From Pycnococcus provasolii (lineage: Eukaryota; Chlorophyta; Pseudoscourfieldiophyceae; Pseudoscourfieldiales; Pycnococcaceae), in assembly GCA_938743325.2 (NCBI GenBank), contig OW568883.1:310001-374000 (forward strand): 64,000 bases of DNA, read 5' to 3'. This document shows, one piece after another, positions 1 through 64,000 of the stretch. A model generated the notes under the pieces. The model did no database searches. It saw only the letters and a list, made by a program, of their open reading frames with translations, and was not told the DNA's origin. Each line of letters begins with the position of its first letter. The stretch's first letter is position 1. The translations under genes were made by a program, and so were the position numbers.

Positions 1-3000
1 AACTTCAATTTGAGCAGATTCACCGTGCCAGAGCACAAAAAGTCCCCAGCGGACAACACGTCATAGTCGAATACTTCAATCTTGAGCTCCTGCACCGTTT
101 CGAGATCCACATTTGGAAATTCAAAGCTCTCCTTATAGATTGGATTGTTCGACGCTGGCACGTACATTGATTGCTGCGACGACTCCCCGATAGTGAGCAC
201 CGCGTACGGATCGCAGGAGATTTCGTCCCTGCCCTCCTGGACGACTGAGCTTTTCAACACTTTGTTCTTCCAACTCTTGCTGAAAGTTCCACGCAAATTT
301 GCCATCACGTTGTTTGGCGATCCAACCCGGCTTTCCGTGACGGGGCCAGCATCGCTTGCGCTCGATGCGGAGGCTTCGCCATTTTTCTCTTCCTCCTCCT
401 CCTTCGCCTGTTGCGCCTTCAGGCGATCTAGGAGACTCATTGGAGCCGCCTCACCTGGAGCGGGTGCGATTTGATTGTCGCCGGAGAATTTTTTGGCGAG
501 ATTTGCGGCGCGCACAAGAGCAAGAGACTTTCTCACACCACGTTGAAACTTGCGCTTGGTGCTGAACTTCTCGTAGATCATTTCAGTGCCAGCGCGGGTT
601 GCCAGGACGAAGAGGAAAAATCCGGGAAGTCCGGCGCGGAAAACGAATTGATACGAATAGTCCCAACCACTGATCATGCACTCGGGCGCAATGATTTCCG
701 GGTTGAGGTTAAAAATGCCTAGGAACATATACCAGCTCGTGAGCATGCTGCCCCAGTCAAACTCGAGAAGACCAAATGTCGCCTGTATCTGGCAGTAGCC
801 GACGAGAAGGTTGAGCATGGGAAACGTCTTCTCTGCCTGCGAGAAGATTAACAGCAGGCCAGGCAGCACCACCAGGAATATCACTCCCACGGAGAATCCC
901 GCCAGAGGAATTGTCGGGCACTTCTCACACTTCCCGTCGACACGGAAATGGCCGTCTCGGCATCGGCTGCAAGCGAAACCTTCGTACTGCCCACCATCTC
1001 TGTCGCTATCGGGCGCGCACATTCCTAGCGCTACGCGCGTGACGTTGGATGTTGCAGCACACTGCTCGCCACCTAGGAGGCATCGCACAACCTCGCTTCC
1101 ATCTTTCGGATTGACCCAGTATCCCTTATATGGCTTTGGATACGTCTGATTGGCAACATCACACGCGGTGCGATCGAGATTGCATTTCAAACAAATATCA
1201 GTGTTGTATGGGGGCCGGAAGAATGTGCGCGGGCATACACACGAATAGATACTGTCCGATGCCGTTGGACTGATCATGTCACCATGCGGGCAGCGAGTGC
1301 ACGTAGGCTGGCCCGTGGCATTTTGATAGGTGCCACTCTCGCAAAGGCTGCAGCTTGTAGCGCCCACTGTCTTTCCCGCAGTACCCTCAGGACACGGCAC
1401 GCACATGATCTGATCCGCAACACCAGGCTGATTGTACCTTCCCAAGGGACAAGCAGAGCAAGTGAGTCCCACGCGCTTGTAGCCAGGCTGGCACAGAACC
1501 TTGATGTTCGTTGTAAAAGTCGACGACGCTCGCCCGCTGGCGTCCATGGCTGCCCACTGCAAAGTTGTATAAGCTTCTCCGCGAGATTTGTCCATCGCAG
1601 GCGTAAATACCACCCACGGCGAAGTCGTGAGGCTTCCCTCGCTCAATGCAGTGCCGTTGGGATGGGTGACTCCACCCTGTGTTGGCGCACGGACGATCTT
1701 GTAGGTTAGCCGAGCCCCAGGCGCGCTGTCGACGTCGTGCGCGAGTAGATACAAAAGCATCGGCGTATTGTGAAGTGTTGCCACTTCCTGCCCATCATCA
1801 CACAGCAACCTGGGTTGCTCAGGGTGAAATATGAGTGCCTCGACCGCGTCAGCCCTAGAGTCCATTTCACTTCCACGCGCCGCATTGTAGGCGGTGTATG
1901 CGGCTCCGGCGTCGCTCTTGGGAACGGGTTGGCTGAGCATGGTAGACGCGGACAACGCAGCCTCGGACCAAAGCCGCTCGAGCGAGTCGAGGGTGTTCCG
2001 ATACTGGGTCATGCTCGTGCTAGGGTCGTTGTCCAAGACTGCCGCCCAAGCCTCTGTACCGGCACCAGGTTCTGGCAAGATGCCAAAGGACAGATTATAG
2101 GCGAGGGCATATGGCAGTGTGTTCGGACCCTCCAGTGCACACGCGCCAACGGGAGCATCGTCCTCCTCTTCGACGACAATTGTTGTCGTGCCTATCGAGG
2201 AAGTGATGCCGTACACACCGGTTATGCGAAATTTGATTGTGTCGCTTCCAGTAGCGTCGGCGTACGGAGTGTACCGAAATGCACCCGTGCGTTCGTCAAG
2301 CAACTCAACTCTACCTAGCGTTGGACTGCCAATCAGGCGGAAAATAATATGCTTCGTGTAGTTATACTCGAATGGAAGGTGTTCCTCCAAGGTGGTATCC
2401 TCGAGCATCGTAATTGTGGAATTGAGAGCAACAGGTAGGCTTTGTGTTTCCGCCTTCGCGTGCAGCGTGATTTTTACGCGAGCAACCTCTGATGGAAGAC
2501 CGTCAACGTCCACCGCCTGGTACGCAAATGCATCAGCCCTTGCCTGCAGCGCGATGCTCTTTGAGCTTGCTAAGTACTGCACCGTCAGGCTGGCACTGCG
2601 ACGATTCAGCGCATTTTCCGTGCCCGGTGGTGGCGTTAGTCGGAGCGTGTTCCCATCGGTAGTCTCGTTCACGATTTTGACGTATGCAATTTCTTCGGCT
2701 GCAGGTCCATCAAAATCCTTCACAGGTAGCTCGATGGTTTCGAGAACATCCTCAAACGCGTCAACGTGCATCGACTCCGCCACGGGAGCATCAAGCACAT
2801 TAATGATATTTATGCGAATGGTAATCACACTCGAGGATAAACCATTTTCGACATCTTCGGCGCGCACCAGGAAGTCGTCGGGCCCATAAACGAACGGTGT
2901 ACGTGGAGTGTAGTCAAATTCACCAGTCACGTTGTTCAATTTCACAGTTCCGCGATACCCGTCGCAGACAAGCACATAACGCACCGCCCGCTTGTCATTT

Positions 3001-6000
3001 TCCGCGGACACCTTGTAACCCAGCGCTGATGTGTTTTGGAGGATGTTGATCACATCCAGACCAAATGCCCATCGCGGTGGCTTCGTCTCCTTCGCGATGC
3101 TGCCAGATATGACGCAAGGTTGCGACATGGTATTTGAAAGATCACGCATGCGAAAGCTTATGCTCCTCGTCACATCTTTCAGCGATTCGCTCCGAAACTC
3201 GAAGCTGACAAGGCGAAGAGCTTTCTGATAGTCGACGCGCGAGGCGATGCTATCAAAAGTCAAACAGCCTTTCAATTGATCGAACGACCATCGGAGGTCC
3301 GTTCGTGCCGCTTTCGAGGTTTCGCCGCCATTCGATGTCACGACAGCCTCTGCGGGAAGATAATGCAAAAAGTCGTGTCTCGCGTCGAACGAATCTACTA
3401 TACATACCTCGGCACCGGCAAACTGCACGTCGTCGGGGTCGATGATTTCTACACTGCGATCCACGGGAATCACATCCTGAGCCTTGAAACCAACGGCGAA
3501 TTTGGTGCATGATATGGTCGTCGGATCGTTGAATGGCTTGACCGAAAGCGTCGCGTCGACCGCTGAGGATGCACTCGCGTGAAGCTGGCTTGCTCGAAAT
3601 TCAATCCGACGATTGATGGAAGCTGGTGCATCTCCCACGTGCACATACGACACCTGGCGCAAAAGAGATTGCAAAAATGCGATGTCGTTTGCATCGCTCT
3701 TCTTTGGGCGCAGCGTGAGAACTCCCATTCCTGCATGCCAGTCCACATCAATTGACGCCGATGTGACGCCATCCGCTTTAACAGTCTTGAATTCGCACTG
3801 GCTTGTGCACATACGTTCACCAAATAGAAGCAGATCGCCCGACGACTGATACGTTCCCTCCACGAAGGTGGCAGACACGTTGTTCACGAGAGCATCTTCG
3901 GTGATCTTTGCGTGCTGTAGTGCGCCGGCATCGGCCATAAAGCGAACATTCGCGTCAACCACCACCGGCTTGCCCGTGCGAGATCCGTAGAGCTCAACGA
4001 ATTCATTTGGTGATCCAGCGGCATCCACACCAGACGCTGCTGCCTCCGATGTGACAACATCGAGCTTGGATGTGAGACGTACAACCACGGCAAATCCGAG
4101 GCGCTGAAGGCTAAACTTAGCTCCAAATTCAGAGCTAGAAGTGTCCGGGAATATCGGAGCTGCTGTGGCACCAAGCACTTTCCACGGCGCCCCGTTGGCG
4201 TTATCTAGCCCAGTGTATAGCGCGACGAATGGTGGTAATGTCAGCGACAGGTCGCCAACGCGCGGGACAGCAATTTGCACGGAAAATCCAAGTTCGTCAT
4301 CGGGAACGCGTGGTTCCGATGTTAGGCGGTACACTGGCGATGCCATCTCGATGCGATAAAGTGGGCTGCTAGGAGTCGGTGCCGCGGGGTTGAGCGATTT
4401 CCAGTCACCTTCCTCCACGAAGATGACAGGATCAGAACATGGTATGGGCGCCGCGACTCTAGCCTTTGAGGCGAGATTTACCGCGCAGCTAGGCGGCACA
4501 GCGCTCTGTGGCGCCATGGGCGCTTTGCGCGCGGCCACGCGGATGCATGGATTTAAGAAGGTGTCAGTACCTGACGAAAGTGCGCAGTAGAAGTTGTCCT
4601 CACATGCACCCACGGCGGTAAAGCACGCGTCAAAGTTTGAGACTGCAGGCGCTGATGCTATACGCTGGCGCACAGTGAATGTCCTCGTATCATTCCAATT
4701 TGTCGCATCGAACGATACTCGCGAGGGTTCGATTGAAATATGTGACTGTCCTGAGGGTACTTGAATTTCATAAGAGACTGACTGAAGCGGAGCACTGCGG
4801 AGGCGAATTTCTAGCTTTTCTTCAGCATCTCCTACGAGGTATGCCGATGGCGTCGGCGTGATTAGCAAGCCAAGCTCGTCATTCTCGATAACTTGGAAAA
4901 CGATAGGATTTGGAAGAAGCGTGCTGTACAGTGGATCGTCGGTTTGTATGACTGGCAATGCCTCAATGTAAAAACTGCCATGGTACGTTGACGTATCGAA
5001 AAAGTTCAGCTCTATCGACTTCGGGATATTTGCCTCATCTGTGCCGAACGCGAGACTTGTTGGGCTAAGCATCACAAGATTGCTTAGTTCGTCGGCTGAT
5101 AACAGCTCGTCCTGGAGCAGAGTGCGTTGAAAACGACTCATAGACGCATTGATGGGAGAGGCTGTCGTAGTATTCGTTTCCATCATGATTGTTGTGTTCG
5201 TGTTATTGCCTGCCGGCTTAGTTGCGACTGTCACTGCTGTCGTGGTGGTTGTGCCGACAATAGTAGTAGTAGTAGTTGTTGTTGTTGTCGTCGTCGTCGA
5301 CGACTTGGTCGTCGTAGTCGTAGTCGTTGCCGGTAGCTCGATTGAATCTATCACCGGCTTGACCCGCGTTGCGCGTAGCACAAATGTCATGCCAACGTCG
5401 CTCAGAGGAACAGCTTGAATCTCAAGCTTCGTGGTCGCCTGACTTCCCTCCGTCACGGTTACAGAGGATCCGCGTTTTGCCACCGCTTTCGTTAATTCCT
5501 CGGATTGCGGTAGCAAATACAGCCCATTGGAGTCACTCTGACTTGGCGCATCTCGTGGCGACGTCGCGTTGATGAGCTCGTCCTCCGAAACGGTGATGCT
5601 GTCCTTTTTCGCGACAGAAATGCTTAGTACCTGACGATCCACGTCGAAGACTGTGACGTCAACAGTTCGATGCGCGCTCGCCGAATTGTAGCTCAAATCA
5701 TCCGACGATGTCGTTGCACTGAGAACCACTTCGAAACGATCATCTGCATGACCATCAGACATTGCAATGACGTCAATCTCTGCGAACGCGTTCCAAGCAT
5801 TCGGCTCGATGGTAATCCTCGAGGGGTAAATATCAAGCTGCTGCCGCAGATTGCGCTTTTCTGGTAACCCGCTGCTCGATAGGATGGACAAGTCCACCGT
5901 AACTGACGCCGTTGGCATAGTGCTGAGACTCACACCGAGCTTTCTCGGCCCGATTGCATATCCAACTTGAAAGTTGCGCTGCTCTTCGCGGAAGACGAGG

Positions 6001-9000
6001 CGTGGTATTGTGGTGTCATTTACGCGCACGATGAGATCCTGTTCTGCAAGGTTGGCAAATGCAGTCACCGTGGAAATGGCTGAAATCGGAACCCTGACAA
6101 CCTGCACGCCAATATACCGCGCCGTGAATTGAGCGGTCACGCTGAGGACCTGCGGCTCGAAGGCATCCTTAGAGTCGAATCTTAGCGTCGTTTCTGAAAG
6201 CGATATGGAAGCATTCACGTCACGTCCGATAGGTGTCATAAACTTGACTAACACCTCGTCTCCAGGTGGTGGCGCCCCGCCGAGAGATACCAGCACATCT
6301 CGTGTCGAACCCTTCGCGACGGTCACCTCATCTGGCTCGACAATCACACTCGCAACATCATCGTCTTCATCCACGTTCACGCGAAGGCTGGGTGGCACCG
6401 ATCCGTCATAAATTGACTTATAAACAGTGTCATCTGTGCTCACGGCATGCTCGATGAAGACCGCATGAGGTCCCTCCACGAAACGATCGTCAATGGAGGT
6501 GACCAATATCTCGCGGGGCTTGCTGAAGTCGCTTGGTGAAAATACTAGCTCAGCCACGACCATTCCACCTGCATCTCCTATGATATTGCGGCGAGAAGCA
6601 TTTGCCTTGTCGTTGACACTGGCCTTGATTTGTAATGCCGCCGCACCTCCAAGCTGCACCTTTACGTTCACAGCGGTGCTTGGCTGGCGCGTGAGAGATA
6701 TGGAGTACGTATCGCTCTGCGGGAGAACGGAAGCTTCACCAATGCCATTTCCCTCTCGTATAGCGAGATTGTCTAAACCATTTTGCGTCACTATGGCAAT
6801 TCCCGTCGACGCCACGGGTAGTGTCGTAAGTGCCTCATTGTTGTAGAGATCCACGGCTGCAACATACAGCACGTAGCTTCGGCCAGGTAGGAATGTGCCA
6901 GATATGGTGTAGGCCTGCGACTTTCCGAGCTGCTGGATGCTTTCAATGTTTTCCTGCTTCTGATAAACAATCTTGGATGCGGGGAGCGCACCATTGATGA
7001 CGTCTGTGATAGACGGTGGCTCCTCGGTGACACTCATCATGACGAAATATAGCGTACATTCCTCATCAACCGTATATTCAAAATCGAACTTGTTTGGATC
7101 GTCAGTATTTGAGATTTTGGCAGACAGCTCTGGCGGAAGCGTGTCAACAATGTTGATTTCGAGCACCTGGTTGGTAGTAGGTGGCGAGATCGTATCGGTG
7201 ACAGAAAAAACCATTTTGTCTGTCTTGTCATGCCTTCCATTGTGCGTGTACACGATTCTACCGCTATCTACTTCACCTTGATTCCAATTAGTCGCTGTAA
7301 TCGCACCCGAACCGCTGGTGCGCTGTATGAGGCCATGGGCGGGTGCACTGGATACGTCATAATATACGCCAAAAGCGGTAGCCTTGTCGTCGACGTATCG
7401 CATCTCAGTAATGACCGTGGTTCTACCTCGCTCTGCTGTCATCGGCAAAAGAGTTTGCTTCTTCGGGCTGACAACATCAACCGCTTGCATAGTAATTGGC
7501 ACCTTCGTTGATGTTCCGGTGAGCTCACCATCGCTTGCCCGAAGTGTGACCGAATCGGAGAGACCCACGCCGCCATTATGCACATATGTCAGTTTACCGT
7601 CAAGCAAGTCTTTCGCTGTAAATGAGGAGATTATGCCAGCCTGCCCCGTTGCAAATAAATTACCGTGCTGCGGCTGCTGCACAATGCTCACAACGATGCT
7701 CTCGGGAGGAGGGCTGTCAAGATCACGCACGAGGATATCTGAAGGCGATTGAATCTTGTGCGTTTCGCCCTGCTTTAGATTAATGCCGTTGCTGATAATC
7801 TCTGGTGCGTTGTCATTTTTTAAGATGATCGTCACGGCAACGACAATGGCAGGACTGGTGTTGACGCCATCGCTCGCGCTTAGCGTAAAGCTGTCCGAGG
7901 TTGCCTCTTCCGAAGCACCATTGTGAGCGTACTGAATTTTCCCAGCGGCAAGGTCTGCGGCAGTGAATGAGACGACATCAACGCCAGGCGAAGAGGAAAG
8001 CTGCAATTTTCCATGCGTAGGAGGGGTGCCAACAGTGATTGTGATATCGGCATCTGACGTATCGGGATCCTTCACCTCAAGCTCCGCTGATGTCAAGGTC
8101 AGGGTATCGCCTTCGTTCACAGTTAGTCCAGTATTCACCGTTGCCTTTGGTATGCCGTTATTCACGGGAGTGACAACGATTTTCACCTCGAAGACTCCGG
8201 CAGCTGCATTGCCAGCCACGTCCGCGGCACTCACCTTGAACGCGTCGCTCGTGGTGTCTGAGCCGTCATGGACATACCTGATCTTGCCCGCAGAGAGATC
8301 CGCGGCGGTGAATGTTGTCACAGCGGTACCAGGATTGCTTATGAGCTCAAGCTTACCATTCTGGGGCAAATTAGATATCGTGACTTTAACGTCTGTGGCG
8401 GCGGTGTCGATATCTGTAACTGAAAGTGCCGTGGAATCTAAAACCTTCTGGCCACCCTCCGCTACGGTCAGGGTACCAGCAGTCACAGTCGGTGCTGTGG
8501 TATCCGAGTTGGTGATCTTAATACTCAACGTCTGTCCCGTGAGACAATTATTTGCACTGTCGCATACTTTGAACTGCAAGCTATCTGAGACGGAGCTGGC
8601 TGAGGGATCAGCAAAGTTCTGCCCATTGTGAGTGTAGGACACGGAACCGGCATCGATGTTTGCTTGCGTGAATGGCGACGGTGAAACGGTTCCCATGGAC
8701 GGTGGCGTGGTGATGGTGAATGTAAGTGATGACGCCGAGGGCGTATCCGTATCCACCGATCTCAATATGGCGCTTGTGATGCTTGCCGCACCTCCCTTTG
8801 CGACGGTGAGCTGATTATTCACGGGAATCGTGGGTGCGAGATCATCCACGGGCGTTAACGTGATGGTGAAAATTTGATTTGGATTGTTGTTCGTGCCATC
8901 GCTGAGACTGAATATGATTGTGTCAGTCGACCCAGCTGCTGGAACCTCGGCATCTGTATGCACATATCGAACATTTCCGCCTGTAAGCTGACTCTGCACG

Positions 9001-12000
9001 AAGCTAGTCGCACTCGTTCCCGGTGCGCTGCTTAGCTCCAGACGTCCCTTAGCGGGTGGAGTTGTAACTGAGAATATGATTGTGCTGTCGTCCGTATCCG
9101 CGTCCGTCGCGGCAAGCATTGTCGACGCAAGGGTGAGCGTACTTTGTTCAGCACAAGTGCCTCCCGTGTTCGTAGTGAGTGCGGGTACCTTGTTGTTGAC
9201 TGAAGAGATCGTGATTGAGAGCGTTGCGACGGCGCTATTCACACCGTCACTGATGGTGAATGTGATAGAGTCGGCTGTATTTTCGCCACCGCCATGCTTG
9301 TACTGCACGCAAGCTGTTGCGCATGCATCTGTAGCAGAGATCTTATCCTGCGTGAAAGAAGTGATGGCAGTACTCGTGGCGGTGGAAAGCACGAGTATGC
9401 CATTGCTTGGTCCAGACGTGACGGTAAACGTGAGAGTAGAATCCAAGGTGTCGGCGTCAGTAGCTGAAAGAATTGCGGTTGTGATGGTCTTCGTTGCTCC
9501 CTCTGCCACTGTAATGGCACGAGAGCCCGCTGGCACAGGCACACCGTCGTTGACAGGCGTTACCGTAATAGAAAACGTTGCGGCGGCGAGAGTCGTTGTC
9601 GCATCTTTGACTGCAAAGGTAAAGCTTGCGGCAGTGGTATCGCTCCCATCGTGTACGAATTGAACACTCCCGGAGTTTAAGGCAGCGAGTGTAAACTGCG
9701 TGACTGGTGTTCCCGCAGCTGAGCTAAGCTGAACATATCCATTCGTCGCAGGATTCGGAATAGCACTGAATATAACAGCGGTAGCAGCTGTGTCTGTGTC
9801 AGTTGCGGCCAGCATAGCGTTCGTAATTGTCAGGGTTGCGCCCTCCGCCATCGTGGCGCCAGCATTTGTCGTGAGCACTGGGACGTCATCAACAGCTCCC
9901 ACGGTTATGCTAAATGTCTGTGAAGTCACGGTATTCAGTCCATCCGACACCGTGAAGACGAATGAGTCCGGGTCCGCGTTGCTTGCGGTATGCACGTACT
10001 GGACGATATTTGCGTCAATATTCGCCTGCGTGAAGCTAGTGATTCCTGTGCCCGCAGCCGTGCTGAGCTCCAACCGCCCCTTCGCGGTATTGGTTGTGAC
10101 TGTGTATGTTATTGTTGAGTGCGATGATGCTCCCGTGTCAGCGTCTGTGTACTGCAGCCTCGCTTGCGTAATCGCCACGGTCCCTCCCTCATTCACAGAG
10201 GCGCCATTATTCTGTGCCTGTGTCGGAGTGTTCTCGTTCACAAGAGTGATTGTAATGGAAACCGTGGTGCCAGTCACAGGATTCGCCCCATCAGTGACTG
10301 AGAATGTGAAGCTGTCCGAGGTGGTTTCACCGCCATTGTGGACGTATGTGATGATGCTCGAATCAATGTCCGACTGCGTGAAAGTAGTGGTTGTTGTTCC
10401 ACTTTTCTGCAATGCTCCATTCGAAACACCCGTTGTCACTGAATAGACGACTTGTGCAGCTGGTACATCAGCATCGGTGACTTGCAGCTCCGTGTTTGTG
10501 ATTGTAAAGGTAGCACCCTCGTTCAAGGTGAATCCGGTATTCTTAGCCACAACTGGAGGAGTGTTGTCGACGGGAGTAATCGTGATGGAGAAAACGACGC
10601 CTGTAAGAGTGTTTGTGCCGTCCGAAATCGAAAAGGTGATACTGTCCATAATATTGGCAGTTCCGGTCAGCGTGCCCGATGCGACGTATTGCACGCACTG
10701 CGTAGCACAGGTCGCCACACTCGATATTTTGTTTTGAGTAAAAGACGTTATCGCAACGCCAGTCGCATCGCTGAAGACGAGCTTTCCCTTCGCAGGGTCA
10801 TTTGGTGTTGTCACCGTAAATGTCAACAGACCAGCATCCTGGCTTGCATCTGCATCCGTTGCAGATAACATTGCACTCGTTATTGTTTTTGTCTGGCTCT
10901 CGGCAACGGTCAAACCATTGTTATTCGCAGCAACGGGCGTTTGGTCGTTGACATCGGTGATTGTCACCGTCACGGTTGCCGTTGTTCCTTGATTCGGCGT
11001 TGGAGTCAGCGAATCTTTCGGCGTAAGCACAAATGTGTCAGTCGGACCTTCGGTTCCGTCTTGAATGTACTGCACTAAATTTCCGACAAGATCTGCTCTT
11101 GTGAAACTTGTGATTGGCGTAGCTGTATCCGTCGAAAGCACAACCTTGCCCTTGGAAGGGTTCGTCGTCACCTGGAAGATGAGGTTGGCGTTTCCAGTCG
11201 ACGTGGGATTCGAATCCGCATCGGTGATGTCAATCTGACCCGCATTGCTTCCTTGCACGAGCGTGAATGTCCCAGCCTCCGCCACAGTAAATGTGGGACC
11301 CGTCGGCGCGATTACAGGAGCTTGATCGTCGACGGGGGTAACAGTCACGGTCACGGTCACCTCTGCTCCTGTATTCGTTCCATCGTTTGGAGTCACCTTA
11401 AAGGTGTCACTTGTCGTTTCACTGCCCGAATGCACGTACGTCACTTGATTCGAGTTGATATTGGTGGTTGTGAATGTGCCTCCAGCATTCAGCTTGACAC
11501 CATTCAGGCGAACTTCCCCATTTGTTGCATCTCCAGTCAAGGTCAGAGTGAGTGTTGTGCCGCCGATGTTATCAGCATCTGTCACAAAAAGCTGGCCTGC
11601 CGCAATCGTATGCGTCGCACCCTCATTCAACGTGAATCCGGTATTTGGATTGACCACCGGAGTTTGGTCGTTTACTGGAGTGACCGTGATAGAGATGGTC
11701 TGGGCCGCACTTGCGGCTGAGGTGGCATCCCGGTAAGTCACCTGAAAGGTATCACTGGTCGTATCAGAACCATCGTGGACGTATTGAACGCACTTGGTCG
11801 TGCAACCCTCTATCTCGTTCATTTTGAATGACGTGATGGCGACACCGACGGCGTCCGAGTACTGTAGTATTCCACGCGTCGGTGCTGTCGATACCGTGAG
11901 GGTAATCGCGCTGTCTGCTGTATCAACATCCTCAACATGGATTTGCGTTGTTGATATCGTTTGAGTAGCCCCCTCATTCAACGTGAATCCAGCAAATGTA

Positions 12001-14495
12001 CAAGATGGAGCGCCGTGAGGAGGATTTGGATTCGCACAAGGGGCATCATCCGTATTTGTGACAGCAATCGTCAGAGTGCACGTCACACTGTGATCGCAAT
12101 CGGTGTCGCCGGCGGCATGTCCGTCTGTTAAACTCAGCTGAATCGAATCTGAATTCTCCTCATATCCACCATGGGCGTATACGATGTTCCCTGCCACCAC
12201 GTCCGCCTGTGTGAATGTACCGCCGTTTGAAAGGTCTCCGCCACTTTTCTTGATTGTTCCTTTCGTCGGCGCCGTTGTGAGCGTGTATGTCAAACTCGAT
12301 GTTGCGGTATCCGCATCAGTCGCCGCAAGGTCGTTCGCGCCACCCTGGAATGTGTACGACGCTGCCTCGTTCACATTGAAAGTATTGCACGTGAGAGTCG
12401 GGGCACTGACAGTGGTCACGGAGATCTTGCCCTTGTTTGTCTCGTATCCTCCGGCGGGACCATAGACGGGTCTCACGGTCGTAAGAGGTGTCTGGGAAGG
12501 ATTTGTCGCATCAAGTGCATACCCGCTCGGTGTAATGTACAAATCATAAGCTGTGTTTGCGGCTAAATTAGTCACTGTGATAGAAACGGCAGATCCAGAG
12601 GTGGGTACATTTGTGGTTCCCTTGGCATTTGTGACCTCTCCTGTCCAAACGTCTCGCATGTGTCCCTGTGGTCCTGCCATGAGGTCGTGGCCACTTGAGG
12701 TCGCAAGATTGTTCCAAGTGGCACCATCTGTGCTGTACTCAACCTTCAGAGCTCGCGTTCCTGACGCGCCACAGTAAAACACCACGTAAACTCGGTACGC
12801 CGTTCCGGCAGTCACCGACTTCGTTTGTGTTGTTGCCGCAGCATTGCCGGTGCTCTCGTCAATCAAAAGATACGAGCTGCCCGACCACGAGTGCATGTCC
12901 CAAGGCAGGAATGTGGTATCGCCCGTGTTGTCGTCGATGTAGAGTCGGCACCCACGCGTTGCAGTGCCCGTGCATGTCAGCCGAAACGAGTGCGTTCCGC
13001 TGGAAGCAGGCGTTAGGTAGGCTGAATACCGCGCGAAAAAGTTGTGGCTCTGCGTCACGCCCGTCCATGCACTCGACCCAAGCGTGAAGTCGATTTGTGC
13101 CTCATTGCGGTACGTAGGCGTCGTATCGTAAAAGTTGGTAATGCCAAACATGTATTCAGCGCCATTCGATGGATTCGGTATTGGCACTGGAGTGCCGGCG
13201 TACAACGTAGGGTCAGGAAAGCTCGTCAGTCCCACAGAAGAATAGAAGTACTCCGCACTCCATCCCGCCGGCTTGGATCCACTCGCGTACGCGGCCCAGT
13301 GAAGTTGAGCACTCGTCTCGGCAGCTGCATTTTCAGACTTTTTGTAAATGTCAGCCACCGTCAGCGTGGCGCTGTATTTCAGGATGTAGTACGTTTGCCC
13401 TGCAGCCTTGCACCCTCCCACAAGTGTCGTTGACGGATTCGACGCGAAGACGGGTGGTGTTCCGTACCTGATGGGCGAATTGTTGTTGGTCGTCGCCTTA
13501 GCAAGCGTGTACGTGCCCGCAGCCTGATTTTCAGCCGGATTCGACACCGACGTGGACATCGGGTACCACAGCTTCAAGTTAGCCTCGTTGCCGGCGAGAA
13601 TCTTCCTGTAGTTGGCTGAAATTTCTCCCGAAGTTCGCACGCTGTCCCATATCCTGATGTCTTTCATGAAGCCGTTGAACGCCACCGGGAAGTTGTCGTT
13701 CGTGGAGGCGCGAGCATAGGGTACGACGCCGGACAGAAGAAATGGGTTGCCCAACGCGAAACCGTAATTCCACAGCGGTGTCGTGCACGTTCCTCCTGTG
13801 CACGCCGTTGCTCCGGCTGGAGTCGCGTCACTTCCGTCCACGTACAGCTTCGCGCCACCCGCGGTAAAGTCTATCGATACTGCGACGTGGTGCCATTGGT
13901 TCTTCTGCAGGTTCGTGGTAGAATATATCGGGAAATTGTCGTATGCGGTGGACGTGGTCGACATTATATATTTCTCTCCTAAAGCTGAGCCCGTGACATC
14001 TAAGCCCGTAGTTGCCGCGAGCATGTTGAAACCCAGCTTGAGATTGCCTCCGTTGTGTCCTACGACGATGTAAAAGCCACCCGTCTCAATCTTATTCGTC
14101 CAGTCATTGGGCTTGATTACGAACAGCGTTCCCGAGCCGGCGTTAGCCGACGTCTTGTAAACTTGTGGCCATCCAAGAGTCATCTGATGGCCGACGTCGT
14201 ACACCCAAACCCACGACTCGAATGTGAACCTGCCACTTCCCATCAAAGTTCTCAGGTCGCCCACCAACTCATATCCTGCAACCGCTAATTGCGGGTATGC
14301 GAAGTACGCCGCACCTGCGGGTGCGTCTTGCGCTTTTGCCCCCCAGCTGCGTGGACCTTGCTGAAAAGGCGCGCGCATGAACAGGGCTAATAGCAGCAAG
14401 ACGACGGCTAACAAGGGTGAGGACGCAAGTCCCTTGAGGCTCAGACCACCACCACGTATCCGAGCACGTGTTCCACAGCCATGTCCACGTCTCAT
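1..14495 (-). CDS. Giant membrane-anchored surface protein, LamG/PA14/CSPG repeats/GCC2-GCC3/C2 (partial, continues past left edge)
   Basis: One minus-strand frame stays open from an ATG at 14,495 to the window edge (4,831 codons) with no intron visible. The N-terminus has a hydrophobic signal or anchor (about residues 27-41, core LLAVVLLLLALF). Then come a LamG/ConA-like domain (about 60-310, with QWHHVAV, KLYVDG and IRIWDSVRTSGEI), a PA14-like domain (about 405-585) and 15 CSPG/cadherin-type repeats (about 680-2,500, each with a YVHDGSDTTSD-like core and ending in V.I.V.PVND). Beta-sandwich-like sequence and a Thr-rich stretch follow, then a second set of cadherin-like segments, Cys-rich GCC2/GCC3 repeats (about 4,330-4,520), two or three membrane segments (from about 4,533), and a C2 domain (from about 4,755; core CDPYAVLTIGE) cut by the edge. 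A role in adhesion or sensing at the cell surface is inferred. The exact ligand and the C-terminus are unknown. Confidence 0.88.
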   Translation of the reverse strand, partial: MRRGHGCGTRARIRGGGLSLKGLASSPLLAVVLLLLALFMRAPFQQGPRSWGAKAQDAPAGAAYFAYPQLAVAGYELVGDLRTLMGSGRFTFESWVWVYDVGHQMTLGWPQVYKTSANAGSGTLFVIKPNDWTNKIETGGFYIVVGHNGGNLKLGFNMLAATTGLDVTGSALGEKYIMSTTSTAYDNFPIYSTTNLQKNQWHHVAVSIDFTAGGAKLYVDGSDATPAGATACTGGTCTTPLWNYGFALGNPFLLSGVVPYARASTNDNFPVAFNGFMKDIRIWDSVRTSGEISANYRKILAGNEANLKLWYPMSTSVSNPAENQAAGTYTLAKATTNNNSPIRYGTPPVFASNPSTTLVGGCKAAGQTYYILKYSATLTVADIYKKSENAAAETSAQLHWAAYASGSKPAGWSAEYFYSSVGLTSFPDPTLYAGTPVPIPNPSNGAEYMFGITNFYDTTPTYRNEAQIDFTLGSSAWTGVTQSHNFFARYSAYLTPASSGTHSFRLTCTGTATRGCRLYIDDNTGDTTFLPWDMHSWSGSSYLLIDESTGNAAATTQTKSVTAGTAYRVYVVFYCGASGTRALKVEYSTDGATWNNLATSSGHDLMAGPQGHMRDVWTGEVTNAKGTTNVPTSGSAVSITVTNLAANTAYDLYITPSGYALDATNPSQTPLTTVRPVYGPAGGYETNKGKISVTTVSAPTLTCNTFNVNEAASYTFQGGANDLAATDADTATSSLTYTLTTAPTKGTIKKSGGDLSNGGTFTQADVVAGNIVYAHGGYEENSDSIQLSLTDGHAAGDTDCDHSVTCTLTIAVTNTDDAPCANPNPPHGAPSCTFAGFTLNEGATQTISTTQIHVEDVDTADSAITLTVSTAPTRGILQYSDAVGVAITSFKMNEIEGCTTKCVQYVHDGSDTTSDTFQVTYRDATSAASAAQTISITVTPVNDQTPVVNPNTGFTLNEGATHTIAAGQLFVTDADNIGGTTLTLTLTGDATNGEVRLNGVKLNAGGTFTTTNINSNQVTYVHSGSETTSDTFKVTPNDGTNTGAEVTVTVTVTPVDDQAPVIAPTGPTFTVAEAGTFTLVQGSNAGQIDITDADSNPTSTGNANLIFQVTTNPSKGKVVLSTDTATPITSFTRADLVGNLVQYIQDGTEGPTDTFVLTPKDSLTPTPNQGTTATVTVTITDVNDQTPVAANNNGLTVAESQTKTITSAMLSATDADASQDAGLLTFTVTTPNDPAKGKLVFSDATGVAITSFTQNKISSVATCATQCVQYVASGTLTGTANIMDSITFSISDGTNTLTGVVFSITITPVDNTPPVVAKNTGFTLNEGATFTITNTELQVTDADVPAAQVVYSVTTGVSNGALQKSGTTTTTFTQSDIDSSIITYVHNGGETTSDSFTFSVTDGANPVTGTTVSITITLVNENTPTQAQNNGASVNEGGTVAITQARLQYTDADTGASSHSTITYTVTTNTAKGRLELSTAAGTGITSFTQANIDANIVQYVHTASNADPDSFVFTVSDGLNTVTSQTFSITVGAVDDVPVLTTNAGATMAEGATLTITNAMLAATDTDTAATAVIFSAIPNPATNGYVQLSSAAGTPVTQFTLAALNSGSVQFVHDGSDTTAASFTFAVKDATTTLAAATFSITVTPVNDGVPVPAGSRAITVAEGATKTITTAILSATDADTLDSTLTFTVTSGPSNGILVLSTATSTAITSFTQDKISATDACATACVQYKHGGGENTADSITFTISDGVNSAVATLSITISSVNNKVPALTTNTGGTCAEQSTLTLASTMLAATDADTDDSTIIFSVTTPPAKGRLELSSAPGTSATSFVQSQLTGGNVRYVHTDAEVPAAGSTDTIIFSLSDGTNNNPNQIFTITLTPVDDLAPTIPVNNQLTVAKGGAASITSAILRSVDTDTPSASSLTFTITTPPSMGTVSPSPFTQANIDAGSVSYTHNGQNFADPSASSVSDSLQFKVCDSANNCLTGQTLSIKITNSDTTAPTVTAGTLTVAEGGQKVLDSTALSVTDIDTAATDVKVTISNLPQNGKLELISNPGTAVTTFTAADLSAGKIRYVHDGSDTTSDAFKVSAADVAGNAAAGVFEVKIVVTPVNNGIPKATVNTGLTVNEGDTLTLTSAELEVKDPDTSDADITITVGTPPTHGKLQLSSSPGVDVVSFTAADLAAGKIQYAHNGASEEATSDSFTLSASDGVNTSPAIVVAVTIILKNDNAPEIISNGINLKQGETHKIQSPSDILVRDLDSPPPESIVVSIVQQPQHGNLFATGQAGIISSFTAKDLLDGKLTYVHNGGVGLSDSVTLRASDGELTGTSTKVPITMQAVDVVSPKKQTLLPMTAERGRTTVITEMRYVDDKATAFGVYYDVSSAPAHGLIQRTSGSGAITATNWNQGEVDSGRIVYTHNGRHDKTDKMVFSVTDTISPPTTNQVLEINIVDTLPPELSAKISNTDDPNKFDFEYTVDEECTLYFVMMSVTEEPPSITDVINGALPASKIVYQKQENIESIQQLGKSQAYTISGTFLPGRSYVLYVAAVDLYNNEALTTLPVASTGIAIVTQNGLDNLAIREGNGIGEASVLPQSDTYSISLTRQPSTAVNVKVQLGGAAALQIKASVNDKANASRRNIIGDAGGMVVAELVFSPSDFSKPREILVTSIDDRFVEGPHAVFIEHAVSTDDTVYKSIYDGSVPPSLRVNVDEDDDVASVIVEPDEVTVAKGSTRDVLVSLGGAPPPGDEVLVKFMTPIGRDVNASISLSETTLRFDSKDAFEPQVLSVTAQFTARYIGVQVVRVPISAISTVTAFANLAEQDLIVRVNDTTIPRLVFREEQRNFQVGYAIGPRKLGVSLSTMPTASVTVDLSILSSSGLPEKRNLRQQLDIYPSRITIEPNAWNAFAEIDVIAMSDGHADDRFEVVLSATTSSDDLSYNSASAHRTVDVTVFDVDRQVLSISVAKKDSITVSEDELINATSPRDAPSQSDSNGLYLLPQSEELTKAVAKRGSSVTVTEGSQATTKLEIQAVPLSDVGMTFVLRATRVKPVIDSIELPATTTTTTTKSSTTTTTTTTTTTTIVGTTTTTAVTVATKPAGNNTNTTIMMETNTTTASPINASMSRFQRTLLQDELLSADELSNLVMLSPTSLAFGTDEANIPKSIELNFFDTSTYHGSFYIEALPVIQTDDPLYSTLLPNPIVFQVIENDELGLLITPTPSAYLVGDAEEKLEIRLRSAPLQSVSYEIQVPSGQSHISIEPSRVSFDATNWNDTRTFTVRQRIASAPAVSNFDACFTAVGACEDNFYCALSSGTDTFLNPCIRVAARKAPMAPQSAVPPSCAVNLASKARVAAPIPCSDPVIFVEEGDWKSLNPAAPTPSSPLYRIEMASPVYRLTSEPRVPDDELGFSVQIAVPRVGDLSLTLPPFVALYTGLDNANGAPWKVLGATAAPIFPDTSSSEFGAKFSLQRLGFAVVVRLTSKLDVVTSEAAASGVDAAGSPNEFVELYGSRTGKPVVVDANVRFMADAGALQHAKITEDALVNNVSATFVEGTYQSSGDLLLFGERMCTSQCEFKTVKADGVTSASIDVDWHAGMGVLTLRPKKSDANDIAFLQSLLRQVSYVHVGDAPASINRRIEFRASQLHASASSAVDATLSVKPFNDPTTISCTKFAVGFKAQDVIPVDRSVEIIDPDDVQFAGAEVCIVDSFDARHDFLHYLPAEAVVTSNGGETSKAARTDLRWSFDQLKGCLTFDSIASRVDYQKALRLVSFEFRSESLKDVTRSISFRMRDLSNTMSQPCVISGSIAKETKPPRWAFGLDVINILQNTSALGYKVSAENDKRAVRYVLVCDGYRGTVKLNNVTGEFDYTPRTPFVYGPDDFLVRAEDVENGLSSSVITIRINIINVLDAPVAESMHVDAFEDVLETIELPVKDFDGPAAEEIAYVKIVNETTDGNTLRLTPPPGTENALNRRSASLTVQYLASSKSIALQARADAFAYQAVDVDGLPSEVARVKITLHAKAETQSLPVALNSTITMLEDTTLEEHLPFEYNYTKHIIFRLIGSPTLGRVELLDERTGAFRYTPYADATGSDTIKFRITGVYGITSSIGTTTIVVEEEDDAPVGACALEGPNTLPYALAYNLSFGILPEPGAGTEAWAAVLDNDPSTSMTQYRNTLDSLERLWSEAALSASTMLSQPVPKSDAGAAYTAYNAARGSEMDSRADAVEALIFHPEQPRLLCDDGQEVATLHNTPMLLYLLAHDVDSAPGARLTYKIVRAPTQGGVTHPNGTALSEGSLTTSPWVVFTPAMDKSRGEAYTTLQWAAMDASGRASSTFTTNIKVLCQPGYKRVGLTCSACPLGRYNQPGVADQIMCVPCPEGTAGKTVGATSCSLCESGTYQNATGQPTCTRCPHGDMISPTASDSIYSCVCPRTFFRPPYNTDICLKCNLDRTACDVANQTYPKPYKGYWVNPKDGSEVVRCLLGGEQCAATSNVTRVALGMCAPDSDRDGGQYEGFACSRCRDGHFRVDGKCEKCPTIPLAGFSVGVIFLVVLPGLLLIFSQAEKTFPMLNLLVGYCQIQATFGLLEFDWGSMLTSWYMFLGIFNLNPEIIAPECMISGWDYSYQFVFRAGLPGFFLFVLATRAGTEMIYEKFSTKRKFQRGVRKSLALVRAANLAKKFSGDNQIAPAPGEAAPMSLLDRLKAQQAKEEEEEKNGEASASSASDAGPVTESRVGSPNNVMANLRGTFSKSWKNKVLKSSVVQEGRDEISCDPYAVLTIGESSQQSMYVPASNNPIYKESFEFPNVDLETVQELKIEVFDYDVLSAGDFLCSGTVNLLKLK
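5205..5345 (-). repeat. Thr-rich low-complexity stretch in the giant protein
   Basis: On the minus strand this stretch of repeated ACN codons encodes long runs of threonine broken by a few K, S, V and G residues. It separates beta-sandwich-like sequence on either side. Such Thr-rich stretches are commonly O-glycosylated stalks in secreted proteins. The function here is inferred. Confidence 0.7.
7150..12210 (-). repeat. Fifteen in-frame CSPG/cadherin-type protein repeats
   Basis: Fifteen units of about 330-395 bp (about 115 residues) lie inside the giant gene. The Y-V-H-x-G core recurs near 12,175, 11,780, 11,440, 11,070, 10,690, 10,345, 9,990, 9,650, 9,300, 8,960, 8,630, 8,270, 7,930, 7,580 and 7,245. 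Each unit reads roughly as NEG-T-I (start), T-A-P-G-L (middle), FTQADI-A-G-I-YVHDGSDTTSDSF (core) and ITVTPVND (end). This matches the CSPG repeat (cadherin-like fold) seen in NG2/CSPG4 and FRAS1-type proteins. The units have diverged at the DNA level, so they are not recent copies. Confidence 0.85.
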
Positions 14496-16097
14496 ACTAT
14501 TATGTCGTTGTCGTCGAGGAGACCCTGTTTGTACCTGTTTGCAATTTGTGTCCTCCGAGGGACACCTTCTTAAAGAAGTGTAACTGCTACCTATAAAGGT
14601 ACTGCTGCAAGAAACACCGCGGCAAGGTGCCATAATTCTTCTAAAGGTATTATCAACGTGGTTCCCACACCAAGGACCAACGCCTTCCAAGCCCAAGCCC
14701 AAGCTGCTACTGCTGCTACTGCTGCAAGAAACACCGCTGCAAGAAACACCAATAGAGCTGCAAGGCGCAACTGCTCCTGCTCTGGAGACTGCTCGAGAGA
14801 ATGATGACGAAGACTCAGCCTGAGGAGCCATATATAGAGCGACGTGGATTGAGCCTCCGAGGGCCACTAATAAGCTCACTCACTCTTCAAGTTGATGTTG
14901 ATGTTGATGTGATGGAGCGACGGGAATGGGCGTGTGTTTCATGAATTGCGCCAGGTGCCAGGGGCCGGCCACGCCGGAGGGGGGGGGGCTCAGCCAACTC
15001 TCGAGCCCCATGGCCCATCCTCGGGTGGATCCCCCCGGGGGAGTCCCGAACACCATTCCGCCATTGGGCCTGACCGCCTGAGGGGACTTGCCCGGATTGA
15101 GCCTGGGTGGGTTCCTGAGGGACCGGCCGGTGGGTTCCTGAGGGAGGCTGGGAGGGGTGGTTTCCTGAGTGATGGCTGTGGCCAATCAAGGGGGGGGAAT
15201 GTTCAATGGGTGGAGTTGGCGATGTGTTTCTTTTCTGGGCAATTCGCCGTGCTTTTCTTTTCTTTTCTTTCTCTGCAAGACCATGCAAGGCGAGGCATTG
15301 AAGGCAAGGCGGCAGTCCACTCTAGAAGCACTGTATGTAGAGCTCTCAACCCGTGCCAATTGGGAGCGCATCACACAACACTCACACAACACCTTCACAC
15401 AACCTTCACACAACACCTTCACACAACCCTCACACAACGTCCTCATCACACAACCAAACCTCTCCCAAGTCCCAACCCTTTCGGCCTGTCTGCAACCCTC
15501 TCCCAAGGCCCAACCCTCTGCAACCCTCGCACTCTCCCACTCACACAACTGCACTCTCGGACGCTCCCACTCTTACGCTGCACTCTCCCACTCTTACACT
15601 CAGCCCCCTCTCCCTCACACTCTGCACCCCGTCTCCCTCTGCAGTCTGCACCCTTTCATCTCTTGAGTCCACTCTATCGTAAAGGTACAGTAGGCACACT
15701 CATCACCACCTCGCACCAAGGTTTCACCATACTGTACCAGTACCGTGTACCATGGGCCATCATGGCACGGCAAGCAAGACCCAAAGAAACAGCACGCCGT
15801 TAGGGCCCGAACCCGAACCCGAACCCAAACAAAAACACCTGAGGAGCCGGTGTTGCATCACGGGCATTGAGGTGGTCACGTTCACGTTCGCCAACCTCGT
15901 TCGCCAACGTCGTTCGCTGTTGGTATGTAGGACTGAATAAAATAATTAAAATTCCCACCTGGACCATTTGCGCCGACCTTTTGGGAGATATAAAAAGATT
16001 TTCCAACGATTTTCGGACTGATTTTTTTTCTCCGTCCCCCCATCACTGCCTCCTCCTCCCTCCCTACCTTCACATCACGTCAGGGGTGATTGGGGTG
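14496..16097. other. Intergenic region, low-complexity repeats, no convincing gene
   Basis: About 1.6 kb lie between the divergent giant gene and the SET gene. The part at 14,600-14,800 carries short repeats around CTGCTGCAAGAAACACC. GC-rich sequence with GGGTTCCTGAGGGA-type repeats lies at 15,000-15,180. Tandem CACACAACACCTTCA-type units occupy 15,361-15,446, followed by C/T-rich CTCTCCCACTC repeats to about 15,660. Open frames here are low-complexity by-products without recognisable domains. Promoters of both flanking genes should lie in it. Confidence 0.6.
15361..15446 (+). repeat. Short tandem repeat (CACACAACCTTCA-type)
   Basis: Direct, slightly varied tandem units of CACACAACACCTTCA and CACACAACCTTCA. 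A looser C/T-rich repeat tract continues to about 15,660. Non-coding. Confidence 0.7.
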
Positions 16098-16985
16098 ATG
16101 GCCGCCGCCAAGATCTCGCCTGCATCCATGTCTCTGCGTCAATATCAATGTCCGGCTCTACAATATCGGCGTGTATGTATCTTTCGTCGTAGTTTACTCA
16201 TAGATAGTTCTTCAGGGTTAGGGTTAGGGCAGCACACACCACACTCTCATCGCTCGCATGTTTCTTGTGGCTGTTGTGATGATGACCGTGCTGTACGATT
16301 GTGGTCGTACAGCAAACAACATGAGGAATCATCCTTGGAGGTGGACCTCATGCGCACGCGACGCTTTGATACCATCGCGTCAGACGATTCGCGTGCCGCC
16401 ATTAGAACCGCAGGAATAAGTGTGTCGGGGACTATGGTCGCGACGTGCCTGCTCTACCTGCACGTCGTACCTGACGAAGCATACGCGATTGCGGCGGCTC
16501 TTGTCGCCGCAGCCGCCAGCCGAACGGCATACTTCACCTACAAGGCGACGGCTGCAAACCTTGACGACGTCAGGAAGTACGTGGACGTGAGACCAACAAG
16601 GCTGAAAGGATACGGCGCCTTCGCCAAAGCGCCGCTCAAGAAGCACACGTACCTCGGCGACTACGAAGGCGAGCTCATCTCCAACGAAGAGCTCGCATAC
16701 AGGAACGCGAACGGCCTCGGCGACTACGTCATGACGTGTGGGGCTGGAGCGGCGATCGACGGCGCGAGCATGGCTGCAGATACCAGCAGATTTACGATTG
16801 CGCACACGAACCACGCCGTCGGAGACGCCGCCAACCTCATGCGCGTTGAACTGCCCAACTTGCAAAACCTCCAACGTCCGAGGATCGCTTTCTTCACATC
16901 CCGTGACGTCTCAGACGGAGAAGAACTTCAGTGGACATATAATGCGAGCTACTGGAGCGCGAAAGACGACACGCCCGTCCTGTGA
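16098..16985 (+). CDS. SET-domain protein (putative protein-lysine methyltransferase)
   Basis: The ATG at 16,098 gives a protein of 295 residues; the frame is also open upstream to 15,867, but that part looks non-coding. The C-terminal half carries a compact SET domain: GYGAFAKAPLKKHTYLGDYEG (start), the NHAVGDAANLMR segment in place of the usual NHS-x-NP, and the closing GEELQWTYNASYW. A hydrophobic pair of segments precedes it (about residues 115-155: TCLLYLHVV and AAALVAAAA), so membrane attachment is possible. SET enzymes transfer methyl groups from S-adenosylmethionine to lysines; the substrate here is unknown. A short TTAGGG run (16,214-16,229) falls inside the predicted N-terminus, so the true start may be further downstream. 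The gene ends 21 bp from the convergent glycoside hydrolase gene. Confidence 0.72.
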   Translation: MAAAKISPASMSLRQYQCPALQYRRVCIFRRSLLIDSSSGLGLGQHTPHSHRSHVSCGCCDDDRAVRLWSYSKQHEESSLEVDLMRTRRFDTIASDDSRAAIRTAGISVSGTMVATCLLYLHVVPDEAYAIAAALVAAAASRTAYFTYKATAANLDDVRKYVDVRPTRLKGYGAFAKAPLKKHTYLGDYEGELISNEELAYRNANGLGDYVMTCGAGAAIDGASMAADTSRFTIAHTNHAVGDAANLMRVELPNLQNLQRPRIAFFTSRDVSDGEELQWTYNASYWSAKDDTPVL

Positions 16986-17006
16986 AACTGCGCCAAAATC
17001 AGGCTC

Positions 17007-19484
17007 TTACATTTTTATGTCGCAAGCTGCGCCAACGAGTGACAGTGCCGCAACCCAACGACCGCTCATTTCCTTGTCAGACTCGTCTAAAGTTTGCCAA
17101 GATGGCTGCCGCAACCATCTGCCATGCTCAGTTCGACTCCACATCTCCGAGCCTGCTTCTTCGTCGTAGGCATTTTCGTCGAACGAATTCAGTGACCACG
17201 GACGTGGCTGCCCTTCGTATGAGCCTGGCCAGAGCCAAAATCCAATGGCCTGTTCGTATATAGGACCAGGGCGAACGGTGGCGCAGCGATTCATCCAGTC
17301 GTCCAGTCGAGCACAGCAAATTGGTGCCTGCCGTTTTGAATCAGCGTACCACACCTCGTTCACGTATCGTTTCGCGATTCGCTTTGCCTCCTCACGATCG
17401 ACGAGCGGCTGTACAAGTCGGTCGACAAGGTGAAGAGCTGCGGTGCGTATCGTGTCACTGTGATTGTTGCCATTGTAATGATGGTGATGATGATGCCTGC
17501 TTTCCTCGATGCGGCACAATTCACGGCCAAACGTGCCAATGCTCAAATCACCAGTTAGCTCCACGCATTCTGCGTACACTTCGTCGTCGTCGTCGTCTTC
17601 TTCTTCTTCTTGGCGTTCCTCCCACACGCCACCACTGCTGTGCACGCCATCCGCCGGATTGACGAGCACCATGGATGACTCGTGTTGCTGTTCGTCATGA
17701 CGCCACTTGTCATTCGCTTGCGCCATCGCGTTCACGAGCGTGCCGTAAGGCTCGCCAGTTGATGCGTAGAGACCGTAGTTCATCGCCTCAAAATCAGGAT
17801 ATCTCCCAGTGGAGGGTTCGTCTGTAAGCTGCCACCAAGCATATCCAATTACGTACGGCATCTCGCGGAGTTTCTCGATGAAATTCGCCGCCTTTCGCGC
17901 GCGTTCCGCCTGCGTGGCAACTGTGGCACCGTGCCATGCACCCCGCAAGCCGGGCAATCCTGCATCGCGTGCCGCAAAGCTCCATTCGCCGACCAGCACA
18001 GGTTTTCCTGTTTTTCTATGCGTCCACCTGATGAGGCGTTCGTCTGGAACGTTGGTGTACAGATGTAGATCGACGACGTCGGTGAATGTCGATGCACTTG
18101 TGATGGCTGCACTTGGCAGAGTTCCCGCGTATCGAATCCCAAAGAGTACCCCTTTTCCTGAATCTGCGGCGCGTATGGCATGGAACGTCACCTGATGATA
18201 TTGCCAGGCAACCTCCTGCATCCACCGTTGTGAGGCTTCCATGAGGCGGCGCAGATCTTGTCTTTGCATCGAGGCTCCAGGATGAGACGCTGTTTCTATG
18301 TGAGAGCACAGGCGTTTGTTCCAATGATGCGGCGTGTTATGGTTGTCATGCGAGAAGAGTTGGCGTCTTCGAGAAGAAGATATAGCAGCTGTATTCTTCA
18401 CCTCATCGTCTGCGCCCCACTTCTCTGCAGCAAGGTGATAAACGCATAATGTAAACGCATCGTCGCCGTCGTCGTCGTCGTCGTGGCATCGCTGCGGACT
18501 TGATTCATCATCATACAAGTCATGAAGCAGACGGATGAGCCTTCTTCTCCCAGGTCCATCTTCGAGCACGCAGAGATACGTGTTGAGGAAGGCGACTGCA
18601 TCGGCACCTGTGAACGAGATTTCATTGTCCGTCCACCATCCCACGAGGTTCGCATCATTCATGCGTGGTGCAATCTGCGCGCGCGCTCTCGCGTACACTT
18701 CATTCACCCACGTCTCTCCGAAGAAGTCGTTTTGCATCCACCCATTTTCGTGTTGGCTCCACGTCGACGCGAGCTGGAGTAGGTGTATGTACGAAAAGTT
18801 TGTGCGTGCTGTTTGTACCGAGCGTGCCGTCCATCCTCCGGCGGCATTGAATCCCCAGTCCATCAGCTGATTTGTGACGTTGTTTGCCCAGCACACGGTT
18901 GCATTCACTGAGCAGTCGCCATATTTCGCGTTCATGGCGACGAAGTACGGCGCGACCCCTAGCGACGGTGCAAAGCTGAGAGAATCTCCTGGACACAGGT
19001 GATTTTTGGACGCATTCCTGCACAGGTCAGCCTCTCGCCCATCGACGCCGTCGTCGTATCCTCCGTTGTTGACGTGGTTGACCGCCCGTATGCGGAACGG
19101 TGGATGACTGCCGATATGGCGTTGTTGTTTGTTGTCGTTGTCCTCTTTATGTTTTTTGGTGGATGATGATGATTCCTCCTGTAACGCGAGCGCATAGTAC
19201 CACCTGGCAGTTGGGTCGATCTTGTCGTCGGTAGTGACATTGACGACACGGAACTTAGACGACGAATGGCTAAGATTAGTAGTCAGATGATGATGATGGC
19301 GATCGTTCATGCGAGTGAACGTGTGCATGCTGATGTCCGTCGCGCCCATGGCGAGGGTCACCACCGCCTTGCCGTTCGCGAGCCGCCGCTCCTTCGCCCA
19401 CCACTCAGTGCGCGTCGACGTGCCCGGATAGCACAGCAGCATCCATATTCCCAACCAGCGCAGGAACATACCTTTGTCCACCAT
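17007..19484 (-). CDS. Secreted agarase-like glycoside hydrolase (GH-A type TIM barrel)
   Basis: A single frame of 825 residues. The N-terminus has a short hydrophobic signal (FLRWLGIWMLLCYPG). The barrel region shows MDWGFNAAGGWT, VGWWTDNEISF (NE: likely acid/base Glu) and DVVDLHLYTNVP, then GKPVLVGEWSFAARDAG (likely nucleophile Glu) and GYAWWQLTDEPSTGRYPDFE. This pattern is typical of clan GH-A enzymes related to beta-agarases and similar polysaccharide hydrolases. Asp-, His- and Glu-rich low-complexity insertions interrupt it (for example a six-His run and an acidic run in the C-terminal third). The C-terminal part, with a Cys-Cys pair and a GFWLWPGSYEG motif, is unassigned. The stop codon overlaps a TGTAA. 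The exact substrate cannot be assigned from sequence; extracellular polysaccharide turnover is inferred. Confidence 0.68.
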   Translation of the reverse strand: MVDKGMFLRWLGIWMLLCYPGTSTRTEWWAKERRLANGKAVVTLAMGATDISMHTFTRMNDRHHHHLTTNLSHSSSKFRVVNVTTDDKIDPTARWYYALALQEESSSSTKKHKEDNDNKQQRHIGSHPPFRIRAVNHVNNGGYDDGVDGREADLCRNASKNHLCPGDSLSFAPSLGVAPYFVAMNAKYGDCSVNATVCWANNVTNQLMDWGFNAAGGWTARSVQTARTNFSYIHLLQLASTWSQHENGWMQNDFFGETWVNEVYARARAQIAPRMNDANLVGWWTDNEISFTGADAVAFLNTYLCVLEDGPGRRRLIRLLHDLYDDESSPQRCHDDDDDGDDAFTLCVYHLAAEKWGADDEVKNTAAISSSRRRQLFSHDNHNTPHHWNKRLCSHIETASHPGASMQRQDLRRLMEASQRWMQEVAWQYHQVTFHAIRAADSGKGVLFGIRYAGTLPSAAITSASTFTDVVDLHLYTNVPDERLIRWTHRKTGKPVLVGEWSFAARDAGLPGLRGAWHGATVATQAERARKAANFIEKLREMPYVIGYAWWQLTDEPSTGRYPDFEAMNYGLYASTGEPYGTLVNAMAQANDKWRHDEQQHESSMVLVNPADGVHSSGGVWEERQEEEEDDDDDEVYAECVELTGDLSIGTFGRELCRIEESRHHHHHHYNGNNHSDTIRTAALHLVDRLVQPLVDREEAKRIAKRYVNEVWYADSKRQAPICCARLDDWMNRCATVRPGPIYEQAIGFWLWPGSYEGQPRPWSLNSFDENAYDEEAGSEMWSRTEHGRWLRQPSWQTLDESDKEMSGRWVAALSLVGAACDIKM

Positions 19485-20269
19485 GGTCCATGGATGGCGT
19501 CACAGAAAAGAAATGTCGGAAGAATCCCACCGAGAATAATAATTGGATTGCCATCAGCTGTCACTGTCAGGCAGGGGAGGGGAAGAGGGAAGAAGAGCGA
19601 ACTAAAACTGAGCGATGCGTTCGGGGGAGATGATGGGTGGGGATCCGTTGTGGAACCAGGTGGAAGAACCAGGTGGTGCCCTGCCCCGCCCCCGGGGGAA
19701 CTTGGGGATCCCGCTCCGGCCTCCCACTGCCACTTCCACAATACATCCATCCTCTCACTTTCCGTTCGCACGAAACGCTTGTTGACAAAGTCACCCGCCA
19801 ACCGCGTGCCTTCTGGCTTCCGCGATCCGGCGTCTTTGGCAACGATGACTGGATCAAGTCGCCCATTGCTGTGCACAAAGTGTTGGCTTAGTCACCAAAA
19901 GGCCCCACCGAGCTTACACCCGCTCAGAAGGAGTATTGGAGTAGTGCACCAGCATATACTGACCGCCACAGCGACGCGCAGCGAGCCGCCACATATCGGC
20001 GGACGTTCATTCAAAACTGGAGTGCATAGTGTGCGCGAAGGCTGGAACCGGCCGAAAGCGCTACATCCGTTCCTTTCATCTTAGATTCGGGTGCTACGCA
20101 TACATGCACGCCGTACAAGTCAGATCTTACCAGCATTCGTACTCTACAGCAGACAGTGCGCATTGCTTACGGCGAAGGCGAGAGTGGCGACATCATACGT
20201 GCAGGCACGTTGCGTGGATGTACATCCTCGATTGCAGGAGCCCGATGCTGAGTTGCTGACAAGGGGGAG
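19485..20269. other. Intergenic region, no convincing gene
   Basis: No conserved domain was recognised in any frame. GC-rich palindromic sequence lies at 19,630-19,720 (GGGGATCC and CCCCCGGGGG cores). The last 150 bp, just left of the copia-like LTR, could be the end of the element's internal region. Confidence 0.5.
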
Positions 20270-20621
20270 TGATGGAGTATATGGACCTAGGGGTTTGTTG
20301 TATGGTGAAACCCCCAACTGGAGATTATGATTGTCTCCTAGATCACGTGATTTTCTTCATGGTTATATTTTATGGTTATATGTGGCAAAGCATGGATTTC
20401 CCATGCATGTCGATATTCTCCTTTCGACCGTACCTCTTTGGACTCCACTCTTTTGAATGGCTCATGTTGCAAAGCACGATTCCTCATGCTTTGCTCCCTA
20501 GTCTTCTTAGAGGCCTCCTAGGCCTTCCCCTTTTCCTTACCTCTGCCTTTTACTTTCATTCTAGTAACAAACCTTTTTACCTTAAGCACTCTCTTCACCT
20601 TAAGGTCTTCTACCTACAACA
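20270..20621 (+). mobile_element. Possible copia-type LTR remnant (fossil)
   Basis: A purine-rich tract (AAGGGGGAG) directly precedes TGATGGAGTATATGG, the layout usual at the polypurine tract and 3' LTR start of Ty1/copia elements. The stretch to about 20,621 (ends ...CTACAACA) is clearly more AT-rich than the flanks and carries no host gene. No second LTR or coding body was found in the window, so it looks like an old, incomplete copy. The right end is a guess based on a terminal CA. Confidence 0.42.
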
Positions 20622-20824
20622 GGACGTACTACGCAAGTTACAGTCTCGAACGGTGCGGAGGGCAAACTTCTCACCGAGAGTGCTCGCAAGGATGACATCC
20701 AATGGCTTCTTCCCGACACCTACCCGACTCTCACTCTGCAGAAACGAAAAGTGGCGCCGTACGACCAAAAGTACCGTGTAAAGAGGAGTATTTCTTGACC
20801 AAAACTAATAGAGGGGATCCGCCC

Positions 20825-20852
20825 TTAGGGTTAGGGTTAGGGTTAGGGTTAG
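20825..20852 (+). repeat. Telomere-like TTAGGG tract
   Basis: More than four TTAGGG units lie 79-106 bp upstream of the TRAPPC12-like start, followed by a C-rich run. It is one of at least nine similar intergenic tracts in the window. Confidence 0.9.
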
Positions 20853-20930
20853 CCCCCCCCCCCCACCCGGGACTTTGAGAATTTCCGCCTCCTCACAACT
20901 CCTTCATAGACTAACTATTTTTTTACTGTC

Positions 20931-21737
20931 ATGGACGCGCTCGGTGGTGGCACCGGTGCGCCAATGCAACCTGTGTCGTCGTCGTCGGTGCACACGCACG
21001 TGTCGTTAATACGCGAGCTTCACAACGCGTGTACTTTATTAGCTTCTCAGGCTCAGGCTCCTCGTTCAGCTCAGGCTCAGGCTTCGTCGTCGTCTTCTTT
21101 GTCCGCAGCCCCGTCCGCGGATGTGGAGCGTTTACTTGCACAATGCCGTTCTTTAGCATCAACGTCAGCGCCGCTCGAAGCACTCGCGTACACGTCCGTG
21201 ATTGTTGCTGCCCTTGTGACACTGAGGAGATTCGACGAAGCGCGCGCAGAACTTGCGCGAATCGGGTCGATCGAACAACGCGCAGACGACGACGATACCG
21301 TGCCGTTCATGCTGCGGAAACTTGACGCGGAAATGCCGAAACACTTTGGAAGGACGGACGCAGCTTCGAAAAGGCTCGCGGCGCTCGCGGCGATGTGCGG
21401 GAGAAGGGCGGCGACGGCGGACGCGAAAAAGGAAAGGAACCTGTGGGAACGACGACGGGTGGACGTGCTCGCCGCAGCAGCCGCACTGCGTTTCACAAGC
21501 GGGGATGCCGTCGCGGGCGCACAGGCTTGCGCAAGCATACGCGACGCGTGCCCCACGGACCCACGTGCGTGGTGCCAACTCGCATACGCGCAAGTGATGT
21601 GTGGCGCGGACGAGTCGGCCCGCAATAGCGTTGCAAGAGCGCAAGAGCTCGCTGACGCTGAGAAGAATCATGACGACAAACTCAAGGCTGAGTTGGAGGC
21701 GACGCGCGTGACGCTCGGACGGTTTGGCCTATCGTAG
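20931..21737 (+). CDS. TPR-like protein resembling TRAPPC12 (TRAPP complex)
   Basis: 268 residues from the ATG at 20,931. After a Ser/Ala-rich linker (about residues 38-62) come helical-hairpin repeats. VPFMLRKLDAEMPKHFG followed by a short linker and NLWERRRVDVLAAAAAL closely matches the conserved core of TRAPPC12/TTC15. GAQACASIRDACPTDPRAWCQLAYAQVMCG is a TPR-type unit. TRAPP complexes tether vesicles on the ER-Golgi route. The protein is much shorter than animal TRAPPC12 and corresponds only to its C-terminal TPR half, as is common in plants and protists. A TGTAA (21,747-21,751) follows the stop. A TTAGGG tract lies upstream. Confidence 0.62.
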   Translation: MDALGGGTGAPMQPVSSSSVHTHVSLIRELHNACTLLASQAQAPRSAQAQASSSSSLSAAPSADVERLLAQCRSLASTSAPLEALAYTSVIVAALVTLRRFDEARAELARIGSIEQRADDDDTVPFMLRKLDAEMPKHFGRTDAASKRLAALAAMCGRRAATADAKKERNLWERRRVDVLAAAAALRFTSGDAVAGAQACASIRDACPTDPRAWCQLAYAQVMCGADESARNSVARAQELADAEKNHDDKLKAELEATRVTLGRFGLS

Positions 21738-21789
21738 CTCCGTGATTGTAACAAGACCATTCCCCACAACCAGAAAATAAGTCGAGAGA

Positions 21790-21812
21790 GGGGGGGGGGG
21801 GGGGGGGGGGGG
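21790..21812 (+). repeat. Poly(G) homopolymer run
   Basis: Twenty-three consecutive G between the TRAPPC12-like stop and the next SET gene. It could form a G-quadruplex, and its exact length may be a sequencing artefact. Confidence 0.85.
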
Positions 21813-21901
21813 ACAAATCAACATCAACCAACCAAGTCTGTCCTGATCCTGATGAGATCACGCCGAGATCTTTTGATGAGCCTCATCCTCATTTCATCAA
21901 T

Positions 21902-23533
21902 ATGGCTGCTGCATCAATAATATCCATGCTCGTCACGTTCAGAAAGGCGTCACGGTTTGGTTTGGTTTGGTCTGGTTTGGTCACGTCGGTTTGGTTTGGT
22001 TTGGCCGCCGCCGCAACCGCAACCGCAACCGCGTCAATAGGGTTGGCCGCGTCGTCGTCGTCGTCGTCATTGCGTCTCTCTGCGGCCGTTAGCTTGCACA
22101 ATCACTTGCTTGCTCGTTCTCGCTCTCGCTCAACCTCCTCCTCCTCGTCGTCGTTACTTGAATATTCTTCGCTCGTTGCACCCCGTAAAGTGGCTGCTGC
22201 AGGTGACGGACTTGTGGACGACGACGAGATTGGACTCTTCGCCGTGCGTGACATCAGAGAGGGTGAGGTGGTGTTATCCGTCCCGCTTCCCTTTGCCATC
22301 GCGCCACACCTGCTCAGTGACGAGTCGTCGCCTCTCGCAGCGCCAGTCAGAGACGCCAAGTGGAACGACCAGTGCATATTTACAACCGTTGCACTGCTAC
22401 AGCTCATGTGGACGACGAGTGGAGGAGACGCCTACAAGCGCTATCTTGCAACCATTCCCGAAAACTCCGCGCCAAACGCGACGTGGAGAGGTAAGCTGTC
22501 GACGGCCATCAAGGATCCAAGCGCAAGGGCGAAGGCTCAAGAGCGACGCGAGTACTTGGAGTCAACCGTCGCGCTTCTCGAGCAAGGTATCTTCCCAGCA
22601 CTTTCGACCGCCGGCGTGGCCGTGCCTGATTCGCGTGAAGCACGCGAGCGCGACGTACAGCGCGCATATGCAGCCGTCCTGTCACGTTCCATCATCAACG
22701 GCGACGACGCCAACGACGAACCTGCCGCGTGCGCGCTTGTCCCCGTTCTCGACCTGTTTAACCACGCGGACGACGGTGCCGTGGTTGCTCAGCTCAAGCA
22801 CGGTGAGCACTTCGCACTTCGCGTCACTGCAACACGCGACTATAAAAAAGACGAGGAGGTGCACCTGACGTACGATAGCGCGGCGCCGCCGGCGCCGTTC
22901 GTCGGCGTTGACACGCAAGGCAATGCACCAAGATGCCTTGACGATTGGATGCTGCACTTTGGAACGATTCCTCAGCCACTCGATCCGAATCGTCGTTGCG
23001 CCACGCTCTTGCTTAGGTTGAGCGGCGCATCGAAGCAAATGTCGCGACGATCTGACGCCTACTCCGCGCTGCACCTTTCGCCGGATGGATCGGCGAATTT
23101 TACCGTTCGCCTCGGAGGCAAGCTGCCACCCGCACTTCTCCCGTGGGCGCGTGTCACCGCGGCGACGGACGACGAGCTCGAACGAGCCAAGGACAAAGGC
23201 TCGTTTCGGAGACCACTCGACCCAGAGAACGAGATCAGCGCTCTTGATTTGTTGGAAATGCATGTAAATTCGCACCTCGATGTGCTCGGCAGCGATGCAA
23301 GAGATGCCGCGCTGGCTGGATCGCCAACGTCGCGCGACGCGGCTGAGCAAATTGACGCCAGTGCGGCTATGGCTTTGTTGAATCTTCAGGATGTTTTGCA
23401 TGGCGTGAAGGAGTGGTATTTGAGCAGCGAGGAAAATCTCGACGACTTTGCAAAGGAACGAATCAAGGCGCGGAAGGAAAAGTGGAAGCACGAGGCGGAG
23501 CAGGCTATCAAGCGGCGCGGCGGAGAATTGTAA
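21902..23533 (+). CDS. SET-domain methyltransferase of the Rubisco-LSMT/SETD3 type
   Basis: 543 residues. The first 90 are Ala/Ser-rich with a repeated GGTTTGG coding stretch and look like an organelle targeting peptide. The SET domain opens with DDDEIGLFAVRDIREGEVVLSVP and closes with VPVLDLFNHADDG (NH motif) and KKDEEVHLTYDS (catalytic Tyr). A long insertion (iSET) lies between, which is typical of LSMT-type enzymes. The C-terminal part, from about residue 350, fits the helical Rubisco-LSMT substrate-binding domain. Relatives methylate plastid proteins (Rubisco, aldolase) or actin; a plastid substrate is inferred here. The stop codon lies within a TGTAA, and the gene ends 62 bp from the convergent RsfS gene. 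Confidence 0.82.
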   Translation: MAAASIISMLVTFRKASRFGLVWSGLVTSVWFGLAAAATATATASIGLAASSSSSSLRLSAAVSLHNHLLARSRSRSTSSSSSSLLEYSSLVAPRKVAAAGDGLVDDDEIGLFAVRDIREGEVVLSVPLPFAIAPHLLSDESSPLAAPVRDAKWNDQCIFTTVALLQLMWTTSGGDAYKRYLATIPENSAPNATWRGKLSTAIKDPSARAKAQERREYLESTVALLEQGIFPALSTAGVAVPDSREARERDVQRAYAAVLSRSIINGDDANDEPAACALVPVLDLFNHADDGAVVAQLKHGEHFALRVTATRDYKKDEEVHLTYDSAAPPAPFVGVDTQGNAPRCLDDWMLHFGTIPQPLDPNRRCATLLLRLSGASKQMSRRSDAYSALHLSPDGSANFTVRLGGKLPPALLPWARVTAATDDELERAKDKGSFRRPLDPENEISALDLLEMHVNSHLDVLGSDARDAALAGSPTSRDAAEQIDASAAMALLNLQDVLHGVKEWYLSSEENLDDFAKERIKARKEKWKHEAEQAIKRRGGEL

Positions 23534-23595
23534 AACTTTAACATGTATTCACGATTTGTTTTCTTTTTGATACAAAAAAAGGTGGTGTTACAAGG

Positions 23596-24918
23596 TCATC
23601 GCAGTGGCTCCATGGAAAAGAATTCTCGCACCTTGGCACCGCGCCTGCGCCATATCCGCTCGATATTATACCTGTCACGTGCATCGTCTCCAACAAGAAC
23701 GTGAACAACGACATCTCCCACCTCGCATATCGCCCATTCACTATCTGGTGCGACGCCTTCCACACGCGCCTTGGCAAGGGGTTTGCCATCCTCGTCTTCA
23801 TAGCCACCATCCTCGCGCGTTGCCTCAAATCTTACGGCGTAGACGAGGTCTGCCATGTGTCTCGCACTGAGCGCCGTTGCAATTACCGCCGCCATGCCGT
23901 CGCTGCCGGTCCACGTGAATTTTGCGTCAGGAATGTCCGCCTGATTCCGTTGCACCCTCTTCTTCGGTCGCGTCAGTCCCTCCCATCGCCCGTCGTCGAC
24001 CTCTGCTCTATCGTCGACGTCGTCGATATCAACGACAATATCGTCGTCGTCGTATCTCTCGACGAAAGCTTCAAATGTCGACCGCTTGTCAGATTCGCTA
24101 AGCACCTCAGCGATGGCGATGTCCTTCGCGTGAGCGCGCGCAAGCAGCGCGGCTATGTCGTCAGGTCTACCGTCGAATCGACCACGTGGCACGACGTCTG
24201 TGACTGCGGAGGCGGGAACTGCAGGTCTTGGCGGGAGTGGCATACGTGCTGGCACCGCCGGTTTCCCGTCGAGGTCTCCAGCAAGTATCTCTCCTCGCGG
24301 CCCACCAGGTAAGCTCACGACGCGCGCGTACTTTTTGTTCGGCACCGCCGATGAGACTGTCGTCGCGCCTGCGAGTCGTTTGCGCTGCTCCGCCTCCTCT
24401 CTCCACACGCCGAGGATGAACTCGACGAGATCGTCGCGCGTCCACTCACTCGTCGCGTCGTCGTCCCCTCCCGTTCTTGCGACGACAAGTTCACGCAGTG
24501 CTTCGGTCGACATGGCGTGTGCGTGCGTCGAGCGTCCCTTATCGCCAGCCTTGTCCAGTGCGAGCCATTCGTTTCTTGCGTGTTGTTCTTGCTCGACGAG
24601 CGCAGCGAGCGCGGGCATGCGTGCGAGTGTATGCGCGGGTGGCGGCCACGCCACGGAAGCTTTCATCTCAGACGAGGGAGGAGAACCTTGCTCCTCACCG
24701 TTTCCCAAAGTGCGGATGGGAGAAGAGCAAGAGCTGAAAGGAGAAGAAGCCAACGAAGAAGGAGCGAGCATATGACCACCACCAAGAAGACGCACACAAG
24801 ATGGGAAGAGACCCATAGGTGGAGCCAACACGCCAGCCCTAACCCTGCCGAACAGAGGTCGACCGCCAAGAAGACATTGACGCACCACGGAAAGCATCCC
24901 AAGACGCACCACCGGCAT
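23596..24918 (-). CDS. Ribosome silencing factor RsfS / Iojap-like protein, organellar
   Basis: The ATG at 24,918 gives 440 residues; the frame is open further upstream, but that part runs through GC-rich intergenic sequence. The N-terminus is basic and hydrophobic, like a transit peptide. The C-terminal domain shows the RsfS fold: DDIAALLARAHAKDIAIAEVL near its start, MADLVYAVRFEATREDGG (here an insertion), then DSEWAICEVGDVVVHVLVGDD and RYNIERIWRRRG, matching the family's E-W-x-L-D-GDVVVH and Y-LE-LW. RsfS binds uL14 and keeps ribosomal subunits apart. Acidic insertions (DDDDIVVDIDDVDD) split the domain, which makes it longer than bacterial RsfS (about 110 residues). A plastid or mitochondrial location is inferred. 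Confidence 0.78.
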   Translation of the reverse strand: MPVVRLGMLSVVRQCLLGGRPLFGRVRAGVLAPPMGLFPSCVRLLGGGHMLAPSSLASSPFSSCSSPIRTLGNGEEQGSPPSSEMKASVAWPPPAHTLARMPALAALVEQEQHARNEWLALDKAGDKGRSTHAHAMSTEALRELVVARTGGDDDATSEWTRDDLVEFILGVWREEAEQRKRLAGATTVSSAVPNKKYARVVSLPGGPRGEILAGDLDGKPAVPARMPLPPRPAVPASAVTDVVPRGRFDGRPDDIAALLARAHAKDIAIAEVLSESDKRSTFEAFVERYDDDDIVVDIDDVDDRAEVDDGRWEGLTRPKKRVQRNQADIPDAKFTWTGSDGMAAVIATALSARHMADLVYAVRFEATREDGGYEDEDGKPLAKARVEGVAPDSEWAICEVGDVVVHVLVGDDARDRYNIERIWRRRGAKVREFFSMEPLR

Positions 24919-25068
24919 CAGAGCACGGATGCGCAGAATAATTTTGCCGAATGGAGAAAATGGGCGTCGGCGCCGGGGCCCGGGGGTTTTTCCCCTGAAT
25001 CGGGGATCCGTCGTAGAATCACGGAAGAGAATGGCTTCAGGCCGGACCCTGCCGCACTCGCTTGGCTC

Positions 25069-25647
25069 ATGTGGCTGCCATTGTTGCCGCGCTCGCTCAT
25101 GATTCAACTTAGCACTTACTTTTATTTTAGTGACTTGGTACGTATTGTGATGAGGAGCGGTCAAGCACTTTTGCTTGATGGTCGATACCCACACGTCGGG
25201 GTCGCGCCGGAGGGTGCGGTACCGCCGTTTTTAAATATGGTGTTGTATAATAATAAGAAGCTGCTTGCTGCTCTGGGCGGATATCAGAGGCACGACGGCC
25301 ACTATGTGTGCAACCTCCACAGCGTTCCGTGCACATCGCCGGGGCTGGCCACCGTTGTGGCTGAGGTGTCGCGGGAGAAGAAGCGCGTGATCCTCAAGCG
25401 CAAGCTCAACCTCCTCCACGTGGAGTACGAGGAAAACGCCGACGGAAGTGTGTACAACTGCCGGCACGACGCATGCCTCCGGCGTGTCGACCCACAGCCG
25501 CCGACCGCTGCCGACGCCATCGACGCGGACGGGCCGGCCGACGAGCGCCCATACGATCCCCAACCAAGGCCAAAGTTGGAGGCCGCCATTCTTCCCCGTA
25601 CTTACCTCAGGGGCGGGCGGGCCCGCTTCTCCCCTACCTACGGGTAG
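25069..25647 (+). CDS. Hypothetical protein, unrecognised
   Basis: 192 residues from an ATG at 25,069, divergent from the RsfS gene, with a GC-rich palindromic element (about 24,970-25,015) between. It contains an aromatic N-terminal segment, three Cys residues and two CxxxxxC-like spacings near the middle, a basic stretch (REKKRVILKRKLN) and a Pro/Asp-rich tail. No domain is recognised. The smooth composition between 25,130 and 25,580 looks coding. It may be a host gene or a piece of a mobile element. Confidence 0.35.
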   Translation: MWLPLLPRSLMIQLSTYFYFSDLVRIVMRSGQALLLDGRYPHVGVAPEGAVPPFLNMVLYNNKKLLAALGGYQRHDGHYVCNLHSVPCTSPGLATVVAEVSREKKRVILKRKLNLLHVEYEENADGSVYNCRHDACLRRVDPQPPTAADAIDADGPADERPYDPQPRPKLEAAILPRTYLRGGRARFSPTYG

Positions 25648-25963
25648 TGGGACTGTGGGAGCTGACCTCCGGGCCGAGTCAGGACTCTAAAAACTAAAAA
25701 GAGGCCCGCAAAAGTGAGAAGTACAACAAGGCCAGCCTACTAAAGGTATGAAGAGGAATGATTGATCTCCCGCCCGCCCGCGCCTCGCTGCAACACATAA
25801 AGCAACCGGCCCAACCAAGCAGCAGGGGGTCCCGCCCTCAAGGGGAGGGAGCTCAATCAAGAGAGGTTTTCTTTCCAGAGAGTGTTGTTTTCCCTCCCTC
25901 CCTCCCCAATTCCCCATCAAACTTCCCCATCAAACTTCCCCATCAAATCCAATCACTCTTGTG
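25648..25963. other. Intergenic region upstream of HDAC gene
   Basis: No gene was seen. A pyrimidine-rich stretch with three CTTCCCCATCAAA-type repeats lies at 25,910-25,945, immediately before the HDAC start. It is likely promoter and 5' UTR. Confidence 0.5.
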
Positions 25964-27683
25964 ATGGCGTCACTCGGTGGTGGTGATGTCCACGGTGGCA
26001 CTTCCTCCCACGGTGGAGTGGTTTGTCCTTGGCCGTTGGTGAATTGCTCGTCATCAGGAACGGCTCTCGATCTCACAAGTACTTCGTCCATGCAGCACAA
26101 GCATACACGTGTTAGTTATTTCTACGAGCGTGATATTGGTAACTTCTACTACGGCCAAGGTCACCCGATGAAACCGCACCGCATACGCATGACGCATAAC
26201 CTTCTCCTCCACTACGGCCTCTACAGCTCGATGGAGTGCTTCCGACCGCAGTGCCTGCCTGCAGAAGATATGGTCGAAGGAGGACCTGGATATGCGGGAT
26301 TTCATACGGAAGACTACATCGACTTTCTGCGAAAAGTCACGCCGGGGGCGGAGGCGACCATGGCGACGCAAATGGAGGCGTACAATGTCGGCGAAGACTG
26401 TCCCGTCTTCAACGACCTCTTCCGGTACTGCCAGCTGTACGCCGGAGGGTCCGTCGGAGGCGCAGTCAGGCTCAACCACGGACTCGCTGACGTCGCCATC
26501 AACTGGTCAGGTGGTATGCACCACGCAAAGAAAAAGGAGGCGAGTGGGTTCTGGTACGTTAGCTTTCTCTTTTGTCTCGTGCCCATCATGAGAAAAGAAC
26601 CTACAACATTCGAATTTATCAAAACATAAAGCTGTGCTCACAAAACAAACACACGTGCATGCGCACACTTTCTTCTTACCAACACACAGCTACGTGAACG
26701 ACATCGTCTTATCTATCCTCGAGCTGCTTAAGGTTCACCAGCGTGTACTCTACGTCGACATCGACATCCACCACGGCGACGGCGTCGAGGAGGCTTTCTA
26801 CACCACAGACCGCGTGATGACGGTATCATTTCACAAGTTTGGCGACTTCTTCCCAGGTTCCGGAAGCCAAGACCAGGTGGGATTCGGTCCAGGCGTCAAC
26901 TACGCGCTCAACGTGCCTCTAAAGGAGGGAATCGACGACGCGAGCTATCTGCGCCTTTTCAAGACGATCATGAAGAAGGTGTTCGATAAATATCAGCCAG
27001 GCGCAGTGGTGGCATGCTGCGGCGCAGATTCCGTTGCCGGAGACCGCCTGGGATGCTTCAACCTGTCCTTCAAGGGACATGGCGAGTGCGTCGCGTACCT
27101 TGCCTCGTTCAATGTGCCATTCCTCGTGCTGGGTGGTGGAGGGTACACGATCCGCAACGTCAGCAGATGCTGGGCATACGAGTCCAGTGTTCTCGTCGGC
27201 AAGCCGCTCGACGGTGCATTGCCGGTGAACGACTACTACGAGTACTTTGCACCCGACTACATGCTCCATCTGCCGCTGCACGAGCCAAATGTGACAGCCG
27301 CACCGGCTTCTGGGCCATCCGGTGCAGCCACCTCAGGTGGCGCCGCCGCCGCCGCCGGTGGTGGCGGATCCACGGGCATCTGGGACAGCGCACGAGACCA
27401 CGGTGATGACACGGCAGCGGCGAGTGCGGCACCACACCGCTACGTGAACAAAAATACGCGCGCTGACTTGGAGGCTCTGCAGAGCTTGTTGTTAGAGCGT
27501 CTCGACAAGATCCCAGCGGCACCAAGTGTTCCGTTCCAGGAACGCGTTCCATTGGCGGGTCCTCCGGATGTCGATGCTGACGAGGATGCTGATGACTGGG
27601 ACGATGCCATCGGCGATGCTGCACTGTTCGGACGTCGCGCGCGAGAGGCGGACGACGGTGTCGGGAACAACGTCATTCGATGA
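25964..27683 (+). CDS. Histone deacetylase, class I RPD3/HDA type (two exons)
   Basis: Exon 1 is 25,964-26,553 and exon 2 is 26,690-27,683, giving 527 residues. The intron 26,554-26,689 starts GTACGT and ends ACACAG, and removing it restores the family's Cys in ASGFCYVNDIVL. The catalytic domain is near complete: [32 protein letters not shown] (His pair), [17 protein letters not shown] (Zn ligands), [31 protein letters not shown] and [11 protein letters not shown]. Class I HDACs remove acetyl groups from histone lysines in the nucleus within repressor complexes. The C-terminal tail is Ala/Gly-rich, then acidic ([13 protein letters not shown]), as in plant and animal relatives. Convergent with the WRKY gene. 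Confidence 0.95.
26554..26689 (+). other. Intron of the HDAC gene
   Basis: 136 bp, donor TCTG|GTACGT, acceptor ACACAG|C, phase 2. It is supported by restoration of the conserved HDAC motif across the junction. Confidence 0.9.
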
Positions 27684-27851
27684 AACATCTCAAGATTTGT
27701 TACGTCGTTTTTTTTAAAAAGATCACCTTTGGTTGTTGTTGGGCGGGGGGAGTATGTGCATCGGCGCCAACCAGGCGGCATTCCTGGGTCGACGTCACTT
27801 GAGTTCATTCCCTCCAACAAAGCCAACCAAACACCTCGATTCTCTTATTGC

Positions 27852-30557
27852 TCAAGCATCGCAACCAGCCACGGCAATCTTTGCCAGCTCCGGTGCTGCA
27901 GGAAGCTCGGTAGGACTCGGTGTCGTCGGCGTCGTCAGAAAGCCGCCCACGTCCAAGCTTCGCGCGCTCGTTGGCGTTGGCTCCTTGGCGCTCGTCGGCG
28001 TTACCGTTGCACCCGACGCCGATGCGGGCGCCGCAGCATGGATCGGGTCAATCTTCAGTCCAGCCGGTTTTCCCTTGGTCGGCGCTTTGCCCTTCTGTGC
28101 GGACGCCAATTTAAAGGCGGCGTTCGCTGCAGCCGCCGCGGCTTTCTTCGGCGGCGGTGGAGCCCTGGGAGTTCCTGCCGCTGCTCCCTTCGAAGCGCGC
28201 GGTAGTGGTGGCGGAGGTGGCGGAGGAGGTCCGACGCTTTCGGACCACTTCCGGACGGGAGGCGCCTCGCCGTCAGGCGTAGGAAGTGCGGGCTCCTCAC
28301 CGGCGCGACGAGCTGCATTGTCAAGGTCAGGCATGACAAGGGGGCGAATGCCCCTTGCCGCCGCTTGTCTGCTGCCGGACTTCGACCCCTTGCCGTTGTC
28401 CGTGGTTGGCGGCGAGAGGCGCGGCTTGCGCGCACCCTCGCCACGCTGTGCAGGTGTTTGGCTTGGAGCGGGATGGCTATGAACACCCTCGTACGTCGTC
28501 ACGACCACCGAGGGATCCGAGGAATTTCGCTCAACATGCTTGCGAACCGAGCAGCCGCTGAATGTGCACTTGTAGTAGCTTCGCGGGTTGGGGTTGCCCT
28601 TGACGAGCTTCTGCCCGTACTTGCGCCAGCGATAGCCATCCTCAAGAATTTCAACCGTGCTTCGTGTGCGAACGACGAGCTTGCTATCCTTGCCCGCGCT
28701 CGCGTCGCTGCTTCGAGCGTGCTCGAGCGTGACGTCGGACAGGCGCCGAGGCGGCGCGGGTGGTGGTGGCACGGCGCTGCCGCCGCCATCCACACGGCGA
28801 CGCTTGGCATCCGGCTCCACAGACTTCGGCGCTGGGGTTAGGTTCAGGTGTAGGGGTGTCAGATGGTGAGCAACCGCGCCGTCGTTCGCCATGTCGCTGG
28901 ATGGGCGTGGAACGCCAATGATCTCACCGCTGCGTTGGCGCACGGCGCTCGCAAGCAGTGCCCCACCAGCCGCAACGGCGGCGGCGGCAATGGCAGCGTC
29001 ATTACTGATGTGCATAGGCGTTGCCGTCGACGGAAGGCCGTCGAGGACCTCCTCGCTGCCGGAGAGGAACTGACTCGGGCCGCTGCTCATCGTGTTGCGC
29101 CCGCCACTGCCACCAGCGCTCGGGCTCGCCTCGCCGAATGTCAGCACCTTGCGCGTTGCCTGGCCATTCGCAACCCCGTCTACATCCTCGCAAAGCGTCA
29201 TGTCCACCACCTTACCCGGCGTGCCCATGGGGCGCTCGTGCGTGTGCTTTCCCTTGTACACGCAACTCGTCACCAGGCCAATTTCACTGCGCTCCACCTT
29301 CTTCTTCACCGGGCAATTTGGGTGCGTGCACTTGTAGTAGCTTCGCGGGAACATGCTCCCCTTGACGTGCTTCTGGCCGTACTTGCGCCAGTGGTAGCCA
29401 TCCTCGACGGGCCGCTCTCCAAGCGCCAGCGCCTCGGCACCTCCAGGTGACGTCGGGCTTGGCATGCCGAGCGGACTGAACCTCAGAGCCGCAATGGCCG
29501 CCCCCGCGGCTGCATGAGCGAATGACAAGTGCGCAGGTCTGCTTCGGTCGTCCATAGGCGTGTGCATGTTCGCATCGCCGCTCAGCGCGGCTGCAGCCGC
29601 GCCTGCGGCGGCGGCAATGAGATCGTTATGCCTCATCGCCCGCCCACCTGCGCCGGCTCCCTTCGTGTTGGAGAAATCTTGCAGAGTCGCACTGAGCGGC
29701 GTTGGCGTCCACTGCGACATGGCGGACTTCTCGAGGCTCGACACGTCACCCTGAAGGCTTCCCGATATGGGCAGCTTCATCGAGGAGAAGAGCGCGCCGA
29801 ACGGGAACGTGCCGGTGGTGGGGCTGGGCTCCATCTGGCTGCTCGGCAGGAGCACCGGGCTTTCCTGCATCACGGTGTTCAAGCCGCCGGGACTGCCCAT
29901 CGCCGAGACAGCCGCGGCCGCCGCGGCGGCGGCGTTCTGCAGAAGGCCCTCAAGGCTGCCGACTGATGGCCGTTGGTTCTGTTGGTGGAAAGGTGTTTGG
30001 TTGTTTGCGGTGGCGTTCGTCGCCCCGTTGGCGCCCAGCGGGCTCTGCGCAAGGACGGGCTGAGGTCGAACCACGCGGTGCGGGCTGCCCCCGTTCACGG
30101 TTTCAGCACCCGTGGCGGTGGCAGGGATGGAGAGCGCGGGCGGTTTGTTGTTCAAACTGTGTGAGTGCGGTGGTGGTGGCGGTGGCGGGACGCTGCTAGC
30201 CCCACGCGGCGGTGGCGGTGGCGGTGGCGCGGCGGACCCCGCACCGCCCCTCGTCGCCACGGGCGTGCGCAGGTCGTTCTGCGCAGCACCGCCATTTTGC
30301 TGCAAGGCCGCGGCCGAAACAGCAGCCGCGGCAAAGGCTGCACCGATCACAGCCGCGGCAGCCGGGCTCCACGGCGGCGTGGCATTGGCCAGGGTTGCGT
30401 GGTCGACCGGGCTAACCTGCGGGAGCGGGCTGATTGGCTGGCTGTCCTTGCCGCCATTTTCTTTGCCTTTCCTTGTCATGGCACGGTCCCGCGGCCCAGG
30501 CGTGCGTGCCGCGGTCGGGCTAGGCGTGGATACACCCATTTCAAGAGCGTTTCGCAA
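27852..30557 (-). CDS. Group I WRKY transcription factor (two WRKY domains)
   Basis: 901 residues in one exon. Two WRKY domains lie near residues 380-445 (DGYHWRKYGQKHVKG, CX4C ... HTH zinc finger) and 635-695 (DGYRWRKYGQKLVKG, CX4C ... HSH). Both keep the WRKYGQK core that reads W-boxes and the C2H2 zinc ligands. The N-terminal third is Pro-, Ala- and Gly-rich with several Ser-Pro sites (for example MQESPVLLP), like the phosphorylated cluster of plant group I WRKYs. The C-terminus is Pro/Ala-rich. WRKY factors are characteristic of green plants and algae and are also known from Giardia and Dictyostelium. It is a nuclear regulator; targets are unknown. The high Ala/Pro content follows the local GC richness. 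Confidence 0.95.
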   Translation of the reverse strand: MRNALEMGVSTPSPTAARTPGPRDRAMTRKGKENGGKDSQPISPLPQVSPVDHATLANATPPWSPAAAAVIGAAFAAAAVSAAALQQNGGAAQNDLRTPVATRGGAGSAAPPPPPPPRGASSVPPPPPPPHSHSLNNKPPALSIPATATGAETVNGGSPHRVVRPQPVLAQSPLGANGATNATANNQTPFHQQNQRPSVGSLEGLLQNAAAAAAAAVSAMGSPGGLNTVMQESPVLLPSSQMEPSPTTGTFPFGALFSSMKLPISGSLQGDVSSLEKSAMSQWTPTPLSATLQDFSNTKGAGAGGRAMRHNDLIAAAAGAAAAALSGDANMHTPMDDRSRPAHLSFAHAAAGAAIAALRFSPLGMPSPTSPGGAEALALGERPVEDGYHWRKYGQKHVKGSMFPRSYYKCTHPNCPVKKKVERSEIGLVTSCVYKGKHTHERPMGTPGKVVDMTLCEDVDGVANGQATRKVLTFGEASPSAGGSGGRNTMSSGPSQFLSGSEEVLDGLPSTATPMHISNDAAIAAAAVAAGGALLASAVRQRSGEIIGVPRPSSDMANDGAVAHHLTPLHLNLTPAPKSVEPDAKRRRVDGGGSAVPPPPAPPRRLSDVTLEHARSSDASAGKDSKLVVRTRSTVEILEDGYRWRKYGQKLVKGNPNPRSYYKCTFSGCSVRKHVERNSSDPSVVVTTYEGVHSHPAPSQTPAQRGEGARKPRLSPPTTDNGKGSKSGSRQAAARGIRPLVMPDLDNAARRAGEEPALPTPDGEAPPVRKWSESVGPPPPPPPPLPRASKGAAAGTPRAPPPPKKAAAAAANAAFKLASAQKGKAPTKGKPAGLKIDPIHAAAPASASGATVTPTSAKEPTPTSARSLDVGGFLTTPTTPSPTELPAAPELAKIAVAGCDA

Positions 30558-31226
30558 GCAGCACAGAAAATAGCTGCAAGGCTAACGTTAGATACAGCTG
30601 CGGCCTTATTTGTACAAGTAAGTGTGTGTGTGTTGTATGAGTATTGGCGAGAGACAAGAAGATAGATGTGTAAGTCAAGTGTGCAAGTGTATTTTCAAGT
30701 TGCAAGTTGTAAGGGAGTGCACTAGAGGAGAGGCCGCGGCGAGAATATCAATCTCGAAACATCATTTAAAAAGTGAGGAAATTCAAAACCACATGATTCG
30801 AAATCGACGCATGAGAATGAGAATGAGAATGAAAAGAAACCAAGAGAGGCCGCGGCCGAAACGAAACGAAACCTTGAAACGATGGGAAACGTATCAAGGT
30901 AGGTAGGTGTACACGACGAGGTATACACGCGCAAACACAAACACAAACACAAACGCACCTAAGGTGAACACCAAGGCAACTTCAAGTCTCTGGGAGGAAC
31001 TCTTGAAGCTCTAAGGCTTACTTACGCGCGTAAGTTATGCAAAGTGATAGGCAAGTGATAGGCGCCGGGGAATACTTACGCGCGCGGCTGGCCGGCGGGC
31101 CGGCGGGCTCGGACTCCCGGGACCCGCGGGACGGGACCCCCCAGGCCCGGCGGAGGCCCGGAGTGTTTGAGAGCTCTCAGAGAACAGGGTTGGTTTGGGT
31201 TTGTGTTGTGTGCGCGCGCGCCGGCC

Positions 31227-31262
31227 GCTTCAAGCTTCAAGCTTCAAGCTTCAAGCTTCAAG
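31227..31262 (+). repeat. CTTCAAG heptamer tandem array
   Basis: About five head-to-tail copies of CTTCAAG (also read as CAAGCTT). Non-coding and of recent appearance, since the copies are identical. Confidence 0.85.
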
Positions 31263-32010
31263 AGAAGAGCTGCTCTTCTCCGGCGCCTCCTACCAAACTA
31301 GGTGGGATCCCGGCCCTCCGGAGCCTTGGGCTGCTCCCGCGGGAGGGGGAGGCTCAAAGAACTCGGCGGACGTTTGGCGCTGCCTCTGAAATGAGGCTCT
31401 GAAATGCGGATGGAGTTGCTCCTCCGTTCCTTGCCTGAGTACTGTAGTTTTTCTAAGGTGTTTTTCTCAGGTGTGGGGGGAGGTTTGGACCTGGTTGGAC
31501 CTGGAGAACTACGGGAGATGGGTATGATAGTTCTACAAACGATTGATGCGTGCGGAATAACCTTAACCTTAAACGGCGGCAGGGGCGCGGCCACACCATG
31601 GACCATTGATTGCATTGATGTGAAATGAGATTGTTTGTGCCGCGGACCTGTGCCGCGGTGGTTACCCGTAACTGAGACTTGAGAGGAGTCGATGGGGTGG
31701 AGTCGTGGAGAGGGATAAACATAGAACTACCAACGGCATAACCGTTGGGAGCCGTGGATGAGCAGGCCCTAGCTAGGGTACCGCCCTACGGATAGTTTTT
31801 CAAGTTTCCCATACAGTATGTGGCGAGGTTGGTTGCCCCTCTTGAACAGGTGAAAGACGGAACAGGCCAAGACGGCCTGCCTGCGTGGAATCCAACAACG
31901 ATTTCAAATGAGCGAAATCCATAGATTAATAAGGAAACATTAGCCTAAAAACCTGTACATACTGTACAGTACGAGGTAACCCGAGGGAAGAATTCAAATG
32001 TAAAAACGGA

Positions 32011-32042
32011 TAACCCTAACCGGGTAACCCTAACCCTAACCT
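32011..32042 (-). repeat. Telomere-like CCCTAA units
   Basis: Four TAACCC units, interrupted by one CGGG, lie 159-190 bp upstream of the glutathione peroxidase start. Part of the series of promoter-associated telomere-like tracts. Confidence 0.8.
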
Positions 32043-32200
32043 AGGGCCACTAGGGGTTTGGATTTTTCTCTTTCTTGGAACGGACGTGCCCTCCGAACCC
32101 CGAATATCATCCCCCCCCCCCCCCCTGAAGCAAATCTTATCCCGTCGTGTGGTCCCCTGTGGCCGATCGCCTCCCCCTTCCTTCCATCACTCGCTCGGTG

Positions 32201-32818
32201 ATGCGCGTCAGCGGTCGTTCCCCTGTGGCAGCCACGTCGCGTGTACGTCAACCCGTCTCAGTGTTGTCTCGTCACCGGATGTCTCGGTGGAATCCCGTCC
32301 GCGCGCTCTTCGGCGCGCCATCACCCGCGTCATCGTCATCCTCCCGTCTTCTTCAAGACTTCTCAGTCGCCATGAAGGGTGCGCAAGTGCCCCTCTCCAA
32401 ATACTGCGAAAACAAAGTCTGCCTCGTCGTCAACGTCGCGTCGAAATGAGGACTCACGAGCCAGAATTACAAGGAACTCAACGAGCTGTACGACAGGTTC
32501 AGCACGCAGGGTTTCGAGATTCTGGCGTTCCCTTGCAACCAGTTTGGTGGCCAGGAACCGGGCACGTCCGACGAAGTGCGTGAGTTTGCCAAAGCCAAGG
32601 GGGCGAAATACCCTGTCTTTGACAAGATCGATGTCAACGGACCGAATGCCGACCCGCTCTACGTGTGGCTGAAGGAGAATAAGGGTGAGCTTCTCGGCTC
32701 CGACATCAAGTGGAACTTTGGCAAGTTCCTCGTCGACAAGAGTGGCAAGGTGAACGAGCGCTATGCGCCTACCACGTCGCCAAACTCTATCGCCAAGACG
32801 ATCCAGCAGCTCCTTTAA
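32201..32818 (+). CDS. Selenocysteine-containing glutathione peroxidase (in-frame TGA = Sec at 32,447-32,449)
   Basis: The frame runs from ATG 32,201 (or 32,147) to the TAA at 32,816-32,818 and is interrupted only by a TGA exactly where the family has its catalytic Cys or Sec: [22 protein letters not shown]. The rest of the tetrad follows in the same frame: Gln in [14 protein letters not shown], and Trp and Asn in [11 protein letters not shown]. The end ([19 protein letters not shown]) is canonical and length fits (about 160-residue core). The N-terminus (first 45-60 residues, Arg/Ser-rich) looks like an organelle targeting peptide. Family members reduce hydrogen and lipid peroxides. Reading TGA as selenocysteine is inferred from position and conservation, and a candidate SECIS lies in the 3' region. 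Confidence 0.88.
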
Positions 32819-32888
32819 ACAAGCGAGCGAAAGACTTTCGCACAGCAAGCACGGACACGGACATAACACGACAACGGGATCATCAAAT

Positions 32889-32966
32889 ATGACGCGCCTC
32901 GCGTGAAAGCAACCCCAAAACCACGTGTTCAACACGTTGGGAAACGCGAGACAGCTTCTGCGCTGA
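32889..32966 (+). promoter_or_regulatory. Candidate SECIS element in the GPX 3' UTR
   Basis: 71 bp after the stop, an ATGA core (32,889-32,892) is followed by CTCGCGT, an A-rich stretch (GAAAGC), a small hairpin (CCACGTG/CACGTTGG), then ACGCGAG, which pairs with CTCGCGT, and a TGA at 32,964-32,966 preceded by GCGC, which pairs with GCGC after ATGA. This has the parts of a form-II SECIS, but the 3' strand has an unpaired bulge, so the fold is imperfect. It was found by eye; no folding was run. Confidence 0.42.
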
Positions 32967-33320
32967 CAATGATGACATTTTCTTGTTGTTTTGTATTGCC
33001 GTACCGGCTGTGCACGACCGACATGTTGCCCGTACACTTGCATTTTTTTCTCAGCAAGTACACGGAGTCTTTTTTTTCATGTGATGTTTGCAAACAATAT
33101 GACATGTTGCACTGAGTAGAGTAACACTAAGTACAAATAATAAGTACCAAAATCAAAGACTTATGGACTTCAGGACTGCTGAAACCACTCCTGAAAAAAG
33201 TCTAGACACGAAAGTCACATGCATGGAAACAACTTAAGGTTAGTACTACTAACTGGTCAACCAACACATAAATTCGTCCGGGGTTTCAATATCAAACTTG
33301 GTACATAGTCCACTCAAGTC

Positions 33321-33372
33321 CTAACCCTAACCCTAACCCTAGACTATTAACCCTAACCCTAACCCTAACCCT
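33321..33372 (-). repeat. Telomere-like CCCTAA tract
   Basis: Two runs of CCCTAA units (three to four each) separated by AGACTATT, just upstream of urate oxidase. Confidence 0.9.
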
Positions 33373-33477
33373 CCCTCCCTATCGTAGGGTCGAGCCGTTA
33401 AATTCCATTCGAGGTGTTCCCATCCATTTGGATTTCTCAATCGCATCGGATAACGCTATCTTGTAAACAAGTATCGT

Positions 33478-34446
33478 ATGTCGTCCGTCTCTGGTGGTAA
33501 TACTCCAGGCTCGCATTCGAAGGTGTCATCCATGTACCCGCTCCTTCAGCACGTCCATGGAAAACAACAAGTCGACGTCTGCCGTGTCTGGAAACTACCT
33601 GGAGCACTCCAGGGAGGAGCACTTGACTTACGCTCCGTCGTGCGTGAGTGGTCGTGCGATATCACACTTCACTCGCCGGACATGGCGAAGGCGTACCTCG
33701 TCGGAGATAACACAGGCATGACGGCGACGGACACGATGAAAAATACCGTGTATCGCGTCGCCAAGCAGCAGGCGAGGCCGTGCGGGCCAGAGGAGTTTGC
33801 TGCGCGGCTCGCGCGCCACTACGTCAACACCTACCCGCTGCTCACGGGAGCGACGGTGCGCGTGAGACAAAAGTCGTGGGAACGATATGGTGGAAAGCAC
33901 GTGCACGGATTTACAGGTTCGCCGACGGCGCCGATGCGAGTTGCGGAAGCGGAGGCGACGCGAGTCGGTGGCAGTGGCGTGAGCGTGAAGGTGACGAGCA
34001 CCGTGAGCGGCCTCGAGCTGCTGAAGACGACGCAGAGCGGGTACGAGGGGTACATCCGCGACGAGGCGACCAGCTTGCCAGAGACCCGTGAGCGTATGCT
34101 TGGAACTTGCGCGACGGCGTCTTGGGTGTGCCACGGCACCGTCAGCGACTACGACCGCGTGTACGACCGCGTCTTGGACGCGATGCTGCGTGCGTTCTTC
34201 GGGCCGGACGACAAGGGAGTCTACAGCCCCTCCGTGCAGTACACGCTTCACAAGATGGCGAGCGCGGCGCTCGATGCAGTTCCTGCCGTGGCGAGCGTGA
34301 CGATGGAGATGCCGAACCTGCACTACTTGCCCACGCCACCCCTGACCAAGTTCGAGGATGACGTGTACGTCGTCGCACCGAATCCGCACGGCTTGATTCG
34401 CGCGACGGTCGTCAGGGACGGCGTCGGTGCAGCATCAAAACTCTAA
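33478..34446 (+). CDS. Urate oxidase (uricase), peroxisomal
   Basis: 322 residues. Conserved uricase blocks are present: DNTGMTATDTMKNTVYRVAKQ (including the active-site Thr of the ATDTMKNT motif), FAARLARHYVNTYPLLTGATV, SGLELLKTTQSGYEGYIRDE (Phe/Tyr and Arg near the substrate), GVYSPSVQYTLHKMA, MEMPNLHYLP and NPHGLIRATV. The enzyme oxidises urate to 5-hydroxyisourate with release of hydrogen peroxide, an early step of purine breakdown to allantoin. The last three residues are SKL, a classical peroxisome targeting signal. The length fits the family. A TGTAA (34,460-34,464) follows the stop. A peroxidase gene lies directly upstream, but a functional link is not shown. Confidence 0.93.
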   Translation: MSSVSGGNTPGSHSKVSSMYPLLQHVHGKQQVDVCRVWKLPGALQGGALDLRSVVREWSCDITLHSPDMAKAYLVGDNTGMTATDTMKNTVYRVAKQQARPCGPEEFAARLARHYVNTYPLLTGATVRVRQKSWERYGGKHVHGFTGSPTAPMRVAEAEATRVGGSGVSVKVTSTVSGLELLKTTQSGYEGYIRDEATSLPETRERMLGTCATASWVCHGTVSDYDRVYDRVLDAMLRAFFGPDDKGVYSPSVQYTLHKMASAALDAVPAVASVTMEMPNLHYLPTPPLTKFEDDVYVVAPNPHGLIRATVVRDGVGAASKL

Positions 34447-34518
34447 CTTAAAACATTCTTGTAACCACAACGTTATTCAGTGCGTTCTTGGGAATTGTGG
34501 TTGCTTTTGGTTGGTAAT

Positions 34519-35760
34519 TTATTGCACAAGGTTAGGACGACCTCCGAGAGCACGATAGCGTGAAATGTAATGCCGTGGTCGTCGGAAAGCGACGGGACGA
34601 TTCGCCCGATTTCTTCGTATGTACGATATTTTCGCGCGAGTTTGTTGACGAATATTAGCTGAAAGCATGTTCAACGGATCTTCCGATCTTCTATTTTTTG
34701 CTCTGTTTCTCATCGCGCCGAAGTCAGCGTTGCGGAGTTCTTCAATCTTGTACACGTAGAGGTGCTTTGCTTGATCCGTCGTTCGATGCACCTCGGAGTT
34801 TTCGATGTGAACTTTCCAAGGCTTGAGGTTGAACGGGAACTTGGCCAAGTCGATGTCGAAGTGATTCACGCCGGCTTGCTTAATGTCACGGTTGTACGGA
34901 GTTGCGGGATACGAGCCAACGAGCAGGTACTTTGCGTCGCTTCTCGCCCAGTTTTGCAGCGTTTTGATGATAGCCGTGTACCCGTTGTGCTGGAGCGCGT
35001 CACGGCTGAAGATGGCGTCGTAGCCGCTCGGCACGGGCGTGTTGGCCATGTCGGCCACCTCAAATGTCACACGCTTGTCTCCCTTCCATCGCTGGTTCGA
35101 GGCGTCGACGAGCGACTTGACAATTTCCATGCCATGATACCTGAAGTTTGGTTTCAACTCGAGCAGGTCTTTGACAAGGACATCCTGCCACGTGGCTGCT
35201 CCGCAAGGTATGTCGACAAGCGAGTCGATTCCTAGCGTCTCGACAAGACGTTTGAGCAGAGCTCGCAGCGGCTTTGTGTACTGCAAGGTGGACCCTGCTC
35301 CACTTCCTCCTCCGCCACTTCCCCAGAACGAACCGGCGTACACTTTCGTGAAGGCGCGCTGCGTGTCTTTGTCAATAGCAAGCAGCATGCGCCTGTACTT
35401 ATAGGAGTTGGTCTGTACATATGTTGACTGCAGGCCAGATCCAGATGCAGATGCAGCTGAAAATGAAAACGAAGAAGTAGTTGCAGCCGCACTGAAAGTG
35501 TTGGCTGCCAAGTGCAAGACCACCACCACTTTAGTGACAAGAGCGAGTATGATAAGACCACTTACCAAGGATACCAATCTACTAACAGTAGAAAGATGAG
35601 GTATCCTGATAGACCTGATTGTTGATTGGCGGCGGCCACCACCACCACCACCACCACCGACCACTCCTCCAAGACAAGATGATGCCGACATTATTGACAC
35701 GACATTATTGACGTTCCAGGTGCGCTTCGATGACCACCATGGCACGATGGCCATCATCAT
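34519..35760 (-). CDS. Membrane-anchored SAM-dependent methyltransferase (unassigned substrate)
   Basis: 413 residues. A membrane anchor (about residues 60-85: SRLVSLVSGLIILALVTKVVVVLHL) is followed by a Ser/Ala linker and a class I methyltransferase core: SLVDIPCGAATWQDVL (motif I variant), YHGMEIVKSLV (acidic residue of motif II), VTFEVADMANTPVP (motif III), DAIFSRDALQHN and YLLVGSYPATPYN. The C-terminal 60 residues are Arg/Asn-rich. The DALQH block and the layout match a family of type II membrane methyltransferases seen in algae and other protists. A Golgi or ER location is inferred; the target is unknown. It shares a telomere-like tract in its promoter with the divergent DPM3 gene. Convergent with urate oxidase. 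Confidence 0.7.
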   Translation of the reverse strand: MMMAIVPWWSSKRTWNVNNVVSIMSASSCLGGVVGGGGGGGGRRQSTIRSIRIPHLSTVSRLVSLVSGLIILALVTKVVVVLHLAANTFSAAATTSSFSFSAASASGSGLQSTYVQTNSYKYRRMLLAIDKDTQRAFTKVYAGSFWGSGGGGSGAGSTLQYTKPLRALLKRLVETLGIDSLVDIPCGAATWQDVLVKDLLELKPNFRYHGMEIVKSLVDASNQRWKGDKRVTFEVADMANTPVPSGYDAIFSRDALQHNGYTAIIKTLQNWARSDAKYLLVGSYPATPYNRDIKQAGVNHFDIDLAKFPFNLKPWKVHIENSEVHRTTDQAKHLYVYKIEELRNADFGAMRNRAKNRRSEDPLNMLSANIRQQTRAKISYIRRNRANRPVAFRRPRHYISRYRALGGRPNLVQ

Positions 35761-35846
35761 TCACGGATAAGTCGCCTTGTCACAGGTAAGTTACTTTATT
35801 ACCAACTATACCAGAGAGAGAACCAGAGGAGGGGGAACGGGAGTGC

Positions 35847-35904
35847 CCTAACCCTAACCCTAACCCTAATCCTAACCCTAACCCTAATCCTCTTACCCTA
35901 ATCC
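35847..35904 (-). repeat. Telomere-like CCCTAA tract in a divergent promoter
   Basis: Several CCCTAA units with a few CCCTAAT variants. They lie 87-144 bp from the methyltransferase start and 133-190 bp from the DPM3 start. Confidence 0.9.
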
Positions 35905-36036
35905 TTGCTTGAATCCCATCCTAAAACTTTAGGGTTCGGGTAAGTTCCGTCTCATCGTTTTTTTGTTTGTCATTTTCATGCTCTTGGGCAAAGAAGTTTT
36001 GTCGTCGTCGTACTGTCATTTTCTATTTTCACGTCT

Positions 36037-36360
36037 ATGGCGTCGTCCATCTCTCCTCATGGCGCTCCTCTGCGGTTTCATAAGCTGGTACGCTCTCTGG
36101 TCCTGGTGGCGACGCTCTGGCTTTTAGCTGTGTTTTTGATATCGTCGTCCACATGGATGTTAGGAAATAGTAGCTACCGCACAATCCTGCTGTATCTGCC
36201 CGTGTACCTCCTCGTCGCGTTCGTGTGCATCACCGGCATACGCGTGGGAATCTCAATAGCGCGGTTCCCGAACGTGCCGCACGAAGCAGCCATGCTCCGC
36301 GACGACTTCAAGAGGGCGCGCAACGCGCTAAGAGAAAAGGGCATACCTTGTGACGAGTAA
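36037..36360 (+). CDS. DPM3: Dolichol-phosphate mannosyltransferase subunit 3 (DPM3)
   Basis: 107 residues, the usual length. Two hydrophobic segments (about 20-38 and 50-72) with YLPVYLLVAFVCITGIRVGISIARF precede a short amphipathic C-terminal coil: FPNVPHEAAMLRDDFKRARN and ALREKGIP, which matches the family's F-D/N-P-EAA-L...I-A-L---G block. DPM3 is the small ER membrane subunit that tethers the catalytic DPM1 subunit and so supports mannose donor synthesis for glycosylation and GPI anchors. A TGTAA follows the stop at 36,396-36,400. Confidence 0.87.
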   Translation: MASSISPHGAPLRFHKLVRSLVLVATLWLLAVFLISSSTWMLGNSSYRTILLYLPVYLLVAFVCITGIRVGISIARFPNVPHEAAMLRDDFKRARNALREKGIPCDE

Positions 36361-37101
36361 GCGCCTTTTGCTTTTGTTTCTGTGTTTTCTTTCTATGTAA
36401 CGATAGGTTTTTACATGAGTACAATAAAGAGAGGATCACCTAAAAGAACGACGCGTTCCAGGCACGTCCCGCTACTGAGTGCCCGCCAATGGCTGGCCAT
36501 CGCGCACCGAAGAGCGTGCGTGGCGGCAAGTGCGAAGTGGCAGGAGCGATCGAGAAGGGGACAGGGAGAGTGCTGGTGCTGCTGACAAGACTGTCGACCC
36601 ACATTGGTGACCCACACCCACACGACGCGCCGGAGAAGGCATGCTCCGGTCCAGCCGATGTTGAGAAGAGGCGTCCTCGCGGCCTGGCCATTTGCTTTTG
36701 TTTATGCCTTGGGTTCTTTTTGCAAGTCACGTAGAGTCGTCCTCGTCGTCGAACCATCCGACACTCGGCGCACATACGAGTTAAACTGATACGAACTTTC
36801 ATAAGGTTCTTAGACTATTCGAGAGAGAGAGAGAGACGAATCAACGAAAAATAAAATAAAATAATGGGAAGAGCAGAAACAAGAATACTACGATAATGGC
36901 AAGATGGTGGACAGAACTATGCGTAAAAACGAAGATGAGAGGAGGGGGATCCCAAGGCCATAGGGAACAGGATGGAGAAACCCTAACCAAGCTCGGAGGA
37001 AGTAACCCTAACCCCTAACCCCTAACCAGGAGACCCGCGGGAAACCCCTAACCTAAACTTTACGCTTGTCGACGGTTTGGATGGGCTCGGCATAAGTACA
37101 A
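36361..37101. other. Intergenic region, no convincing gene
   Basis: Holds the DPM3 3' end, a GA-dinucleotide run (36,820-36,834), and CCCTAA/CCCCTAA-type units (36,978-37,056). Short open frames lack any recognisable domain. Confidence 0.55.
36978..37056 (-). repeat. Degenerate telomere-like CCCTAA/CCCCTAA units
   Basis: Scattered and tandem CCCTAA and CCCCTAA units just upstream of the retroelement-derived frame. Less regular than the other tracts. Confidence 0.75.
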
Positions 37102-38172
37102 TTGGGAACCCCAAGGATTGGATTGATACGAACCCTACACGCAGCCAGTCCCGGAGTCATTCTTGACGTTGATGCTAGTCACCAACTGCGTGACGACAAG
37201 CTACGACCTGAAAACACCATGCTTTTGCATGCCGCGACGGCTGCTGCTCGTGCCATTGACGATGCACCACCTCGCCGCGCCGCTGTCTTCCCTTCCATTC
37301 CAGTCGCTCCACCACCCGTCGCGCCGCTCAACTCTTCCCTATATCTTCCTCCTCCTGTCTCGTCGTCCGCCCGTTACCCGTCCAACTCCTGGGCTTCCTT
37401 CGTTCCTTCTGCTGTTGCTCGTCTTTCCCCTGTTCCTACTGCATCGTCGATTCTTACTCTTGCCGATCTTCAATGCCGTGATCGCCTCCGTGATGCGGCG
37501 CGCTTGCTTCCGCTGCTTCCTGATGAAGCCATCGCGCGCATGCTGGGCTCTTCCCTCGCTGAATGCTTTCGTGCTGATCCTGCTCACGTCGCCTCCCTCG
37601 TCCTCCAGATTCTTGTCCGCTTCGGCCCGTCTACGCTCGGACCTGTCGCTACTACTCTGCGTGATCTGCATGACGCTGCTGCTGCTTCGCACACGCGCAT
37701 CTCGCCATCTCTGAGCGGGCTCGCTACGCGTGCGCTCTTTGATCGGCGTCAGCGTGGCGTAACGCGCGCTACGTCGCTGCTCACCCTCCAGCGTGGCCTG
37801 ACCTGGCTCACCACGCATGGTGCTGCGGCAGCAGCGTACTATACGTTCGCGCATCTGCTGCCGCCTGACCGCGTCATCGTCCACTTCATCGACTCGCAGG
37901 TGGCTTTCGCATGGGTAGCCAAAGGCTACGCCTCACAGCTTCACGTCGCAGACATTGTGAACCAACTGCACCTCGACCACTTGCACAGACAAGTCTGGTT
38001 CGAGTGGTTGGATTCGGATGCGAACATCGCTGACATTCCGAGCAGAGGAGATCCGGAGGATCCTGCCCTGGCTGGAGACTACGCCATACTGCGAGAACTG
38101 GGCGCGACGCGCATAACCGCGAAACTCCCACCCATCCCACCCTCTTACTACGCAGCCGCAGCTACACCTTGA
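37102..38172 (+). mobile_element. Retroelement-derived frame with RNase H-like C-terminus (fossil fragment)
   Basis: An open frame of 356 residues. Its C-terminal part carries HFIDSQVAFAWVAKGY and a WFEWLDSDANIADIPSRGDP block, the pattern that closes RNase H domains of reverse-transcribing elements (DIRS- or Ty3-like). No reverse transcriptase was found beside it, and no terminal repeats were recognised, so it looks like an incomplete old copy. The Ala- and Pro-rich N-terminal half is unassigned. Confidence 0.6.
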
Positions 38173-38562
38173 GGTTCTCCCTCTCTGTGTCTGGCACGCT
38201 CGGCTTTGCCGTTCCTGCCAGGCATGGGGAAATGGAGAAGTCGACCGCGACGACAACCTCCTGCCAACGATTCGTTCGTCGTTGGGCGCCCCCACCTGTA
38301 ATTACACATCTCGTGTAAGACTCGTTGCAGTTACTACCCTTCAAGTTGTCGCACAGTTGTACACAATCCAAAGGACGGGATTGGCAGAGGGGTTCCCAGG
38401 GAGCGTGATAGGTGAGCGTGATCCACAACGAGATCTTTGCGCCGACCCTGTTGCCTTCCCTTCCCAGCCCCTTATATTTGCCCCTTATCTGTTCTGTTCA
38501 ACCCCCTCCCTCCCTTTTTTTCTTTTTTTTCCACATCAAAAGCAGCAAACGAGATATTCGTT
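38173..38562. other. Intergenic region upstream of GluRS
   Basis: No gene was recognised. It holds the end of the fossil element, then a pyrimidine-rich tract (38,500-38,532) that is probably the GluRS promoter or 5' UTR. Confidence 0.5.
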
Positions 38563-40257
38563 ATGATGGCGTCGTTGAAGGCTGTGAAGCCTCGTGGTCA
38601 TGCTCTTCTTCAGAGGAGGTACACTCTTAGGAGGTCGCGTGTCTCGTCAACGGCTTCGTCAACGGCTGTATCCCAATCAAAAGCAGCAGCGCCGTCATCC
38701 TCGGCGGCGGCAGCAGCATCCCCATCATCCTCGGCGATTCGCGTTCGTTTCGCGCCGTCGCCTACGGGTAATCTGCACGTGGGGGGAGCACGCACAGCGC
38801 TCTTCAACTGGCTCTACGCGAGAAACAACGGGGGCACGTTCGTCGTGCGTATCGAGGATACGGACACCGCGAGGTCGACGCGCGAGTCGGAACAGGCGAT
38901 GATCAGGGACCTCAGGTGGCTTGGACTCGACTGGGACGAAGGGCCGCAGGACGGCGACGAAGACAACGAAGTCGGCGTGCTCGGCGAGAAAGGTCCGTAC
39001 CGACAAAGCGAGAGAACGACCATCTACCAGGAACTCGCACAGCAGCTCATCGACGAAGGGCACGCGTACAGGTGCTTCTGCACGGACGAGGAACTCGAGG
39101 CGATGAGAGCCGAGGCGGAGGAGAAAAAATTGCCGCCCATCTACCGCGGGCCGTGGGCGAACGCGACGGAGGAGGAAGTGCAGGCAAAACTGGACGCCGG
39201 AGAGACGTACGCCGTGCGCTTCCGCGTGCCAAAGGACGACCGCGTCGAGATTGACGACATCGTGCGCGGCCGCGTGGGGTGGGACACAAACACGCTCGGG
39301 GACTTTGTCATCCTGCGCTCCAACGGCCTGCCAGTGTACAACTTCTGCGTCGCGGTGGACGACGCGAAGATGGAGATCTCGCACGTCATCCGCGCTGAGG
39401 AGCACCTGCCCAACACGCTGCGTCAGGCTCTCGTCTACCGCGCGCTTGGATTCCCAATGCCCACATTCGCGCACTGCAGCCTGATCCTCGCGCCGGATCG
39501 CTCGAAGCTGTCGAAGCGCCACGGAGCCACGTCCGTGGGGCAGTTCAAGGAGCTTGGCTACCTCCCCGAGGCGATGAACAACTACCTCGCGATGCTCGGC
39601 TGGAACGACGGAACGGAGAAGGAGATTTACACCGTCGAGGAGCTTTCCGAAGCTTTCGGTCTCGACCGCATCACGAAGAGCCCCGCGATCTTTGACCTTG
39701 ACAAGCTCAAGTGGATGAATGGACAGCACCTGCGTGCACTCGACGACAGCGCTCTTGCCGACGTGCTCGGGCCCGTCTTGTCAAGCAAGGGGCTCGCGTC
39801 CTCGGGCAGCGACGAGCACGTCGTCGTGGCACTTCCGCTGCTGCGCGAGAAGCTCGAGCTCGCGGAGGATGCTACGGACGAAATGTCGGCGATGCTCGGC
39901 TACTCTTTCGAGGACACCATCGCGAACGCCTCGGACAAAAATTGCCAGAAGGAGCTTGAGAGCGGTGGGCTGAAGAAGGTGGCGGATGCGATGCTTGCGC
40001 GTCACGCGGACGGCAGCCTCGGCGCCGCCATCTCGGAAGGAAACCTGAAGGGCTTGCTGAAGGATGTTGGCAAGGAGCTCGAACTCAAGGGCAAGGGGCT
40101 GTTCATGCCAACGCGCATCGTGCTCACGGGCCGCAGCAGTGGTCCAGATGTTGGTGAGCAGCTGCGCGTTGTTAGCCTTGCTGAGGGTGCTGTTGACGTG
40201 TGCGTTGGCCTGGATGCGCGCATGGAACGCCTGAAGGCTTGGGCCGACAGTGCGTAA
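38563..40257 (+). CDS. Glutamyl-tRNA synthetase, bacterial/organellar type
   Basis: 564 residues from the ATG at 38,563. The first 55-60 are Ser/Ala/Arg-rich and look like a plastid/mitochondrial targeting peptide. The class I catalytic core follows: RFAPSPTGNLHVGGARTALF (HIGH-type motif), VVRIEDTDTARSTRESEQAM, GDFVILRSNGLPVYNFCVAVDD, HVIRAEEHLPNTLRQ and SKLSKRHGATSV (KMSKS-type motif). The helical anticodon-binding part covers the last 170 residues. It charges tRNA-Glu; in organelles the same enzyme usually also charges tRNA-Gln before amidation. In plastids Glu-tRNA also feeds chlorophyll and heme synthesis. Family assignment is firm; dual targeting is inferred. Confidence 0.95.
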   Translation: MMASLKAVKPRGHALLQRRYTLRRSRVSSTASSTAVSQSKAAAPSSSAAAAASPSSSAIRVRFAPSPTGNLHVGGARTALFNWLYARNNGGTFVVRIEDTDTARSTRESEQAMIRDLRWLGLDWDEGPQDGDEDNEVGVLGEKGPYRQSERTTIYQELAQQLIDEGHAYRCFCTDEELEAMRAEAEEKKLPPIYRGPWANATEEEVQAKLDAGETYAVRFRVPKDDRVEIDDIVRGRVGWDTNTLGDFVILRSNGLPVYNFCVAVDDAKMEISHVIRAEEHLPNTLRQALVYRALGFPMPTFAHCSLILAPDRSKLSKRHGATSVGQFKELGYLPEAMNNYLAMLGWNDGTEKEIYTVEELSEAFGLDRITKSPAIFDLDKLKWMNGQHLRALDDSALADVLGPVLSSKGLASSGSDEHVVVALPLLREKLELAEDATDEMSAMLGYSFEDTIANASDKNCQKELESGGLKKVADAMLARHADGSLGAAISEGNLKGLLKDVGKELELKGKGLFMPTRIVLTGRSSGPDVGEQLRVVSLAEGAVDVCVGLDARMERLKAWADSA

Positions 40258-40326
40258 GATTTAACCAAAATTTTCTTTTGATTTCACGTCAAACCCCAAA
40301 TTTCCCGCCCCCCATCTCATGATGAA

Positions 40327-41298
40327 ATGGATTCGGAAGACGCGAGGAGGGAAATTTTCACATCCATCTCACCAAATTTCACATCAACAAACATGGCGAC
40401 GACGACGACGACCGGCAGTGACGACAACAACAACAACAACAAGTACGACGAGAAGACAAAGATGGCCTTTGACTATCTGACGAAGCCAGATCCGTCCGCA
40501 AACTTGATTGTGACCCTGTCCCACGGCGAATGCGACGCGAAGCAGCCTGTCAACATTTACCTTGACGCACGCTATGTGTCGATGTACTCGAGCGTCCTCC
40601 ACGATGCCATTCTTTTGAATCAATGCGATGGCGGCATTACCACTACTCGTGCCAACATGAGCAATGAAAGTGGAGAAGAGGATCAGTGCAACGACACCAG
40701 CTCGGACTGGTCTAACATCTACCATTCTGCTAATAGTACGACGAAAGTCGCTCTTCCGCTTGCTACCCCTACTACGAGGGTCACGTTACCGCTTGACGAC
40801 ATCTTCTCCTCGGCGAAGATGAGCACTCAGGAGGAGGACTCGTGGGAAGACGCGTTCGACGCGGTGCTTCGTACGTTTCAATTCATGTACGATCCAAAAT
40901 CCCGAGATGTGAGTATCGATGAGTTGGAATCGCTTTTGATCATGGCGCGCTATCTCAACTACAAGGATCTGACCACGGTGTGTGAAGTGTCGATTCAAAA
41001 GGCGATGGATGAGATTCTTCAGCAAGGAACTCTCTTTTTATTGCCAGATGATCAAGTGAACAATCTTGCTTCCCTCATCGTACTTGCTGATGATTTTGAC
41101 CTAAAGCACGCGTGGGAGGACACCCTTTTGAGCAGGATTGACAAATACAGCACCTACAGCCCACCTGACACTTCACGCAGCCCGAAACGCCACCACAGCT
41201 ACTCTTCACGTTTGCTCAAAAAATTGATGAAGAATGAGCACTTCGAAAAGCACTTGTCTTCGCACGCAAAGGTGCAGCTCCTCGCCGCTGCGCTCTAG
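40327..41298 (+). CDS. BTB/POZ-domain protein
   Basis: 323 residues. After an Asn/Thr-rich N-terminus comes a BTB-like fold: PVNIYLDARYVSMYSSVLHDAIL (the part that usually reads HR-vLa-S-vF), a Ser/Asn-rich insertion, LPLDDIFSS, DAFDAVLRTFQFMYDPKSRDV and LLIMARYLNYKDLTTVCEVSI. The C-terminal helical stretch resembles the BACK-like extension. BTB proteins dimerise and often act as adaptors for cullin-3 ubiquitin ligases. No kelch or MATH domain is present, so the role is open. A second in-frame ATG (40,393) could be the true start. Confidence 0.62.
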   Translation: MDSEDARREIFTSISPNFTSTNMATTTTTGSDDNNNNNKYDEKTKMAFDYLTKPDPSANLIVTLSHGECDAKQPVNIYLDARYVSMYSSVLHDAILLNQCDGGITTTRANMSNESGEEDQCNDTSSDWSNIYHSANSTTKVALPLATPTTRVTLPLDDIFSSAKMSTQEEDSWEDAFDAVLRTFQFMYDPKSRDVSIDELESLLIMARYLNYKDLTTVCEVSIQKAMDEILQQGTLFLLPDDQVNNLASLIVLADDFDLKHAWEDTLLSRIDKYSTYSPPDTSRSPKRHHSYSSRLLKKLMKNEHFEKHLSSHAKVQLLAAAL

Positions 41299-41732
41299 TA
41301 GCCTCTACTAGTTTTAAGGTACTAACCTCGAAAGAAGTTGCAAAATTTGTTAATTTGTGCATTCATTGTTGCTGCTGCACAACAAGCATACTGTAGATGG
41401 CGCCGCCGACTGCTCCGGTGCTTCCTAGTACATAGTTGGTATGTTAGTACTACTCCATCGAATGTAAAGCCGTAAAGGAGGTCCGTAAAGGGGAGGTGTA
41501 AAGGGGTAACATAGTCCTTACTTTAGGAATGATCAAAACGAGTGAATGATGAGTGAATGTGGATTGACCACCTTTCTGAACGTCTGATAAGAACGGTGGA
41601 TCCCATGGTCACACACCCTCTTGGTCTGTAAAAATCCATAGGTTACTGGCTAGTGGTATGGATCCACGCCTGCAGGGCCAGCCGCCCGTCCTTGCAAGGC
41701 GCAACTCATTCTAGAAGCGTCCATCAATAGCG
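41299..41732. other. Intergenic region, nothing recognised
   Basis: 434 bp between the BTB gene and the next small membrane protein. AT-richer than the flanks, with GTAAAGG repeats around 41,470-41,505. Confidence 0.5.
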
Positions 41733-42356
41733 ATGGCGTACCCGGCCGCGCTCGCGTGGGCGTCCCAAGCGCTCAGTGTCTCGCACAACCTCGACGCGTG
41801 CTTCTCGTTCGCAGCCCTGGCCGCCTCCAAGCTCGTGCAAGCGACGGCCGCACTGCCGGCGTCGGTATCGGGGGTTCTCACCACGCTCGCAGCCTCTCAC
41901 ACAACCGGGATGTGTGCAGCGCACGCCGCGCGCGTCAAGCACAGCGGAGCAAGGAGAGCTATCGCGGGAACGATCGCAGGGGCCGCTGTCGCAATACACG
42001 CCTCAACAGCGCACGCACCGACCTCGGCACAAACGGCGTTTGCGACAGTCGTGCCAGCTGTCTTATTCCTATGGGCGGAGCGAGGTCTGCGCGTCATTCG
42101 TACCGGCTCAACCTGCGACTCGGGACAAGATACGCCTGCAAAGACATTCGGCGTGCCTCTTTTGACGGGCCTGGCGCTCGCCAACGCAGGTGTCATGGGT
42201 GCAACTCTGGTCACGGCGCTACAGAGTCATGGAGGCTCTGCTGGCGAAGTTCTAGCGATGTTCGTCCCACGCGGCGCACTGGTCAGCTACGTGGGTGACG
42301 CGCTTGCGCACGTCGTGTGGAGCTACGGCGCGGCCAAGCTGTGCAGTGTTGGATGA
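41733..42356 (+). CDS. Small Ala-rich multi-pass membrane protein, unknown
   Basis: 207 residues, very Ala-rich, with about five to six hydrophobic stretches (for example SVSGVLTTLAASHTTGMCAAH, AIAGTIAGAAVAIHAS, FATVVPAVLFLWAE and PLLTGLALANAGVMGATLV). No family is recognised. It is convergent with a larger membrane protein (42,412-43,767) of loosely similar layout. A TGTAA at 42,374-42,378 suggests a real transcript end. Confidence 0.55.
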   Translation: MAYPAALAWASQALSVSHNLDACFSFAALAASKLVQATAALPASVSGVLTTLAASHTTGMCAAHAARVKHSGARRAIAGTIAGAAVAIHASTAHAPTSAQTAFATVVPAVLFLWAERGLRVIRTGSTCDSGQDTPAKTFGVPLLTGLALANAGVMGATLVTALQSHGGSAGEVLAMFVPRGALVSYVGDALAHVVWSYGAAKLCSVG

Positions 42357-42411
42357 AAGAGCTACGGCGTGACTGTAAATCAGAGTTTCCCAGTAAGTTA
42401 CATATTATGGT

Positions 42412-43767
42412 TCACTTGCCACGCCGACGTCGTTGACTGCGCGCTTGGCGGTACACGAAGGAAGCTGCGAGGTAGCTGAAGATGGCATACGAAAACGTGC
42501 ACGAGGCTCCCGCAACCGCACCGGCGGTATTTGCGGTAACGTCAGACCACCACAGTTTAGACACGCTGCTCGTGCTTGCGACGAAAGCACCCGTGAGCAG
42601 GATTGCTGGCGTGACAGCCGCCTTGCTAGCCTCACGCTGCACTTCCTCCGGATGCGACGCACGCGTACCATTCGCGTTAGGCGCACGCGCGAGCGTGTAT
42701 GCAACCGCGCACACGGCGAGGCGGCTCCCAAGGAGCGCGCACGCTGCGGGAAGCAGTCCCAGAGCAGCGTTCGTGGACGATGCCGCGGTGCTGTATATGG
42801 TAGCCATGAGTATCATGTGAGCGGTGCGCACGTCGCCGAGCGTGCGCCGTGTCTCCCCGCGTAGGTAGAGCACTGCTGTCGATGCAACGAGCAGGTGCGC
42901 GGGCGTCCAGTGGAGTAGTGCAGGCGTGACGAGACGCGTCGGGCTGGTCGATGGCACACGAGATGCAGGTGCGAGTGCGCGAATGAGCGGTGACACCTGT
43001 TTGTTTCGCGTCCAAACTCGCGCGCGTCTTGGCAGCGGCGTAGCATTCCAGTTGATCGTGCGCCATTTCCAGCTTCCTTGCCAGCTTCCGTGCCACTGCA
43101 GAGCGTGCACGACGAAAGCTACGGCGACGGTTGCTCCTACGAACGGCAGCGGCTTTCTTCTTTTATTGTCTCTTCGAGCATCTGCACGCATCTCCGATAG
43201 GCGCGTCAGTCCGCCTGTGACTGCAGACTTGACCGATCCGTATTGTTGTATGAGTGGGACGACGCGCTCGACGTTTTGTACAATTTGCTCAGCTTCCGCC
43301 GCGGACGCCTCGTCGTCGGCGTCGTCGTGCATGGCTCTTCCAAGCGTTCCTGCTCTTACGTCCGATAGAGCAATGATCGTCATAACAGCCACTGCGACAA
43401 CTGCGGTGAGAGGAAGTCCTCCTCCCATCGCGATAAGTCCAAGTGAGGTGGATGCCAAGGCTGGTGATGCCGATGCTGATGGACCCAGCGCATGACTGGC
43501 TGACTTATGACGAGTGCGTTGGAAAGAATCGCGTCCCAAAGGAGAAGGAGAATACGATGAAGAAATGCGACGTCTTCTCAGATACTTACTGGGCATGGCG
43601 TGCCCATATTGATGACGTTCACGTTCTTCAAGTCTACCACCACCACGACATTGCCACGCACGACAGCCACCCTTGACGAAGTTACCCCCCAAATGAGCAC
43701 GACATTTATGACACGTATTTTGTGGTGCTGACGTGGCAATCATAATCATGCTCGCGGCGGCGGACAT
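42412..43767 (-). CDS. Multi-pass membrane protein with N-terminal Cys motif, unknown
   Basis: 451 residues. The N-terminus carries a zinc-ribbon-like set of cysteines (CX2C-X12-CX4C), followed by an Arg/Ser-rich stretch. A first hydrophobic segment lies near residue 115-135 (GGGLPLTAVVAVAVMTIIAL), an Asp/Glu-rich coil follows, and five or more further membrane segments lie in the C-terminal 250 residues. No family is recognised. The start may be further downstream if the Cys-rich part is not translated. A telomere-like tract lies 65-169 bp upstream and also serves the divergent MIOX gene. Confidence 0.5.
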   Translation of the reverse strand: MSAAASMIMIATSAPQNTCHKCRAHLGGNFVKGGCRAWQCRGGGRLEERERHQYGHAMPSKYLRRRRISSSYSPSPLGRDSFQRTRHKSASHALGPSASASPALASTSLGLIAMGGGLPLTAVVAVAVMTIIALSDVRAGTLGRAMHDDADDEASAAEAEQIVQNVERVVPLIQQYGSVKSAVTGGLTRLSEMRADARRDNKRRKPLPFVGATVAVAFVVHALQWHGSWQGSWKWRTINWNATPLPRRARVWTRNKQVSPLIRALAPASRVPSTSPTRLVTPALLHWTPAHLLVASTAVLYLRGETRRTLGDVRTAHMILMATIYSTAASSTNAALGLLPAACALLGSRLAVCAVAYTLARAPNANGTRASHPEEVQREASKAAVTPAILLTGAFVASTSSVSKLWWSDVTANTAGAVAGASCTFSYAIFSYLAASFVYRQARSQRRRRGK

Positions 43768-43831
43768 TTATTCCTCTTATAGTGGTAGAAAACTACTTAC
43801 CGATGGTACGATACCAAATAGGACGGGCATT

Positions 43832-43936
43832 CGGGTTAGGGTTAGGGTTAGGGTTAAGGTTCGGGTTTGGGTTTGGGTTAGGGTTTGGGTTAAGGTTAGG
43901 GGTTGGGTGGGAGGGGCACCTAAGGTTAAGGTTAAT
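43832..43936 (+). repeat. Telomere-like TTAGGG/TTTGGG tract in a divergent promoter
   Basis: TTAGGG units change into TTTGGG and TTAAGG variants. The tract lies 65-169 bp from the start of the membrane protein (minus) and 129-233 bp from the MIOX start (plus). Confidence 0.9.
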
Positions 43937-44064
43937 TGATTTCGGTCAAGTTCGTTTCGTGTTATCCCTGATGACCATTTTCCACGTCACATTTGTCCCA
44001 TCACGTCCCACACGTTGTTTGTTTGTCATTCTCAACACCTTGTGTGTGTATCTACTGTTTAAGT

Positions 44065-44850
44065 ATGGTGTACCGCAACTATAACGACTGTTCCTCGAGT
44101 GTCCTCCAGTGCTACGAGCAGCAGCGCATCCACCACTCCGTCGAGTTCGTCCAGCACTTAATACGCAAGTACGCGACAATTCCGTACGAACGTGCATTTT
44201 CCGTCCCTGACATTCTTGCACTACTCGACACACTCGTCGACGTGTCCGACCCTGACCTCGCTCTCCCGAACTCCAAACACGCGATGCAGGCAGCCGAAGC
44301 GGCGACGGAGGCGGGAGAGCCTGACTGGATGGTTGTGACGGCGCTCATACACGACTTTGGCAAGATGTTGTGTTTCTTGGCACCGAGTGATGACGATGGC
44401 ACGAGCCCGACGACGCAGTGGTCCGTCGTCGGCGACACGTTCGTCTGCGGCCACGCGCTACCGTCCTCCCTCCCCTTTCCAACGCTGAAGGTGAAGGCGC
44501 ACGACTCGCACGTCGAATACCCGCCAAACTGCGGACTCCGCAACACGACCATCGCCTTTGGCCACGACGAGTTCATGTACCGCGCGCTTCGTCGCATGGT
44601 CGACCTCGGACAGTGCACGCTTCCCACCGAAGCACTCGACGCCATCCGCTTCCACAGTCTGTACGCGTGGCACACGCACGGCGCTTATGGGGAACTCGAG
44701 GACTCCGTCGACGTTGCGACAAAACCTGTTGTCTTGAAATTAAATCAGTACGACTTGTACAGCAAGTCCAATAAAGTGTACGAGTACGGACCTGAGTTGG
44801 AACGCTTGATTGTGAAGTTCTTTCCTAACGGGGGACTATTAAGCTTTTGA
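44065..44850 (+). CDS. MIOX: Myo-inositol oxygenase (MIOX)
   Basis: 261 residues. Conserved blocks: SKHAMQAAEAATEAG (first His ligand), MVVTALIHDFGKML (HD pair), WSVVGDTFVCGHA, FGHDEFMYRAL (His ligand), LPTEALDAIRFHSLYAWH (His ligand), LNQYDLYSKSN (Asp ligand) and LIVKFFPNGGLL. All six ligands of the di-iron centre are present. MIOX cleaves myo-inositol with oxygen to D-glucuronate, which feeds UDP-sugar/cell-wall or ascorbate precursors and energy metabolism. The start at 44,065 gives the usual family length; the upstream in-frame ATG is less likely. A TGTAA follows at 44,864-44,868. Confidence 0.95.
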   Translation: MVYRNYNDCSSSVLQCYEQQRIHHSVEFVQHLIRKYATIPYERAFSVPDILALLDTLVDVSDPDLALPNSKHAMQAAEAATEAGEPDWMVVTALIHDFGKMLCFLAPSDDDGTSPTTQWSVVGDTFVCGHALPSSLPFPTLKVKAHDSHVEYPPNCGLRNTTIAFGHDEFMYRALRRMVDLGQCTLPTEALDAIRFHSLYAWHTHGAYGELEDSVDVATKPVVLKLNQYDLYSKSNKVYEYGPELERLIVKFFPNGGLLSF

Positions 44851-45954
44851 AAGTAGGAGTAGTTGTAAATACAGTACCCGGTAGCATATCATACACATAA
44901 TTACCACATCTGCAAGTATTCTTCACCACGTCTTCGAATCATATTGTATTAACACGTGTGACAGACGAGTTTAAGCTGACGTGTGACCGACGAAATTTCC
45001 CGTTTCCTAGCTAGCCGGACGGGCTCCGAAAGAAGCCCCAACGTTTGGTATGCCAGGTCGTCGTGGATTGCGATGGTGTTGGCAGCGCGTACCTCACGCA
45101 CATACCTCTTTAGCGCCGTATAGCTGTCGTCGTAGTTCGAGTCCAAGCCGAGCACGATGCGCCGGCGCGCCCGTCTTACCGTCTAGCATTCGCGTGTTCG
45201 GCTGCCGCCTGCCGCGCGACATTTTCCCTTTTTTCTGTTTCGCCTGTGGCGGCTCGCTGCGCGTCGCTGTGGCGGCCAATATGCTGGCGCACTACTTGTG
45301 ACGACGTTTGGACTAGTCGGCGTCGTGCGGCGTCCACGAGCCACGACGCCACTAGTGGAGAGAAGAAGTAAGGTAGAAGAGTGTAGTTAGTTACATGGTA
45401 AGGAACGACGAGTGACGCGCGGCGTGAAAGTAAGTTTCAGTTTCGGAAAAAGTAAGAGTGGTGGTTACAAGGTGGGGGTTCCGGGGAGGTGTCGTTGATC
45501 ATCACCGTGAAGGATTCGTTGTATTTGATGTCGAGCTTGTCCAGCACCAAATTGCGCGCTCGGTTCAGCATTCTTAGATTCGGCATGCCACGACCAAGGC
45601 AGACGACTCCGGTGTGGTCGAACAGTTCTGGGGGATTGCAAATAAGTGCAGCCTTGGCAGGTCATGTTGCGTGACATCCCATATCATGTACTCGTGCGCT
45701 GTACGGTTCTCTTCCTCATTGTTGCCGCGCGCGCGTAGCTCGAAGCGCACGGCGGCGCGCGGACACGCCCGCCGCCGGTACACAACGCAACCCGTGGCGC
45801 GTAGGAGCGGGCGGACATGCAATGTGACACGCTGACACTTCACAGTTCACAGTTCACACCTATTGTTCCCACTTGGAGGAACCCGACTGGAGACGAGAGA
45901 CCGGGATCCCGAACCTCCCTCGAGGTCGAGGTGTCCCCGGCCCCGGGGCCGGGG
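44851..45954. other. Intergenic region with unassigned open frames
   Basis: 1.1 kb between MIOX and the tyrosine-recombinase element. Minus-strand frames at 44,949-45,155, 45,465-45,677 and 45,574-45,843 look partly protein-like (for example SYTALKRYVREVRAAN and LVLDKLDIKYNES in a third frame). No domain is recognised, and no single frame covers them. They may be a decayed or spliced small gene, or chance. GC-rich palindromic sequence lies at 45,889-45,956. Confidence 0.35.
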
Positions 45955-46071
45955 GGTTTCACCGACCGAATGGCCAAAAAAGGTATCGAAATAATTACAA
46001 TAAATTATTCGTTAATCACGTCGTTTTTTGCCTGTCCCAATCGTGCCTTAGAGAGGGAGGGTCTGGGTGGG

Positions 46072-46246
46072 TGCGCGCGAACTTCAGTCGCGTGCAAAAC
46101 TAAGAGTGAGACGGGGAAACCGCGGGTATCCGCGGGCAGTTCCCCGCGCGGGTTTACCGCGCGCCTGCTTCGCATGGCAATGTGAAGCAGGCCTGTTTGA
46201 ATCGGAGATTCGAATTCAAAACCCCTAGCCCGTGGGCCAAAGGTTT
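46072..46246 (-). repeat. A2 direct repeat of the tyrosine-recombinase element
   Basis: 175 bp, identical by eye to 48,221-48,395. It overlaps by 5 bp with the B1 unit (GGTTTCACCGACCGAATGGC core). Confidence 0.9.
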
Positions 46247-46285
46247 CACCGACCGAATGGCCAGAGTATGAATGCGGCGCGCGCG

Positions 46286-47398
46286 TTAACGCGGCGCGCC
46301 GGGCGGCACCACGGAAGGCATGAGCCACCCAAAGAAATGTGCTCCACGCGCATCTGACGCAGCCAGCGGGTCGATGTAATCATGTGCAACGCCGCTGGCG
46401 ACACTCCAGCCACCGTACGCGCAGATGGATTCGTATCGGACATGCAATGCAAATGCACATGTCGCCGCGCCCTTGCGCAGGCTGTGCCACGAGTAGTACG
46501 TACCCCGTGGTGCCGTCACCTGCAGCTGCTGCAGCACACGCGCTAGCTGACGGTTGGGCTGCCTAGCCCGCTCGCCTGCCAGCGCGAAGCACGGCGATGC
46601 CTCGCGGACCGCGCCACGCAAACGTCGAAAGCGCGCGAGGACCGCCCGCACACGCGGGAATGCGTGCTCGCCAAATTCAAAGACGCGTAGCGATGGCGTT
46701 CGCCTGCTGCGCCCTTTGAAAAAGCGCTCGATGACAGTGAGGCGTGCATTGGTGTCGTCCAGCACCACATCACGCTCGATCACCGCTTTTGCCGTGGATG
46801 CTCGCGCAAAAAGCACGAATGCAAAAAGAACTGCTGCACAATCCGCCAGGAGCGACACATTCGTCGTCGTCTCTGCCAGCTCCAGGATCTGGTAGAGGAC
46901 GCTGATGGGCAGGTACGTTCGCTGCGGTGTATCAGAGAGCATCTCCGCCTGCTCCGCACGGATTCCTCGCCTTACTTGCTTGACGAGGTTGGCGCCTCCC
47001 GGCGTCTCCAGATGAAACTCACGATGCACGTGGTTGATCGCGGCAACGATCTGCTTGTATGACTTGGCTGATGCGCCCTTGCGTGTGTTGCGATACTTTT
47101 GCGCCAACACAGCAAGATACATGGCCACCGTCTCCGGCGTGGCTGGCAGCGCGCTCCGCCCCGCGCGATCGCAGTAAGCGGCAAACGCTTCCCAGCGTGC
47201 ATCGTAGCGCACCCGGGTGCCCTCTGTATTGGCCTCCCGCCAATACGCCAGCGTAGCAAGCCCCGCCTTGGATGTGCCCAAAGCCGTGCGCATGCGTCTC
47301 GCCGCCACCGCACGCCAATTGGCTGTGGCGCGCACCTGCGACACCACTTGACGGTCGGATTGACTTTTGCCTCCACCTGCAGCTTGAGCATGTCGCAT
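46286..47398 (-). mobile_element. Tyrosine recombinase frame of the element
   Basis: A frame of about 370 residues inside the 45,955-48,395 element. The N-terminal SAM-like (core-binding) part shows RYDARWEAFAAYC and TVAMYLAVLAQKY. The catalytic part shows LFARASTAKAV (first Arg region), YYSWHSLRKGAATCAF (H-x-x-R) and GGWSVASGVAHDYID (final Tyr). These are the marks of YR-type recombinases in DIRS/Ngaro/Crypton elements, which integrate circular DNA. It overlaps the gag-like frame in a different reading frame. Confidence 0.75.
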
Positions 47399-48063
47399 CG
47401 CTTACCGAGCAGTGCGAAACCTCCGCGGATTGTATTGAGCGCTGCGCTAATAATTTCGGAAATATCGTCATCCTCAATCACGCTACGCGCGTCCTCCAGC
47501 AACATCAATCCATCCTGCAAATAAGGAAGCGCGCAGCGCACCGCCCGATACTCATGCTTGAGCGATGCACCCTTCAGTTCCTTCTCCTGCTGGATATGTT
47601 GCCAAGTCCGATCCCCAAAGAGATCATAGCCCAGCTCCGGTGGCTGCGGATGAAGCTGCTGAGGAAGGGGCAATGTATATCCTGCGCGCGACGCGTCGTG
47701 CCGTGCAAACGGCTGACCGTTCGCATACGCAATGCCCTCGCGCACGAGCTGCGAGAGGTACGCTTGCTCGTTCGTCACATACTCCACATCATCATCCTCC
47801 TCTGCATCATCATCCAATCCCAAATCAATGCTGACCGGGTCACCCTGCTGCTGTTGCTGCTGTTGTTGCTGCTCCAGCTGTCCCATCCGTAGTCCCAAAG
47901 CCGCCACCGCTGCCAAGATCTCCGCGCTCGCGTCACTTGGCCCTGGTGTGGCGGATGGTGGATCCTGAGGCGGTCCCGGCGTTGCCGGCGTACCACCTCC
48001 TTGCTGCGACGTCGTCGCTTTTTCAGCCGCCGAGACTGGCGTTCGTCGCTGTCCGCGCGGCAT
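46972..48063 (-). mobile_element. Gag-like frame of the tyrosine-recombinase element
   Basis: A frame of about 363 residues at the 5' end of the element. It has a Pro/Ala/Gln-rich start with a nine-Gln run, an acidic stretch (DDDAEEDDDVEYV) and a globular part (GDRTWQHIQQEKELKG and following). The position and composition match the structural-protein frame of DIRS-like elements. No zinc knuckle was seen. Confidence 0.5.
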
Positions 48064-48220
48064 AGTTGTCTGGAAAGTGCACTCTGTTATGCCTCAGACG
48101 TTTATTCGTGCCTTGAACACGCACGTGCTGCTGCTGTAGCCGCACACGTGTGGTTGTTGTGTTGGATTAGCCGACGTGACTACCCGTTACTTTTCACGCG
48201 CACGCGCGTGTGGCTCTGTT

Positions 48221-48395
48221 TGCGCGCGAACTTCAGTCGCGTGCAAAACTAAGAGTGAGACGGGGAAACCGCGGGTATCCGCGGGCAGTTCCCCGCGCGG
48301 GTTTACCGCGCGCCTGCTTCGCATGGCAATGTGAAGCAGGCCTGTTTGAATCGGAGATTCGAATTCAAAACCCCTAGCCCGTGGGCCAAAGGTTT
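48221..48395 (-). repeat. A1 direct repeat of the tyrosine-recombinase element
   Basis: 175 bp, identical by eye to 46,072-46,246 and in the same orientation. Its outer end abuts AT-rich sequence before the DUF3119-like gene. Confidence 0.9.
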
Positions 48396-48513
48396 TCGGG
48401 GAAAAAAAATCGGGGCCCGAAAAATCTGCCGTGCTGTGCTGTGCTGTGCTGTGCTGTGCCCTCCACCACAAACGACAGGATCGTTTGACGTTGCGATCAC
48501 CCAATCAACCAAC

Positions 48514-49191
48514 ATGCCCGTCGCCGGCCCCTCCTCCGCGAAGTTTCTGAGTCGTCGTTCCTGTGGGGGGTATTCGCGTGTTCGTGCGTTTGGCCCGCTC
48601 AAAGCACTGGTGAAAGATGGGAAGAAACCACTCTGGCTTCCTTCGTTCAATAAGGAAAAAAGACGCGAGGAAATCAACTCGCTTCTGAAATCAAACGATG
48701 TCATCATCGTGGCTCCAGACTACACGCTCGGAGCCGCATTCCTTGCCACAGGATCACTCATGAACGCCATACACGTGCCCGTCCTAGGTGTGCCCACAGC
48801 CATACTCGGCGCACTCTTCGCGTTCCAGGCGTCGCAGGTCAAATTCGTTTTCGACGATGAGGCGATGGAAGTGCGCATCGGAGAAGACCTCATGGAAGCG
48901 CGCGAAAACTGGGCCGTCGGAGGAGAAAATCGATGGAAGTACGAGTACTTCACGAACTGGACGTTCTTTCCCGCGAACGGCGTCGACGGACGCACGGAAG
49001 GAGACTTTCCGTTCCCCATCCTTGCGTACTTCAAGGAGACGGAAACACCGGAGGACAAGTGGGCGGCAGGACCGGGACAGTTCGACAAAAATCCTGGAAC
49101 AGGTCAGATGCACTTCTTCCCGTGCGTCGTCGATGCGGACGAGCTCGCTTATATCTGGGAACAGAAGAAGTGCGCACGCATGGCGGAATAA
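48514..49191 (+). CDS. DUF3119-like plastid membrane protein
   Basis: 225 residues. The N-terminal 50 residues are basic and Ser-rich like a plastid targeting peptide. Two hydrophobic segments (about 70-118: YTLGAAFLATGSLMNAIHVPVLG and AILGALFAFQA) precede VKFVFDDEAMEVRIGE, YFTNWTFFPANGV, FPFPILAYFKETET, and GQMHFFPCVVD. This order matches the DUF3119 family of cyanobacteria and plastids, whose molecular role is poorly known. The start at 48,514 excludes the direct repeat of the neighbouring element. Convergent with the helicase gene. Confidence 0.75.
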   Translation: MPVAGPSSAKFLSRRSCGGYSRVRAFGPLKALVKDGKKPLWLPSFNKEKRREEINSLLKSNDVIIVAPDYTLGAAFLATGSLMNAIHVPVLGVPTAILGALFAFQASQVKFVFDDEAMEVRIGEDLMEARENWAVGGENRWKYEYFTNWTFFPANGVDGRTEGDFPFPILAYFKETETPEDKWAAGPGQFDKNPGTGQMHFFPCVVDADELAYIWEQKKCARMAE

Positions 49192-49305
49192 GGCAGAAAA
49201 GCGTCCCTTATTTTCAACTTCTTTGCCTGGGACGGTAAAACATACAGTTTGTTACTTTGTTTACATTTGTTTTAGACCATACAACTTTACTCTACACTGC
49301 TGTTG

Positions 49306-52300
49306 TTACAAAACAGCCTTGGCAATCGCATCCAGAGCGCTAAAACGACGATCGCCATCGCCATCGAGAAAGCGTGAAATCTCCTTGTCCCCAGCTTTTC
49401 TCAGCATTTGGCATAATCGTGCACTGGCAGGAGAAGTGTGCTGCACACGTAGTGCGCCATCTGGGCCGCAGCGCACCGTCGCGGGTGGCGCGCCAAGCAA
49501 ACCAAAACCAACGCTGTCGCTCGTCAACGTGCCACACCCGAAGCGACCACCGAGCAGCACAAGAGCAACTGGGGTAGCTGGACCGGCGCCAGAGGCGCGC
49601 GCAACGCTTGGCTTGCCAGCGCGACTCCACGAAGTGCCATCCTTGCGCGCGTGGCACATCAGAGGGGAGCGATCATCCAAAGCAAAGGCTGACGATGCCG
49701 CGAGAGTAACCGGTCCCTTGCCGTCGCTCCAAGCTGGGCCGTCACGCATCGCCACGGCACTGCTAAGGCATGCTGCCACTACCGCACTCACGAGGTTGCG
49801 ATCACGGGCACGACTGTGCGCATTCCAAGGCGCGCCGACATCGTCCGCATCCGAACGTGGAGGGAGCACGCGCGCAGCCATGAGCTGGTCTGCAAGCTGT
49901 GAGCGCATCTCACGCCAGGCTGTCATTTGGGGGCGTGACATACCACTCGCGGCAACAAAGGCTCTTCGTTTGTTTGCCTGTGCGCCTCCCCCGCTCAATT
50001 TCTCACACATGCACCACAGCGAGGCGAGGCACAGGATGTCCGAATGGCCGCTGGCTGCCCATGCCACCGCAGGCTCACCAAAGAGCTCGACACGAGCATC
50101 ACGCTTACGTGCATCGGCGGACGTTGGCAATGGTGCAGCACATCGCTGAAGCCAGCTCGGTGACCCTCCTCCGCGTGCACCGAGTACACGTTCGCCAGCC
50201 TCGGTGGCAAGCGCTGAGGCAATCGAAAGAACAGGAGATAGACATCCAAGTGCTGATGCAAGTACCACCATCTGCGCAACAAACAATAACAAGGGAAGGT
50301 GTGCGTTGTGTGTGTGTGTGTGTGTGCGTCATTTGTGAGTGAGAATTTTGCTGCTGCTCGTTCGATTTGAAAACAATTCGCCAAAATCAATGCTATATCT
50401 TTTCATCCTTGGTTGTGAGGTCAGAAGCCAAGCGTTCTTAAATGCTGTTTTTTTTCACTCTTTTATGCATTTCCACACGCTTGTTGCGTTTCAGGTAAGA
50501 TCCTTCGAAAACATAGGAGTGCTATCCTCACACCCCCACAACCAAGAACATCGCAAAGATCATGCCTTTAAGTGCAAAACAAAAACAAAATAAGGAATTC
50601 AGACGTACCTTGCTCACGGCAGGTGCACATGGCAGCTCGCACAGGACACGACCAAGACTTGTCACACTGCCGTCGCCTGTATCCACCGTCAATGTGGCGG
50701 ACTGCTGTGAGAGCATTGCGACGTCCATGTCACCGTCCACCGCACCAAGCTCACGCAAGTCGGACCACGCCGCAATCGTTGACGAAGCTTCAGGAGGCTC
50801 AGGCAGCGCGGCGATGAGCTCCCCAAGATCACGTGCCGTTGGAGCATATGCAATGCATTCCATGAGAGCGCGATCCAGCCGCGCCACACGCATTTCCGGA
50901 GCTCGCGCGGCTGCCATGCCCTCGTCGTGGCGTTGGCGAGTGTAGAGGCGGACGCACAGCCCCTTGCGTGTGCGACCTGCGCGACCTGCACGCTGCCGTG
51001 CGCTCTGCCGGCTCACCCATCGCTCCATTAGCTGGCTCGTGCCGCGTCGGCGACGATGCACGATGCGCTTCTCACGACCAGTGTCAACGACGCACGCCAC
51101 GTCGGCAATGGTCACGCTCGCCTCTGCAACATTCGTTGCCACGACCACCTTGCGGCATCTTGCTTTCTCCGGCACGATGGCGAACGCACGCTTTTGCGTT
51201 TCTGCATCGCTTCGGCTGTGCAGTGCCACAATCCACTCGCCCTTCCCATCAGCTCCGAATCGCCGTGACCCACGCAACATCTCCGCCAGACTTTCGCATT
51301 GCGCAATGGACGGCAGGAATACGAGGATTGATCCACGCAATGCGCCGCTGGCCGCCTCCTGCTCGCTGAGTACGTCGTCCGCCATTTCAATTGAGGCACA
51401 CAGCAGGTCCGTGGATGTGCACACGTCGTCCTCGCTCTCGTCTGGGGACGGCTGATATGACGCGATGCTAAGCGATAGTGGCGACGACGTTGCGTCGACA
51501 ATCGACGCTCCATCGTTCGAATCTGAATAGGAATCGTTGTCTTCGTCGTCCTGATCTTCTTCTTCATCATCTTCTTGTTGAATTGCAGCACCCAGCGCTG
51601 CGAGAGCTCGACCAGGCAGAATGTCGTCAAGGTATAACGTCGTGACAGGAAATGTGCGACCTTCGATGTGCACATGTCGCGATCCAGACCCGAGATAGCG
51701 AAGCCACATGTCCACGTCGCAGGTTGCGGACATAAGCAGCACGCCAAGCTCTCGTGCCGTATTCGCTCGGCGGCGACGCATGCGCGATAGAAGTGCAAGG
51801 AGCAAGTCCGTTTCAATGGAACGCTCGTGCACCTCATCAACGACAACGTGTGTAAATATTTCGTCGCCGCCGTCACGAAGAAGCCTGAGCGCCATACCGC
51901 ACGTGGCAAAGAGCACGCGAGTTCTCGACGATGCGACACGTGATCCGCGGATGTGATATCCGCTCACCCCTCCGGGCGATGCCTCGCCACGCTCCGCCGC
52001 TACCCGCGCGGCGAGCGACATGGCAGCCACACGACGCGGCTGGCATACAAGAATGTTCGCGTTGCCGTCTGCGCCATCGAGGATGAACTGCGGCACCTGT
52101 GTGCTTTTCCCCGATCCTGTCTCGCCCGTGATAACCATCGCGGGGCAGGACCTTGCGGTGTCGATGATGGCATCGCGCAAGGCATGTGCTGGCAGCAAAG
52201 GGTTGTCCGGATGAGGCGGTGGCCATTGGCCTGTTGGCCTGTTGGTGGTGGTGGTGGTGCGAGAACGCATATTATGCTGCTGCTGCCGCTGCTGCTGCTC

Positions 52301-53899
52301 GTCATCTTTGCTGGGGTCATGGTATTGGGGTTGCGATGAGGGAGAAATCGTTGAGATGAGCTCCTCGATGAACTCGTTCCGTCTTGCATCCTCGTCAAGC
52401 TGTGCACGAGGTGCATTCTCTTCGCCTTCCAAGATGCCACCGCATGCTTTGCTCCATGCATCACGTGCCCAGTCGTCTTTCAAACTATGATAGCAACGCA
52501 CGCGCTCAAGCTCCACGGCTTCCGCGGAAACTCCCTGTGCCGATACTGCCAGCGCACCTCCAGCTGGCTCAAGCAATCCCACTAGCGCACGCACGCATGC
52601 AAGCTCGCGTGGCGTGGCGTCGGGATGCAATGACGACGCGTCGGAAAGAGTCGCCTCGAATGCATGACTTCCAGAAGCCGTGCTCGCATTCTTGCGACGA
52701 GGTCCACTTGCCCAGAGGCGCACCGCCATGCCACCTCCCTTGAGCTGGTCAAAGCGCGGCGCCTTGCTGTTGAGGCGAGAACAAACGCTCTGCAGAAGAG
52801 CTGATGGATTAAGTAAGGCTGATGCTGCAGTGGGGGGAGGTGGTGGTGGTCTCCATGTGGTAGTGTTGCTGGTGTCGTCGTCGTCCTGCACAAAGAGATC
52901 GAGATCTAAGGTGGGCGGAGATTCATCCTCTTCTTCTGAATTTTCTTGAGGAGGTGAAGGAGGGGGAGGAGGAGAAGACGAAGCCTCTTCCCACAGCGCT
53001 CTGCCCAATTCATCCCAGTGACGCAGCAAAGGCTCCGCGAGAGCATCGAGTACCGCCGCGTCCAGTTTCGCCTCGCGTGCCTCGCGCTTGCATTTACCAA
53101 TCTGCTGACCTGCAAGCTTTTTCGCCTGTGCATCTTTTGCTGAAGTGGCTGTGCGTCGAGCACGTGCGTACTCGAACGTGAGCTTGCGCCGCCAAGGTGG
53201 CCCAAGTGGATCGCAAAGGGGATCATCAGAGGGTTCGAAGTGTGCAGCAGAGGAGGAGGCTGCTGCTGAGGAGGAGGAGTCCGCTGACTCGTCCGAATCG
53301 GAGTCGTCGAACGTCATGTTGCGAATGAAGGCTTTCGCAGCGTCAGCATCAGCGTCTTCCGTTGCTCTCTTTTTTGAGATTGCTTGTGGTGGTGGTGGCT
53401 GTGGTTGTGGTGGTGGAAATTGCTGTTGTGTTTGTTTTGTCTGAGGTTGCGCGACGTATTTGATGGCTGCCGTTTCTTCGGTACCTGAGGACGTCTCGAA
53501 GGTATTTGACGACGTTGTCCATTGAGAAGCTGCACCACGTACATCCGTGGGTAGTTTCTGGAGTGGCGTGTTGACGATAAGGAAGTCGATCAAGTGGAGA
53601 CGTGTAAGTTGATTCGGCCGTACGAGCTGCAATAACGTGCGAAATGCGTCTTCGATCGACGCTGTGGAAAACGCAAGTGATGCAAGATCTTCGTAGAGTT
53701 TGCGCCACAAAACGTGCAAATTAAAACTACTCCCACCGGGTGCCGCAGATGATACCGCAGATGATACGGAGGAGGCAGAAACGAAGAAGTCATCATCGTG
53801 AAACCCGGAACTCTTCAGGTAAGTCTGGATCGAAGACGCGGTGGAGAGCGGGAGAAGGAACGACGAAGAAACCGCATTATTATTATTATTGTTGGGCAT
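49306..53899 (-). CDS. DExH-box RNA helicase (DHX29/DHX36/DHX57-like), two exons
   Basis: Exon 1 is 53,899-50,609 and exon 2 is 50,271-49,306, giving about 1,418 residues. The intron 50,608-50,272 starts GTACGT and ends GCGCAG; joining gives PAVSK-MVVLASALGCLSPVLSIASAL, the family's HA2 start. Helicase motifs: VITGETGSGKSTQVPQF (I), TRVLFATCGMALR (Ib), VVDEVHERSIETD (II, DEVH), LLMSATCDV (III), LVFLPSIAQCE (IV), VVATNVAEASVTI (V) and RQRAGRAGRTRKG (VI). The winged-helix/HA2 and OB parts span the C-terminal 350 residues. The long N-terminus is Ser-, Gln- and Glu-rich; a segment around LLNPSALLQSVCSRLNSKAP resembles the dsRNA-binding part of DHX29/DHX57. Such helicases unwind RNA or G-quadruplexes in translation or decay. 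The exact ortholog is not resolved. Confidence 0.9.
50272..50608 (-). other. Intron of the DExH helicase gene
   Basis: 337 bp, donor AAG|GTACGT, acceptor GCGCAG|ATG, phase 0. It includes a CA/TG repeat near its 3' end (about 50,309-50,326). AT-richer than the exons. Confidence 0.88.
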
Positions 53900-54258
53900 T
53901 CAATGAGCCACGCAGCCAGCAACGTGAACGCCAAGACGCAGACGCACGTTCACAAGAACACGCAGCCAGCAACGTTCACAAAAACACGTTCACAAGAACA
54001 CGCAGACCCAACACCAACGTTCACAAGAACACGCTTTCAGCTCACAAGAACACGCAGCACACAAGGGGGCCCCGAGGAGCAAGCACAGCCACAGCACGTA
54101 CGAGCCTGAGGTGAGTTCTCATCCGCCGGCGGCGACAAGAATGAAGGGGAAAATGGCGAAATTCCGGAAGGCTTCGCAGTTTTCCGGAAGAGGGGAGGGA
54201 GGGGGAGGGAGGAGGGGGGGAGGTAGAAATAGGATTCCATAACTAAAGAAGAGTGACG
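53900..54258. other. Intergenic region with tandem repeats
   Basis: Carries tandem units with a core of ACAAGAACACGCAGCCAGCAACGTTC (about 53,911-54,060). A purine-rich tract follows at 54,190-54,225. No gene was recognised. Confidence 0.6.
53911..54060 (+). repeat. Tandem repeat with AACACGCAG / ACGTTCACAAG units
   Basis: Imperfect head-to-tail units of about 20-30 bp, upstream of the helicase start. Non-coding. Confidence 0.75.
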
Positions 54259-56555
54259 TCACTCAAACCCACCCTGCCAACCGCCGAAGAGTGACGGAAT
54301 ACTCCCAAACATTCCGCTGCTTGATGCCGCGCGCTTGCTCATTCTCTCCTCTCCTAGTTGTTCCTGCTCGTCGTCCCCGTGCTGCTTACGTTCTCGCTTC
54401 AAGCGCCAACTCCTGCCCGTGCTTGAAGATGGAGCGTGATCTTTGCCTGATCTTTGATCTTTGAGTTCTCTCATTCGATCTTCATAAGCGGAAGCTTTCA
54501 GCCTGAGAGCATCACCCTTCTTTTTTGTCTTCAGACACGGCGGCACTTTGCCTTCTTTTGCGGTGAAGGCCTCCCTCAGGCGCAAGACGATGAGGTCATG
54601 GATGCTTCGCGCCAACCGCCGCTGCTCACCATCCTCAAGCTTTGGTAGCGAGTCCAGTTCAGATTGGGTCGCCATCCCATCAAACATGTCGAGAGCGATC
54701 TTCACGCGACCTTTCTCAGATTCCTTGAACACCGGCATACTCTCGCCGATGCCTTTCGACATTAGCCACAGGTCTTCCGCCAAGTACTGGTTTGCCTTCG
54801 CGAGTTGTGGGACGTTCCCGATGGGCTGAAGAAGAAGCGCATTCCCAACTGGCTTCTTGCTAGCCGCCGCAGCACCGTTTGAGTTGCCCGCCGCCGCCGC
54901 AGCACCGCCCGAGCTGCCCGCCGCCGCCGCAGCACCGTTTGAGTTGCCCGCCGCCGCCGCAGCACCGCCCGAGCTGCCCGCCGCCGCGGCAGCGCGTGAG
55001 CAGTCTAATTTGTCACGAAGATCAAGGACTTCCTTTCTCAGGCTGTGGACATGCCTTCCGAGGTCCGCCAATGTAGTGCTCAGCGCGCGTATCGCTTCAC
55101 TTGCGTGGATAGCATGATCTGAGACGGCGGCTGTCGCGACCCGTGGCTGCGCACGTGCAAGGAACGCGGAGCGCACTGTGCGCCCCCAACTCACCACGAC
55201 TTCATGCGCGCTCCGCCCTCCGGCTCCGCACTCCATCGACTCGACTGTTTGGATGATCTTCGCTTGAACCGAACGCGCTTCCCCCGCGTTCCAGCGCTCC
55301 TCGAAGTACATTATCAACGCCGCAGCAGACGCACGCACGCCTTCGCGAAATGCGTTGCCGACGCGAAGCGTAGGTGGACTCGCCGAGTCAAACGAAAACA
55401 AACGGTCCACAAATGCGTCCATCGTTTCGCTGGAGATGCCGTGTATTGTAGTAATTGCTCTGAGCGAGGGCGCGCTCGGGCCCTTCGTTAAGGTTCCCCA
55501 CGGTGGAGGTTCCCATCCTGCGAGAACCATCGCCCCAGGTACGCACCTGGCGTGTGTGCAGTCCAGGTACTCGTAGAAAGCAGACGATCCACTCAACTCG
55601 TGTCCAGTGGTGGTGGTGGCGAACTCTGCTGGCACACTGCTTGCAAGCATATTGCATGGAGCTCCGGCAACATCCAATTGTCCGTCCTGTCAGAATTGTA
55701 CATTGGCCTTGTAGTTGCGAGGTAGTCTCCATGCGCTGCGTATATGCAGCAGTGGCGGTCCACACCTGGGACCCAAACGACGAGCTTCTCTCTCCCTGTC
55801 TTCATTTGAGCCCACGCTTGCCCTGCATTTTCGAATTCTGCATCCCACTTAAGGGTCGTGTCATAAGTGCTCCACTGCACTTCTGAGGCGCGACCAGCGC
55901 TAATCCAAAGGTTCATGAGCGTGAAGCGCCGTGCGAGTGCCTCCTGGCTTCCCTCCATCACGAGTGCGCGTGAGATTCTCTTTATGTGCTCCAAGTACAC
56001 AGGCGCTGCAGACTGGTCAAGGCAAGCACCTTCTTCGACGGCGTGGCCGAATAACGCTCTGTGCATCTGTCTCCTCAATCCTTGTAGCCACACCGCTGGT
56101 TCCGCGTTGGACCCAATGTCAGTGCAAGTAAAGAAAAGCCTTGTGGCTGGTGCTCCATTTGCCTTGAATCGGTCAGATCCTGCTTGTATCGCGTAATTGA
56201 GGTAGTTGCGTGCTGTGTTCACTTTGAGCCGCTGGCCATCCTTGATCTTGTACTGCTCGACTAAGAACCCTGCGAATCTCGCGTATAGTTCCCTGGAACA
56301 CACCACGTCCTCCGGCAAGTGGTCCAGGTCCGTGTGGCCGCGTGTAATTTGCCGTGCCTCCGGCACAGCTTCAATGAACATGTGAAAGATGTTCTTGATA
56401 GTTCTCTTCGAGGCAGTCCATGAGGCGCTCGAGCCTTGCGATCCGAGCGGGCGGTTCGTGCCCGTGGCCACGGCGGGCGTCATGATGGCGGGAGACGGGA
56501 GAATGGGGAGGGTGGATGACGCTGTCTTCGTCAAGGGGTGGATGACCCAGGCCAC
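54259..56555 (-). mobile_element. Tyrosine-recombinase-like mobile element gene (Crypton-like or related)
   Basis: Two overlapping minus-strand frames (55,593-56,555 and 54,259-55,677) in different reading frames together show the layout of a recombinase-type element protein. The first has a helical N-terminal part, then FTLMNLWISAGRASEVQWSTYD (Arg-box) and a Trp-rich stretch. The second begins with a TTTGHELSGSSAFYEYLD block, like the final GH...Y region, then helical sequence, a repeated GAAAAAGSSG/GNSNG linker, and a basic C-terminus. Similar proteins occur in Crypton-like and other YR elements of algae and oomycetes. No terminal repeats were recognised. It is unlike the 45,955-48,395 element in sequence, so it is a separate family. 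Confidence 0.55.
54865..54990 (-). repeat. Ala/Gly/Ser/Asn-rich coding repeat
   Basis: Four in-frame copies of a ~33-bp unit, alternating between [10 protein letters not shown] and GNSNGAAAAA, inside the mobile-element frame. Near-identical copies suggest recent expansion. Confidence 0.85.
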
Positions 56556-56577
56556 CCCGTCGCGGTCCAGCTCGAAG

Positions 56578-56690
56578 TCTAGTCGTCTAGTCAGTCAGTC
56601 GTCTAGTCGTCTAGTCGTCTAGTCGTCTAGTCGTCTAGTCGTCTAGTCGTCTAGTCGTCTAGTCGTCTAGTCGTCTAGTCGTCTAACCCT
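56578..56690 (+). repeat. 8-bp minisatellite (GTCTAGTC)n
   Basis: About 13 head-to-tail copies of GTCTAGTC, with one CAGT variant near the start. A GTCTAACCCTGAC variant follows. Confidence 0.92.
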
Positions 56691-56906
56691 GACGTCTAAC
56701 CCTGACCACCCTATGTCTCTAGGTTTCCCAACGGTCATATTTCCGGATTTCCGGAAGTTCCGGAATATCCCCTTGTGTGGGGAAAACGACGGGCTCAAGC
56801 TTTTCCGAAGCAGGCGCGCCGCCAGAAACTCGTCCCGGGTCGCGCTCCTGGGGTTCGGGATACGTCGTGGAACTGGGTTTCTGATCGGGCCCGCCGTCAT
56901 GACGGA

Positions 56907-57008
56907 TAGACCTTGTCGACGAAGGCCGTTTTGAAAATAAGGTCGCCTATTATCCCTACCCCCTCCCTCCCCCACGCGACCTTATTTTTCTGTCGTCGAC
57001 AAGGTCTA
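56907..57008. repeat. Inverted repeat forming a long hairpin
   Basis: TAGACCTTGTCGAC (56,907-56,920) pairs with 56,995-57,008, and AAAATAAGGTCGC (56,934-56,946) pairs with 56,976-56,988. A C-rich loop of about 29 bp separates the arms. It could be a MITE-like remnant or a recombination site. Confidence 0.75.
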
Positions 57009-57777
57009 TTTACAAACCGGGGGCCTCGGCTTGGGTCATATGATGGGGGTAGAAGACTACGTGTTCACGCGCCGTGAACACGGGCGGAAGCTTAGGCAAG
57101 TTCTTGAAGGGACAAGCCGCGCAAGCACAAGCCGCTAAGTCGCTCATCCACGTCGACGCGAACTCCATTGGGCCCAAGCTCATCATGCTCACGGCGGCAA
57201 AGCGTGGTCGACCGCGCGGCCGTTGTCGTCGCGCGCCTCGTTCGCTTGAACAATGTGAACTCCAGATGGCGGCGACCAGCCGAACGGAGACGAGGACGAC
57301 CTTCCCTGAGCGCGAGGCATGCTCGTCGAACGTGAAGGGCGTGTGCTTGACGCGTTCGTCAATAGCACGCATACAGTCGAGGAGACGGTGATAGTATCCT
57401 CCGTGTAACCCAACCACTTTTAACTCTTTACTTAAGGTGTGTCTACCGTAGGCTTGGCGGTCTTACGTGTAGTGAAAGAGGACGGCTTGAGCTCGCCGCC
57501 ACAGATGCTAAGAGCGCAGATTGAGGACCTCAAGAAGATGCTGACGCTTCGGACGACGGTGCAGCGTGACGATCGCAATCGGTCGAAAACCGGTTCGACT
57601 CGTCGAGGCGGGCGGGGCCCCGGGGCCCCGCCCGGGGCCCGGGGGCCCAGAGGGGGCCGGGTGAGAAAGTCCGGGAAGGAGGGGAAGGGGCGCGGGAGCC
57701 GTTTTGGACCAAATTTCCAATACGGAACAATTTTCCCATCAATCAAACGTACGTTTTGGATTCATCCAAAGTCGTCT

Positions 57778-59262
57778 ATGTCGTCCCCACGCCGTTCCAC
57801 ATCTCGAGATGACCGCTCCTCCGCTCCTCCTCCTCCTCCTCCTCCTATTCCGACGTCCACCTCTCCGACTCCTGCTGCCTCCTCTCCCTCGTCCCATGTT
57901 AGATCGTCGTCGTCGTCATCACTCACCCGTCAGCGTATGATTACGACGCTGTGCTTTCTCGCGTACTACACATGCAGCATCTCGCTCGTGCTCTTCAACC
58001 GATGGCTCTTCTCGTCAGAAGCGAACGGAGGACTTGCCCTGCCTTTCCCTATCATGGTCACGGCCGCTCACCTTGCTACTAACGCGGTCCTGGCGATCGT
58101 CGTCATCGCTCTGCTGAAACTAGAACCGCCACTACAAGCTATTGGATATCTTGGAAAAGGAACCGCGTTCCCGTATCGAACCATCGCACGTGGCGTGATG
58201 CCCGTATCCGTCTTCATGGGAATCGATATCGCACTCAGCAACATGGCATTCATCTATCTAGATAGCACGTTCGTCGAAATGGTCAAACAGAGCGCCGTGC
58301 TGTACACACTCGTGCTCACGATCGCGACAGGACTGCGAGCATTCACGCGCACGCTCGTCGCGTCCGTCGTCGTCATACTCGTCGGGCAAATACTCATCAC
58401 GAGCAACGAGGCGCGATTCGACATGAAGGGGTTCGTCATTGTCTCCATTGCCGCGTGTGCCGCTTCCACCAAAAACATATTCATCGAGCTGCTCGTTGCC
58501 AAGCCGTCCGCACCCGTCAAACCTGACACGCCAAGACAACAACAAGCGCAAGACTGCGAGGAGCTCGCCATCTTAACAACCACGACGACGACGGCGACGA
58601 CATCATCGGCGACGACATTGGCGTCTAGTCCGTCGACGACGGCAAATCATCATCCTCATCCTCATCCAAAGAAGCGTGTTGGGGTTATGCAGGCGCTCGC
58701 GCTATTTATGCCAGCGGCGTGTGCAATGCTGATTCTGGCGTCGTTCGTGCCGTACAAGGAGTGCAAGCGCCTTTGCTCGGATTACCCCGCGCTCTGCGTG
58801 CGATTCCCCGACCCTCTCGGTGCCAAGGCACGCCTCGCTCATCACAGGCTGATGGAGACGTCGCACAGCCGGCGCAAGGAGCACCACCACTCGCTTCGAG
58901 GCACGGATGCCTCGGCGTGGACGCATGTGTGCGCCGCATCGCTGCCCGCAGCGAATGGCGCCGGCTCAACGCGAATGCTAAGTGAAGTGCAGCTTGTGTG
59001 GATGATGACGGATGCTCGCATGCTTGAGCATCTGGTTGCCGCGACCTTTACCGGCGCGCTATTTGCCTTTATGTTGCACGTGTTTGAGGTGACAGTGATT
59101 GGAAGAGCGTCGTCGATGACAGCGGCGGTAATGAATGTCGCGAAGATGGCGGTCTTCTTCGCATCTGCACAAGCCGCCTTTGGTGAGACGCTCGAATTGC
59201 TACAGGGTTTTGGCTTTGTGGTGACATGCTGTGGCCTCTTCTTGTATGTAAGATATTGTTAA
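57778..59262 (+). CDS. Triose-phosphate/nucleotide-sugar transporter family (SLC35C2-like)
   Basis: 494 residues. A Ser/Pro-rich N-terminus (60 residues) is followed by hydrophobic spans typical of the TPT/SLC35 drug-metabolite superfamily: TLCFLAYYTCSISLVLFNRWLF, PFPIMVTAAHLATNAVLAIV, DIALSNMAFIYLDSTFVEMV, KQSAVLYTLVLTIATGL, TLVASVVVILVGQILITS, then KGFVIVSIAACAASTKN. A Thr/Ala-rich loop with a His/Pro tail sits before the last spans (FTGALFAFMLHVFEVTVIGRAS and later). The block ATFTGALFAFMLHVFEV resembles SLC35C2. These antiporters move sugar nucleotides or phosphorylated sugars across Golgi or plastid membranes. The substrate is not inferable. A TGTAA follows at 59,270-59,274; convergent with the Exo70-like gene (34 bp apart). 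Confidence 0.75.
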   Translation: MSSPRRSTSRDDRSSAPPPPPPPIPTSTSPTPAASSPSSHVRSSSSSSLTRQRMITTLCFLAYYTCSISLVLFNRWLFSSEANGGLALPFPIMVTAAHLATNAVLAIVVIALLKLEPPLQAIGYLGKGTAFPYRTIARGVMPVSVFMGIDIALSNMAFIYLDSTFVEMVKQSAVLYTLVLTIATGLRAFTRTLVASVVVILVGQILITSNEARFDMKGFVIVSIAACAASTKNIFIELLVAKPSAPVKPDTPRQQQAQDCEELAILTTTTTTATTSSATTLASSPSTTANHHPHPHPKKRVGVMQALALFMPAACAMLILASFVPYKECKRLCSDYPALCVRFPDPLGAKARLAHHRLMETSHSRRKEHHHSLRGTDASAWTHVCAASLPAANGAGSTRMLSEVQLVWMMTDARMLEHLVAATFTGALFAFMLHVFEVTVIGRASSMTAAVMNVAKMAVFFASAQAAFGETLELLQGFGFVVTCCGLFLYVRYC

Positions 59263-59296
59263 TTAATGTTGTAATTAAAATGTTACTACTATTGTG

Positions 59297-59411
59297 TCAA
59301 TTTGTGGAAATAATCGTTCCCGTGAAGAGCATCGCGCACTCCGCACGCAGTCTCGCACGCGCGCCGCCGCACGACCCGATGCCATTGACGTCGTCGTCGT
59401 CAAAGGCGCTT

Positions 59412-59449
<38 letters not shown>

Positions 59450-60844
59450 TCCCACCTCCTCACGCCATCTGCGAGACGCCTCTGTACGTCTCGCATCTAT
59501 CTCGTCTCTCTCCTGCGCCGTGGAGAAGGCGAATCGCACATCTCGCATGCTCCACAGATGTGCTTCGACAGCCTCTGACATTGCACGGCGCAGTGTCACG
59601 TCCGTTAGCTCGAGTTGGCGCAATTGTGCCAAGGATTCTTGCACGTTGTTGTGGCTACCGCCAAACACTTCTTTGATGATGGATCGCATGCGCGCATTGA
59701 CGGTCTGCTGCTGCCGATGTAGCCACGTTGTTCCCAGCAGCGCGCGCAGCTTGGCGTGCAAGTTAACCTCGCGTGCGACATAGTGCTCATTCTGCAGCAG
59801 GTACAAGAGCCTGACGTGCTGAATTTTGATGCGTTCTGCGCGACGTTCAAGCATGTCCCCCAGCGACATGAGCAGACGAGCGATTGGTGTGGTAATGTTT
59901 TGTGTGTTTAGGAGCATGGCAAGCGCGTCTGGAGACGCGGTGGCACACCGGCGACAGAAGGCGAGCGTTTGGATCGATAGAGGGTGGATGGATAGATGGG
60001 AGATGGTGGAGTGGTCGTCCCGTAGAGCCTGCTGGAGAGTGCTGTATGCACTGTGGCACTTTTGGTAGAGCGACGTTTGTAAACCTTGCAGGAAAGGATA
60101 CTCGGCAAGTGAGGTGATTGTGCGGTTGAGCACGTCGAGTGTCTTCAGTGCGTCGAACGGGTCCATATTTTGTGGTGAGATGGACTGCGAGAGAGTGAGG
60201 AAGTACTGCGTGTACTGTGAAGTGATTGATGGGGAGGAGGATGGGGAGATGGATTTGTAAAATGCGTGACGGGCGGCGTGGTGCTGGAGTGCGGATGTGA
60301 AGGAGGAGGAGGAGGAGGAGGAGGCGTTGTTGTTGTTGGTGGTGGAAGTGGTGGTGATTCGAATCGCTTCGGCGAACACGGGTTCGAGCGAGCGGTTATT
60401 ATTTTCCAGCTGTTTTATGAGGTTAGCAATTTCCGCAAGCGAGTCAAGTTCTGATTTCGCTGTTTCGTTTGCTGCGTTTGGGGCAGCGTCTGTTTGTTGT
60501 GTGCTGTCCGACGAGTCGAAGTTTACGAGAAGGCGTAGCAGTTTGGCAGATACGGCGTCAAGGTGCTCTGCGAGTACTGTCGAGTCCTGTAGAGACATTG
60601 ATGCGTGTGACGTGAATGACGCCGATGCGTTTGCACGTGCTTTGTCAATTTGAGCGAGACGAGCAGCGAGCGGCGTGAATGTTTGAACCAACCCTAAAGA
60701 GCGTGAGTGGATGGATGCACAAACCACTGAAGCTGATTGCAAGAGTTCTTGCTGCGAAGAACAACAATCAAGAACATGAGCACTACTACGGTCAAGCTGA
60801 CGCGCGCGAACCAACGACGACGACGACGAAGGATGGTGAGCCAT
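59297..60844 (-). CDS. Exocyst subunit Exo70-like protein
   Basis: 515 residues from the ATG at 60,844 (an upstream ATG at 60,934 would add 30). The clearest match is the C-terminal block: RIKIQHVRLLYLLQNEHYVAREV followed by LRALLGTTWLHRQQQ, which corresponds to the Exo70 signature (F/L-x-LNN-HY-V-K-V ... LL-D-W-RH). The N-terminal part is helical and coiled-coil-like. The length is a little below the usual 600-650 residues. Exo70 helps the exocyst tether secretory vesicles at the plasma membrane. A GAC-run encodes an eleven-Asp stretch near the C-terminus (D at about 59,410-59,445). It diverges from the Psb27-like gene across telomere-like tracts. Confidence 0.6.
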
Positions 60845-60939
60845 GTTTTTTAAAACAGGACCTCTGGAATGCGAAATGGAACATTGGACGACAGAAAGAG
60901 CTTGAAGGGGAGGGAGAGGGAACGGGTCCCCCAAAGGCG

Positions 60940-60972
60940 TAACCCTAACCCTAACCCTAACCCGAACCCGAA
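60940..60972 (-). repeat. Telomere-like CCCTAA tract
   Basis: CCCTAA units changing into CCCGAA, 96-128 bp from the Exo70-like start. Confidence 0.9.
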
Positions 60973-61055
60973 GGCGTTCTCAAGAGTCCAGAGGAGGCTC
61001 AACAGACCTCTAAACCTTTATGGGTACCTGGAAGAAGGAAGGGGTCCCCGAGCTG

Positions 61056-61092
61056 TTAGGGTTAGGGTTAGGGTTAGGGTTAGGGTTAGGGT
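61056..61092 (+). repeat. Telomere-like TTAGGG tract
   Basis: Six TTAGGG units, 78-114 bp upstream of the Psb27-like start. In the ORF extended upstream they would code for a Gly-Leu repeat, which argues that this extension is not translated. Confidence 0.92.
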
Positions 61093-61169
61093 CCGATTGC
61101 CATCCGGAAGGTTATCCCGTTTCTCACCCTCTTTCCCCCGCATCGCGTCATATCCTATTCCTCATCGGG

Positions 61170-61766
61170 ATGATGCGCAGCAGCATGATGCGCACGACGT
61201 GCCACCACCAGTCAGCTTCATCTTGTTCTTGTTTGAGGTCTCGGTCTCAATCAAGCAGTTTCTTGACATCTCGGAGAAACGTCTTATTTGTACCCCTCGG
61301 GTCTCTTACTCTTGCAGGTGCCGTTTTATTTCGTCCAGGTTGGAGTCGTGCGCGTGCCGAGGAGGTGTCGGCGCCTGTACAAGTACAAGAGAATCTCCTT
61401 CCTCGCGAGTACAAAAGAAGTACGCAAGAACTTCTGGAGACGTTGAAAAGAACAATCGAACTTGAGAAAAGTGGCGCGAGCGAGTTTGAGGTGCGCAAGA
61501 GCGGTGGGCCAGCAAAGGAAATGATCAAGGCGTTCTTGTCGACGAAATGGGACGACGACGACGCTGTGCGAACCAACGCGAGCTACAAGGAAACGACGGC
61601 GGCAATCAGAGAACTAGGAGCGTTCTACGGAAAGAAGGGTCAGCGTGCGCGTCTGCCGGACGACGTCTCGGGCAGCGTGCTTGCTCATCTCGACGGCGCG
61701 CTCAACGCGCTCGATGCAGCGGGAGAACGCAAGGAAGGCCTCGCCAAGCTGCTCGAAAATTTGTAA
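61170..61766 (+). CDS. psb27: Psb27-like thylakoid lumen protein (photosystem II assembly/repair)
   Basis: 198 residues from the ATG at 61,170. The N-terminus has a Ser/Arg-rich transit part, then a hydrophobic stretch with a lumen-type A-x-A end (LFVPLGSLTLAGAVLF ... SRARAEE), as in two-step imported lumen proteins. The mature part is a four-helix bundle: YKRSTQELLETLKRTIEL, then KEMIKAFLSTKW, then TNASYKETTAAIRELGAFYG (matching the family's S-TMYTALN-LAGHY) and LAHLDGALNALDAAGERKEGL. Psb27 binds CP43 during photosystem II assembly and repair. Length and layout fit; sequence is divergent. The stop codon overlaps a TGTAA. Confidence 0.72.
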   Translation: MMRSSMMRTTCHHQSASSCSCLRSRSQSSSFLTSRRNVLFVPLGSLTLAGAVLFRPGWSRARAEEVSAPVQVQENLLPREYKRSTQELLETLKRTIELEKSGASEFEVRKSGGPAKEMIKAFLSTKWDDDDAVRTNASYKETTAAIRELGAFYGKKGQRARLPDDVSGSVLAHLDGALNALDAAGERKEGLAKLLENL

Positions 61767-62044
61767 AAACGACAGACATTACACACCTATTCTTCACCTG
61801 GTCAGGACCAGTCTCGAATTGATGGGGATCCCTCGTGGAACCCATTTTCTGATTGATGTCGTGGAGGACATGTGGGATCCCGGTCGAGGAAGCATTCAAT
61901 ACATGGCGGCACACACGTTCCAAACGGTTACTTCGTGTGGGGACCTCCCGGGAGGCCCCTTTTGTATATGTAACTCGCCGCCGCCGTCGAGTGTCCTACC
62001 CGACGCTTGGCATAGCGCGTTCCTCCTCAACAACGATTTCCTCA

Positions 62045-62067
62045 ACAACTGAGGTGACCTCAGTTGT
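62045..62067. repeat. Perfect 11-bp inverted repeat
   Basis: ACAACTGAGGT and its reverse complement ACCTCAGTTGT, separated by one base. It lies 20 bp before the start of the small hypothetical frame. Confidence 0.85.
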
Positions 62068-62086
62068 AAAAAGGGCGAGGGTGGCG

Positions 62087-62398
62087 ATGGCGGCGCAACG
62101 CTATCCCCACCCTCGCCGGTTCAACGTTGACGAGCGATTAGTCCATAATCATATGTTCTGGATACCGGAGGAGGGGGAGCAGGGGACGACGACGACGGTG
62201 AGGAGGAGTTACGACGCGGAAACGTTCGGCGCGTGGCTACGCGCGGCGATGAGCCTGTGCGATTACATGTACGTTCCTGCTTTGTTTCTGAAACGCTTGT
62301 GGGATGGGGCGCCCCACGCGCGGATGGCGACCGCCCCCGTCTCAAGAAACGTCCTACCGGCGCGTGACGTTGTCGAATTCGTCCACGACGGACAATAA
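62087..62398 (+). CDS. Small hypothetical protein
   Basis: 103 residues from the ATG at 62,087, with FNVDERLVHNHMFWIPEEGE and YDAETFGAWLRAAMSLCDYMY blocks. No known domain. It could be a host small protein or part of a mobile element next to the transposase. An in-frame ATG further upstream (61,853) exists but the intervening part looks non-coding. Confidence 0.3.
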   Translation: MAAQRYPHPRRFNVDERLVHNHMFWIPEEGEQGTTTTVRRSYDAETFGAWLRAAMSLCDYMYVPALFLKRLWDGAPHARMATAPVSRNVLPARDVVEFVHDGQ

Positions 62399-62849
62399 CC
62401 ACGATACACGTGGAGAGGTTGTTGTGGCGAGGCGCAAGGCGCAGGCAAACGCGGTTTACCTCCGTACGACATTTGGTTGCGTGAAGATCTACCGAATAAC
62501 TTCTCCTCACAGCACGAAATCCTACATCGGAGGTACGACCCAACCTCTCCGCATGCTCACACCAGGGTGTGACCGTGTGACGCGCGTAATACGTCACAGA
62601 GGCAGGGGGGGCGGCGGGCCTGCGGGAACCCGGGGGTCGGGGGGACGGGTCACGGGGATTAGAAGGGTTCCCGGGGTCCACCGATTGGGGATTCTGGGGT
62701 CCACGCCAATTCCTCCCCACCCTCGTCCTTCATCCTTCATCTGGAGTTACCCGTGGCTGCCGACGCTGTGTGTTCGTTTCAGCCGCCTGCTGCTCCTACT
62801 CCTGCTGCTGCCCGATGCCTATGCCTCCTTCCTAGTAAATCTGTGCTTC

Positions 62850-64000
62850 CTAGTCCTCGTCTTGATTGACAAGCGCCGGCAATGCTTGTGCTACACGGTG
62901 CCCTCGTGGCCTCCCAACGACGCCGAGTTTCATGTCAGGAGGTACGTGCACCACGCCGGTGCGGATGCCGTGGCACAATACGTGCTTGCACTTTCCGAGG
63001 TGCTGATAGCATGTACGCCTCTTCTGTTGTGCACTCACGTTTGCACCTTTGCCACCCCACCCCACACACGTGCACGAATATACCAAGGGATCGGCGTTGA
63101 ACGCGGCAGCAGCCCCAGGCTGAAGCGGCGCGACAAGCCAAAACGCTTTGAGGAGTTTCATGGGCTCATCGAAGGTAAGCCTTGGCGTCGGACGCATCAA
63201 GAAGGTGCTGACCCACAAATGTGCACGCTCCGTGATTGCCTCACGCAGGAGCTCCTCCCACTTATCACTTCCAGGTATGGCGTCAGAGTCTGGCAGTGCC
63301 TCAAGATCCGCAGTGACGTGAGCGAACGTGTTCTGCGTCGGGTAGAGTACACCGAAAGGCGTCCGTACCTCGTACTTGACGTGCTCCTTCTTCAAGTGGA
63401 ATTGTGCTTCCCGCCAATCCTCCGCACTCACCGTTGGGACAAGCTGCCATGACTTCGTTTTCTCCTCGAGACTGCGCTGCTCAATGTACCTTACCACCTT
63501 CGTGCAGAAAGTCGCAAACGTGAATCTTTGTCTGTTGAGATCTTCTTTGAAGGTGCGGTTTTGCCGTTCTAAAGCTTGATTGTGGTGAGCAAAGCCGGGC
63601 AAGTTGAAGCCTCGCGTCCACACGACGTTCTCGCGCCAGTACCCCGTCAGCCAATCGCACCAGTCATTCTCGCCATAGGCAGGATCCTGCCACTTCATGA
63701 CCAACGCATCGAAGAGCGCATCCACAACGCCGTGCGCGAGACCTGCGGGAACATCGTGGAGCTGGAGAATGTCGTGCCGAATATCGTCGAAGTTCTCTGC
63801 GTTCACCAATTTCCCTTTATTGTTCCGGAGAGCGCCGTCTGGCCGTACGAGGTGCGTGTAGCATGTGAGGTGGCGGACATGCGATGGTTGCTCGTCCAAC
63901 TTCGCGAGCGAGGCGTCCAATCCGCGTTTGATGTTTCTCGCATTGTCGGACATTGTGAAAAGAGTTTTCTCCTTCAATGAGAATCCGCAGAGGTTTTCCA
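62850..64000 (-). mobile_element. MULE-type transposase, C-terminal part (continues past right edge)
   Basis: A minus-strand frame enters from the right edge and ends at 62,850, more than 380 residues. TMSDNARNIKRGLDASLAK looks like the central Asp region of an MULE catalytic core, and HLTCYTHLVR follows. The later RENVVWTRGFNLPGFAHHNQ and ALERQNRTFKEDLNRQRF part is typical of the helical insertion. A SWIM-type zinc finger lies near the C-terminus (YSCTCVGWGGKG ... CYQHLGKCKHVLCHGI). The catalytic N-terminal part lies outside the window. Terminal inverted repeats were not recognised. Confidence 0.7.

Follow-up and report, generated by a model that had tools for sequence, protein, structure and literature searches.

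The window analyzed here, a 64,000-nucleotide stretch of contig OW568883.1 of Pycnococcus provasolii, is occupied at its left end by a giant gene on the minus strand. Its stop-free frame spans window positions 3-14879 (4,959 codons) and runs off the left edge, as the earlier note had stated for a single open minus-strand frame. It is the longest frame in the window, the runner-up having 1,123 codons, and when the stretch it occupies was simulated 200 times with a first-order Markov model, the longest run without a stop in any of the six frames averaged 209 codons and never exceeded 348. The translation start is likely the ATG at 14495, the third ATG of the frame, because residues 1-100 are not coding-like, the first ATG (14831) is overlapped by a TATATA motif, and the third ATG precedes a hydrophobic stretch and a plausible AxA cleavage site. 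From this ATG to the window edge (3..14495) the coding frame holds 4,831 codons, in agreement with the previous count of more than 4,830 codons for a frame bounded by position 14495. The predicted product has a mass of 510 kDa up to the window edge; the frame extends to the left of position 1, and the full protein is larger, with its C-terminus outside the window. Residue numbers used below are those of the stop-to-stop frame of 4,959 codons and are not counted from ATG 14495, and the window positions given for parts of the gene are all on the minus strand.

A codon model, with seven other window frames as its training set, was used to score the coding potential of this frame in 100-codon windows placed every 150 codons, so that about two thirds of the giant frame was sampled. 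The giant frame scored best of the six in 31 of the 33 windows. The two exceptions were residues 1-100, where the score was not coding-like, and residues 1801-1900, where a near-tie was observed (0.14 versus 0.16 for a reverse frame). At residues 4501-4600 the score was just -0.01, yet it was still the best of the six frames. The giant reading frame is thus confirmed as real and coding-like. No paralogue of it was found by blastp among the 554 other window frames of at least 60 codons (E up to 0.01), and scans of the window for Rfam families at the gathering threshold and for tRNA genes gave no matches.

A Pfam search of the translation passed the cut-offs for the LamG, CSPG, GCC2/GCC3 and C2 domains that had been proposed for this protein. 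At the N-terminal head, residues 129-183 (14331..14495) form a predicted signal peptide with a basic start, a hydrophobic core and an AxA site; its hydropathy peaks at residues 144-176, and the cleavage site was placed by eye. It is followed by a Laminin_G_3/ConA-like lectin domain at residues 299-421 (13617..13985; PF13385, E = 2.7e-10, 41 bits against a cut-off of 27.6), whose sole match in the PDB was an uncharacterized protein (4dqa, E = 0.0052). The PA14 domain that had been assigned to the head did not hold as a called domain. A PA14-like stretch is present at residues 609-716 (12732..13055; PF07691, E = 1.8e-4), and it scored 16.5 and 21.7 bits in two Pfam scans, both under the gathering cut-off of 24. 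Four PDB matches to residues 470-830 were disregarded as chance-level (best E = 0.035), and an AlphaFold2 (AF2) model of these residues built without relatives was discarded, as its pLDDT of 39.8 was too poor to decide on PA14.

Beyond the head, 15 consecutive Cadherin_3/CSPG repeats occupy residues 827-2577 (7149..12401; PF16184, E = 1.9e-289, 15 stretches). A purpose-built repeat profile recovered the same 15 repeats together with two distant ones downstream, so that the number given in the earlier note was reproduced in two ways. The mean pairwise identity of the repeats is 34.5% (range 12.5-59.5%), four alignment positions are invariant, and the rod as a whole is acidic (pI 4.2). The repeat profile matched CSPG4 in the PDB (E = 3.9e-25). 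As positions 1-14495 yielded no DNA tandem repeat, the CSPG array is probably old.

The 1,373 residues that follow the rod (2578-3950; 3030..7148) contain no Pfam family above cut-off in the fragments that cover them. Calx-beta domains had been expected by eye at residues 2700-3400; fragments covering residues 2560-4030 gave no Pfam match to them at E up to 10, a search in which the HMMER filters drop weak matches. The threonine-rich stalk of the earlier description corresponds to a tract of about 57 residues (3184-3240; 5160..5330). It does not form the whole connection to the Cys-rich part, as it lies inside the 1,373-residue region and is separated from the Cys-rich part by more cadherin-like domains. 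These membrane-proximal cadherin-like/Big_9 repeats were found at residues 3956-4227 (2199..3014; PF17963, E = 6.6e-8, and PF17803, E = 5.6e-6). Both families exceeded their cut-offs in the fragment covering residues 4010-4450, and a match at residues 3956-4021 was below cut-off. The NCBIfam tandem-95 model also matched the cadherin-like part, at E = 1.1e-15, which is below its own cut-off.

Next to the membrane lies a Cys-rich region of Ephrin_rec_like (GCC2/GCC3) repeats at residues 4463-4655 (915..1493; PF07699, E = 3.9e-14, three stretches), with 21 cysteines in residues 4440-4660 and a PDB match to EphA2 (E = 3.6e-4). Hydropathy indicated one clear membrane helix at residues 4659-4679 (843..905) and a second, weaker segment at residues 4744-4764 (588..650), and even weaker candidates lie between the two. 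Residues 4640-4790 matched nothing in the PDB at E up to 10. An AF2 model of residues 4440-4959, also built without relatives, was discarded (pLDDT 37.7), its helices being too unreliable to count. The segment at residues 4765-4870 is charged (17 K/R, 13 D/E), which fits a cytosolic linker. It is followed by a C2 domain (3..218; PF00168, E = 2.4e-9, Pfam match at residues 4888-4950) that touches the window edge and leaves the first 20 profile positions unmatched. Its nearest PDB match was dysferlin (E = 3.2e-14), followed by myoferlin and extended synaptotagmin. Its loop 3 retains DxD...D (residues 4938, 4940 and 4946), and the DPY motif keeps its Asp (4890); we take these to be four of the acidic positions that typically serve Ca2+ binding in C2 domains. 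One C2 stretch was seen in the readable part of the protein, with no further C2 and no ferlin-specific family, and the last 520 residues gave no match to a channel or GPCR family at E up to 10, again with HMMER filters that drop weak matches.

The membrane segments and cytosolic C2 domain of the earlier reading are therefore borne out as far as one clear segment with a C2 domain beyond it. The second segment is weak, and the side of the C2 domain depends on how many segments there are: two would leave it outside, and a cytosolic position needs an odd number. A cytosolic C2 domain and Ca2+ binding are inferences, and any part in sugar sensing, mating, feeding or prey recognition would be hypothetical.

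The giant frame had also been described as intronless. No intron was seen by eye in its last 1,000 bases, the part inspected in this way. The neighbouring genes make this feature less special than had been supposed. Pfam was run on 30 other window frames, 20 of them at E up to 0.001 and 10 at E up to 0.01, and matches were obtained in 16 (7, 4 and 5 per set of 10), which correspond to 15 genes because two frames are halves of one histone deacetylase. That gene is split by a GT...AG intron of 136 bp (window 26554-26689, plus strand). For 10 of the 15 genes, the domain profile was covered nearly end to end within one frame: two SET genes, WRKY, uricase, methyltransferase, glutamyl/glutaminyl-tRNA synthetase, rhomboid, DEAD-type helicase, myo-inositol oxygenase and DUF3119. 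Coverage was partial for four others (RsfS, triose-phosphate-type transporter, Exo70_C and HA2_C, the last below cut-off). This comparison covers matched domains rather than whole genes. The histone deacetylase intron and the ten one-frame domains indicate that the organism splices, yet that intronless domains are common in the window, and 14.5 kb without an obvious intron is mildly notable rather than extraordinary.

Two neighbours deserve separate mention. A 909-codon frame (window 27855-30581, minus strand) encodes a WRKY protein with two matched stretches (E = 4.4e-51). Together with DUF3119 and a SET gene of the Rubisco-LSMT type, its presence in the window fits a plastid-bearing green lineage. 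Adjoining the giant gene, an 830-codon frame (window 17010-19499, minus strand) matches solved beta-agarases (4bq2, E = 4.8e-13, residues 431-598); it gave no Pfam match at E up to 0.001. Judged from this match, it may encode an agarase-like glycoside hydrolase in a green alga.

Relatives of the giant protein were sought in viral, prokaryotic, phage and plasmid collections. The repeat region (450 aa, residues 1442-1891) matched 17 loci in prokaryotic genome contigs, all bacterial and from varied phyla, with 81 stretches matching a pattern, as well as 21 of 72,556 plasmid records. Six of the 17 loci were examined with Pfam, seven frames in all. Cadherin_3 was present in six of these frames, and it occurred together with Laminin_G_3 within one frame at locus L008 and in adjacent frames at locus L012. 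The N-terminal part had a single weak match among the 17 loci, at L012 (E = 0.001), where it overlaps Laminin_G_3; the middle and C-terminal parts had none (E up to 1e-3). The C-terminal 520 aa had no relative in the viral or prokaryotic contig collections, and neither the N-terminal 702 aa nor the repeat region 1442-1891 had a confirmed relative in viral contigs. DNA searches against phages (window 1-8000) and plasmids (window 5160-14495) were negative. From these matches, the outer half appears to be built of modules common to bacteria and animals, and the membrane half looks eukaryotic. At one of the bacterial loci, on a Verrucomicrobia MAG contig (L003:2-20677), the CSPG-like match lies within an open frame 6,892 codons long.

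Several known protein families resemble parts of this architecture. CSPG4 consists of a LamG head and then a CSPG rod, with a short single-pass tail, and FRAS/FREM proteins carry Calx-beta domains. The algal protein shares tandem CSPG repeats, 15 in number, with metazoan CSPG4/NG2 and FRAS/FREM, and its Laminin_G_3 domain (E = 2.7e-10) sits at the N-terminal head as in CSPG4. It differs from all of these in having 15 repeats, further domains, a GCC2/GCC3 neck and a C2 domain, and from FRAS/FREM in that no Calx-beta was found in the fragments covering residues 2560-4030. Similarly, it resembles bacterial giant cadherin-like/LamG proteins in its Cadherin_3 repeats, which at L008 share a frame with Laminin_G_3, whereas at E up to 1e-3 none of the 17 loci matched its GCC2/GCC3-membrane-C2 part. 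In ferlins, which also have ferlin-specific domains, a number of C2 domains precede one C-terminal transmembrane segment. The C2 domain of the algal protein is nearest to a late C2 of dysferlin (E = 3.2e-14); unlike in ferlins, it is the single one visible and follows a giant ectodomain and a membrane segment.

The membrane half has its closest descriptive counterparts in protists. In the accessible part of the report on Babesia bovis, the GCC2/GCC3 domain proteins GDP1-4 are described as 2,678-3,719 aa long, with pfam07699, 8-10 transmembrane helices and, in three of the four, a signal peptide; GDP1 and GDP3 are surface-exposed in sexual stages obtained by induction, and the authors relate GDP1-4 to the Plasmodium cysteine repeat modular proteins PCRMP1-4 (PMC9843837). 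The algal protein is likewise very large, with PF07699 Cys-rich repeats and then membrane segments. Unlike GDP, it has CSPG, LamG and C2 domains, none of which is tabulated for GDP in that part of the report, and it has one clear membrane helix, one weaker and some very weak ones before the window edge, versus 8-10 in GDP (PMC9843837); the two belong to different eukaryotic supergroups and were compared by description. In Tetrahymena, MTA/MTB and MRC1 have a GFR/furin-like Cys-rich domain and five transmembrane segments and are components of the mating-type recognition complex, according to the available portions of two reports (PMC10901506, PMC3608545). They share with the algal protein a large extracellular region, a Cys-rich domain and a membrane part, with a recognition role shown for Tetrahymena only. 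MTA and MTB are much smaller, at 161 and 194 kD versus more than 510 kD here (PMC3608545), and in this comparison, also by description, the accessible text names no CSPG, LamG or C2 domain for them. MTA and MTB also form a head-to-head gene pair whose ectodomains are specific to the mating type, whereas the giant frame had no paralogue among the 554 other window frames. In the part of the source at hand, Ephrin_rec_like domains are also described for GPCRs of the glutamate family in choanoflagellates and other close animal relatives (PMC12716839). There, too, the domain is joined to a membrane region, which is multi-pass in the GPCRs; unlike in them, a seven-transmembrane core was not detected here.

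The earlier note did not recognize the domain order from any named algal protein. The exact order was indeed not found in an alga in the literature, judged by titles, nor was a receptor plan joining a lectin-tipped CSPG rod to a ferlin-type C2 domain, on the same basis. No literature was found that joins GCC2, GCC3, alga, cadherin and transmembrane, and the available part of the text of PMC10762512 contains neither 'cadherin' nor 'laminin' nor 'PA14'. However, the membrane half follows a published plan, that of Babesia GDP and Tetrahymena MTA/MTB, and the head and rod modules occur in bacterial giants. The protein thus appears to combine known parts in an unusual-looking way, as a GCC2/GCC3 membrane-anchored giant whose outer part is made of generic adhesin modules and which carries a ferlin-type C2 domain past the membrane segments.

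We lean, with some reserve, towards a giant surface adhesion or recognition receptor that is secreted and then anchored, lectin-tipped, and akin to the large GCC2/GCC3 multi-pass surface proteins of protists. In such a receptor, the CSPG rod would hold the lectin-like head far from the membrane, and the head could bind a glycan or glycoprotein on another cell, on a particle or on the cell's own covering. Tension or clustering might then be transmitted inward through the Cys-rich neck and the membrane segments, and the C2 domain, on the cytosolic side, would respond to Ca2+ or acidic lipid and tether membrane. Mating would be one option among several for its function, suggested by analogy. The LamG_3, CSPG, Ephrin_rec_like and C2 matches, all above Pfam cut-offs, argue for this reading, as do the coding-like frame, the PDB matches to CSPG4, EphA2, ferlins and extended synaptotagmin, the acidic residues kept in the C2 domain, the acidic rod, the charged segment after the membrane part, and the similar plan of the Babesia and Tetrahymena proteins. 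The sub-threshold PA14 score argues against it, and so do the outside position that two membrane segments would give the C2 domain and the lack of a relative of the C-terminal part in the viral and prokaryotic collections. So does the number of N-glycosylation sequons, 20 versus a mean of 44.3 in shuffles (range 29-63), as so few are unlike the expectation for a surface glycoprotein. A more specific version, in which the lectin-tipped rod outside and the ferlin-type C2 domain inside couple surface contact directly to Ca2+-controlled membrane tethering or fusion within one polypeptide, for instance when gametes meet or a particle is taken up, seems to us very doubtful.

The same modules could instead belong to a structural protein of the cell covering or matrix, in which the rod and lectin-like head attach to the polysaccharide coat or scales of the cell itself and the membrane part is a mere anchor, with neither signalling nor recognition. 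CSPG repeats and LamG_3 are generic modules that bacteria join as well (L008, and in adjacent frames L012), and the adjoining beta-agarase-like gene (17010-19499) would fit polysaccharide handling, if weakly; a passive anchor, however, needs neither a C2 domain nor more than one candidate membrane segment, and we regard a purely structural role as rather unlikely. Because the window ends inside the gene, more helices may lie to the left of position 1, and the protein might be a multi-pass channel, mechanosensor or 7TM-type receptor whose membrane bundle is pulled by the ectodomain and carries the C2 domain on a cytosolic loop or tail. The 8-10 helices of Babesia GDP, which are described with the same Cys-rich/membrane order (PMC9843837), and the Ephrin_rec_like domains of the glutamate-family GPCRs in choanoflagellates and other close animal relatives (PMC12716839) are consistent with this arrangement, whereas the filtered search at E up to 10 detected no channel or GPCR family in the last 520 residues. 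We consider it quite improbable. That the frame is real and yet not one protein, being either separate genes or a decaying gene that lacks stops by chance, is hardly credible: residues 1-100 are not coding-like, but the frame is best by codon signal in 31 of 33 windows, its stop-free length is far above chance, and the domains run on along it.

What is known of cell recognition in green algae comes mostly from hydroxyproline-rich agglutinins. If the receptor reading is correct, this picture would be broadened by a receptor that combines a lectin-like head, a CSPG rod, a neck resembling those of alveolates and animals, and a C2 domain, and the giant protein would be a candidate for contact recognition. 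It would also show the assembly of a receptor from modules common to bacteria, animals and apicomplexans.

Repeats of two kinds were observed elsewhere in the window. Short interstitial TTAGGG/CCCTAA blocks occur on both strands between positions 15800 and 61086, outside the giant gene, with none in 1-15799. They comprise 44 single units, versus about 15 of each motif predicted by the base composition, and 21 overlapping dimers. The telomere unit described for Chloropicon primus, CCTAAAAA, differs from TTAGGG (PMC6731263, in the part available). In addition, an 8-base unit, GTCTAGTC, forms a tandem array of 13.6 copies with 96% matches at window 56577-56685.
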